Of a stretch of DNA of 32,368 bases, positions 1-32,368 are shown piece by piece. How positions within the stretch are numbered: the first letter of the stretch is position 1; every line of letters begins with the position of its first letter. Origin of the DNA: a virus; the IMG/VR virus record IMGVR_UViG_3300046492_000338, positions 1 through 32,368 of that record. One strand, 5' to 3'. The translations under genes and the position numbers were made by a program. The notes below the pieces were generated by a model. The model had not been told where the DNA came from, did no database searches, and was given only the letters and a program-made list of their open reading frames with translations.

Positions 1-1081
1 CACGCGCGCCGATGCTCAGAGACATGAACGCCGCCCGCAGACCCGCCAGCCCGCCACCCGCAGCAGCCGACGCCGCAGTCAGCCCCGCGATAGCCGCCCG
101 GAGGGACGTGATGCCCTCCGCTGCCACGCCGATCCCCGCACCCGCCAACTTGATCAACTTGAACGCCGCGTACACCTGCATCAGGTTGCCGATCAGCGAC
201 GGAGGCACCGCCGCCACCAGCTTCGCGAACGCGTTGACCAACGACAGCATCCCCGGGCCCGCCTGTGACGCACCCTGAAGCAGGTTGCTGACAGCCTTGG
301 CCACGTTCGTCAGCAGCTCCTTGACGGCCGGGCCCTGAGCCTTGGCGTAGGCGAAGAACGACGCGATCGGGCCGGATGACTTCCCCTCCGACAGGACCCG
401 CATGAAGTGGATCGCGCCGTCGGTGGCGTTCTTCAGGCTCTTGTTCGCGAAGTCCGACACCTTCGTCGACAAGGCGTTGAACCCGGACGTGTTGACCGCG
501 CCCCCGGCCACCGACACCAGCCGGTCCAACTGCGTCGACGCGCCGCGAGCCATCGGCGTCAGCTTCGGAATGATCTGCCCCAGCACCGCGAACGACTTCT
601 CAACCGGAGCCATCGTGAACTTCGCGTTGCTGTCAGAGAACTCCCGGAACGTGTCCCGCAAATTCGAATACGCGGCAGACGCCCGCTGCGTCGCCGCAGG
701 CATCGACGCCAACGAGTCCGCAACGAACTGCTGCGCCGCCATGGCCTGCTTCGACTGCGCCCCGTACTTCGTAACGGCCTGCGTGTACTTGTCCTGCGCG
801 CCGGCCGCGTCCTTCAGATTCCCGATCTGCGGAATCACGGCAGCACCGAACGCCGCGACCGCCAGCCCCGCCGCGCCCGCATGCACTGCGATCGGAGCCA
901 ACGCCGCAGCCACCGGGACCGCGGCCGGCGCCAGCGACAGCATCGTCGCCCGAAGATCCTTGAACGCGCCCCCGCCGTCCTTCGCGGACCGGGCGAGTCC
1001 ATCGACACGCCGTGTGACAGCGGTGATCCCCGGGCCGGTTGCGTCGCTGACGCGGACTGTGATCGTCACGTCATCGGCCAT
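1..1081 (-). CDS. Tape-measure protein, N-terminal part (runs off the window)
   Basis: Open for about 360 codons to the window edge with no stop. It begins MADDVTITVRVSD, a start I recognise from actinophage tape-measure proteins, and continues as Ala/Gly-rich helical sequence with hydrophobic stretches, typical of proteins that set tail length and act at DNA entry. The ATG overlaps the stop of the frameshifted chaperone reading (TGATG). A near-perfect Shine-Dalgarno, GGAGGTGAT, lies a few bases upstream at about 1086-1094, the strongest in this part of the window and consistent with a separately initiated late protein. Position straight after tail chaperones G/GT is the canonical siphovirus order. 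The C-terminal part lies outside the window. Confidence 0.88.
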   Translation of the reverse strand, partial: MADDVTITVRVSDATGPGITAVTRRVDGLARSAKDGGGAFKDLRATMLSLAPAAVPVAAALAPIAVHAGAAGLAVAAFGAAVIPQIGNLKDAAGAQDKYTQAVTKYGAQSKQAMAAQQFVADSLASMPAATQRASAAYSNLRDTFREFSDSNAKFTMAPVEKSFAVLGQIIPKLTPMARGASTQLDRLVSVAGGAVNTSGFNALSTKVSDFANKSLKNATDGAIHFMRVLSEGKSSGPIASFFAYAKAQGPAVKELLTNVAKAVSNLLQGASQAGPGMLSLVNAFAKLVAAVPPSLIGNLMQVYAAFKLIKLAGAGIGVAAEGITSLRAAIAGLTAASAAAGGGLAGLRAAFMSLSIGAR

Positions 1082-1640
1082 CAGGGATCACCTCCGTCGT
1101 CGTCGGGTCTGTCAGGGGTTCCGGCCTTCTCGATCGCCACAAGGCGCAGGAGCTCGGTGTCCTCCTGCATGAGGGTTTCGAGGGTGTAGCCGGGGAAGCG
1201 TTCGAGGAGCCCGAGCAGTAGCCGGGCTCGTCTCAGCTCGCGAGGGGCTCGGACAGGGGTTCCATCGGAATCGACAGCGCCGGGGACTGTTCGCCAGAGG
1301 TCGAGCTCTCGGGCAAAGGGTCAGCGTTGTGGACCCCCGTGAGGGTCTTGATCCACGCGTTGTTCATGGCCACGACCAGGTCGTGGTCAACCGACAGGAC
1401 GCCCTTCTCGGTGGGCGGGACCGGTTCCCCGGTGTCCTCGTCTTCGAGGTTCCAGCTCACGAGGTGGCCGATGAAGTTCCGCAGGCTCCCGGCGTCCCCG
1501 TCGCCGTCGCCGCCGTCGAGGCCCGTGGCCTCCATGTACTCGCCGAGTGACATGCCGCGGACCGTGGCCTCGGCCCCGTGGTGCTCGTGGCCTGGGCCGA
1601 ACTTGATCGTGTAGGTCTTGACCTTGGTCTTGTAGCCCAT
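1081..1640 (-). CDS. Tail assembly chaperone, -1 frameshift fusion (gpGT-like)
   Basis: The -1 frame opens at a TGA immediately before the slippery heptamer at 1314-1320 and stays open to a TGA at 1081-1083. A single -1 slip at CCT-TTG joins 109 residues of the short form to 77 new residues, giving about 186 aa. The added part is plausible protein, with an Arg/Leu-rich helix and motifs such as LLGLLERFPGYTLETL, and no independent start codon is needed. Its stop overlaps the tape-measure start. This G/GT architecture is nearly universal in lambda-like siphoviruses; the assignment combines the visible site with synteny. Confidence 0.88.
1233..1640 (-). CDS. Tail assembly chaperone, short form (gpG-like)
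   Basis: This 135-residue acidic protein sits between the tail proteins and the tape-measure gene, where lambda gpG-type chaperones are found. It starts MGYKTKVKTYTIKFG and contains an Asp/Gly-rich loop near residues 41-52. The ATG has a GAGAGG ribosome site 9 bases upstream. At codons 108-109 it crosses a CCCTTTG slippery heptamer, so some ribosomes should shift to -1 and make the longer fusion. The zero-frame product ends at the TGA at 1233. The role in keeping the tape-measure protein soluble during tail assembly is inferred from family and position. Confidence 0.85.
   Translation of the reverse strand: MGYKTKVKTYTIKFGPGHEHHGAEATVRGMSLGEYMEATGLDGGDGDGDAGSLRNFIGHLVSWNLEDEDTGEPVPPTEKGVLSVDHDLVVAMNNAWIKTLTGVHNADPLPESSTSGEQSPALSIPMEPLSEPLAS
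1314..1320 (-). other. Programmed -1 ribosomal frameshift site, CCCTTTG
   Basis: On the minus strand the zero-frame codons GAC CCT TTG contain the heptamer C CCT TTG, a perfect X XXY YYZ slippery sequence. After the slip the reading is CCC TTT GCC. A TGA in the -1 frame directly upstream means the -1 frame only becomes open at this site, which marks the shift point sharply. I did not identify a downstream pseudoknot or upstream SD-like stimulator with certainty. Confidence 0.9.
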
Positions 1641-1653
1641 GTGCGTGTGCCTC

Positions 1654-2061
1654 TCAGGCCCAGGTGGGGACGGTGCCGTCGGCGAGGACTCCGGGCACCG
1701 ACGCCGTGAGCTCGCCGGACGCGGACCGCTGCAGCGGGTAGTCCGTGTACAGCACCTCGTTCGCCAACGTCTTGCCAGCGACGGTGAGGGTCGTGCTCCG
1801 GGCGACGGAGGTGCTGGGGACGGTCTTGAACACGTCGTGGCTCGCGTTGGCCGCGAAGTTCGCCACGATGTTGAGCGTGATCGAAAAATCCGCGAGGAGC
1901 AGGAGCCGCTCGATCGCCGACTTGTCGATACCCGTGATGTCCTGCACAGCGCGCGGGGTCGCGAACTGGAGGTTGGTGACGTCGTTGATGATGGCGCGGA
2001 CGGTGCCGGCCGAATCATCCACGGAGCACACCGACCACCCGAGACCCGATGTCTTGGCCAT
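1654..2061 (-). CDS. Tail protein, short member of a related pair (probable tail tube)
   Basis: 135 residues, starting MAKTSGLGWSVCSVDD, with AAGGGAT upstream of the ATG. Just upstream of chaperone G is the usual place of the major tail tube protein. Its opening AKTSGLG and the motif TGIDKSAIER (about residues 43-52) recur in the larger protein at 2519-3280 (AKTSGLG and TGIDKGAMER), so the two look homologous. The rest is beta-rich with a Thr/Ser/Val pattern compatible with a tail-tube fold. Which of the pair forms the tube cannot be decided here; I favour this one on position and size. Confidence 0.65.
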   Translation of the reverse strand: MAKTSGLGWSVCSVDDSAGTVRAIINDVTNLQFATPRAVQDITGIDKSAIERLLLLADFSITLNIVANFAANASHDVFKTVPSTSVARSTTLTVAGKTLANEVLYTDYPLQRSASGELTASVPGVLADGTVPTWA

Positions 2062-2067
2062 GGCTGG

Positions 2068-2502
2068 TTATCCCTTCTGCTGCAGGTCGACGAGGCGGAC
2101 CTGGTTTTCGGTCATGTCCTCAACCCAGTCCGCTGGGCGGGTGTGTTGCCGCGTCCGGCCGGTCGGGTTCCCACGGTGATCCCCGTCGCGGACGAGGTAG
2201 ATCTCCGGGCGGGTGCGGTGCTCTTCGAAACAGCGCTGGTGGGCCTCGAAGCGGAACACGGTCAGCCCGGCGTCCGTCTTCATCTCCCGGAACGCGCGCC
2301 GGGACTGGCCCCGGATGTACGCGGCCTGCTGCTGGCCGAGTTCGGTGCGTTCGTCGATGACGGAGTCCCAGCCGTTCAGCCACGCCGCGCACCCGACCTG
2401 CTCGCACGCGGCCACGATCGTGGTGTCCTGAGGCGCGGTGATGCTGTACGTCTGGTACTGGCTGACAGGCAGGTTCGGGTCGATCCGGTTGACCATCTGC
2501 AT
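2068..2502 (-). CDS. Hypothetical protein between the two tail proteins
   Basis: 144 residues starting MQMVNRIDPNLP. The start at 2502 is preferred over the in-frame ATG two codons later because a purine-rich AGGGGTGGGG lies 5 bases upstream. The middle is Arg/Glu/Gln-rich (GQSRRAFREMKTDAG), followed by FRFEAHQRCFEEH, with three Cys in total. It has no membrane segment or signal peptide. Small basic proteins at this position recur in Streptomyces phages without an assigned role. The location within the tail block suggests a tail or tail-assembly function, but nothing in the sequence proves it. Confidence 0.7.
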   Translation of the reverse strand: MQMVNRIDPNLPVSQYQTYSITAPQDTTIVAACEQVGCAAWLNGWDSVIDERTELGQQQAAYIRGQSRRAFREMKTDAGLTVFRFEAHQRCFEEHRTRPEIYLVRDGDHRGNPTGRTRQHTRPADWVEDMTENQVRLVDLQQKG

Positions 2503-2518
2503 GAGAACCCCACCCCTC

Positions 2519-3280
2519 TCAGAAGGCCGTAGCCACGTCGTTGCGGATGGCGGTCACCGCGAAGGTGCACGAGGTGAAACCGCCAGTCGTTGTGGTCACG
2601 GCGCGGAGGTAGCGGCGGATCGTCGCCCCCGAAGCAGTAGCGATCCGCTGCGTCCCGGGCCCGGTCGTCACGGCTGTGAACGTCATGCCAGCGACGTCGG
2701 CAAAGGTCGCGTTGTCCGCGGAGTCCTGGACCTTGATCGTCACATCGGTCCCGGTGAACGCGAACACCTGGAGATAGCACTGCGCCCCGAACAGGCCCTG
2801 CCCGTTGAACAGCGGCGGGCTGCCGAGACCGAAGTCCACGCCAGTGCCGTTCGTCGCCACGGTGTCGACGCGCTTGCCCGCGGTGAGGAGATAGCCCCAC
2901 TCCACGCCGAACCCGTTGGCCTGCATGGACACCGAAAACGGGAAGGAGCCGTCCTGGCCGCGCTGCCCGTCGTAGTTGGGCTGCTTGCCGACGATGTTCG
3001 CCGCCGGGCTGCCGAGCGTCGTCCCGCGGCAGTACATGCTGTGCACGTCCGCCGTCGGCAGCGCTGACAGCACCGGGTGGGACAGCGTCGGGTTGAACCA
3101 CGCGGTGGCCTCCAGCCGGCCGTCACGGGCGCCGCCGATCCGTTCCATCGCGCCCTTGTCGATACCCGTGGTTGTCAGCGGTGATGGGCCGCCGCCGACG
3201 TTGCCGATCGCGGTGAAGTCACCGCTCAGGTCGTTACCTGCGATGAAAAGCGCATCACCCAGGCCGCTTGTCTTTGCCAC
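2519..3280 (-). CDS. Tail protein, long member of a related pair
   Basis: 253 residues from a GTG that overlaps the stop of the preceding gene (TAGTG), with GGAGG 7 bases upstream. An ATG six codons earlier is possible but lies inside the neighbour. It shares AKTSGLG at the N-terminus and TGIDKGAMER near residue 40 with the 135-aa protein at 1654-2061. The extra length is beta-rich and Gly/Thr-rich. Its C-terminal half (for example VTIKVQDSADNATF) is reminiscent of a beta-sandwich appended to tail proteins. It is probably a tail tube or decorated tail component. Confidence 0.65.
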   Translation of the reverse strand: MAKTSGLGDALFIAGNDLSGDFTAIGNVGGGPSPLTTTGIDKGAMERIGGARDGRLEATAWFNPTLSHPVLSALPTADVHSMYCRGTTLGSPAANIVGKQPNYDGQRGQDGSFPFSVSMQANGFGVEWGYLLTAGKRVDTVATNGTGVDFGLGSPPLFNGQGLFGAQCYLQVFAFTGTDVTIKVQDSADNATFADVAGMTFTAVTTGPGTQRIATASGATIRRYLRAVTTTTGGFTSCTFAVTAIRNDVATAF

Positions 3281-3738
3281 TACGGGGCCTCCGTCCACAC
3301 GTCGTTGATGATCAGGGGCACCGTGAGCGTGGCCACCCGGTACGTTGTCGAGTCGAGCCGCGTGTATCCGAACCGGGCCCGCAGGCTGGCGCCGTGCATG
3401 CCGAGCAGGTCCACGTTCGCGACCGTCCCGCCGAGCTCGAAGTCCCCGCTGTAGGCGTTCATCAGCCCGCTCACGGCGCCCGTGACCTGGGTGTCGACGT
3501 CCCCAAGTGGCTCGCTATCGGCGGGGTAATACACGCGGCCGCCCATCTCCAGCCGGGCCGACACGGAGGCGAGCCCAGACCGGTCGGGTACCGGTGCCAC
3601 GTCGGTCACCCACAGCGCGTACGTCAGACCGCTGCCGGGCGCTGATACGGGCTCGTGGTCCAGCACTTGATCGAACAGGCCTAGGGCCTGCCCGTGCGAC
3701 GCGAGCGCGCTGCGGTAGGAGCCGAGGTCAAGAGACAC
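3280..3738 (-). CDS. Head-tail/tail-terminator region protein
   Basis: 152 residues, MSLDLGSYRSALASHGQALG. The gene sits between the neck-type protein and the tail proteins, where HK97/lambda-like phages encode the tail terminator (gpU-like) or a minor tail protein. N-terminal helices followed by a beta-rich body (RVATLTVPLIINDVW near the C-terminus) fit a terminator-like fold, but I recognise no decisive motif. Its TAG stop overlaps the GTG of the next gene, implying translational coupling. The assignment is by synteny. Confidence 0.55.
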   Translation of the reverse strand: MSLDLGSYRSALASHGQALGLFDQVLDHEPVSAPGSGLTYALWVTDVAPVPDRSGLASVSARLEMGGRVYYPADSEPLGDVDTQVTGAVSGLMNAYSGDFELGGTVANVDLLGMHGASLRARFGYTRLDSTTYRVATLTVPLIINDVWTEAP

Positions 3739-3744
3739 GGGGCA

Positions 3745-4119
3745 TCACATCCGTCCCGTGTACCGGCGCAGGAGCCGCTCACCGATACCGACCTTGCGCG
3801 CGTTGAGCCTGTCCCGGGTGACAAGCCAGTGGTCGTAGCCCTTGAACTTGGTCACCGGGTAGTTCCGGGAGCCAATGCCGGCCAGCCACGGCCCGTAGAT
3901 CACGCGGGAGTCGGAGATCTTGTGGCCTTCGATGACCTTGCAGCGGGACTCGTAGTAGCCGGTCGGGTTGCGGAACACGCGGTGCATCTCGCCGCGCAGG
4001 ATGTTCAGGCCTTCTTCGGCGAGGTCGCGTTCCAACCGGTTGACGTAGGCGTTCGCGGCGGCGCGGGCCCGCCCGTCGAAGAGGGGGCCGCGGCTGCTGC
4101 TGGAGACGTCAAGGAGCAT
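3745..4119 (-). CDS. Neck / head-tail connector protein (HK97 gp10-like position)
   Basis: 124 residues, starting MLLDVSSSSRGPLFDGRA. The N-terminal helix DGRARAAANAYVNRLERDLA and the later basic segment match the general pattern of minor neck proteins that join the head completion ring to the tail terminator. The C-terminus is strongly basic (RLNARKVGIGERLLRRYTGRM). The gene starts 2 bases after the stop of the 352-aa connector gene and 6 bases before the next gene. Function is inferred from size, charge and order. Confidence 0.55.
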   Translation of the reverse strand: MLLDVSSSSRGPLFDGRARAAANAYVNRLERDLAEEGLNILRGEMHRVFRNPTGYYESRCKVIEGHKISDSRVIYGPWLAGIGSRNYPVTKFKGYDHWLVTRDRLNARKVGIGERLLRRYTGRM

Positions 4120-4121
4120 GA

Positions 4122-5180
4122 CTAGACCGCCCTCGTCCGAGCCTTGCGGCCGTGGCTGGTGTACACGCGGTCGCGGAGATCCTTCAGCCCGCGGCCGGAC
4201 GCCTCGCGCTCGTTCTCCCCGGAGCCCGCGGTCCGCGCGTACCCGGAGCGGCCCTGAAGGAGATCAGTGAGCGCCTCGGCGACGCACAGCTGCCGGACGC
4301 TTCCGGGCGCGTCCCACCGGTACACGCTCGCCCCGTTGCTGTGCGCGGCGGCCGTGGTGCCGAGGGCGCCGCGTGCGACGGTGAGGATCCGGGGTGCGAA
4401 GATCGCGGAGTCGGTGTGTGCGGCGAGGACGCTGCCGTCCCAGGCGCGGGTCACGGTGAGGAGGTTGCCTGCGATGTCGGTGATCAGCATCCGCTCGGAG
4501 TCCCGGAGGATGACCTCACCGACTGCGTACGCAGCCCCGTTCGCTGCGCCGATGGAGACGTCGTTGTTGGTCGCGGTCATCGAGTCGCCGAAGCCCTGCC
4601 CGGTGTCGAGTTGGGCGCGGCCGGTGACGATCATCCGCTCGTTGTCGATACGCAGCAGCGAACCGATACCCAGTGCGGCCGACGCGGGCCCGTCGACAGT
4701 GATGGTGGTGGCGCCCGCGGTCGCGACCTGCGCGGCGAGGGTGCCGGCCGGGGTCTCGTCGTTGCGGTAGCCGAACAGCCCGGTGACGGTGATGTCCTGC
4801 TGGTAGGTGCGGCCCCCGCTGAACGATGCGTTGGAGCCGAGGTTGACTTCGATGCGCGTGTACGGGGGTTCGGCCTTGTCGTCGGCCCGGCGTAGGAGGT
4901 AGTCCCCGGGGGCGATGGTGACGCTTCCGGAGGTGAGGGAGGTGACGGAGATCAACTCGTTTGCGTCGAGGCGCAGGATCCACGGGGTGGCCCCGGAGCG
5001 GGGCGGCCAGTCGAACTTGCGGGTGTCCTGCACCGGGTAGAACGTTCGGTGCGTCAGGCCCTCGACGGCCTCGGTCGCATCGGCCAGCGCGCGATCGATC
5101 CGCGCGTTGGAGCGTGCGGTTTCCTTCACGTCCAGCTCGGCTTTGATCTCCTCGCGGGTCGCATACCACGGGGTCGTCAT
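4122..5180 (-). CDS. Head-tail adaptor (gp6-like) with a large beta-repeat insertion
   Basis: 352 residues. The N-terminal part (about 1-130, with EEIKAELDVKETARSNARID and EAVEGLTHRTFYP) resembles the helical head-completion adaptors that dock on the portal. The C-terminal 60 residues (VRQLCVAEALTDLLQ onward) look like the closing helix. Between them are roughly 170 extra residues holding two copies of an ERM(I/L)(V/I)T motif and two copies of a TV-R-G-AAH motif. Adaptors of this family are usually near 100-120 aa, so the middle is an insertion. The ATG has a GAGGAGGTGAC Shine-Dalgarno upstream. Confidence 0.7.
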   Translation of the reverse strand: MTTPWYATREEIKAELDVKETARSNARIDRALADATEAVEGLTHRTFYPVQDTRKFDWPPRSGATPWILRLDANELISVTSLTSGSVTIAPGDYLLRRADDKAEPPYTRIEVNLGSNASFSGGRTYQQDITVTGLFGYRNDETPAGTLAAQVATAGATTITVDGPASAALGIGSLLRIDNERMIVTGRAQLDTGQGFGDSMTATNNDVSIGAANGAAYAVGEVILRDSERMLITDIAGNLLTVTRAWDGSVLAAHTDSAIFAPRILTVARGALGTTAAAHSNGASVYRWDAPGSVRQLCVAEALTDLLQGRSGYARTAGSGENEREASGRGLKDLRDRVYTSHGRKARTRAV

Positions 5181-5218
5181 CTCTCGTCACCTCCTCTCGA
5201 TGCGTGCTGTCGGGCGGG

Positions 5219-5464
5219 TCAGTCGGTGCGCTCGGGCCAGTGCCAGGAACCGCCGGGCGGCATGCCCGCGCCGTCCGGCTCGTACTGAGCACAGCTCTGG
5301 TTGAAGAACAGGCCCTCCGGGTTCAGGACCGCGAGCGAGACCGCCCGCCCCTCAGTGCCAGGGGCGACGGCCGTAACGATCGCCGCCCTGCACTGCGAGG
5401 TGTACTCGCCGCCCGGGGTGCCGTGGCTGACGTAGTGGACGATGCGGCCCACGCTGGGCTTCAC
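5219..5464 (-). CDS. Conserved small actinophage protein of unknown role
   Basis: 81 residues, starting MKPSVGRIVHYVSHGTPGGEY from a GTG that overlaps the previous stop (GTGA). The pattern GRIVHYVSHGTP, CRAAIVTAV, SLAVLNPEGLFFN is a recurrent small protein I recognise from actinophage genomes, where it is annotated as hypothetical. Two Cys and a C-terminal GGSWHWPERTD are visible, with no membrane segment. It lies inside the head-gene block between the zinc-ribbon protein and the adaptor, so it may be a capsid accessory, but the sequence does not show this directly. Confidence 0.75.
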   Translation of the reverse strand: MKPSVGRIVHYVSHGTPGGEYTSQCRAAIVTAVAPGTEGRAVSLAVLNPEGLFFNQSCAQYEPDGAGMPPGGSWHWPERTD

Positions 5465-5853
5465 GCGTCCTGCTCGTCAGCTGCCGACGTACCGGCCGCC
5501 TGGCCGCCACCCGTCTGAGGGGCAGAAGAGTCCTTGTCCGTCGCCGCCTTCTTTGAGCGGCTCCCCGTCGTTCGGGCACGCGACGGGCTCGCGCTGTCGC
5601 TCGTCTCGGGCGAGCTGCTGTCCTTCTCGGACGATGTCGAGGAGCTGCTCCCAGCTGATACGTCCTCACCGCCCTCCTGCTCGTCAGCGGCCGCATTGCT
5701 GGCGCCGCCGTGCACGGTGGTCTTGGCCATGTCCTGTTCCTCCTCCGGAGGTTGGGTCGCTTCGTTGACGCGAACGGTCGACCCGCAGTGCGGGCACTTC
5801 GGCGCGCCCACCGAGTACGCGGTGGTGCATTCCGCGCACTGCCACAGAGCCAT
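5461..5853 (-). CDS. Zinc-ribbon protein with a long low-complexity tail
   Basis: 130 residues. The N-terminus has two CxxC knuckles (Cys6/9 and Cys20/23; CAEC and CPHC), a classical zinc ribbon. From about residue 35 the protein is disordered: Ser/Glu/Asp-rich, then basic, ending in Ala/Gly/Asp. It is separated by one base from the preceding gene and overlaps the next (GTGA), so it belongs to the structural operon. Such ribbons with acidic tails between capsid and connector genes are common in Streptomyces phages. A head accessory or assembly role is plausible but unproven. Confidence 0.7.
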   Translation of the reverse strand: MALWQCAECTTAYSVGAPKCPHCGSTVRVNEATQPPEEEQDMAKTTVHGGASNAAADEQEGGEDVSAGSSSSTSSEKDSSSPETSDSASPSRARTTGSRSKKAATDKDSSAPQTGGGQAAGTSAADEQDA

Positions 5854-5854
5854 G

Positions 5855-6295
5855 TCAGGCCCCCGTGGCGGGCAGGTTCTGCGGGGCGCGCTGCGCTCCC
5901 AGGTCGCGGGTGATCGCAGTGACCGTGCCCGCGCCGGTGCTGGTGAGCTTCACGTACTTGTAGGTGTCGGAGAGGCTGGTGCCTTCGACCTCGCACACCA
6001 TGGCGTTCTGCGCGGCAGTTGCCGTGGTCACGACGGTCGCCGCCGCAGCCTGCGGCGTCCGGGTCCACGCGTCCGACCCGTTGCCGGTGCAGGTGTACCG
6101 CTCGGTGATCGCAGCGAGGTTCTGCGCGCCGGTGCCCGCGGAGTCCTTGGCCTCCTGGAGCGTGTAGGTGTCGCCGACCGCGCCCGCGAGGTAGCAGCTG
6201 AAGGTGACGCCGGCCGCGGCGCCCTTCAGGGCGATCCACACGCCGTCGGCGGCGGGGGTGGTGTTGATGAGCCTGCCGAGTGCCTTCTGGGACAT
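5855..6295 (-). CDS. Putative head decoration / capsid accessory protein
   Basis: 146 residues, MSQKALGRLINTTPAADG, directly downstream of the major capsid gene. It has an AAGGAAC ribosome site. The sequence is beta-rich with many Ala, Thr and Gly and reads like a secreted or virion beta-sandwich, but it has no signal peptide. It carries three Cys. Genes in this position often encode decoration proteins that stabilise expanded heads. A hairpin in the spacer just after the capsid gene may set its expression relative to capsid. Confidence 0.5.
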   Translation of the reverse strand: MSQKALGRLINTTPAADGVWIALKGAAAGVTFSCYLAGAVGDTYTLQEAKDSAGTGAQNLAAITERYTCTGNGSDAWTRTPQAAAATVVTTATAAQNAMVCEVEGTSLSDTYKYVKLTSTGAGTVTAITRDLGAQRAPQNLPATGA

Positions 6296-6351
6296 CGGGT
6301 GTTCCTTCCGTCTGGGGGCCGCGCCGGGGCGACACTGCCGGGTCGGGTGGT

Positions 6352-6385
6352 GGCCGCCGCCGGGGCGTTACTGCCGACGGCGGCC
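6352..6385 (-). terminator. GC-rich hairpin after the capsid gene
   Basis: An 8-bp perfect stem, GGCCGCCG with CGGCGGCC, and an 18-nt loop lie in the 98-bp spacer between the capsid stop and the decoration-like gene. There is no U tract, so it could be a partial terminator or an mRNA-stabilising stem. In many phages such a structure keeps capsid expression high relative to later genes. Confidence 0.4.
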
Positions 6386-6393
6386 GAGGGGTG

Positions 6394-7767
6394 TTACAGG
6401 AGCTCGACGAACGGCGACAGCGTGGAGGTGCTGCCGTTGGCGGGGGTGATCGCGGACTGGATCCACGGGCGGCCGTCGACGCGCTGGATGATCCTGAAAG
6501 TTGTCTTGTCGGTGCCGAAGTTGTAGTCCGTGCTGGAGTCGGCGGTCATGATCTGGCGGTCACCCACCAGGTAGTACGACAAGTCGACGAACGCCAGGTC
6601 ACCGCGGGAGCCGAGGATGCCGCCCTTCTCGGTGATGATCAGCGGGCGGCCGAAGATGCTCATCGGCATCCCGGCGGCCGCGTTGACGACAAACACGCTG
6701 TTGCCGCCGGTGCCGACGGTGAGGGACAGCTGGAGCAGCTGCGGCAGCGCGTCCGGGGAGCACATCCACACGGCGTTGCCGAGCGAGGAGGGCAGCATGC
6801 GGGCGTACATGGCGATGACGTCCAGGTACTGGATCTTGCTGGCGGTGGTGCGGGTCACCGTGACCGCGGCCGAGTTGCCCGCGCCGCGGAAGCCGAGGGG
6901 TTCGCCGGTGCCGCTGCCGGTCTGGAACTTGTTGTCCTCCTCGAACGCGAGGGCCTTCGGCCACAGCGTCTCGATGAGCGCGGAGAACGAGGTGATGGAG
7001 TCCTGGAGCAGCTCGTTCGGCACTGCTGACAGACCAGTCAGTTTCTTCGCGTCGAGCTCGACCCTGCCGAACTTCGGGTTGGAGTCCTGGAACGCTGCGC
7101 CTTCCTCACCCCAGTACGCGACCATCCCGCCGAACACGGAGCCCGCGTTCGTGGTGGTGTCGATCATCGGGAACGGGACCCTCGCGCTTTCCATGGGGAC
7201 CACGGTGGCGAGCGGCCGGACGACGGCCTGCTCCAGCGCCAGCTGCAAGAGCTGCGAGCGGAGCGTCTCCGGGACGAGGAAACCACCGTCCGCCGGCGAC
7301 ACCGAGGAGGCCGCGTTGCGGAGCGCACCGAGCTTGTCCCCATCGGGGGACGGGTTCTTGTGCCAGATGTTGCGGACGTAGTCGATCGAGTTCTCGAAGT
7401 GCTTGTCGACCACCGCGCCCGGAGCGGTCGGGTTGTGGGCGGTGCCCTGCCGGTGGGAGGTGAGCATCCCGCCCTTGCGCTTGGCCTGCGGGTCGAGGTC
7501 GAGGCGCTTGATCGCGTTCGCGGCGTCCTTGGTGGTGGCGTCGGCCCCGTGGTCGCGGAGCATCGCGGCGAACTGGCGCTGCGTCTCTTCCGCCACGAGC
7601 TTGTTGATCTCGGTGCCGTCGCCCTGCTGCTGCGCGGCGTAGGCGTCCATGTGGTCCGCAAGGGTGTCCGGCGTCGCGAGGATCTCCTTACGCGCCGCAG
7701 GGTCGTGGAGCTGCTCGCGAAGTTCCTCGCTGTTGCGCGGTACGGCGATCTTGGTCGGTGTGGCCAC
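6394..7767 (-). CDS. Major capsid protein, HK97 fold, with N-terminal delta domain
   Basis: 457 residues from a GTG at 7767, chosen because GGAGG lies 5 bases upstream and every earlier in-frame start would overlap the protease gene. Residues 1 to about 130 are charged and helical (EELREQLHDPAARKEIL), as expected of a scaffolding delta domain removed by the protease. The remainder matches HK97-type capsids: an N-arm, then LVPETLRSQLLQLA, the E-loop region with AYWGEEGAAF, the spine helix and a P-domain with GEPLGF and a late WIQSAITPAN. There is no separate scaffold gene, consistent with a built-in scaffold. Confidence 0.93.
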   Translation of the reverse strand: MATPTKIAVPRNSEELREQLHDPAARKEILATPDTLADHMDAYAAQQQGDGTEINKLVAEETQRQFAAMLRDHGADATTKDAANAIKRLDLDPQAKRKGGMLTSHRQGTAHNPTAPGAVVDKHFENSIDYVRNIWHKNPSPDGDKLGALRNAASSVSPADGGFLVPETLRSQLLQLALEQAVVRPLATVVPMESARVPFPMIDTTTNAGSVFGGMVAYWGEEGAAFQDSNPKFGRVELDAKKLTGLSAVPNELLQDSITSFSALIETLWPKALAFEEDNKFQTGSGTGEPLGFRGAGNSAAVTVTRTTASKIQYLDVIAMYARMLPSSLGNAVWMCSPDALPQLLQLSLTVGTGGNSVFVVNAAAGMPMSIFGRPLIITEKGGILGSRGDLAFVDLSYYLVGDRQIMTADSSTDYNFGTDKTTFRIIQRVDGRPWIQSAITPANGSTSTLSPFVELL

Positions 7768-7778
7768 AGTTGCCTCCT

Positions 7779-8822
7779 TCAGGCCGTCGCCGCGCTGGAC
7801 GACGTGTCGGGCTCGATCAGGTTGGAGACGAGCGCCGACCAGTTGTCGCCGTCGTCGGGGGTCAGGTGGGCGACCATGTCCGCCCACGCGTCTTCGGGCT
7901 CGGGTTCGACGACCGCGGCCGGCTCCGGGTGGGCCTGCTCCGCGATCTCGGGCGGCGTCTCCGACGTCTGCTCCGATGTGTGTCCGGCTGCCATCTCGCG
8001 GAGCCTCTTGACGATCTCCTCGTCGCCGAGCGCATTCTCGACGTTGATGATCAGCGTCGGTAGCGGATCCGGCTCGACGGCTGCGGGCTCTGGGGTCTCA
8101 GCCTGCTTGGGCCCGTCGTAGCCGTACGCGGTGAGGTCGAAGGCCTTCCGCATCTCGGGCTCGGCATCCGGCTCGGCCGCGGCGCCACGCTGCGCGCCCA
8201 CCTCATCGGCGAGCCCCGCTTCCACCGCCCCGTCGGCGCTGTACCAGGTTTCGGCCTGCATGAGGGCCCGCCAGTCAGCCGCCGTGCCCCCGGCCTTCGC
8301 CGCATACGCGGAAGCGATGTTGTCCGAGATCGCGTCGAGGAGCCCGGCCATCTGCTGCATGTCTGCCGCATCGCCAAGGCACATGCCACTCGCGTCGTGG
8401 ATCATGACCATGCTGTTCGGCTGCATCACAAGCCGGTCGCCCGCAAGGGCAATCACGGAGGCGATCGACGCTGCGAGGCCGTCGACCTGCACCGTGACGT
8501 CAGCCGGGTGGGAGCGCAGCGCATTGGCAATGGCGATGCCCTCAAAGACGCTTCCGCCAGGGCTGTTGACCCGCACCTTCAGGCGGGGCGCGGTGATCTG
8601 CGCGAGTTCGTCGATGAACTCGTCGGCATACGCGCCGAACCAGCCACCCACCTCGTCGTACAGCATCACCTCCGCCTCGTCCGGGGAGGCAGCGTTGGTG
8701 ATGCGGTACCAGCGCGGCGGTTCGACCCCGTACTGGGCACGCAGCTTGTCCGCCTGCTCGCGATGCCGCGCGGCGAACTGGGTGAGGTTGGCGGGCAGCA
8801 TGAGGCCCGACATCCGGCTCAT
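7779..8822 (-). CDS. Capsid maturation protease, ClpP-like (S14 family), with long C-terminal extension
   Basis: 347 residues. The ClpP-like core covers about residues 35-215. NSPGG (86-90) is the substrate-binding turn, GLAASIAS holds the catalytic Ser119, and MIHDASG holds the catalytic His142. TWYSADGAVEAGLADEV closes the fold. Residues after about 215 are acidic and Pro-rich with a short helical stretch (VENALGDEEIVKRLREM), and may act as a scaffold-like tail. The start overlaps the portal stop (ATGA) and the capsid gene follows 11 bases later, the usual portal-protease-capsid order. Confidence 0.92.
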   Translation of the reverse strand: MSRMSGLMLPANLTQFAARHREQADKLRAQYGVEPPRWYRITNAASPDEAEVMLYDEVGGWFGAYADEFIDELAQITAPRLKVRVNSPGGSVFEGIAIANALRSHPADVTVQVDGLAASIASVIALAGDRLVMQPNSMVMIHDASGMCLGDAADMQQMAGLLDAISDNIASAYAAKAGGTAADWRALMQAETWYSADGAVEAGLADEVGAQRGAAAEPDAEPEMRKAFDLTAYGYDGPKQAETPEPAAVEPDPLPTLIINVENALGDEEIVKRLREMAAGHTSEQTSETPPEIAEQAHPEPAAVVEPEPEDAWADMVAHLTPDDGDNWSALVSNLIEPDTSSSAATA

Positions 8823-10915
8823 TCGTTATCTCCCGTCGTGTCCCACGTCGCCACGACAGTCCCGCGGCAGCGAATCCCGCCCTGGCACAGCCGATACGGT
8901 CCGGCGCCGTACGCGGCACGAACCGCGTCCAAGTCGGCGAACTGAGTACCGTCGATCTCCGAGCAGGGCGCGCACCGGTTCGCGTCGTTCACTTCGCTGG
9001 CCGTGTACGTGGCAACCGGAGCGGCCTCCAGCGTCGCCACCCGGCCCAAGTTCGTGGCCCGGTGCAGCGCCCCACCCAGCTGATCGAGCTTCAAACGGTT
9101 CGACAGGCCCCGCAGGAAACTCTTCACCTGGCGTGCCACGCCCGCGCCGTCCGCGCCAGGAGTGAGCAGCCGCAGCGCCTCACGCCCCGCAGTCGACGCC
9201 AGCCCGGACCCGAGGAGTCCAGCCGTCGCCGCAGCGATCCCCACCAGCTCAGACCCGAACACAGCCCGCAGCGACCCGACATCCATCCGGTTCGTCACTG
9301 CCTCGTCCAACTCCGGTGCGTCCACGGCGACGCCCTGCGCCGCCGCCTCATCAACCATCCGGCCAGCCGCGCGCTTCGCCATCCCGCCGAGTGCCTCCCG
9401 CAGGACATCGGCCGCGTGGTCGCTGTCGACGGTGAGGGAGGCAAGGGCTGCGGTGTCGTCATCGTCGACGGCGGTACGGATCTGGTCGCCAAGGGCGTTG
9501 ATCCACCGGTCCTCGATGGGAATCCACCGGTCGAGGAGCTGTGAGAGGGCGTCGTCGTGGTCGGCGCGGACTTGTTCCAGCGTGGTGGCGTTCTGGGTGT
9601 TGAGGAGTTGAGCCACCGCGATGTCCCACTCGGTCCGGGCCGCGGGGAGCGCTGCCAGCGGACGGTGGAGCAGCGCCGCCGGGGCGGGGCCGGCCGGGAC
9701 CGGCGCAGCAGCGGGCGGCGTGAACGCAATGGCGGGGAGGCCGACCGCAGACAGGGTGCCCGCAGGGTCGAACCCGGCCTGCACCAGCGCCGCGGCAGCG
9801 TTCGAGCGGGAGGTCAGTTGGATGGCGTCCTTGTCGACGTCCTCCGGGACCGGGTTGACGTAGTCGAACTCCAGGCCCGCCGCGGTCGGCCCGTACAGCG
9901 GCAGCAGCTGGTTGTTGAGCGCGTCTTTCATCGCTTCGAGGTCGGGGACGATGAGCCAGCGGGCGAACATGCGCTCCCCGGACTCGCCGTTGGCCCGGTT
10001 GACGTCGTCGGTGCTGCCGAGCATCGGTTTCGGGAACCCGAAAGCTTCCCGGATGATCTCGCGGCCGACGTCGCGGAGTTCAACGAACTGCATGTCCCGC
10101 TGGCTGAACTTGCGGTCCTTCCACTGCCCGTGTTCGAGGATGGCGACGCGGTGGGCGCTGGCGACCCCTTTGTGCTGCTCGTTCCACCGGTCGCGGAGCT
10201 CGTTGAACTCGCCGTCGGACAGCCCGTTGGGGACCTCGATGATCCCGCCCGGCTCCGCGCTGTTCAGGAAGAAGTTCCGGTTCCACTCCGCGCTGTAGCG
10301 CACCGCGTCAAGGTCGGTGAGCAACGCCTGCACGGGGCCGATACCGCGGTACGGGTCCGTCGGGTGCGGGGTGCGGATGAAGATGACGTCCTCTTTGCGG
10401 AGCGCCACCTGCTGCCCGTCGGGGCCCGTGTACATGTACCCCGACAGGAACGTCTCCGGGTCCGGGACTGGTGTCATCCGGTCCGGGCGCACCGGCCACA
10501 ACTCCAGAGGAATCGTGGAGCGCTCGTTGTAGCCGATCACCCACCACTGCTCGCCCGTGAGCTGCTTGTGCTGCGCCACAGCCTCCACGAACACCGACTG
10601 CGTGTAGAACGGGTTCGGCTTGTCCCACAGGTCGAGGGCCGCGTGCGAGGTGACCTGAACGCGGTCTTCCTTCTTCCCGGACTTCGCCTTCCGGTACAGC
10701 CCCCACTCGACGCCGGCCTCCGCCTTCGCGGTGCGGTTGACGATGGCGAAGAGGGTGGAGACGGAGCCCATGGCGCCGAGTTCGGCGGTGGTGCCTCGGT
10801 TGGAGCCGAAGAGGCTGTGTCCGTAGGACTGGTGGCGGGAGGCGAAGGGGACGGGGGTGGTGGTGGGGCGGGCGCGCAGAGCGTTGGCGAGGGAGCCGAA
10901 GAGGGTTTTGCCCAC
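8819..10915 (-). CDS. Portal protein fused to a MuF-type minor head domain
   Basis: 698 residues from a GTG with GGAGGGGGC upstream. Residues about 40-400 are an HK97-type portal: FAIVNRTAKAEAGVEWGLYR, PNPFYTQSVFVEA, GEQWWVIGYNE, TPHPTDPYRGIGPV and REAFGFPKP. A Pro/Ala-rich linker around 400-430 leads to a helical region. The last 56 residues (from about 643, NDANRCAPCSEIDGTQF, then CQGGIRCRG) carry the Cys-rich signature of SPP1 gp7/MuF-like minor head proteins. HK97 portals are usually near 400-500 aa, so this is a portal-MuF fusion rather than two genes. Confidence 0.92.
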   Translation of the reverse strand: MGKTLFGSLANALRARPTTTPVPFASRHQSYGHSLFGSNRGTTAELGAMGSVSTLFAIVNRTAKAEAGVEWGLYRKAKSGKKEDRVQVTSHAALDLWDKPNPFYTQSVFVEAVAQHKQLTGEQWWVIGYNERSTIPLELWPVRPDRMTPVPDPETFLSGYMYTGPDGQQVALRKEDVIFIRTPHPTDPYRGIGPVQALLTDLDAVRYSAEWNRNFFLNSAEPGGIIEVPNGLSDGEFNELRDRWNEQHKGVASAHRVAILEHGQWKDRKFSQRDMQFVELRDVGREIIREAFGFPKPMLGSTDDVNRANGESGERMFARWLIVPDLEAMKDALNNQLLPLYGPTAAGLEFDYVNPVPEDVDKDAIQLTSRSNAAAALVQAGFDPAGTLSAVGLPAIAFTPPAAAPVPAGPAPAALLHRPLAALPAARTEWDIAVAQLLNTQNATTLEQVRADHDDALSQLLDRWIPIEDRWINALGDQIRTAVDDDDTAALASLTVDSDHAADVLREALGGMAKRAAGRMVDEAAAQGVAVDAPELDEAVTNRMDVGSLRAVFGSELVGIAAATAGLLGSGLASTAGREALRLLTPGADGAGVARQVKSFLRGLSNRLKLDQLGGALHRATNLGRVATLEAAPVATYTASEVNDANRCAPCSEIDGTQFADLDAVRAAYGAGPYRLCQGGIRCRGTVVATWDTTGDNE

Positions 10916-10932
10916 GTGCCCCCTCCTTCACG

Positions 10933-11109
10933 TCAGTCGCTGTCGAGCACCCATTGCAGGACGCAGGTGAGGACTCCTCCGGAGATGAGACCAACCCCTG
11001 TACCGAAGATATTCCAGCATCCTGCTGTGATGAGTGTAAATCCTCCTGTCAACATGGATGCTGGCCGCAAATCTTTCAGCTTCTTGGGGTTCACTTGAAG
11101 GTTCCTCAT
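10933..11109 (-). CDS. Small membrane protein between terminase and portal genes
   Basis: 58 residues beginning MRNLQVNPKKLKDLRPAS, with a basic N-terminus followed by about 35 hydrophobic residues (SMLTGGFTLITAGCWNIFG, then VGLISGGVLTCVLQWVL), consistent with one or two membrane segments. Its ATG overlaps the terminase stop (TGATG), suggesting coupled translation. A membrane protein here is unusual in a head operon. It could be an envelope-acting or exclusion factor, but no family is recognisable. Confidence 0.65.
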   Translation of the reverse strand: MRNLQVNPKKLKDLRPASMLTGGFTLITAGCWNIFGTGVGLISGGVLTCVLQWVLDSD

Positions 11110-12437
11110 CACAGCCACCTCACACGCGGACGACCCCCGAGATCCCGAGCGGCAACCATGTACCGCATCGCGTCCATCGAGTGATCGTTCTCCTTTACCG
11201 GCGCCTCTTTGAGGCCACCGCTGTTGCCCGGTTTCACCGCCCACACATAGCCCGCGATCTCCTCCGCCCCGCAGGCCGGCAGGGACGCGGACTCCAGTTC
11301 CGGGTCCCGATCGACGAGGGCCCCGCGTGCGATGAGCAGGCGCGGCCGCCCGTCCTCCTGCACCCGCAGTCGGGCCTGCACCGCCTGAATCCCATCGCTG
11401 ACTGTCTTCGTCGCAGGCTTCGTCGGTAGCCCCAAGTGGCGCTCCAGGGTGGCCCGGTCCTCCGCGTCGTGGTCCGCGTAGATCGCGCGTGGGAGCTGCC
11501 CGCGCGGCTGCCCGGACGGGTAGAACAGCAGGTCTTTGATGGTCTTCGCATGGTCCTCGACCAGGCGGCGCGTGTAATAGATCTCGTTGGCTAGGTACAG
11601 GCGGCCGTCCGGGTCCTCCCACCAGTCCTGATACACAAAGGGGTTCGTGAACCCGAAGTCGACCGTTCCCCAGCGGGACCACGCGGCCGTCGGCTTGACC
11701 GCGTCGACCATGTGGATCGCGTCGTCCCACGCCTCGTAGATCTGCCCCTCGGCCGCCGCCCACTTCCCATCGCGGTAGCGCAGACGTCGGACTCCCGTCA
11801 GGGCGTCGAGCTTCTTCATGTAGTCCACGCCGCGCTCAGTGAGCGTGCCATCGGCGTTAACAAGCAGCGGGTTGTCGGAGTGCCGCGAGTAGATCATGCG
11901 CATGATGCCCGCATCGCACCGCTTCTTGATCCAGTGCTGGGGGGCGTCCGGGTTGCAGGCCAAGACGATCTGACGGTAGGTGTCGGCGTTCCCGCGAAGG
12001 CGGGTGATCAGCGTCTCCAGCGCGGTGAGGGTGACCTGCGTGGCCTCGTCGACGTAGATCCGTGAGAACTCCGTCGACAGGAACTTCTCAGGACGGTCAA
12101 GGCCGCCGACCACGATCTCCGATCCGTTGGCGTACTGGTAGGCAGCTGGCTTGCGGGCAGAGCCCCCGAACCAACTGACCACGCCATGGGCAAGGGCGTC
12201 ACGGATGACCTGCTGCTCGAACGTGACGAGCGTCGACCCGGTCAGCGATGCGTGTGTCTGGCGGACGATCAGCGATCGGCAGCCGGGAACCATGAGGCTC
12301 GTGTAGTGGGCTTTCTGAAGCATGGCCAGGCTCTTGCCGGTGCCTGCGGGGCCCGCGATGCAGGCTTCCTGATCGCGGCCGGTCAGAAGTTCCTTCGCGC
12401 CGCCCCTTGGCTCGTACCGCACGACCGTCTCAGTCAC
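11109..12437 (-). CDS. terL: Terminase large subunit
   Basis: 442 residues from a GTG at 12437, seven bases after the small-subunit stop. Longer in-frame starts would run into that gene. The ATPase has Walker A at residues 28-36 (AGPAGTGKS), Walker B at 127-131 (IYVDE) and a coupling-motif region near LACNPD (159-164). The RNase H-like nuclease begins at TVDFGFTN (Asp260), with further acidic positions such as YADHDAEDR and a late ENDHSMDAMRY. It cuts concatemers and drives DNA through the portal. The best-conserved gene in the window. Confidence 0.95.
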   Translation of the reverse strand: MTETVVRYEPRGGAKELLTGRDQEACIAGPAGTGKSLAMLQKAHYTSLMVPGCRSLIVRQTHASLTGSTLVTFEQQVIRDALAHGVVSWFGGSARKPAAYQYANGSEIVVGGLDRPEKFLSTEFSRIYVDEATQVTLTALETLITRLRGNADTYRQIVLACNPDAPQHWIKKRCDAGIMRMIYSRHSDNPLLVNADGTLTERGVDYMKKLDALTGVRRLRYRDGKWAAAEGQIYEAWDDAIHMVDAVKPTAAWSRWGTVDFGFTNPFVYQDWWEDPDGRLYLANEIYYTRRLVEDHAKTIKDLLFYPSGQPRGQLPRAIYADHDAEDRATLERHLGLPTKPATKTVSDGIQAVQARLRVQEDGRPRLLIARGALVDRDPELESASLPACGAEEIAGYVWAVKPGNSGGLKEAPVKENDHSMDAMRYMVAARDLGGRPRVRWL

Positions 12438-12444
12438 GGGCAGC

Positions 12445-13005
12445 TCACGTGAGGTCCGCGGGGTCGACCCCGACGACTTCGTACCGAACGCCACCGGATA
12501 GTGCGACCTTCGCAGGCTGGTCAAGGCCCATGAGCTTGCGGAACGACTCCATCGTGGCGCGCGCTTCACGGATCGCGGCGAGCTTCGGCCCGTTGTCGGT
12601 GAGGGGCTTCTCCATCCCGGTCTCCGGGTCGGCCATGGTGACGACCTTCCCGTGGGACACCATCACGTGTTCGGCTTCCAGCACTTCCAGCGCTGCTTCG
12701 TACAGGGTTTCCAGGCGTTCGACGTGGAGTGTGAGGAGCTTCTCCGCAGGCCCGCGGACGATTTCACGCAGCGCTCCGCGGATGGCCTTACGGGCGACGC
12801 TTTTGTCGTAGTAGCCGAGCTCGTCGGCGATCGCTTGCAGGGTCCAGCCTTCGGCGCGGAGTTCGGCTGCGCGGGCGTCACGTGCTGCGTTTGCGGGGGT
12901 GCGGACGAAGCGGTTGAGGCTGTCGCGGGCGCGCCCGTCACCGGTGGGGTGGCCGGCGGTGGGTTCGGGCTCGGCCGGTACTGGTGGATTGTTACCGGTA
13001 ACCAT
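12445..13005 (-). CDS. terS: Terminase small subunit (DNA-binding)
   Basis: 186 residues from an ATG at 13005. The N-terminal 40 residues are Pro-rich and disordered. Residues about 55-95 form a helix-turn-helix (AELRAEGWTLQAIADELG) followed by a long basic helix, as expected for DNA recognition by a terminase small subunit. The C-terminal half is helical and probably oligomeric, ending with a short tail that could contact the large subunit. There is no Shine-Dalgarno before the ATG; a TACCAT six bases upstream could be a -10 box for a leaderless message. The adjacent large subunit supports the call. Confidence 0.85.
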   Translation of the reverse strand: MVTGNNPPVPAEPEPTAGHPTGDGRARDSLNRFVRTPANAARDARAAELRAEGWTLQAIADELGYYDKSVARKAIRGALREIVRGPAEKLLTLHVERLETLYEAALEVLEAEHVMVSHGKVVTMADPETGMEKPLTDNGPKLAAIREARATMESFRKLMGLDQPAKVALSGGVRYEVVGVDPADLT

Positions 13006-13012
13006 GGTGTGA

Positions 13013-13018
13013 TGGTAG
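13013..13018 (-). promoter_or_regulatory. Candidate -10 box for a leaderless terS transcript
   Basis: On the minus strand TACCAT ends 7 bases before the A of the terS ATG, and no ribosome-binding site is present in the short leader. Leaderless mRNAs are common in actinobacteria. The matching -35 is weak, so this is tentative. Confidence 0.3.
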
Positions 13019-13057
13019 CGAGGGTGTGCAACTGGTGGACGGTGGTGCACAGCAGAG

Positions 13058-13087
13058 GGCCCGCACTCCTGGGCGTGAGTGCGGGCC
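13058..13087 (-). terminator. Strong hairpin upstream of the terminase genes
   Basis: An 11-bp perfect stem (GGCCCGCACTC with GAGTGCGGGCC) and an 8-nt loop lie between the 106-aa gene and terS. On the minus strand it would end transcripts from 13133 onward and insulate the late structural operon. It shares the AAGGCCCGC edge with other terminators at 15800 and 16084. Confidence 0.65.
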
Positions 13088-13132
13088 TTCGGCGTGCGCG
13101 GGGTCAGGCGGCGAGTAGGGCGTGAACTGAGC

Positions 13133-13453
13133 TCACGATGCAGGGTCGTGGCTGGGCTGCAACAGGTGGTCGATCTCCGCAACCAGCCACTGATACTGCG
13201 GTCCGGGTAGTACCAGCTCCTCGCCCGCGCCCTGCGGGTGGCCGGGCGGCCGGATCTCCCACCGCACGCCGTCCTCCGTGGGCCACACGTACAGGCGGTC
13301 ACCCCTTTTCGCCGCGGCCTGCTGCCCGGTCGCCTCGATGGGGATGCGGACCTCGATGTAGTCGCCGGTTGCGGTCGCTGTCCAGCCGAGGCGGGCGAGG
13401 TGGTTGGTGACCCGGGCGGTGAACTCGGGGGCAAACACGGTGAGGTTGGCCAT
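13133..13453 (-). CDS. Hypothetical protein, 106 aa
   Basis: Starts MANLTVFAPEFTARVTNHLAR at 13453. It is a small alpha/beta-looking protein: an N-terminal helix with LARLGWTATATGDYIEVRIP, a basic stretch AAAKRGDRLYVWP, then WEIRPPGHPQGAGEELVLPG and a C-terminal helix. No cofactor or catalytic motif stands out. It lies first before the terminator upstream of the terminase genes. After its stop, another frame encodes PCIVSSVHALLAA and stop, a degenerate copy of a C-terminal motif found in the neighbouring WYL protein. Confidence 0.7.
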   Translation of the reverse strand: MANLTVFAPEFTARVTNHLARLGWTATATGDYIEVRIPIEATGQQAAAKRGDRLYVWPTEDGVRWEIRPPGHPQGAGEELVLPGPQYQWLVAEIDHLLQPSHDPAS

Positions 13454-13517
13454 GCGGGCTCCTAAGCGGCAAGGGCGGGGCGGGCCGCCGGGGTGCGTCG
13501 GCCCTGAGACGTGGCGG

Positions 13518-13577
13518 TCAGGCGGCGAGGGCGTCGGCGAGGAGCTGGACGCGGGTGGTGGCGGGGCAGACGGGGTC
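13518..13577 (-). pseudogene. Possible remnant of a gene end (CPATTRVQLLADALAA frame)
   Basis: After the stop of the 79-aa gene, another frame reads DPVCPATTRVQLLADALAA then TGA. The last 16 residues align with CPIAQRIDLLASALAA, which ends the intact WYL protein at 13825. No start codon or ribosome site precedes it. It is best read as the surviving 3' end of a duplicated or replaced gene, unless a frameshift adds it to the zinc-ribbon protein. Confidence 0.35.
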
Positions 13578-13815
13578 AGTTGGTGCGAGCCGGGCACTTG
13601 TGCGGCAGGCGTGCGAGGACGAAGTAGCGGCGGAATGTCGGGTTCTCGCGGGTGGCGTAGCGGCCGCAGGCTTGGACGTCGCAGAGGTACCACTGGCCGG
13701 TGCGCGCGGACTGCTTCCATGCGAGCTTGTCGTCGCCGCACCGGTTGCAGCGGGCCAGCTTCGTGACCTCGGCGGCGTTGTTCTGCGGTGAGTCGGTGGC
13801 GGTGAAGTGCTCCAT
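13576..13815 (-). CDS. Small zinc-ribbon protein
   Basis: 79 residues. CNRCGDDKLAWKQ (Cys23/26) and CDVQACGRYATR (Cys45/50) form a four-Cys zinc ribbon, and a final HKCPARTN follows. Such ribbons recur in Streptomyces phages and mobile elements and may bind nucleic acid or other proteins. It follows the WYL gene by ten bases, so it is probably co-transcribed. In another frame directly after its stop is a peptide CPATTRVQLLADALAA, like the end of the WYL protein. Confidence 0.7.
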   Translation of the reverse strand: MEHFTATDSPQNNAAEVTKLARCNRCGDDKLAWKQSARTGQWYLCDVQACGRYATRENPTFRRYFVLARLPHKCPARTN

Positions 13816-13824
13816 GACGGTTCC

Positions 13825-14214
13825 TTACGCGGCGAGGGCTGAGGCCAGCAGGTCGATGCGCTGAGCGATGGGGCAGTCGACGGGGTAGAGGACGGTGACC
13901 GTCGCGAGGCCGTGGGCGGGGCGCGCCTTCGGCTCGTCGGCGGCCGGCCGGTCGACGGTGTAGGCGGTGCGGTGGGTGGTGTAGGAGACGAGGCGGTCCA
14001 GCCGGAAGGAGCGTGCTTCCTGGCTGTCGCGGTCCATGCCCTTCAGGAGGATGTCGCCGGCGGCGCTGACGACGATGTCGTACAGCTCGACGGTGCGGAT
14101 CGTTTCCGACCCGTCGGCCTTGGTGTAGGTGATGGTGACGGGGTGGCGCTTGTCGAGGGCTTTGATGAGGCGGGTGAGGGTCTGGGTGGTGGTCTCGTTC
14201 GCCGTGTGCCTCAT
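13825..14214 (-). CDS. WYL-domain protein
   Basis: 129 residues from an ATG at 14214 with AAGGGGGA upstream. Residues about 15-87 fit a WYL fold: PVTITYTKADGSETIRTVEL, then GDILLKGMDRDSQEARSFRLDRL, with the conserved FRLDR at 70-74. WYL domains bind ligands or nucleic acid and often regulate anti-phage or DNA-damage genes, usually next to an HTH domain. Here the domain stands alone, with a short tail ending CPIAQRIDLLASALAA. It is transcribed divergently from a ribbon-helix-helix gene across a region rich in operator-like repeats, so the two may form a small regulatory circuit. Confidence 0.75.
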   Translation of the reverse strand: MRHTANETTTQTLTRLIKALDKRHPVTITYTKADGSETIRTVELYDIVVSAAGDILLKGMDRDSQEARSFRLDRLVSYTTHRTAYTVDRPAADEPKARPAHGLATVTVLYPVDCPIAQRIDLLASALAA

Positions 14215-14237
14215 CGGGTCCCCCTTGCTCGTTTCCT

Positions 14238-14305
14238 TGTAGCCACACAGTATCGCTAACCGTGTGGCTACACAAGCTGTTCGGGTAAGAAACTCTGTGG
14301 CAACA
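14238..14305. promoter_or_regulatory. Divergent control region with three TGTRGCYACA-type operators
   Basis: Three copies of one decamer occur in 68 bp: TGTAGCCACA (14238-14247), TGTGGCTACA (14263-14272) and TGTGGCAACA (14296-14305, touching the ATG of the plus-strand gene). The first two are exact reverse complements and extend to an 11-bp inverted repeat; each is itself nearly palindromic. A GATACT -10-like box for the minus-strand WYL gene lies between them. The layout fits repressor sites overlapping divergent promoters. The first plus-strand gene, a ribbon-helix-helix protein, is the obvious candidate binder. Confidence 0.65.
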
Positions 14306-14562
14306 TGGATCGCATGCCAGATGCCACCGACCACACCTTCGTCACCCGCTTCCGCATTCCCCGCCGACTGTGGGACGCCTACGGAACAGCCGCTGCTCGC
14401 GAGGGCGTTGACCGGAGCGCCGACCTCGTCGACCACGTCCGCGGCTTCATCAAGGAACACGGCAACGAGCAGGAGCGCGCCGAGCTCGCGGCCGCCGAGC
14501 AGGAGTTGGCCGAGCGGCGGGCGCGCAAGGGCGGCCGGCCGAAGAAGGAGCCGAGCGCATGA
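14305..14562 (+). CDS. Ribbon-helix-helix DNA-binding protein (candidate autorepressor)
   Basis: 85 residues. FVTRFRIPRRLWDAYGTAAA followed by EGVDRSADLVDHVRGFIKEHG is a typical ribbon-helix-helix: a short strand with alternating basic residues, then two helices. A charged coiled-coil segment (QERAELAAAEQELAERRAR) and a basic GGRPKKE tail, like an AT-hook, follow. It heads four plus-strand genes linked by ATGA overlaps and faces the divergent WYL gene across repeated operators. Autoregulation through those sites is inferred. The start may also be the ATG three codons later. Confidence 0.75.
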   Translation: MDRMPDATDHTFVTRFRIPRRLWDAYGTAAAREGVDRSADLVDHVRGFIKEHGNEQERAELAAAEQELAERRARKGGRPKKEPSA

Positions 14563-14846
14563 GCGACCGCCCGGAGCCCATCACACCGGAAGAGCAGATC
14601 GACAACCTCAAGCAGCGCGTGCAGCAGCTGGAAGACACCGTCCACTACCTGTCCAGCACGCTCGCCATACACGGGATCCTCAACGAGACCGAGGCGTCCG
14701 TGGCGAAGAAGATGCGTCGAGACGGGCAAGAGATCCTCGCGGGAGAGCAGCGCCGCCTTCGCTGGAGCTTCCGCATCCGTGAAGCGAACAAGGAGCGCTA
14801 CCTCAGCGCGGGTCCGGTGCGTCCGGGCGAGGAGCCGACCACATGA
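14559..14846 (+). CDS. Small coiled-coil protein
   Basis: 95 residues, starting MSDRPEPITPEEQIDNLKQR, joined by an ATGA overlap to the repressor gene. Residues about 10-40 (EEQIDNLKQRVQQLEDTVHY) form a clear heptad coiled coil; the rest is basic and helical (EASVAKKMRRDG). No enzyme motif is visible. Overlap on both sides shows it is an integral operon member, perhaps a multimerising partner, but the function is unknown. Confidence 0.65.
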   Translation: MSDRPEPITPEEQIDNLKQRVQQLEDTVHYLSSTLAIHGILNETEASVAKKMRRDGQEILAGEQRRLRWSFRIREANKERYLSAGPVRPGEEPTT

Positions 14847-15079
14847 GCGAGCGGCAAGGAACGCACTTCTTCTTCATGTCGTTCCTCAACCCGGTTGGGA
14901 ACGGCATGTTCAAAACTTTTCACCGATCTGGCACCTTCACACCGTCGCAAGGATCAACCCGGACAGACATGTTCGACAGTCTTCTCAGCACGGTGCAGCA
15001 ACAGAGCCCTGAGCTGGAAGGTGCAGTGGTGATGTCTTTCGACATCCAGCCGAACCGCATCGAACCGCCCACCACATGA
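14843..15079 (+). CDS. Small conserved phage protein with a Ser/Thr/Phe-rich core
   Basis: 78 residues. FFFMSFLNPVGNGMFKTFHR, then SGTFTPSQGSTRTDMFDSLL, resembles a family of small Streptomyces phage proteins that pair a beta hairpin carrying a SGTFTP-like element with a short amphipathic helix. It overlaps both neighbours by ATGA. It has no signal peptide, and the single hydrophobic stretch is too short for a certain membrane span. Role unknown. Confidence 0.6.
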   Translation: MSERQGTHFFFMSFLNPVGNGMFKTFHRSGTFTPSQGSTRTDMFDSLLSTVQQQSPELEGAVVMSFDIQPNRIEPPTT

Positions 15080-15318
15080 GCGAGACGATCCGCCGCCGCA
15101 GCCTCCCCGACAGCCTCCGATGGCTCGCCGACAAACTCGACTCGGGGACTCTCTCTGAAGCCGAGCAGGCCGGTGTCGCCGTGACGCTGCGCATGCTCGC
15201 CGACGAGATCAACCTGCCAGCCCCGCCGTGCAACTGCGGTGCGCCGCAGGGCGGCGACGAAGGAGACGCAGACACGCGCCGCCTCTGGCAGCATTCACGG
15301 TCATGCCCTCAGGGCTGA
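15076..15318 (+). CDS. Small helical protein with Cys-rich end
   Basis: 80 residues, starting MSETIRRRSLPDSLRWLADK. Two helices (SLPDSLRWLADKLDSG and SEAEQAGVAVTLRMLADEIN) precede a Cys/Gly segment (APPCNCGAPQGGDEGD) and a final WQHSRSCPQG. The two CxC/C positions could bind metal. It is the last gene of the overlapping four-gene operon and is followed by a structured intergenic region with hairpins. Function unknown. Confidence 0.6.
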   Translation: MSETIRRRSLPDSLRWLADKLDSGTLSEAEQAGVAVTLRMLADEINLPAPPCNCGAPQGGDEGDADTRRLWQHSRSCPQG

Positions 15319-15383
15319 CCCACCGCATGACGAAGGCCCCGCCCGAACCCTGCACGGACCGCCTGTCCAGCCGGTAGCCTGCC

Positions 15384-15407
15384 GTCGACACTCCTTTTGG
15401 TGTCGGC
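15384..15407 (+). other. Small stem-loop in the structured intergenic region
   Basis: A short CGACAC/GTGTCG stem closes a U-rich loop (TCCTTTTG). Its GTGTCGGC side could also pair with GTGCCGAC inside the next hairpin. That allows two alternative folds upstream of the strong hairpin and terminator. This part of the 238-bp gap contains no convincing gene. Confidence 0.3.
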
Positions 15408-15422
15408 CTTCCATCCGGAAGA

Positions 15423-15457
15423 GTGTCCTCCCCCGTGCCGACCTGTGGGGAGGACAC
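15423..15457 (+). other. Perfect 11-bp hairpin in the gap after the plus-strand operon
   Basis: GTGTCCTCCCC pairs with GGGGAGGACAC around a 13-nt loop. It is too strong to ignore and lies just before a second terminator-like hairpin. It may be part of a tandem terminator or a stable small RNA. Confidence 0.5.
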
Positions 15458-15464
15458 AACAACA

Positions 15465-15491
15465 GCCCCGCCCGGACACCCGGAGCGGGGC
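15465..15491 (+). terminator. Terminator for the plus-strand operon
   Basis: GCCCCGC pairs with GCGGGGC, and the inner CCGG elements can extend the stem. It follows the four overlapping genes and precedes the next plus-strand gene. Confidence 0.55.
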
Positions 15492-15556
15492 CGCTTCACG
15501 TCACGACTCCGTCACACGCCTTCACGCACCGCACACGCCACGCCACAATCACGCGC

Positions 15557-15790
15557 ATGTCAGACACCACGGCCGCCCGCAGCTGGCGCCCCACCCGCAT
15601 GCAGAAAACCATCGCCGCCGTCGTCCTCCTCATCGTCTGGACGATGATGGCCAACTCCTGGGCAGACAAGGGCTGCACCCTGCCCCAGGGGTATTCGTTC
15701 GTCATCAGCCACGGCGGCACACCGGATCACGACCAGGGGTGTGAGGACGAGCCGGGCGGCCCGGAGTACACGGACCAGTACTACAGATGA
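15557..15790 (+). CDS. Small single-span membrane protein
   Basis: 77 residues from an ATG at 15557. The basic N-terminus (RSWRPTRMQK) is followed by a hydrophobic segment of about 20 residues (TIAAVVLLIVWTMMANSWA), then a polar part with two Cys, an acidic stretch (DHDQGCEDEPGGPEYTDQYY) and a tyrosine end. The charge pattern puts the tail outside, with possible secretion by signal-anchor. The spacer holds no clear Shine-Dalgarno; CACAAT nine bases before the ATG could be the -10 of a leaderless message. Confidence 0.6.
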   Translation: MSDTTAARSWRPTRMQKTIAAVVLLIVWTMMANSWADKGCTLPQGYSFVISHGGTPDHDQGCEDEPGGPEYTDQYYR

Positions 15791-15799
15791 CCACGCGAA

Positions 15800-15833
15800 G
15801 GCCCCGCCACGAGGGGGGATTCGCGGCGGGGCC
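15800..15833. terminator. Bidirectional-looking terminator hairpin
   Basis: GGCCCCGCC pairs with GGCGGGGCC, 9 bp, around a 16-nt loop. It lies between the convergent plus-strand membrane protein gene and the minus-strand 59-aa gene, so it could serve both. Its left edge GCGAAGGCCCCGCC is shared with the 16084 hairpin. Confidence 0.65.
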
Positions 15834-15882
15834 AGGGTGCCGGGCGCTACCCGGCGTGCAGCCTCCAGTGTGGCAGGCGCGG

Positions 15883-16062
15883 TCAGTCGTCGTCCTCCGC
15901 GAGCGCAATCTCAACCTGCTTGATCTTCCCGCTCGTCGACAGCTCCGCACGGATCGGGTTGTCCCGCGGCACGCCGGCCTTCCGGGCTGCGTCGACGAAC
16001 GCGGCGAGCTCGTCGAGCGTCATGTCCTTGTCTTCCCCGGTGAACTTCAGCGCGGCAGGCAT
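15883..16062 (-). CDS. Small acidic protein, 59 aa
   Basis: Begins MPAALKFTGEDKDMTLDELA at an ATG in 16062. An upstream GTG at 16080 is less likely because it abuts the preceding hairpin. One helix (TLDELAAFVDAARKAGVP) is followed by a beta hairpin (IRAELSTSGKIKQVEIAL) and an AEDDD end. Such small proteins of 55-65 aa with this pattern are widespread as Streptomyces phage hypotheticals. It stands alone between two terminators, so it may have its own promoter or be read through. Confidence 0.6.
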   Translation of the reverse strand: MPAALKFTGEDKDMTLDELAAFVDAARKAGVPRDNPIRAELSTSGKIKQVEIALAEDDD

Positions 16063-16083
16063 GAGCTCAGGATGACGCACGAA

Positions 16084-16116
16084 GGCCCCGCCGCGGGAGG
16101 GGTTCGCGGCGGGGCC
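16084..16116. terminator. Terminator, 12-bp perfect stem
   Basis: GGCCCCGCCGCG pairs with CGCGGCGGGGCC around a 9-nt loop, in the spacer between the 56-aa and 59-aa minus-strand genes. It ends the 20082-16136 minus-strand cassette. Confidence 0.7.
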
Positions 16117-16135
16117 CGGACGAGGTGGGGCAGCG

Positions 16136-16306
16136 TCACGCGTGTGGAAGCTCCAGCTCCTCGAACTCCGCGCGGACGTCAGCCGGGTCCATCCGGCCCT
16201 CCGCCAGTTCGTAGATCAGTCCCACGGCATGCCACACGTCGCCGTCGGTCGCGTCGCGCAGTGCAGACGCGATGGTCTTGATCAGTGCGAGGCGTTCGGT
16301 CTCCAT
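16136..16306 (-). CDS. Small helical acidic protein, 56 aa
   Basis: Begins METERLALIKTIASALRDAT with GAGGAGCC upstream of the ATG. Almost all helical: TERLALIKTIASALRD, then GDVWHAVGLIYELAEGRM and an acidic end (DVRAEFEELELPHA). It follows the 221-aa gene by ten bases and is the last gene before the terminator. No family recognised; a small partner protein is likely. Confidence 0.6.
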   Translation of the reverse strand: METERLALIKTIASALRDATDGDVWHAVGLIYELAEGRMDPADVRAEFEELELPHA

Positions 16307-16316
16307 CGTGGGCTCC

Positions 16317-16982
16317 TCAGTCGCGGACTTGGTGGTGTCGAATCGAGTCGGCGGGGTCGTGCACGATGGCCCCGGCCTGCCCAATGTGCTCTACACGCAA
16401 CCCCTTCTCTGGGGTTGGCGCCGAGGCGTTGTTGTTGTCGTTGTTGGCGGGCTGACCTGCACCAACGACACCCCCCGGGGTCGATCGGGGAGTGGGGAGA
16501 GCGTCGCCCTTCACACCCGTGGATGAGCCCCTGCCCTGCATGCGTACGGCCTCCACCTGAACGCCGCACGCGTCGAGCGCCTCACGCACCCGCTCGGGCG
16601 TCGTGCCCAAGTCGTGGGCGAGGACGGCGATGTGCGCGTGCGGCGTACCCACGCGGGCGAGGGACTCGCACAGCTCGTGGAACGTCGGGACGCGCCACGT
16701 CTCGGCGGCACCAGCCACCGTCTCATCGGCCTCCGGCTCGGGCTCACTGGCCTCGTCCTCGCCGCGTCGGCCGATCCAGCCACGGGCTTTCTCCCAGCCG
16801 CGGCACGCCATGATCCCGGCCACGAAATACGCGGTCTCTGGAAGAACGGCGACGATCCCCCACATCGCCAGCAGGCCGACAGTGAGCAGCACGATCTTCG
16901 CCGTGCGCTCGCTCATCCCGGCCGACTCCCCCGGCTCTTCGAGGTCGTCGGCCTCCACCTCCGGCTCCTCCGCAGCGCTCAT
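16317..16982 (-). CDS. Mobile-element-type protein with membrane segment and GRGSSTGVKG motif
   Basis: 221 residues from an ATG overlapping the previous stop (ATGA). It has an acidic N-terminus and a hydrophobic span at about 28-60. Residues about 98-147 form a helical domain with GTPHAHIAVLAHDLG, an HTH-like element and VREALDACGVQVEAVRM. Then comes GRGSSTGVKGD (150-160), a Pro-rich part, an Asn-rich run and RVEHIGQAGAIVHDPAD near the end. I associate the GRGSSTGVKG signature with proteins near DUF2637 genes in Streptomyces integrative elements. Function unknown; the context is transfer or replication functions of plasmids. Confidence 0.65.
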   Translation of the reverse strand: MSAAEEPEVEADDLEEPGESAGMSERTAKIVLLTVGLLAMWGIVAVLPETAYFVAGIMACRGWEKARGWIGRRGEDEASEPEPEADETVAGAAETWRVPTFHELCESLARVGTPHAHIAVLAHDLGTTPERVREALDACGVQVEAVRMQGRGSSTGVKGDALPTPRSTPGGVVGAGQPANNDNNNASAPTPEKGLRVEHIGQAGAIVHDPADSIRHHQVRD

Positions 16983-17485
16983 CCGAACGCGCCCGTGAAC
17001 CCGGATCCCAGCATGTTCGCCGCACTGCCAAGCGGCACCGCGGCGACCCCCGCCACGCCGCCGGACAGGGCCAGGCAAATCCCGGAGAAGGCGCCCGCGA
17101 TCAACTTTCCGTTCGGCACCTTGGGCGCCCACTTGATCAGGGCAATGAACACGAGCGTGAACAGGAACACGATCACGAACCCGCCGTCGGTGAGCGCGAC
17201 CGGGTTCCCGCGGGTCACGTCGCGGTCGTTGCCGCCGACGCCCCAGACGAGGCCGAGGTATCCGGCGGCGTTCGCAGCCCAGATGACGGCCCAGGTGACG
17301 ATGCCGAGTGCAGATGCTGCGCCGAACGTGGCGAGCGCGGCAAGCAGCCCATAGATGTGGGACAGGACGAACGGGACGAGGGCGGTCCACTGGCGCTTCT
17401 CCTTGAACCACCAGCGGATGAGGTACATGAGGATGATGCCGACGCCGACGGCGACACCACCCAGGCTGATCATCGTGTACGGCAT
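16979..17485 (-). CDS. Polytopic membrane protein (about 5 segments)
   Basis: 168 residues, starting MPYTMISLGGVAVG at 17485. Hydrophobic spans occur at about 5-25, 40-60, 60-85, 105-125 and 135-165, separated by short charged loops (RWWFKEKRQW, GNDRDVTRGN, KWAPKVPNGK). It lies between a 54-aa membrane protein gene and the GRGSSTGVKG gene, with overlaps or one-base gaps, so they form one operon with the DUF2637 gene. In Streptomyces plasmids and AICEs, clusters of small membrane proteins (Spd) act in intramycelial spread; membership is inferred from context. Confidence 0.65.
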   Translation of the reverse strand: MPYTMISLGGVAVGVGIILMYLIRWWFKEKRQWTALVPFVLSHIYGLLAALATFGAASALGIVTWAVIWAANAAGYLGLVWGVGGNDRDVTRGNPVALTDGGFVIVFLFTLVFIALIKWAPKVPNGKLIAGAFSGICLALSGGVAGVAAVPLGSAANMLGSGFTGAFG

Positions 17486-17486
17486 T

Positions 17487-17651
17487 TCAGTGGCTCCAGA
17501 TCGTGGCGACGTACGCGGTAGGCAGGGCGAGGAGGACGACGGTGCAGGCGGCCGGCCACAGGTAGAGGCCGGGGGCGCGGCGGGGCGCAATGCGGTGGAG
17601 GCCGATCGCGGCGAGGAGCGCAGCCAGCGGGCAGAGGACGGTGAGGATCAT
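17487..17651 (-). CDS. Small membrane protein, 54 aa
   Basis: Begins MILTVLCPLAALLAAIG at an ATG overlapping the DUF2637 stop (ATGA). Two hydrophobic segments (residues about 2-18 and 32-50) flank a basic loop RIAPRRAPG, so a hairpin in the membrane is likely. The next gene starts one base after its stop. It is a short operon member typical of Spd-like clusters, and of unknown function. Confidence 0.6.
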   Translation of the reverse strand: MILTVLCPLAALLAAIGLHRIAPRRAPGLYLWPAACTVVLLALPTAYVATIWSH

Positions 17652-18778
17652 GGGTAGAACCCCGTCCCGTCGCTGAGCCGCCCGTGCGCAGCCTTGAGCC
17701 GACGGCCGGCGGTGGCCGGGCTCACGCCGAGGAGTTGAGCCGCGGTGTCCTTCGTGAGCCGCTCCCCGTCCCTGAGCCGGGACGCGAGGGTGACGATCTG
17801 CTGCTCGATGCGGTCGCCTTCGGGCTCAGGGTCCGGCTCACTCGGCTCAGGGCGGCTCACGAGGGTGGGCTCAGCCGGGCTCAAGACGGGCTCACGTGAG
17901 ACGTGCTGGTCAACGGGCTGGGTGGGCGGCGGAGTCGAGGGCGGGGCAGGCTCGGGCGCGGCGACGATGAGCGCGGTCTGCACAGTCGTCTCAAAGCCCG
18001 GCTCACGCTCGGGCTCACGGTCTGAGCCGGGCTCAGGCTCACGGATCACCGGCTCAGCCGGGGGCAGTGCAGGCTGAGCCGGGGCGTGCTCGATGTCGAG
18101 GACACCTGAGACCGGGGCCAGGGCCCGCCCGTAGCGGGTCAGGCGCAGCGCCATGACAGCCGACACCGGAGCCTTGCGGCGCCAGGCGCGGCCGTACCTG
18201 GCGCGCAGTCGGGCCCGCTCGACGAGCCGGGACTGCTCCAGCTTGATCACTTGGTCGTAGGAGCGCAGCTCCCACAGCTTCATCCGGCGCCACATCCGGA
18301 ACGTGGAGATCGGATCGAGGAACCAGCGCGCCATGCGGACGGAGTCCATGTGGCGTCCGGCCGTGATGTCGGCGGTCCGTCCGATCGCGTGGCGGGCTGC
18401 CTCGACGACAACGACGAACAGGACCGGGATGACGGCGTGCATGCCGGTGCCGATGGGGTCGGGCCAGGCGGCTGCGGCGTTGAACGCGATCGTCGCTGTG
18501 GTGAGGAGCCATGCGGTGTGGCGGAGCATGGCGAGCGGCATGAGCAGCCACGTGAGGAGGAGGTCGAGGGCGAGCAGGACGAGGATTCCGGCGTCGATGC
18601 CGATGGGGAAGGCGTGCGCGAAGGCGCCGAAGCCTTTGACCTTGGCGAGCTTGGCGACCGCGGCGTAGGAGCCGACGAAGCCGATCGCCGCGATCAGGGT
18701 CGCTCCGGTGGCGACGGCGATGATGAGTCGGCGCTGCAAGGTCGTGAGCTTGGGGCGGTCGCCGTTGGGCGTCTTCAC
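17648..18778 (-). CDS. DUF2637 / SpdB-like membrane protein with C-terminal HTH
   Basis: 376 residues from a GTG with GGAG upstream. The N-terminal 135 residues have four hydrophobic segments (about 17-40, 57-84, 88-104, 113-130) with the pattern SYAAVAKLAKVKGF, FAHAFPIGIDAGILV and RHTAWLLTTATIAFNAAAAW, which I recognise as DUF2637 (SpdB-type) from Streptomyces plasmids and AICEs. A basic cytosolic region follows, then a long Glu/Pro-rich linker and a final HTH (AAQLLGVSPATAGRRLKAAHG). Family members help plasmid spread in mycelium. The 3' part contains an extraordinary TGAGCC array described separately. Confidence 0.75.
   Translation of the reverse strand: MKTPNGDRPKLTTLQRRLIIAVATGATLIAAIGFVGSYAAVAKLAKVKGFGAFAHAFPIGIDAGILVLLALDLLLTWLLMPLAMLRHTAWLLTTATIAFNAAAAWPDPIGTGMHAVIPVLFVVVVEAARHAIGRTADITAGRHMDSVRMARWFLDPISTFRMWRRMKLWELRSYDQVIKLEQSRLVERARLRARYGRAWRRKAPVSAVMALRLTRYGRALAPVSGVLDIEHAPAQPALPPAEPVIREPEPGSDREPEREPGFETTVQTALIVAAPEPAPPSTPPPTQPVDQHVSREPVLSPAEPTLVSRPEPSEPDPEPEGDRIEQQIVTLASRLRDGERLTKDTAAQLLGVSPATAGRRLKAAHGRLSDGTGFYP
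17674..18080. repeat. Cluster of 20 TGAGCC/GGCTCA hexamers inside the DUF2637 gene
   Basis: Twenty copies in 407 bp: 13 as GGCTCA and 7 as TGAGCC on the plus strand, for example at 17674, 17695, 17719, 17736, 17755, 17773, 17823, 17835, 17844, 17854, 17868, 17878, 17889, 18000, 18012, 18023, 18030, 18036, 18051 and 18075. They fall in all three codon phases, so Glu-Pro repeats explain only part. Codons before GAG end in T unusually often (CGT, CCT, GCT, AGT). A simple base-composition estimate predicts well under one in this length. A protein-binding array is the likeliest reading. Confidence 0.7.
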
Positions 18779-18815
18779 GAGGGTCTCCGGGTGGCGAGGA
18801 GAGGGGCGGTGCGGG

Positions 18816-19154
18816 TTAGCGCTGTGCGCACTTCGCTTCGACGAGGACGGCGGCTCTGTCCCAGTCGACGGATTCGTTGCCGGCGCCGATGCGCATCTGC
18901 TCGGCCGCCCATGCGGTGCCGAACATGGCGATGCCGCCGCACATGGCGTTCTTGTCGGCTTCGGTCTGCTGCGCCCACGAGAGGTCGACGACGGTTTGCG
19001 TCATGTCGTCGGCCGTGGGGGTGGCGTCGGTGGTTTCGATGACGGTGGTGGTCGCGGGGTCGTCGCTGCTGTCACTGCTGCCTGCGGATGTGCAGGCGGT
19101 GAGGGCGAACACGGCGGCGGCGAGTATGACGGTGAGGGCGCGGCGAGTGTTCAT
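18816..19154 (-). CDS. Lipoprotein
   Basis: 112 residues. MNTRRALTVILAAAVFALTAC is a classic lipoprotein signal: basic N-region, hydrophobic core and lipobox LTAC, with Cys21 as the modified residue. A Ser/Asp/Thr-rich spacer follows, then a small domain with two further Cys (NAMCGGIAMF and VEAKCAQR), possibly disulphide-linked. It should be anchored on the outer face of the host membrane. Such lipoproteins in mobile elements may affect entry exclusion, but that is inference. Confidence 0.75.
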   Translation of the reverse strand: MNTRRALTVILAAAVFALTACTSAGSSDSSDDPATTTVIETTDATPTADDMTQTVVDLSWAQQTEADKNAMCGGIAMFGTAWAAEQMRIGAGNESVDWDRAAVLVEAKCAQR

Positions 19155-19178
19155 GAACTCTGGTCTCCAGGAGATGGG

Positions 19179-19224
19179 GCCGCGCCCCGCGGCCGTGGGG
19201 GAGATGGCTGACGCGGGGCGCGGC
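19179..19224 (-). terminator. Terminator, 12-bp stem
   Basis: GCCGCGCCCCGC pairs perfectly with GCGGGGCGCGGC around a 22-nt loop, between the 26-aa peptide gene and the lipoprotein gene. It would separate the small-protein run (20082-19238) from the lipoprotein/DUF2637 operon. Confidence 0.65.
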
Positions 19225-19237
19225 GGTCTGGGGTGGG

Positions 19238-19318
19238 TCAGCTGGTGCCGTGGTAGATCGCGAAGGCGAGGGCCGCGAAGGATGCGGCGATACCGAGGGC
19301 GTAGAGGAAGCGCTCCAT
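19238..19318 (-). CDS. 26-residue membrane peptide
   Basis: MERFLYALGIAASFAALAFA followed by IYHGTS: a single hydrophobic segment after a short charged start. The ATG overlaps the previous stop (TGATG) and the gene ends before the terminator, so it sits in a tightly packed operon. Its size hides it from most gene finders. Confidence 0.5.
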   Translation of the reverse strand: MERFLYALGIAASFAALAFAIYHGTS

Positions 19319-19521
19319 CAGCGGCCCCTCCTCGTCCGTCGGCCGGTCTCGCGGTCGCGGTCGGCGTCTTCCCACGCCTGGCCTTGACGGGCGGTCCGGG
19401 TGACGTTCTTGCGGTAGTTCTGCCGGCGTTCCCGGGCGGCGGTGTCGCTCGCGGACTCGCGTCCGGGGCGGGCGGCGGCGCGTTCGTGGTCGTTGCCGAG
19501 GAGGCGATCGAACAGGCCCAT
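19318..19521 (-). CDS. Small basic protein, 67 aa
   Basis: MGLFDRLLGNDHERAAARPG with GGGAG upstream. After a short hydrophobic start (MGLFDRLLG) it is rich in Arg, Asp and Glu with almost no hydrophobic core (RERRQNYRKNVTRTARQGQA), ending RRTRRGR. Probably disordered and nucleic-acid-binding or membrane-attached at its N-terminus. It overlaps both neighbours by TGATG. Confidence 0.6.
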   Translation of the reverse strand: MGLFDRLLGNDHERAAARPGRESASDTAARERRQNYRKNVTRTARQGQAWEDADRDRETGRRTRRGR

Positions 19522-19682
19522 CAGATGCTCCCGTCCTGCTCGTCGTCGGACGCGTCGAGTTGGGCGTCGAGGAGAGCGGGTTCGATGGACGCGGTGCCTT
19601 GGCCGCGGTAGTCGCCGCGCTCGATGGCCGCGTACACGGCTTCGCTGCCGGCGTTCATGCGGTCCTGGAACGTCTCGCCCAT
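19521..19682 (-). CDS. Small acidic protein, 53 aa
   Basis: Begins MGETFQDRMNAGSEAVYAAI. Residues about 4-25 form a helix; the rest is acidic and includes RGDYRGQGTASIEPALLDAQ and SDDEQDGSI. Translation is coupled to both neighbours through TGATG overlaps. No family recognised. Confidence 0.55.
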   Translation of the reverse strand: MGETFQDRMNAGSEAVYAAIERGDYRGQGTASIEPALLDAQLDASDDEQDGSI

Positions 19683-19831
19683 CAGTGGCGACCCTTCGCG
19701 TCTTGCTGCGCCATGGTCTGGCGGACGTCGGCGCTGGCCTGATAGTCGGCGCGGCAGTTCTCGATGGTCGCGGGGACTGCGAGGATCTCGTTCGGCTGCG
19801 GGGTGAGGTCCCGCTCCTGCTGCTCGCTCAT
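19682..19831 (-). CDS. Small protein, 49 aa
   Basis: Begins MSEQQERDLTPQPNEILAVP at an ATG that overlaps the stop of the 84-aa gene (ATGA). It has one central segment (ILAVPATIENCRADYQASAD) and an RQTMAQQDAKGRH end. A start further upstream is possible but would overlap the 84-aa gene deeply. Unknown role. Confidence 0.5.
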   Translation of the reverse strand: MSEQQERDLTPQPNEILAVPATIENCRADYQASADVRQTMAQQDAKGRH

Positions 19832-20082
19832 GCGGTCACCGCCGGGCGGGGCAGGGCGCGGCACTTCTCCGCGTGGCCTTGGGCGAGTTCGTTGGCGCGG
19901 CGCTCGTTCCACCAGAGGCCGGGGGTGTCACCGTTGCCGCAGCCGGTGCAGCGCGTGCGGGTGTAGTCGCCGCCGCCGGTGAGGTCGACGGTGGCGCCTG
20001 CGACGGTGAGGTAGCGGGCGATGACTCCGTCGGGCCAAGGTGCGGGGCTGGGTTGTTGGGGCTGCTGATCGGTACGCTCCAC
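19828..20082 (-). CDS. Small zinc-binding-like protein, 84 aa
   Basis: Begins MERTDQQPQQPSPAPWPDGV from a GTG. The core DGVIARYLTVAGATVDLTGG, then RTRCTGCGN with further Trp, Glu and HAEKCRALPRP, gives a likely Cys/His metal site (CTGC and H-C). Proteins of this pattern are familiar from Streptomyces integrative elements and plasmids. It is the first gene of the minus-strand small-protein run, downstream of a hairpin leader and a strongly palindromic control region. Confidence 0.6.
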   Translation of the reverse strand: MERTDQQPQQPSPAPWPDGVIARYLTVAGATVDLTGGGDYTRTRCTGCGNGDTPGLWWNERRANELAQGHAEKCRALPRPAVTA

Positions 20083-20118
20083 GTGGGCCTGCCATTTCGT
20101 CGCTGTAGTGGTGGGTCC

Positions 20119-20159
20119 GCCCCCGGCCCATATGGCGTTCGCAGCGCCGGGCCGGGGGC
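20119..20159 (-). other. Leader hairpin upstream of the 84-aa gene
   Basis: GCCCCCGGCCC pairs with GGGCCGGGGGC, 11 bp, around a 19-nt loop, between the divergent promoters and the 84-aa start. No terminated transcript would run plus-strand here, so an attenuating or stabilising role in the minus-strand leader is more likely. The plus-strand flank TTTG could also act as a weak terminator. Confidence 0.45.
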
Positions 20160-20168
20160 TTTGTGCTT

Positions 20169-20221
20169 AGTAGCTCGGGCTACTTCCTAGGACTGTACGG
20201 GGCCCCGTACACTCTGGGCAA
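20169..20221. promoter_or_regulatory. Divergent promoter region with two palindromes
   Basis: An 18-bp perfect palindrome, TGTACGGGGCCCCGTACA (20194-20211), overlaps candidate -10 boxes in both directions. Plus-strand TACACT (20208-20213) faces the HTH gene. On the minus strand TACAGT (20192-20197) with TTGCCC 18 bp upstream faces the small-protein run. A second inverted repeat (AGTAGC, GCTACT) occupies 20169-20184. The divergent layout and palindrome strongly suggest repression of both promoters by one dimeric regulator, most simply the adjacent HTH protein. Confidence 0.65.
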
Positions 20222-20251
20222 GCGGCCCGCCCGAAGAATGTGAGGCCGGGT

Positions 20252-20542
20252 GTGACCGAGGAGGCTCAGCGCGTGATCGACGCCATGGACGCCGTGGAGG
20301 CGATGACCGACCCGGAACAACGCGCGAAGGCGATCGGCGAGGTGATGGCCGATCAGGCGAAGCGGGGGAAGCGTTGGCGGGAGATGCGCCGTCAGGTGGT
20401 GCTCGACATGCGGGCGCAGACCCCGCCTGTCTCGTACAGGAGGATCGCTGCTGCGCTCGGAGTGGGGCTGGCCACGGTGCAGGACATCGAGCGGGGCTAC
20501 ACGGGGTCAGGGAAGAACCGGCCGAGGAAGAGCGAGGAGTGA
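20252..20542 (+). CDS. Helix-turn-helix regulator, 96 aa
   Basis: Starts at a GTG with GAGG six bases upstream; an earlier GTG at 20240 is less likely. An N-terminal helical half (EEAQRVIDAMDAVEAMTDPE) precedes a basic linker and an HTH (PVSYRRIAAALGVGLATVQ) with a recognition helix ending DIERGYTG. It is the likely binder of the palindrome just upstream. The type recurs beside DUF6221-like genes in Streptomyces mobile elements, so a regulator of the island is the best guess. Confidence 0.7.
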   Translation: MTEEAQRVIDAMDAVEAMTDPEQRAKAIGEVMADQAKRGKRWREMRRQVVLDMRAQTPPVSYRRIAAALGVGLATVQDIERGYTGSGKNRPRKSEE

Positions 20543-20547
20543 GCGGC

Positions 20548-20970
20548 GTGGATCTTGTGCAGTGGCTTGGCGGGCAGCTCGACGAGGAGGAGCGGATCGC
20601 ACGGGAGGCAACGCCCGGACCGTGGCAGAACGCGCCGACGGCTCGTCACCACACCACTGCATCCGGGCGGAGCGAGGAGGCAGTGTTCGCGTCTCCGCCC
20701 GATGTGGGTGCCATGGTCGTGGCCAGCACCGGGAAGCCCAGCGCGCGGCAGAACCTGGTCAACGCCGAGTTCATCGCCGCGCATGATCCGGCCCGGGTGC
20801 TGCGCGAGATCGACGCCAAGCGGGATCTGCTGCGTCTCGCGGAGCGGGCCCACGACTACCACGAGACGTTCACGAGCGGCTTCGCGTCTGCGCTGGAAGG
20901 GGCGCTGCGCCTGTTCGCCCTGGCCTACGCTGACAGGCCGGGATACCGAGCAGAGGAGTGGGCGCCGTGA
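20548..20970 (+). CDS. DUF6221-like protein
   Basis: 140 residues from a GTG preceded by GAGGAG. LVQWLGGQLDEEERIAREAT, PGPW, then later AEFIAAHDPARVLREIDAKR and helical end LLRLAERAHDYHE match my recollection of DUF6221, a family common in Streptomyces mobile elements (LDEDE...ATPGPW...HDPARVLAEVEAKR). It has no catalytic residues that I can name. Transcription with the HTH gene is likely (spacing five bases). Confidence 0.7.
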   Translation: MDLVQWLGGQLDEEERIAREATPGPWQNAPTARHHTTASGRSEEAVFASPPDVGAMVVASTGKPSARQNLVNAEFIAAHDPARVLREIDAKRDLLRLAERAHDYHETFTSGFASALEGALRLFALAYADRPGYRAEEWAP

Positions 20971-21005
20971 GCGACACCGCCTGGGGCTGAAACCCCACAC
21001 CACCC

Positions 21006-21039
21006 GAGCCCCCGCTCTGCGCGCCGCAGTCGGGGGCTC
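21006..21039 (+). terminator. Terminator after the DUF6221-like gene
   Basis: GAGCCCCCG pairs perfectly with CGGGGGCTC, loop 16 nt, 36 bases after the stop of the DUF6221-like gene. Confidence 0.6.
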
Positions 21040-21054
21040 CCGTGTGTCCCGGCC

Positions 21055-21060
21055 TACACT
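21055..21060 (+). promoter_or_regulatory. Candidate -10 box for a leaderless 78-aa gene
   Basis: TACACT ends six bases before the GTG of the next gene, which has no Shine-Dalgarno. The same TACACT hexamer is the plus-strand -10 candidate at 20208. The -35 is unclear. Confidence 0.35.
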
Positions 21061-21066
21061 CCCGCA

Positions 21067-21303
21067 GTGAACATTCCCGATGATCTGATCAACCTGGAAC
21101 ACGCCGCCGAAGAGCAGCGGGCCCAACTCGCGGGCCTGACCGGCACGGAGTATGAGGAGCAGTGGCGGGCGTGGCGTACCGCGTCCGAGAAGGTGCAGGC
21201 CGCGATCACCGAGTACGCCGGCGCGGCTGGTGAGAACCGGTACGAGGTGGAGCAGGCGGTGAAGGCCGCGGTGCGGCATGGCGATGAGGATCCGGCCGAG
21301 TAG
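21067..21303 (+). CDS. Small helical protein, 78 aa
   Basis: Begins MNIPDDLINLEHAAEEQRAQ from a GTG. Two long helices (LINLEHAAEEQRAQLAGL and EYEEQWRAWRTASEKVQAAI) end with GAAGENRYEVEQAVKAAVR. I recognise this pattern (MNIPDDLI...ENRYEVEQAVK) from Streptomyces mobile elements, where it is an uncharacterised small protein. It is isolated between two hairpins, so it has its own promoter. Confidence 0.65.
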   Translation: MNIPDDLINLEHAAEEQRAQLAGLTGTEYEEQWRAWRTASEKVQAAITEYAGAAGENRYEVEQAVKAAVRHGDEDPAE

Positions 21304-21312
21304 CCGTACGTG

Positions 21313-21347
21313 ACGAAGCCCGCCGAGGAGAGTTCGGCGGGCTTCGT
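21313..21347. terminator. Strong terminator, 14-bp stem
   Basis: ACGAAGCCCGCCGA pairs with TCGGCGGGCTTCGT around a 7-nt loop, the strongest hairpin in the window. It ends the plus-strand gene and lies downstream of the minus-strand block, so it can serve both directions. Confidence 0.75.
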
Positions 21348-21410
21348 GCTGTCGGTCATCTTCCGCTACCCGGCTGGTCGGGCGTACGGTCGCGGATGCC
21401 CTTGGAGGCA

Positions 21411-21450
21411 CGCGGCCCGCTGTTCCCGGGGTACGGGATGGCGGGCCGCG
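21411..21450 (-). terminator. Hairpin after the minus-strand early block
   Basis: CGCGGCCCGC pairs with GCGGGCCGCG, 10 bp, with a 20-nt loop, just downstream of the last minus-strand gene at 21476. Confidence 0.55.
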
Positions 21451-21475
21451 GCATGTCCGGACGCACGAGCGCCCG

Positions 21476-21700
21476 TCAAACCGGTCCGTTGAGGGTGCGG
21501 ATGGTGGGGCACGGGGACGGCACGAGGTTGCCGTCCGGCCCGGTGCATTCGGCGCAGGACCCGTAGTCCTCCCGGTGCAGCTTCCGGATGCGGCGGACTC
21601 GGGCGCTGGCCGCGGCGAGCATTTCGGCGAGTTGGAGTTCGTCGAACGCGGCGAGGAGGGCGCGGGCGGGCTCGCTGGCGTCGTCGTAGCGGTCAGGCAC
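21476..21700 (-). CDS. Small helical protein with CAEC motif, 74 aa
   Basis: MPDRYDDASEPARALLAAFD: a long helix (PARALLAAFDELQLAEMLAA) continues into a basic segment (ARVRRIRKLHRE), then DYGSCAECTGPDGNLVPSPC with three Cys that might bind zinc. The gene overlaps its upstream neighbour by 8 bases. Typical of small proteins from Streptomyces phage early regions, function unknown. Confidence 0.6.
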   Translation of the reverse strand: MPDRYDDASEPARALLAAFDELQLAEMLAAASARVRRIRKLHREDYGSCAECTGPDGNLVPSPCPTIRTLNGPV

Positions 21701-21818
21701 TGGGCTGCTCCTTGATCCATGTGGCGGGCTTGAGAATGAGTCGGCCGCCGGTGCGGGCCCACCAGTACGGCTTGCCGAACAGCCAGACGGTGCGGAGGGC
21801 GTCGGGGTCCCGGATCAC
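21693..21818 (-). CDS. Tiny protein, 41 aa
   Basis: Starts MIRDPDALRTVWLFGKPYWW from a GTG overlapping the previous stop (GTGA), with GAGGAG five bases upstream. It is basic and aromatic-rich (GKPYWWARTGGRLILKPATW), with no domain recognised. Translational coupling to both neighbours and the good ribosome site argue that it is real. Confidence 0.55.
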   Translation of the reverse strand: MIRDPDALRTVWLFGKPYWWARTGGRLILKPATWIKEQPSA

Positions 21819-22180
21819 GGCTGCTCCTCTCTGCTCGCGGCCGTGCGGCGTAGCGCGGTGCACTGGCGGCAGGTGCAGTGCTTGACGCAGCGGACCCCGT
21901 TCCAGCACCCGCATGCCTGCTCGTCGTCGACCGGGCGCAGCTCTGTCACGGGGTGCGCGCCCTGATTGTTGCCGTGCATCCGCACCCACCGCGCCCGGAT
22001 TTCCTCGACTTCGGCCTCGGTCAGCGGCTTTCGGGAAGTGAGCATGCCGTGGCCGTTGAGGTACTCAACACGCCAGCGGGGCGCCTCACGTCGGGCGCGG
22101 CGTGCGAGGACGAGCGCGGTGATGGCCACGAGGGCGGCGGTCCATGCGATGGCGCAGGCGAGGATCTGGCTGGTCGTCAC
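21815..22180 (-). CDS. Membrane-anchored Cys-rich protein, 121 aa
   Basis: MTTSQILACAIAWTAALVAI is an N-terminal hydrophobic anchor followed by a basic stretch (RRARREAPRWRVE), which suggests a cytosolic body. The remainder has a helix (LTEAEVEEIRARWVRMHG) and a cluster of Cys/His residues (QACGCWNGVRCVKHC, then CRQC) that looks like a zinc site. It overlaps neighbours by ATGA and GTGA. Confidence 0.6.
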   Translation of the reverse strand: MTTSQILACAIAWTAALVAITALVLARRARREAPRWRVEYLNGHGMLTSRKPLTEAEVEEIRARWVRMHGNNQGAHPVTELRPVDDEQACGCWNGVRCVKHCTCRQCTALRRTAASREEQP

Positions 22181-22593
22181 CGCTGCTCCTTCGGCAGTAC
22201 GGCGGTCCAGCGGGCGATGTCGGCCGGGTCGGTTGGCTGGCCGCCGCCGAGGACGATGCAGTCGATGGCTTCACGGAGGGCGGCGGCAAGCTGGCCACGC
22301 TCCTGGAGGAGCTGCTCGCGGGTCGGCTTCTCGTACGGGGTCCACCACTCGGGCGGCTCGACCTGCAACGGAACGTTGACAACCATGAGGGCCACGCGCT
22401 CCCCCCGCTCGTCGACTTGAAGGCGCCCGTCGGGGCTGCGGTCGAACACCTCGCAGCGCAGAAACCGGCCGGTGGGCCCCTTGTCGATGGTCATGTCGGC
22501 GTCCGCGGGAACGTCATGGGGGTTGATGCCGTTCTCGGTGAGCCAGCCGCAGAGTGCGGTGCGCCGGCCTTCGGGAAGGGTGTGCTTGGCCAT
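22177..22593 (-). CDS. Hypothetical protein, 138 aa
   Basis: Begins MAKHTLPEGRRTALCGWLTE at 22593 (TGATG overlap). The N-terminal half is compact (NGINPHDVPADADMTIDKGP, then RFLRCEVFDRSPDGRLQVDE and a hydrophobic strand VALMVVNVPLQVEPPEWW). The C-terminal part is helical (REQLLQERGQLAAALREAID). Similar small proteins occur in Streptomyces phages; no activity can be assigned. Confidence 0.6.
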   Translation of the reverse strand: MAKHTLPEGRRTALCGWLTENGINPHDVPADADMTIDKGPTGRFLRCEVFDRSPDGRLQVDERGERVALMVVNVPLQVEPPEWWTPYEKPTREQLLQERGQLAAALREAIDCIVLGGGQPTDPADIARWTAVLPKEQR

Positions 22594-23714
22594 CAGTGCT
22601 GCTCCCTGGGGTCGGTGCCGTAGTCGCCGGCGGCGAGGCGTTCGGGCTGGTTGCAGACGTCCCAGTCGCAGGGGGTGTCGGACTCGGTGTGCCAGCACTG
22701 CACGGGCGGGTCGTCTGGGTCGGCGTCCGCCTGCTGTGCGGGCTCGGTCGCTTCGGTCGCTGCCGCAGCGTCGGGTTCCGGCACCCCGTCGAGGGCAGCC
22801 CGGATCCGGGCCAGTGACGGGCCGCCGATCCCGGGGACGGCGAGGAGTTCGGCGTAGGTCATGGTCCGTACGGCGTTCAGGGTGTGCCCGTGGACGGTGA
22901 GGGTGTGGGCGATCGTTTGGGCGGTGCGGTCACCGCCGAGGGCGTGCACGAGGTCCTGCTCCTCGGTCGCTGCCGGGCCAGGCGCTCCGTGCTCCTCGGT
23001 GACGTGCCGGTCGCGGGCCCGCTCGGCGGACTGTTCGCTGTAGTGGTCGAGGGATAGCCAGCCGTCGCAGGTGTCGGTGCCCCAGCAGCGGAACACCCAG
23101 ACGTTCTCGCCTCGGTCGTTGCGGTACGGCTGGACGACGAGGCCGGTGTGCGGCTCGGTCGCTTCGGCCGCTGCCCGGCCGGGCGCGGGCTGGTTGAGGG
23201 CGGCGAACACGTTCACCGCGCAAGCCCGATATCCGCGCTGCCAGTCGGTCACGTCCTCGTCGTCTGCGATGTGAACAGCGGCGCGGACGCTGGCGATAAC
23301 AACCTCAGCGCGCCCCGGGCTCGCGGTCAGCCTCCGCAGCCGCGCGTACTTCTCCTCCGTGGTGTGCCCGTCCCACACGTTGTACACGGCTGGCACGAGG
23401 CGTACGTGCTCGAACAGGTCGCGGTCGCGTTCGGCGATGTGCCAACTCATCTGCCCGGTCGGGGTCTCGATGGTGACGACAAGCCAGTCGACGGCGACGG
23501 GGTCGGTGTATCCGATGTGGGAGGGGTGGAGCGCGGCGAGGAGTGCGACGAGGTGGGCGCGTTCGCGGTACGCGCCGTCACGCTCCTGCTCTGCGCGGAG
23601 GCGGGGTTCGCGTTCGTGGCAGTGGGCGAGCGTCTCGCGGAGTTCTTCGATCTCGTCGTACAGCTGGTCGAGTGTGTCGCTGTTGATCGTGTCGGCGGTG
23701 TGGCGGTCGGTCAT
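22593..23714 (-). CDS. Large early protein with coiled coil, helix-hairpin-helix and Cys-rich ends
   Basis: 373 residues. An N-terminal coiled coil (DQLYDEIEELRETLAHCHER) leads to a globular middle (SWHIAERDRDLFEHVRLVPA, then VWDGHTTEEKYARLRRLT). A CxxxxxxC site (WVFRCWGTDTCDGWLS) follows. LLAVPGIGGPSLARIRAAL at about 290-308 looks like a helix-hairpin-helix, and the end is Cys-rich (VQCWHTESDTPCDWDVC). The N-terminal/middle pattern recurs in Streptomyces phages. It may be a DNA-binding composite, assembled from at least three parts. Confidence 0.6.
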   Translation of the reverse strand: MTDRHTADTINSDTLDQLYDEIEELRETLAHCHEREPRLRAEQERDGAYRERAHLVALLAALHPSHIGYTDPVAVDWLVVTIETPTGQMSWHIAERDRDLFEHVRLVPAVYNVWDGHTTEEKYARLRRLTASPGRAEVVIASVRAAVHIADDEDVTDWQRGYRACAVNVFAALNQPAPGRAAAEATEPHTGLVVQPYRNDRGENVWVFRCWGTDTCDGWLSLDHYSEQSAERARDRHVTEEHGAPGPAATEEQDLVHALGGDRTAQTIAHTLTVHGHTLNAVRTMTYAELLAVPGIGGPSLARIRAALDGVPEPDAAAATEATEPAQQADADPDDPPVQCWHTESDTPCDWDVCNQPERLAAGDYGTDPREQH

Positions 23715-23944
23715 TTGTTCCTCCGTGCTGCGCGCTGCATGGCGCGCCGGGTGGCGCGGTTCGGTCGGCGAGGGGCCGGCTCGTTCAGCTCCGGGGTGGG
23801 TGGGTCAAGGTCGCGGGAGGCAAAGCGGGGCGTGTCGCCAGACCTGTCGATGAGGATCTCGCCGTGCAGGATGAGCTGCGCTTCCCAGTTGGTGCCCGGG
23901 GCGGGCGTGTGCTCGCCCCGGGGTGTGCTGCTCGGATCGGTCAT
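23711..23944 (-). CDS. Small basic protein, 77 aa
   Basis: MTDPSSTPRGEHTPAPGTNW leads into a short strand pair (EAQLILHGEILIDRSGDTPR). A Pro-rich linker follows, then a strongly basic end (RRPNRATRRAMQRAARRNK), like a nucleic-acid-binding tail. It overlaps both neighbours by ATGA. Unknown role. Confidence 0.55.
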   Translation of the reverse strand: MTDPSSTPRGEHTPAPGTNWEAQLILHGEILIDRSGDTPRFASRDLDPPTPELNEPAPRRPNRATRRAMQRAARRNK

Positions 23945-24321
23945 GCGGCTGTGTCCTCGTCGTAGTGCGCGGTGATCTCTTCGAGTGCCTGCTGCTCGGC
24001 GAGGCTGAGGCTCGTGCGGGCGGCCGGTGGGCGGGTGCAGTCGTGCCCGTGGGCGGCGCCGTCTGAGGACAGCCAGAACTGGCAGCAGGGTTGCGGATAT
24101 TCGATGACGGCCTCACCGCGGGCCAGCCGTTCCAGCCGGACGGCGATCTCCCGCTCCCGGGCGCGGCGGTGATGCCGTTCCCGGGACGCGCCCTCGGTGA
24201 GGAACGCGGCGACGCCGAGGAACACGGTGGATTCCCACCACAGGTGGTGGCTGGCGGCGGCGATGCCGGCGGCCGCGAGGGTTGCGGCGCCGAGGGTGAG
24301 TGCGGCTTCGAGTCTGGTCAC
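23941..24321 (-). CDS. Membrane protein with Cys/His C-terminal part, 126 aa
   Basis: MTRLEAALTLGAATLAAAGI and a second hydrophobic patch (WWESTVFLGVAAFLTEGA) give one or two membrane segments. A basic helix (RHHRRAREREIAVRLERLAR) and a part with CCQFWLSSDGAAHGHDC follow. The end is an acidic helix (LAEQQALEEITAHYDEDTAA). It overlaps both neighbours. Unknown. Confidence 0.55.
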   Translation of the reverse strand: MTRLEAALTLGAATLAAAGIAAASHHLWWESTVFLGVAAFLTEGASRERHHRRAREREIAVRLERLARGEAVIEYPQPCCQFWLSSDGAAHGHDCTRPPAARTSLSLAEQQALEEITAHYDEDTAA

Positions 24322-24509
24322 GTCTGCTCCCGGGCTGCTTGGCGGGCGGTGTCGCGGATGCCTGCGATGAGCTCCTCGACGCGGTCGAGGGGGACGGCGA
24401 GGATGACGCGGTGCAGGGTGACGGCGTCGAGTGCGTCGAGCTTGATCGTGTTGATGGCGGGACGTACGTGAAGTCGGTCGCCGTCGGGGTCGGTGTAGCG
24501 GAACGTCAT
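24318..24509 (-). CDS. Small protein, 63 aa
   Basis: Begins MTFRYTDPDGDRLHVRPAIN with an ATGA overlap at its start. The first half is a beta hairpin, then TIKLDALDAVTLHRVILAVP and the helical end VEELIAGIRDTARQAAREQT. It has no Cys or membrane segment. The pattern FRYTDPDGDRL is common among Streptomyces phage hypotheticals. Confidence 0.6.
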   Translation of the reverse strand: MTFRYTDPDGDRLHVRPAINTIKLDALDAVTLHRVILAVPLDRVEELIAGIRDTARQAAREQT

Positions 24510-24643
24510 CGGTTGCTCCTGCGGCTGCGGATCGCGTGGGTGAGGGCGCGCCCGCCCCGCCGGATGGCGAGGAGGGCGCAGAACGCGAAGGGCCAGAGGA
24601 CGATGGCGACTCCGAGGACCCAGCCCCAATCGACGCGGCTCAC
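24506..24643 (-). CDS. Small membrane protein, 45 aa
   Basis: Begins MSRVDWGWVLGVAIVLWPFA from a GTG overlapping the HNH stop (GTGA). One hydrophobic segment (VLGVAIVLWPFAFCALLAI) is followed by a strongly basic tail (RRGGRALTHAIRSRRSNR). Overlap at both ends supports it despite its size. Confidence 0.55.
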   Translation of the reverse strand: MSRVDWGWVLGVAIVLWPFAFCALLAIRRGGRALTHAIRSRRSNR

Positions 24644-25005
24644 GACCCACCGCCGAGGGTGAGCTGTCCGGCCGCCTCGACAGCCGCGCGGCGCGTGGCC
24701 GCTGCGGTCTCACGGTGGTGGTCGCGGTCGTAGTGGAGGTGGCAGCCGTTGCACATGGCGCGGAGGTTGCTGTCGTCCACGTTCTCCGGGGTGTGGTCGA
24801 GGTGGGCCACGGTGAGCACGACTTTGCTGCCGGTGCCGTAGGCCGGGCTGCCGTTGCGGTTGGGGCAGCGGCCGTCGTGGGTGCCGCGGCCGCACTCGCC
24901 GAGGCATTCGCAGCGGCCGGCGGCGCGCACGGTTCGGATGCGGAGGCTGATGTCCCGCCAGTTGCTGGGGTAGCGCCCGCGGTTCTCGGGGCGGATCGGG
25001 CTCAC
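24640..25005 (-). CDS. HNH endonuclease
   Basis: 121 residues from a GTG overlapping the previous stop (GTGA). A four-Cys element (CECLGECGRGTHDGRC, Cys32, 34, 38 and 47) precedes the HNH core: VLTVAHLDHTPENVDDSNL holds His68, Asp70, His71 and Asn80, then CNGCHLHYDRDH. Free-standing HNH nucleases in phages may aid packaging, replication or homing. This one lies in the early block, not beside terminase. The zinc ligands support an active fold. Confidence 0.82.
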   Translation of the reverse strand: MSPIRPENRGRYPSNWRDISLRIRTVRAAGRCECLGECGRGTHDGRCPNRNGSPAYGTGSKVVLTVAHLDHTPENVDDSNLRAMCNGCHLHYDRDHHRETAAATRRAAVEAAGQLTLGGGS

Positions 25006-25292
25006 GCTGCCTCCCGGTAGGTGTGTGTCTCTGTGGGCTCGTTGTGGCGCCTGGTGCGGGTGTGTGCGTGGATTCGGGCGCGGAGTCTCCCGCGTCGCCA
25101 GGACGGCCCTGCTGCGCCCCTCGTGACGGCCTGCCAGGCTGCGCGTCCCACCCGCCAGGTGAGGCAGCACACGGTCCACGCGGTGATGAGCAGCGTGTAC
25201 AGGGCGAGCGTGGCGGCGGCTGCGGTGAGGATGATCCAGGCGACGATGGCCCAGCCGATGGTGTACGCGGTGTCTATGGCCTCAGCGATCAC
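25002..25292 (-). CDS. Membrane protein, 96 aa
   Basis: Begins MIAEAIDTAYTIGWAIVAWI at a GTG overlapping the previous stop (GTGA). Two hydrophobic stretches (TIGWAIVAWIILTAAAATLA and TLLITAWTVCCLTW) are followed by a strongly basic half (RRGRLRARIHAHTRTRRHN). Probably membrane-anchored with a basic cytosolic tail; function unknown. Confidence 0.55.
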   Translation of the reverse strand: MIAEAIDTAYTIGWAIVAWIILTAAAATLALYTLLITAWTVCCLTWRVGRAAWQAVTRGAAGPSWRRGRLRARIHAHTRTRRHNEPTETHTYREAA

Positions 25293-25501
25293 GAGGTGGA
25301 CTCCTCGGCTGCGCCGTGCACGGTGACCTCGATGGGCAGCGTCGCGGCGAGGTGCTCGCCGAGGCCGTCGCGGGCCCTTTCTCGGAACGCCTCGCGGGTC
25401 GTCTCGTCCGCCACCTGCCAGGAGCGTGCGGAGACGGCGATGTGGTGGCTGTAGCGGACGCCGTCGATTTCGATCGCGGCGGCAATGCCGACGGTGGCCA
25501 T
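25289..25501 (-). CDS. Small alpha/beta protein, 70 aa
   Basis: MATVGIAAAIEIDGVRYSHH forms a strand pair, then IAVSARSWQVADETTREAFR and a helix, ending in an IEVTVHGAAEE strand. It is four bases after the stop of the upstream 288-aa gene and overlaps the next by GTGA. The secondary-structure pattern suggests a compact fold, but no family is recognised. Confidence 0.55.
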   Translation of the reverse strand: MATVGIAAAIEIDGVRYSHHIAVSARSWQVADETTREAFRERARDGLGEHLAATLPIEVTVHGAAEESTS

Positions 25502-25504
25502 GGG

Positions 25505-26371
25505 TCAGGCCTCCTTGCCGGGCTGGGACACGGCGGCGTGGTGGCCGCAATGGCAGATCTCGGCGGGGCACTTGCAGACAAACGTCGGCGTCTCGGGCTG
25601 CTGCGCCTCGCCGGCCACACGGCTCGGGTCGGGCGCTGGCGCCTGGTCGGCCATGAGCGCCGCGGTGATCAGCCCCCTGTAGTCGAGAGCGCTTCGGCCT
25701 ACGACGGCTTCCGACTCCAGCACGGAACGAACCCGCTCGACGGCGGCCTCGGCCTTCTCCGCGCGCAGGCACTGGCCCATCAGGTCTCGGTGGCAGCCCC
25801 GGTGCGCGAGGGCGTCAGTAGCGGTGGACTCCATGGCGCGCTCCATCGCCTCGGCGCGCTTGCGCTGCTCGGTGTATCCCTCGCCGAGCCGTTCGAGGCG
25901 CTCGCGGTAGATCTGGACGTCGCGCTTGGCTGTCTCGGCGCGCTCTGCCGCACGGGCCCGTTCGGCCTCGGCCCGGTTGGACGTCTCGTGCGCCACCTTG
26001 AGGAGATCCTCAGCCTGCTCGGCGCGGGTGTACTCGCGGGTGTAGAGGCGTTCGAAGCGGGCGCGTTCCTGCTCGGCCCACTCGGCCTCGGTGAGGTCGG
26101 CGCGCTGCTTGACGGGAGCGGCGGCGGCCCGGTCGGCGGGCACAGACGGTGCGGCGGCGTCGGTCGCCCCGAGATCGGCGAGGCTGAACCGCTCCCGCGC
26201 CGTGGTGATCCGGTCGAAGCGGATCTCAGCGATCGTCGACACGGGCACGATCAGCTCGGCGGCGGCCAGGACGTCGGGCACGGTGCGGTGGCCGGTGGAC
26301 CAGTCGATCCAGCGGTCGGTGTCTTCGATCCGAACGACGATGGTCCACGCAACGTCGGTGGTCTCGGTCAT
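25505..26371 (-). CDS. Coiled-coil protein with Cys/His C-terminus
   Basis: 288 residues with AAGGAG upstream. The N-terminal 60 residues form a small beta domain (AWTIVVRIEDTDRWIDWS, then IAEIRFDRIT). Residues about 95-215 are long charged helices (EWAEQERARFERLYTREYTR and onward), a strong coiled coil. A C-terminal CKCPAEICHCGHHA is a Cys/His site. The design (beta cap, coiled coil, metal end) resembles scaffold or adaptor proteins. It is recurrent in Streptomyces phages, with no known function. Confidence 0.65.
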   Translation of the reverse strand: MTETTDVAWTIVVRIEDTDRWIDWSTGHRTVPDVLAAAELIVPVSTIAEIRFDRITTARERFSLADLGATDAAAPSVPADRAAAAPVKQRADLTEAEWAEQERARFERLYTREYTRAEQAEDLLKVAHETSNRAEAERARAAERAETAKRDVQIYRERLERLGEGYTEQRKRAEAMERAMESTATDALAHRGCHRDLMGQCLRAEKAEAAVERVRSVLESEAVVGRSALDYRGLITAALMADQAPAPDPSRVAGEAQQPETPTFVCKCPAEICHCGHHAAVSQPGKEA

Positions 26372-26404
26372 GGTGCTCCTTGATCGTGCGAGAGGATTGG
26401 GGGG

Positions 26405-26435
26405 CCGGCCGCCCCGAGTCCCGCGGGGCGGCCGG
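26405..26435 (-). terminator. Hairpin between the 191-aa and 288-aa genes
   Basis: CCGGCCGCCCC pairs with GGGGCGGCCGG, 11 bp, around a 9-nt loop. It would stop transcripts of the upstream gene or act as a leader structure for the next. Confidence 0.55.
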
Positions 26436-26446
26436 TGCTGTGCGGG

Positions 26447-27022
26447 TCAGGCGCAGATGACGCACCGGTGATCGGCGCTCTCGTTGTCGTGGCAGCGGTC
26501 GACGCAGCCGCGGCAGTACGGCGTCAGGTAGTGGCGGGCCTGTCCGTCGAAGCGGGTGTCGGCCGGGTCGAACGGCTGCTTGCACTTGCCGCACGCCTCG
26601 GACGCGTCGGCGGTCGGCTGCTCGTCGGCGTACTCGAAGATGAACTTCGGGTCGATGGCGAGCAGGTGCTCGTGCCCCGGCACGTCGAGCATGCGCCCCA
26701 TCGAGGCGCCGATGTACCGGCCCACGACGGGCGGGTGGCCCTCGATACGCAGCTCGGCGCGAAGGCCTTCGAGGGACGGGGTACGACCGATGTGCATGAA
26801 CGCCGTGCGGGCCTCGGTGAACTCAGGGGCCGCGCTCTGCCGTTCGGCCTGGAGCCGGCGGATCTCGGCGATCAGCGCGGGCACGTCGGTCCGGGCGAGC
26901 TCCTCCCATCCGGCAGTTCGGGTGTCCGTGGGGTCGCCGTACTCGTGCAGGTGCGCGGCGCGGGTTTCGATCTCGTCGAGCTGCTGATCGGTGAGCGGGT
27001 CGGGGGTGTTGTTGCTGGTCAC
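26447..27022 (-). CDS. Zinc-finger-type protein, 191 aa
   Basis: The N-terminal helix (LTDQQLDEIETRAAHLHEYG and ARTDVPALIAEIRRLQAERQ) is a pattern widespread in Streptomyces phage proteins. The middle is globular with GHPPVVGRYIGASMGRMLDV. The C-terminus holds a Cys cluster, CGKCKQPFDPADTRFDG then YCRGCVDRCHDN and HRCVIC, which suggests two zinc sites. Upstream is a 129-bp gap with direct repeats, so it probably begins an operon. Confidence 0.65.
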   Translation of the reverse strand: MTSNNTPDPLTDQQLDEIETRAAHLHEYGDPTDTRTAGWEELARTDVPALIAEIRRLQAERQSAAPEFTEARTAFMHIGRTPSLEGLRAELRIEGHPPVVGRYIGASMGRMLDVPGHEHLLAIDPKFIFEYADEQPTADASEACGKCKQPFDPADTRFDGQARHYLTPYCRGCVDRCHDNESADHRCVICA

Positions 27023-27040
27023 GGGTGCTGCTCCTGACTC

Positions 27041-27084
27041 GTTGTTCAGTACGGGCGGTGGTGTTACTGACCGGTTGTTCAGTA
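27041..27084 (-). repeat. TACTGAACAAC direct repeats before the 191-aa gene
   Basis: On the minus strand the 11-mer TACTGAACAAC occurs at 27074-27084 and again at 27041-27051, 33 bp apart (about three helical turns). A related inverted TCAGTAAC lies between. The whole set is 20-60 bp before the next start, in a gap of 129 bp with no gene. It fits a regulator or activator binding region, possibly with a TAACAC -10 between the repeats. Confidence 0.4.
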
Positions 27085-27151
27085 GTGGACGGGGGCTGGT
27101 GGCGGGCCGGTGGGCTGTGTGTGGGGGGTTGCGTGTGCGCGGGGTGCGCGG

Positions 27152-27616
27152 TCAGAGCGCGTCGGCGATCGCCTCGCCGATTCCCTCGACAAGGGCTGAG
27201 CGCATCTCGTCTGACATCCCGGGTTCGAAGGCGAAGTGGATGCGGGCGATCGGGTGGCCGTCGCCCTGGACGGTGATCTGGTGGTCTTCGGGCTCCAGGC
27301 CGTCGGCGCCGAGGTTGATCGCCCACTCAGACACGTCGGCCGCCCCAGTGATCAGGTCGTAGATCCCGTTCTGCGCCAGGTCGTAGGCCTCGCAGTCGTC
27401 GGCCTCGGGCGGCAGGAGCTGGCTCCAGGTGACGCCGTCCGCGTCGTTGGGCTGGCCGTCGATGTCCTCGGCGGTGTGCTGCGGGGCGAGGCTGGCGACT
27501 TCGGAGTCCTGCATCATCTCGCCGACGCCCATGAAGTCGGGGTCCTTGATGAGGGTGGCGTGCTGCCGTGCGGCTTCGGTGCGGAGGTCGGTGTCGGTGT
27601 ACGGCTGGTTGTCCAT
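27152..27616 (-). CDS. Acidic protein, 154 aa
   Basis: MDNQPYTDTDLRTEAARQHA with GGAGA before the start. The first half is acidic and helical (GVGEMMQDSEVASLAPQHTA, and DIDGQPNDADGVTWSQLLPP). The second half has strands (INLGADGLEPEDHQITVQGD, HPIARIHFAFEPGMSDEMRS) and an acidic helical end. Low isoelectric point throughout. Similar proteins are typical of Streptomyces phage early regions; an inhibitor or DNA-mimic role is only a speculation from the charge. Confidence 0.6.
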   Translation of the reverse strand: MDNQPYTDTDLRTEAARQHATLIKDPDFMGVGEMMQDSEVASLAPQHTAEDIDGQPNDADGVTWSQLLPPEADDCEAYDLAQNGIYDLITGAADVSEWAINLGADGLEPEDHQITVQGDGHPIARIHFAFEPGMSDEMRSALVEGIGEAIADAL

Positions 27617-27634
27617 GCGGGTCTCCTGGGTGGG

Positions 27635-29542
27635 TTATGCGGCGCCGTGGTGGTGGTCTGCGTGGCTGTGGTCGGGCCGGTCGGGGTGGCTGCCGGTGGC
27701 GGGGTCGCAGCCGATGTGGGTGTCGTATCCGCGGCTTGCCCAGTCGGTGGTCATGGGGTGGCGGCAGATGGTGCAGGGGGGTCCGTCGGGGGTGGTGTTT
27801 TCCCTTGTCTCCCCCGCACCTCCCCCCTCCCTAGAGGAGGGGCGGGGGGAGGGAGGTGCTGCTAGGGCATCCCCCCGACCTCCCCCCGTGCTCGGGGGGA
27901 GGTCTGACCTGGGGTTTTGTTCAAACTCCCCCGGCCTCCCCCCAAGATCGTGGGGGAGGTGGTCGTTCAAGATCGCGGGGGAGGTTTGGGGGGAGGTATT
28001 TAGGGGCGAATCGGACACCCCTGAGACCGATGTGCCCGGCCTGTCATCCCCCGTCCCGATATAGGCGCCCGGGATGTCATCCCCCGTCCCTATTTGCGCC
28101 TCATCGAAAGAGTCCCGGCTCTTCCGCAGGCGGACGGCTTCCTCGATCTTGTCCTTGCGCATCTGGATCCGGTACTCAGCGCACCACTTGTGCACCCGCG
28201 GACTGCCCCACGTCAGCGGAACCTTCGCCTTGTCGAGGACCGAGACGAGCCACTCCGGACTGCCCTTCACGACCTCGGCGGGGCGCATGTCGAGCGACTC
28301 CAGCACGACCGAGGTGACGGGCCGGCCGTCGGGCTTCGTCTCGCCGTCGAGGGTGATCACCTTCAGGCCGAACTGAAGGTCGCCGCCCTCCTCGTCGTCC
28401 TTCTGCTTGCCGGTCTTCAGCGTGACCACGATGTTCCGGGCGTTGTCGCCCTTCTTCGACACGTGGAGCTCGGACTGCAAGGCGCCTTTGGCGGACGAGC
28501 TGCCTCGGCCGTGCTCGCCGACGTGCCCGGTGTGGTGGATGACGAGGACGCACGCGCCGGTCGCGGCACGGAGCTGCTCCATGCGGTCGACGACGAGGCC
28601 GAGTTCCTTCGCGGAGTTCTCCTCGACGCCGACGGACACGCGGGCCTGGGTGTCGATGACGACCATCGACGGGGCGAGGCGGCGCATCGCCTCGATGAGG
28701 GTGTCCCACTCGGGGCTCATCGCCTGGACGGGCCGGGGCAGGAACAGGACGTCGGTCATCTTGATGCCGTGGTGCTTCTCCCACGCGCGGACCCGCTTGC
28801 GGATACCGCGGGCGCCTTCGGCGACGAGGTAGACGACGGTGCCCTGCCGCACGTGGTGGCCGTGCCACTGCATGCCGGTGCCGACGTGCCCGGCGAAGTC
28901 GATGACCATGAACGACTTCATGTGGCCGGACGGTCCGACGACCCGGGCCAGGCTGTCGAGGTGGAGCAGGTCGCCGACCAGCGGTTCGAGGGTGGGCATG
29001 TTGTCGAGGCTGGACGCGTCGAGGAGTTCGGCCAGCAGCGCGTCTGCGGGGTCGCCGGAGCGGCCGAGGCTGCGCTCCTTCTGCCGCTGGAGGTAGTCGT
29101 CGATGAAGGTGACGGCGGCGCCCGGTTCGGCGTCGGGGGCGGTGGCCTGCTGGACGATGCGGCGGCCGAGGTCGGCTTCGGCGCGGAGGTCGGCCGCCTT
29201 ACGGACAAGGCCAGCGTGGTACTCGGCGTCGAGTGCCCAGTCGCCGAGCTGGTTGATGTAGGCGAGGCCGCCGGCGAGCTGGAGTTCTTTGCGCTGTTCC
29301 AGCTCGACGCGCAGGGTGAACGGGGTGATCTCGGTGCCGTGGTCGTAGAGGTGACCGAGGGCGTTCCAGATCCGTTCGTGCTGCGGGAGGGCGAAGTCCG
29401 TTCCGGCGATGAGTGCGCGGACGGCGGGGATGTCCCTGGGTCGGTGCATGGAGCCGCCGAGGACGTACCGCTCGGCGTCGTACTGCTCGGAGCCGTGCGG
29501 GTCCGCCTGGTCGTCGCGCTGCATGTGGCGGACGTTGGTCAC
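27635..29542 (-). CDS. Replicative helicase with DnaB-type N-domain and RecA-fold ATPase
   Basis: 635 residues from a GTG with GAGGAG 8 bases upstream. Residues about 18-125 resemble a DnaB N-terminal domain (AERYVLGGSMHRPRDIPAVR, ALPQHERIWNALGHLYDHGT). The ATPase has Walker A at 203-210 (GPSGHMKS), Walker B at 293-297 (MVVID) and a sensor HHTGH at 336-340, as in RepA/AAA_25-type helicases. A variable Pro/Gly linker from about 500 carries two IGTGDD-PG repeats. The C-terminal tail has a Cys/His site (CTICRHPM, then HSHADHHH). It is likely the main phage replication helicase. Confidence 0.85.
   Translation of the reverse strand: MTNVRHMQRDDQADPHGSEQYDAERYVLGGSMHRPRDIPAVRALIAGTDFALPQHERIWNALGHLYDHGTEITPFTLRVELEQRKELQLAGGLAYINQLGDWALDAEYHAGLVRKAADLRAEADLGRRIVQQATAPDAEPGAAVTFIDDYLQRQKERSLGRSGDPADALLAELLDASSLDNMPTLEPLVGDLLHLDSLARVVGPSGHMKSFMVIDFAGHVGTGMQWHGHHVRQGTVVYLVAEGARGIRKRVRAWEKHHGIKMTDVLFLPRPVQAMSPEWDTLIEAMRRLAPSMVVIDTQARVSVGVEENSAKELGLVVDRMEQLRAATGACVLVIHHTGHVGEHGRGSSSAKGALQSELHVSKKGDNARNIVVTLKTGKQKDDEEGGDLQFGLKVITLDGETKPDGRPVTSVVLESLDMRPAEVVKGSPEWLVSVLDKAKVPLTWGSPRVHKWCAEYRIQMRKDKIEEAVRLRKSRDSFDEAQIGTGDDIPGAYIGTGDDRPGTSVSGVSDSPLNTSPQTSPAILNDHLPHDLGGRPGEFEQNPRSDLPPSTGGGRGDALAAPPSPRPSSREGGGAGETRENTTPDGPPCTICRHPMTTDWASRGYDTHIGCDPATGSHPDRPDHSHADHHHGAA
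27816..27997. repeat. G-rich iteron-like and hairpin cluster inside the helicase gene
   Basis: On the plus strand, GGGGGAGGT occurs at least four times (27895, 27952, 27977, 27989). AAGATCG-GGGGGAGGT is repeated 25 bp apart (27944-27960 and 27969-27985) with one mismatch. Three stems are present: GCACCTCCC/GGGAGGTGC (27816-27859), ACCTCCCCCC/GGGGGGAGGT (27878-27903) and CCTCCCCC/GGGGGAGG (27935-27959). Such iteron-like repeats in an initiator/helicase gene are a candidate replication origin, or a G-quadruplex region. Confidence 0.55.
28042..28090. repeat. 16-bp tandem repeat coding for IGTGDD-PG
   Basis: TGTCATCCCCCGTCCC occurs at 28042-28057 and 28075-28090, 33 bp (11 codons) apart, giving IGTGDDIPG and IGTGDDRPG in the helicase linker. 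It is a recent in-frame duplication. Confidence 0.75.
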
Positions 29543-29553
29543 GAGCGGTCTCC

Positions 29554-29853
29554 TCAGAAGAGCGGTTGCGTCGGGCACTTGTGCGTTGTGAGGTGCTGGT
29601 GGGGGCAGTCGGGTGGGTGTCGGCTGCTGGTCCAGCGGAGGCGTAGGGCCCGGTGCGGTAGGCGGGGCAGGCACCAGACGAGGTCGTTCGCTGTCTGGTC
29701 TTGTGCTGCCTGCGGGTAGGGGAGGCGGTCCTCGGGTGGGTGGAGGGTGACGGTCGCTTTGATGGCGGCGATGTCTCCGACCCACTGGCTGAGGAGGGGG
29801 TGGCCGCACGCGGGACAGCGGGAGTCGGCGCCGCCCCGCGCGCGGCCCGCCAT
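29554..29853 (-). CDS. Small Cys/His-rich protein, 99 aa
   Basis: Starts MAGRARGGADSRCPACGHPL at an ATG overlapping the DUF2303 stop (TGATG). CPACGH at the start and CPHQHLTTHKC near the end could form one zinc site. The middle is polar with WCLPRLPHRALRLRW. Placed directly before the helicase gene, it may assist replication; no homologous fold recognised. Confidence 0.6.
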   Translation of the reverse strand: MAGRARGGADSRCPACGHPLLSQWVGDIAAIKATVTLHPPEDRLPYPQAAQDQTANDLVWCLPRLPHRALRLRWTSSRHPPDCPHQHLTTHKCPTQPLF

Positions 29854-30665
29854 CAGGCCGGGGTCCCGTTCAGGATCGGCGTGTCCACGCCCTCGCTGAT
29901 CGCCTTGAGGACGTCGGCGAACGCGGCCTTCGCGCGCTCCTCGGGCTGCTCCAGCTTGAAGCCGAGGGCGAGTTGCCCGCCGCCGAGCCGGTACTTGAAC
30001 CGGGCGGTCATCGAGTAGGCGTCGGCGCCCTCGAACGGCGGCACGGCGATCTTGAAGGTCTCCGGGATCGCGAGGTCGCCCTTCGCGCCCGCGCTGGCCT
30101 TCGTGTCCTCGATGAACGCGAACTTCCGCTCCCCGGACTGGAGTCGGCTGCTGCTCTGGAACTCGGCCTTGGTGGTGGCCTTGATGGACTGCGCGATCTC
30201 CAGCATCGTCGCCGCGTCCGGGTCGACGAGGTTGGGGAGGTGGTCCTCCAGGAAGTTCGCGAACCGGTCCTGGTCGACGAGCTGCCCGTCGAGGTTGAGC
30301 CACTCCTGCCAGGCCTTGGTGCGGCGCAGCGCGAGCTGGAGGCGGTGCTCGCCGAAGCCGGGCTCGTCCGCGGCGTGCGCGTCGAGGACCGCGGTGACGG
30401 ACAGCTTCTCGACGTCGGAGTAGACCTCGCTCGCGTCGTCCTTGTGCTTGCCGTAGTAGGTAAGGAAGGAGGCGGCGTCACGGACGATGGTGTTGCCGGT
30501 CTTCCGGGCGATGGTGCCGGTGTGCTCGGGTCCGGTGAGGTCGACGCGCTCGACGTGGCCGGTGGCGGTGGCGACGAGGTAGATCCCGCCGGGCTGGACC
30601 TCCTTGGGGGCGAGGGCCTGCTGTGCGAGCGCGGCGATGGGCGTGACGGTGTCGGTGTTGGTCAT
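29853..30665 (-). CDS. DUF2303-family protein
   Basis: 270 residues. The region about 85-150 (VTAVLDAHAADEPGFGEHRL, TKAWQEWLNLDGQLVDQDRF, then ANFLEDHLPNLVDPDAATML) matches the DUF2303 family I know from phages. The remainder is alpha/beta with KFAFIEDTKASAGAKGDLAI and a beta-rich end. The family is often encoded near recombination and replication genes, so a role in DNA metabolism is likely, though no catalytic residues are established. Confidence 0.8.
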   Translation of the reverse strand: MTNTDTVTPIAALAQQALAPKEVQPGGIYLVATATGHVERVDLTGPEHTGTIARKTGNTIVRDAASFLTYYGKHKDDASEVYSDVEKLSVTAVLDAHAADEPGFGEHRLQLALRRTKAWQEWLNLDGQLVDQDRFANFLEDHLPNLVDPDAATMLEIAQSIKATTKAEFQSSSRLQSGERKFAFIEDTKASAGAKGDLAIPETFKIAVPPFEGADAYSMTARFKYRLGGGQLALGFKLEQPEERAKAAFADVLKAISEGVDTPILNGTPA

Positions 30666-30667
30666 GG

Positions 30668-31033
30668 TCAGATTTCCTTGATCTCGCCGGTGGCGGTGTT
30701 GATGTCGCGCACGTCGAACGCGGCGATCTGGCGGGGGTCGTTGCGGGTGGGCCGGCCGTCGTCGTCGACGAAGTACATGGACGGCGAGGCGATCGGGCGG
30801 GGCGCCTTCAGCTCGGACTCGACAGAGACGAGGAGGGGCTGGCCGTCGACGTGGCCCTTGGGCGGCTCGACGTTGACCTTGATGACGAGGGAGCCCTTGC
30901 GGCCGTGCTCCTGGACGGCGGTGAGGAGTTCGCGGAGTTCGCCGCTGATCTGTGCGTGGGCCTCGCCGCGGCTGTGCTGGGTGAGGAAGAAGGCGAACTC
31001 GTCGTCGTGCTGGGTGTCGGGCTGAATGGTCAT
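30668..31033 (-). CDS. Hypothetical protein before DUF2303, 121 aa
   Basis: Begins MTIQPDTQHDDEFAFFLTQH at 31033 (ATGA overlap). A helix (EAHAQISGELRELLTAVQEH) and a strand pair (SLVIKVNVEPPKG and LLVSVESELKAP) are followed by SPSMYFVDDDGRPTRNDPRQ, a signature I associate with small phage proteins found beside DUF2303 genes. Likely a functional partner of that protein. Confidence 0.65.
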   Translation of the reverse strand: MTIQPDTQHDDEFAFFLTQHSRGEAHAQISGELRELLTAVQEHGRKGSLVIKVNVEPPKGHVDGQPLLVSVESELKAPRPIASPSMYFVDDDGRPTRNDPRQIAAFDVRDINTATGEIKEI

Positions 31034-31296
31034 GCGGCGATGGCTCCTTGCTGGTTGGTGGTGGTGTGGATGGCCGGGCATACGGCCCGGTGGTCGGTGG
31101 GTTCGTTGGCCACGAAGTCGCGGACGGCGGCGGGGCCGGTGACTGTCGGGGAGGCGTAGCCGCAGCGGACGCATTCGAAGCGGGCGCGGGGCTGGCGGGT
31201 GTACTTGATCTGTCCGGCGCGGTCGCCGTCCTTGATCTCGAATCCCTCGCCGAGGTCGACGAACAGGGCGTCGGCGACAGTCAGGCGGCCGGTCAC
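31030..31296 (-). CDS. Small Cys/His protein, 88 aa
   Basis: Begins MTGRLTVADALFVDLGEGFE from a GTG overlapping the WhiB stop (GTGA). FECVRCGYASPTVTG and DHRAVCPAIHTTT give a possible zinc site of three Cys and a His. The N-terminal part is beta-rich. The protein is basic in the middle (KYTRQPRARFE). Compact operon position between WhiB and the 121-aa gene; function unknown. Confidence 0.6.
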   Translation of the reverse strand: MTGRLTVADALFVDLGEGFEIKDGDRAGQIKYTRQPRARFECVRCGYASPTVTGPAAVRDFVANEPTDHRAVCPAIHTTTNQQGAIAA

Positions 31297-31586
31297 GGGA
31301 GCCTCCCGGAGTCGCGCAGCTTCACGTACAGGCGGACCCGCTGCCGTGGGGTGAGGCCCCCGTACACGCCCCACCTCGACAGGGACGACCGGCCGCCCTC
31401 GTGACGGATGCAGTCCGTCAGGCACGCGAGACGTACCGGGCAGCTGTCGCAGACCGCTTTCGCGGCGGCGATCTCGTTCGCGTTGGTGTCGGGGAACATG
31501 ACGTCGCCGAGTCCGCGGCATGCGGCGCGGGTGCGCCAGTCGATGGGGCGCTTGGTGGCGGGGACGGCCCCGGTGGACTGGGTCAT
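31293..31586 (-). CDS. WhiB-type iron-sulphur transcription factor
   Basis: 97 residues. Four Cys at 23, 46, 49 and 55 give the C-X22-C-X2-C-X5-C arrangement of the WhiB cluster site (AACRGLGDVMF, then CDSCPVRLAC). RWGVYGGLTP (71-80) is the conserved G-rich beta turn, followed by a basic helix (RQRVRLYVKLR). An extra Cys59 is present. Phage WhiB proteins can act on host or phage promoters through the sigma-factor C-terminal domain. It sits at the start of the early block, as in many actinophages, so a regulator of early or late switching is plausible. Confidence 0.9.
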   Translation of the reverse strand: MTQSTGAVPATKRPIDWRTRAACRGLGDVMFPDTNANEIAAAKAVCDSCPVRLACLTDCIRHEGGRSSLSRWGVYGGLTPRQRVRLYVKLRDSGRLP

Positions 31587-32161
31587 GACGCCACCGCCTG
31601 ACGCTCGGCCCGCTTCCGGACGACCTTGCACGCCTCGCAGTACGCCGTCCCGTCCTGCTCGTACCGGCCGTGCTCGGCCTGGTCGTGGTCGTGGACACAG
31701 AACGGCTTCCGCTCCCGGCCACCGGTCAGATACCGGAGCTGCTCGCGATTCCGCAGACGGCCGGCCTCGTCCTCCACGTGCTCGGGTGCGACGCAGTGCT
31801 GCATGCCGCAGTCGGCGATCGCGTAGCCCTGCGGGTCGCGGCCGGTGCGGATACGGAAGGCGACGGCGGCCGCGCTGTAGTGCTTCTCCTTGTAGGACAC
31901 GAGCGGGGTGCCACCGGTGGCGCGCTCGCCTGCCCACTCCACGTGGCCGCTGTCGAGGGGCCGGGTGTCGATTGCCCACTTCTCCTCGAGCGTGCGGGTC
32001 TGCTCGATGGGCACGAACGTCGGGAGGGCGAGTTCGTTTCGGATCCGACGGACGCGCTGCTTGTCGACGCGGAGTTCGCGGACGATACGACTGTTGCTGT
32101 GGCCGTCGCGGAGCATGCCGATGATGTCGGTGCGGGTGGCGTTGACAGGGCGTGGGCTCAT
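31583..32161 (-). CDS. HTH and HNH-like zinc protein, 192 aa
   Basis: Residues about 10-45 form an HTH (DIIGMLRDGHSNSRIVRELR, then RVRRIRNELALP), like a resolvase-type recognition domain. About 95-140 has YSAAAVAFRIRTGRDPQGYA and CGMQHCVAPEHVE, resembling a compact HNH-type zinc motif (Cys118, His122, Cys123, His128). A final CVHDHDQAEHG and CEACK form another zinc cluster. Proteins of this design are frequent in Streptomyces phages. A DNA-cleaving or DNA-binding role is likely, not proven. Confidence 0.65.
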   Translation of the reverse strand: MSPRPVNATRTDIIGMLRDGHSNSRIVRELRVDKQRVRRIRNELALPTFVPIEQTRTLEEKWAIDTRPLDSGHVEWAGERATGGTPLVSYKEKHYSAAAVAFRIRTGRDPQGYAIADCGMQHCVAPEHVEDEAGRLRNREQLRYLTGGRERKPFCVHDHDQAEHGRYEQDGTAYCEACKVVRKRAERQAVAS

Positions 32162-32368
32162 CGGGCCACCGCCACGGTGGTCGTCGGCCAGGCCACGCCC
32201 TTCAGCGCCCGGGAGTGGGTCTCCGGGACCTCGGCCAGCGAGTAGCCGAGCCAGTCCATGCCCATCGCCATCAGTACGTAGGCGTCGGCCTCGTCGTAGC
32301 GGGCCGTACCACTGAAGTCCTGCTGGTAGCGGAGGGACGCCTCGTCACGGACCTTGCCCTTGACCTGC
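32158..32368 (-). CDS. RuvC-like Holliday junction resolvase, C-terminal part
   Basis: Open from the window edge to a TGA at 32158, about 69 residues. YDEADAYVLMAMGMDWLGY resembles the C-terminal motif of actinophage RuvC-like resolvases (NEADALALAAMG...LG.PLA.VP...R.AL..V.WP), including the final ALKGVAWP. The Asp in the DEADA element would be one of the metal ligands. The N-terminal catalytic part lies outside, so the call rests on a short tail. It overlaps the next gene by ATGA. Confidence 0.55.
   Translation of the reverse strand, partial: QVKGKVRDEASLRYQQDFSGTARYDEADAYVLMAMGMDWLGYSLAEVPETHSRALKGVAWPTTTVAVAR

What the first reader, a model, noticed from the sequence alone, without database searches (positions are those of the whole stretch)
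17674..18080. Dense array of 20 TGAGCC/GGCTCA hexamers hidden in a DUF2637 coding sequence
Seen: 20 copies in 407 bp in both orientations and all three codon phases; a by-eye scan found only a handful in the rest of the window. Base composition predicts about 0.3 in this length. In the Glu-Pro linker the codon before GAG usually ends in T (CGT, CCT, GCT, AGT), against the G/C preference elsewhere, so the DNA hexamer itself appears selected. Known: Streptomyces TraB/FtsK-like transfer proteins load on clustered short repeats (clt/TRS), and centromere-like arrays occur near segregation genes. Inference: the array may be a transfer, partition or regulatory site, perhaps read by this protein's own HTH tail.
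Basis: partly seen in the sequence, partly recalled or inferred. Interest (0 to 1): 0.8.

Follow-up and report, generated by a model that had tools for sequence, protein, structure and literature searches.

The report
Membrane protein gene carries own address
A phage gene for a membrane protein with a DNA-reading tail has twenty copies of one short DNA word hidden inside its own coding sequence; related genes with the same tail have the word too and those with another tail do not, which suggests that the gene carries both a DNA anchor and the address the anchor reads.

Summary
In detail: 20 TGAGCC/GGCTCA hexamers lie in 17674-18080, against 15 in the rest of the 32-kb phage window. A codon-preserving shuffle gives 2.9 on average, at most 11 in 20,000, so the DNA word itself is selected. 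The array fills the linker- and HTH-coding part of a DUF2637 membrane-protein gene. All 23 distinct genes found with this C-terminal HTH carry 15-32 copies; the 131 without it carry 0-3. Eight of the 23, on plasmids, have a different N-terminal domain. Some relatives with other C-termini have arrays of other words; across 780 gene pairs word similarity follows the C-terminus, not the N-terminus. In one relative 92% DNA identity stops two bases before the first word and resumes after the gene: array, linker and HTH are exchanged as one cassette. Best reading: the protein's own HTH reads the array and docks the element's DNA to the membrane. Own-HTH binding is strongly inferred; docking and its use are unproven. 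No TraB/FtsK gene turned up in ten TGAGCC phage records, so clt/TRS is not supported there.

The parts
17648..18778 (-). DUF2637 membrane-protein gene, 376 aa, GTG start
   Evidence: PF10935 E=1.6e-36 over residues 21-175; phrog_29003 E=1.1e-85; AF2 gives long helices in residues 13-136 at low confidence
17674..18080 (.). array of 20 TGAGCC/GGCTCA words, next base G or C in about nine of ten words of the family, then often G
17822..18112 (-). Glu/Pro-rich linker (about residues 223-319), predicted without structure, holds 14 of the 20 words
   Evidence: pLDDT below 50 over residues 223-319; word positions
17672..17821 (-). C-terminal HTH domain (about residues 320-369), holds the other 6 words
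   Evidence: sub-threshold Pfam HTH hits; AF2 of the domain alone, 42 of 65 residues at pLDDT 90 or more, three helices; best structural match the DeoR DNA-binding domain, Z 5.8, rmsd 2.7, 55 aligned
17622..18081 (-). exchangeable cassette: the stretch without nucleotide match between L001 (identical protein) and L012; its edge is one base from the first word
   Evidence: L001 8013-8697 is 92% identical to L012, nothing for 8698-9157, 84% from 9158; converted to window coordinates
18254..18718 (-). DUF2637 membrane domain, free of words
17487..17651 (-). 54-aa hydrophobic protein, next gene downstream, overlaps the DUF2637 stop
   Evidence: found beside some TGAGCC relatives (e.g. L002, L006, L008, L110) and beside relatives with another C-terminus (L009, L116), not beside all
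16979..17485 (-). 168-aa hydrophobic protein, next gene but one
   Evidence: phrog_16379 E=7e-16; 95% identical in L012, which has another cassette

Best explanation
A self-addressed membrane anchor. The protein sits in the membrane through its DUF2637 domain and carries a DNA-reading HTH at the end of a long linker. The HTH reads TGAGCC (better followed by G or C and G), and 15-32 copies of this word are written into the linker and HTH codons of its own gene, the only TGAGCC array of the window. Many anchor molecules can thus grip one spot of the element's DNA and hold it at the membrane. Reader and site are exchanged together as one cassette, so a phage or plasmid can change its address without losing the match. 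Shown: selection on the DNA word, co-variation of word and HTH, cassette exchange, single location, nearly word-free promoter side. Inferred: binding by the own HTH (about 0.85), membrane docking (about 0.55). Open: what docking is for; candidates are segregation, movement across hyphal cross-walls, or membrane-bound phage replication.
For: Codon shuffle: 2.9 expected, max 11 of 20,000, 20 seen. 23 of 23 distinct genes with this HTH have 15-32 words; 131 distinct genes without it have 0-3, 77 of them none. In 22 of these genes 446 words lie after bp 480 of the gene, 7 before, 1 in 5,500 bp upstream and 4 in 10,655 bp downstream (one word of L180 straddles the cut). 8 of 8 fetched plasmid genes with another N-terminal domain (20-22% aligned identity for the two measured) but this HTH have 17-22 words; the 2 fetched genes with that N-terminal domain and another C-terminus have 0. 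Word similarity over 780 pairs of 40 genes: 0.03 for N-identity of 0.7 or more with C-identity under 0.3 (61 pairs); 0.75 for N-identity under 0.3 with C-identity of 0.5 or more (77 pairs). Synonymous codons in the HTH region are kept in 84% of comparisons inside words and 71% outside. Between L001 and 12 diverged relatives only 6-15 of the 20 words lie at the same place, yet counts stay at 15-32. Cassette edges. Of the 131 genes with other C-termini 11 reach z 7.3 for another word, e.g. CACCCG in phage VWB, CAGCCG, GCGAAC, CCGAAG.
Against: No binding, localisation or phenotype was measured. The C-terminal fold is a common HTH and names no function. AF2 confidence for the membrane part is low. 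Most DUF2637 genes with other C-termini have no clear array: 23 of 131 reach z 6, and of the 79 genes from the genome collection only 2, one of them the phage-type L022; so an array is not needed for every DUF2637 protein. Those near parA/parB genes on plasmids (L169, L170, L174) have none. 8 of 22 records have a tyrosine integrase over the cut-off, which makes plasmid-style segregation less necessary for them. The pairs are not independent, and most of the high-C-identity pairs belong to the TGAGCC family.
Confidence: 0.6

Rival explanations
1. clt/TRS-type loading site for an FtsK-like translocase (TraB or host FtsK).
For: Clusters of short repeats, in pWTY27 partly inside the tra gene, are the TraB/TraA sites of Streptomyces plasmids (passages of PMC3583192; introduction of PMC4170104). 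On plasmid CP108822 the gene lies four genes upstream of a TraB-like ATPase, and pSLE1 and NZ_CP109510 have relatives of that ATPase. Two other C-terminal types of the family resemble FtsK gamma weakly (L126 E=1.9e-4, L128 E=0.013, both under the cut-off).
Against: No FtsK/SpoIIIE domain over the cut-off in 22 records, 10 TGAGCC phages among them (this model also misses the TraB-like protein of CP108822); so that protein itself and NF041214 were searched too: no match in those 10 phages. The word follows the HTH of the membrane protein. The TraB-like protein of L163 has a different C-terminal HTH. The window's own HTH did not hit FtsK gamma.
Confidence: 0.1
2. Operator array for autoregulation: the protein binds its own gene and blocks its transcription.
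For: The sites lie in the protein's own gene.
Against: 1 word in 5,500 bp of upstream DNA of 22 genes; 15-32 intragenic sites are more than a repressor is expected to need, and a membrane anchor is odd for a repressor (inference).
Confidence: 0.12
3. Replication origin with iterons inside a gene, as in phage lambda O (recalled).
For: Many short repeats in both orientations.
Against: No AT-rich dip at the array (GC 0.70-0.72). The window has a second, weaker in-gene word array in its DnaB/AAA-type replication gene, 13 GGGGGA in 27810-28085, and a distant relative of that gene has an array of its own (L184): that is the better origin candidate.
Confidence: 0.06
4. By-product of a Glu-Pro repeat: tandem duplication and codon habit made the hexamers.
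For: 10 of the 20 words are in the one class that spells x-Glu-Pro; one weak tandem repeat of 2.2 copies at 17995-18062.
Against: Synonymous shuffle and five strand/phase classes, six words in the HTH codons, word turnover with count kept, same word with another N-terminal domain and a different linker. For EP- or DP-rich relatives such as L015-L017 this explanation is not excluded.
Confidence: 0.02

Closest known systems
SpdA2/sps of Streptomyces plasmid pIJ101 (PMC4170104, parts 1-4 of 6 read)
   Same: A plasmid DNA-binding protein whose target lies in its own coding sequence; synonymous removal of the sites lowered plasmid retention to 79% after three sporulation cycles (100% for the parent) without affecting transfer.
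clt/TRS sites of TraB/TraA (pWTY27, passages of PMC3583192; pSVH1 as told in PMC4170104 and PMC3583192)
   Same: Clusters of short repeats read by a membrane protein, for TraB through its C-terminal winged HTH; in pWTY27 16 bp of the site lie inside traA.
   Different: TraB is a translocase; the DUF2637 protein shows no ATPase domain in Pfam, and no TraB was found in the TGAGCC phages.
AlpA/alpS/AlpC of Corynebacterium prophage CGP3 (PMC4446434, passages)
   Same: A phage DNA-binding adaptor binds repeats on the phage DNA; phage DNA is found mostly at the membrane and efficient replication needs the system.
   Different: Sites lie upstream of the operon and the partner is an actin-like filament, not the same protein's membrane domain.
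phi29 p16.7, a membrane DNA-binding protein that organises phage replication (recalled)
   Same: Membrane segment plus DNA-binding domain in one phage protein.
   Different: No self-encoded word array known to me (recalled, not searched).

Membership tests
DUF2637 (PF10935) | match to the family profile | tested here: met
   E=1.6e-36, 126 bits against a cut-off of 22.8
clt/TRS of TraB | cluster of short repeats | tested here: met
clt/TRS of TraB | TraB encoded by the element | tested here: not met
   for the phages: FtsK_SpoIIIE over the cut-off in 0 of 22 records, one match under it (G018); TraB-like protein of CP108822 and NF041214 in 0 of 12 phage records, 3 of 3 plasmids. Records may be fragments. 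For the plasmids a TraB-like gene is present
clt/TRS of TraB | site acts in cis in transfer | not testable with these tools
   needs mating experiments
ParABS partition | ParA ATPase encoded by the element | tested here: not met
   AAA_31 in 4 of 22 records, in none of the 10 TGAGCC phages among them
ParABS partition | dyad-symmetric parS | tested here: not met
   TGAGCC is asymmetric, orientations mixed, neighbours mostly 6-24 bp apart
SpdA/sps | 12-bp palindrome, 1-3 copies | tested here: not met
FtsK gamma HTH | match to PF09397 | tested here: inconclusive
   no hit for the window's HTH; sub-threshold hits for the L126- and L128-type domains
replication origin with iterons | AT-rich unwinding region beside the repeats | tested here: not met
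   GC 0.70-0.72 around the array in 1-kb windows

The most novel reading that the evidence does not exclude
A family of swappable address cassettes in Streptomyces phages and plasmids: membrane anchors whose C-terminal reader and a private word array are encoded in the same stretch of DNA, with half a dozen or more different words. The cassette defines identity groups (which DNA is docked, spread along the hypha or replicated at the membrane) and may cause incompatibility or exclusion between elements that share a word. Because the HTH is made last and next to its own sites, an anchor may capture its own gene in cis while it is being inserted in the membrane.
Probability: 0.35. Interest if true: 0.9.

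Novelty: new variant of a known kind. Interest (0 to 1): 0.75.

Why it matters
If right, a protein family of unknown function that matches 320 plasmid records, 310 of them Streptomyces (at least two match through the HTH alone), and many phages gets a mechanism with a direct test: swap the cassette and the address should change. It would be a one-gene anchor-plus-site system, and the pairs of HTH and word that evolution has already tried give a data set for reading HTH specificity.

Tried and rejected
Chance and codon habit: rejected. TraB/FtsK loading in the phages: no motor found. The first of these searches used a Pfam model that also misses the TraB-like protein of CP108822, so two more were run. 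Partition by ParA in the TGAGCC phages: no ParA found; pSLE1, which carries the array, is reported to have its own ParA and ParB (passages of PMC4487206), so the array is probably not its only stability system. Promoter operator: upstream DNA nearly free of words. Origin: no AT-rich dip, better candidate elsewhere. A KOPS-like polarity (recalled): orientations are mixed and outside the array the word is at background density.

What led nowhere or weakened the case: structure of the whole protein (mean pLDDT 51); search of solved structures with the HTH profile (two hits, E 0.78 and 0.93); Foldseek gave no match under E 0.001 and VIA-align no Z of 8 or more (FtsK gamma is absent from the rows shown, which excludes nothing). 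Megablast of window 1-20000 (of 32,368) found no phage; the HTH alone found nothing among phages. The C-terminal type of L021, L094, L169 and L174 shows no shared word (last group). Threshold: z 6 was reached at least once by 100 held-out shuffles in 65 of 134 genes, z 7.3 in none; these shuffles counted words with 4 or more copies only, the genes' z had no such floor, so weak arrays (L021, L028, L172 and the like) are uncertain. The 80 genome-collection loci are the best 80 of 584.

Rows dropped: L013, L014 and L018 (no stop codon in the held DNA, or a fragment) were not given; there 7 of 159 loci had no stop in the held DNA and 18 of 152 genes were exact duplicates. One search counted 22 of the 34 loci with the HTH; the rest are overlapping loci of the same contigs, an identical gene (L023) or truncated genes (L004, L018). 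Of the 10 plasmid records with the HTH 8 were fetched. Literature: DUF2637 occurs in 1 held paper, a genome report (listing only); the listings showed nothing on in-gene arrays of this protein; most subscription journals are not held and the pZL12 paper itself was not seen. PMC12260392 was seen as outline and abstract.

Full report
What was checked. The window is an IMG/VR virus record of 32,368 bp with portal, capsid and terminase genes. It holds 35 TGAGCC/GGCTCA, 20 of them in 17674-18080. No other 407-bp stretch holds more than two, and no other hexamer of the window is as clustered. The array lies wholly inside gene 17648-18778 on the minus strand, in the part that codes for a Glu/Pro linker and a C-terminal HTH; the part that codes for the DUF2637 membrane domain has none. 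Shuffling synonymous codons within the gene 20,000 times gave a mean of 2.9 and a maximum of 11. The words use both strands and all three codon phases, so the protein sequence alone cannot be the cause.

Relatives. Three searches gave 159 loci (several are overlapping pieces of the same contigs; one search kept the best 80 of 584), and public records gave further ones. Of 152 complete genes given to, 134 were distinct; each was tested against its own synonymous shuffles. With 20 more genes of plasmid records there are 154 distinct genes, of which 46 reach z 6 or more. By source: 30 of 52 IMG/VR genes, 14 of 23 phage or plasmid genes, 2 of 79 genes of the genome collection, one of them the phage-type L022. 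Held-out shuffles never reached z 7.3.

Word and reader vary together. All 23 distinct genes with the window's HTH (motif ATAGRRL near the C-terminus) have 15-32 TGAGCC; the 131 without it have 0-3, 77 of them none. Of these 131, 23 reach z 6 and 11 reach z 7.3 for another word: CAGCCG/CGGCTGC with the GIGQRRAPRIL type, CGCATC/TGCGCA with the IGQ.RAQRI type, CCGAAG with TTAYDRL, GCGAAC with TTAYQRL, CACCCG in phage VWB and others. Weaker cases such as CGGACA (L009, L012, L116), CGAACA (L010, L121) and TGAGGC (L136) are under that line, and for EP- or DP-rich linkers such as L015-L017 a repeat origin is not excluded. The reverse case also exists: a hydrophobic N-terminal domain that has no Pfam or NCBIfam name and is 20-22% identical to the window's where aligned (L163, L164) carries the same HTH on ten plasmid records of 85-92 kb. 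Eight were fetched and all eight have 17-22 words; two genes with that N-terminal domain but another C-terminus have none. One of the eight is pSLE1 of S. leeuwenhoekii, described as homologous and syntenic to pZL12, with phage-particle genes and its own ParA and ParB (passages of PMC4487206); I call the others pSLE1-type by size and this gene only. Over 780 pairs of 40 genes less than 90% identical, word similarity correlates with C-terminal identity (Spearman 0.58) and hardly with N-terminal identity (0.10). The pairs are not independent, so no p-value is given.

Cassette exchange. L001 (identical protein) and L012 share 92% of their DNA up to L001 position 8697, nothing from 8698 to 9157, and 84% again from 9158. 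The first word of L001 starts at 8699 (counted from 0 there) and the gene ends at 9131. The matches of L009 and L116 end within three bases of the same point. The two small hydrophobic genes downstream are found beside different cassettes: both in L009 and L116, the 168-aa one in L012. So the unit exchanged is linker, array and HTH.

DNA-level upkeep. In the HTH region, where the protein is conserved, synonymous codons are identical in 84% of comparisons when they touch a word and in 71% when they do not (13 genes). Between L001 and 12 diverged relatives 6-15 of the 20 words sit at the same place, yet the number per gene is kept. The base after the word is G or C in about nine of ten cases. 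Upstream DNA of 22 genes has one word in 5,500 bp.

Mechanism. The simplest account is that the HTH reads the word in its own gene. The fold of the HTH is well predicted and resembles ordinary DNA-binding domains such as DeoR. As the N-terminal domain is hydrophobic in both protein kinds, binding would hold the element's DNA at the membrane. I put binding at about 0.85 and docking at about 0.55. What docking serves is open. For phages, prophage CGP3 (passages of PMC4446434) shows phage DNA at the membrane and a DNA-binding adaptor needed for efficient replication. Movement across hyphal cross-walls would suit both kinds of element, but no result here bears on it directly.

What it is not. No FtsK/SpoIIIE domain over the cut-off was found in 22 records. 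Since that model also misses the TraB-like protein of plasmid CP108822, this protein and the NCBIfam TraB model were searched too: no match in 11 virus records and VWB, a match in 3 of 3 plasmids. A TraB loading site is therefore unlikely for the phages and open for the plasmids. ParA was found in 4 of 22 records, none of them a TGAGCC phage. The array has no AT-rich neighbour, and a second in-gene array in the replication gene is a better origin candidate.

Novelty. A membrane anchor with 15-32 private sites that is exchanged as a cassette with its sites is not described in what the searches listed; the library lacks most subscription journals. I therefore file it as a new variant of a known kind.

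Noticed in passing
window 27810-28085: A second, weaker word array inside a coding sequence: 13 GGGGGA/TCCCCC (longer core ACCTCCCC) on both strands in the 3' part of the DnaB/AAA-type replication gene 27635-29809; synonymous shuffle mean 4.5, max 12 of 5,000. Possibly in-gene iterons of the origin.
   Followed up: partly
L184, open frame of 632 aa on its minus strand: A distant relative of that replication gene has its own array, CGTTCC 15 copies against 3.0 expected.
   Followed up: partly
L116, DUF2637 gene from 6001: A stretch resembling a GIY-YIG/T5orf172-type domain (recalled motif, not searched) sits inside the linker of the DUF2637 protein (sequence).
   Followed up: no
L021, L169, L170, L174: On these plasmids the DUF2637 gene lies within a few kb of parA or parA/parB genes, without a clear word array except a weak GTATCCA in L021.
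   Followed up: no
L181, gene 2459-3751: A gene with the second N-terminal domain and another C-terminus has 20 CCGTCA against 8.3 expected, in five strand/phase classes.
   Followed up: no
window 18816-19154: A 112-aa protein with a lipoprotein-like start lies directly upstream of the DUF2637 gene; among the loci held it was found only beside the closest relatives (L001, L002, L003, L011 and overlapping loci).
   Followed up: no
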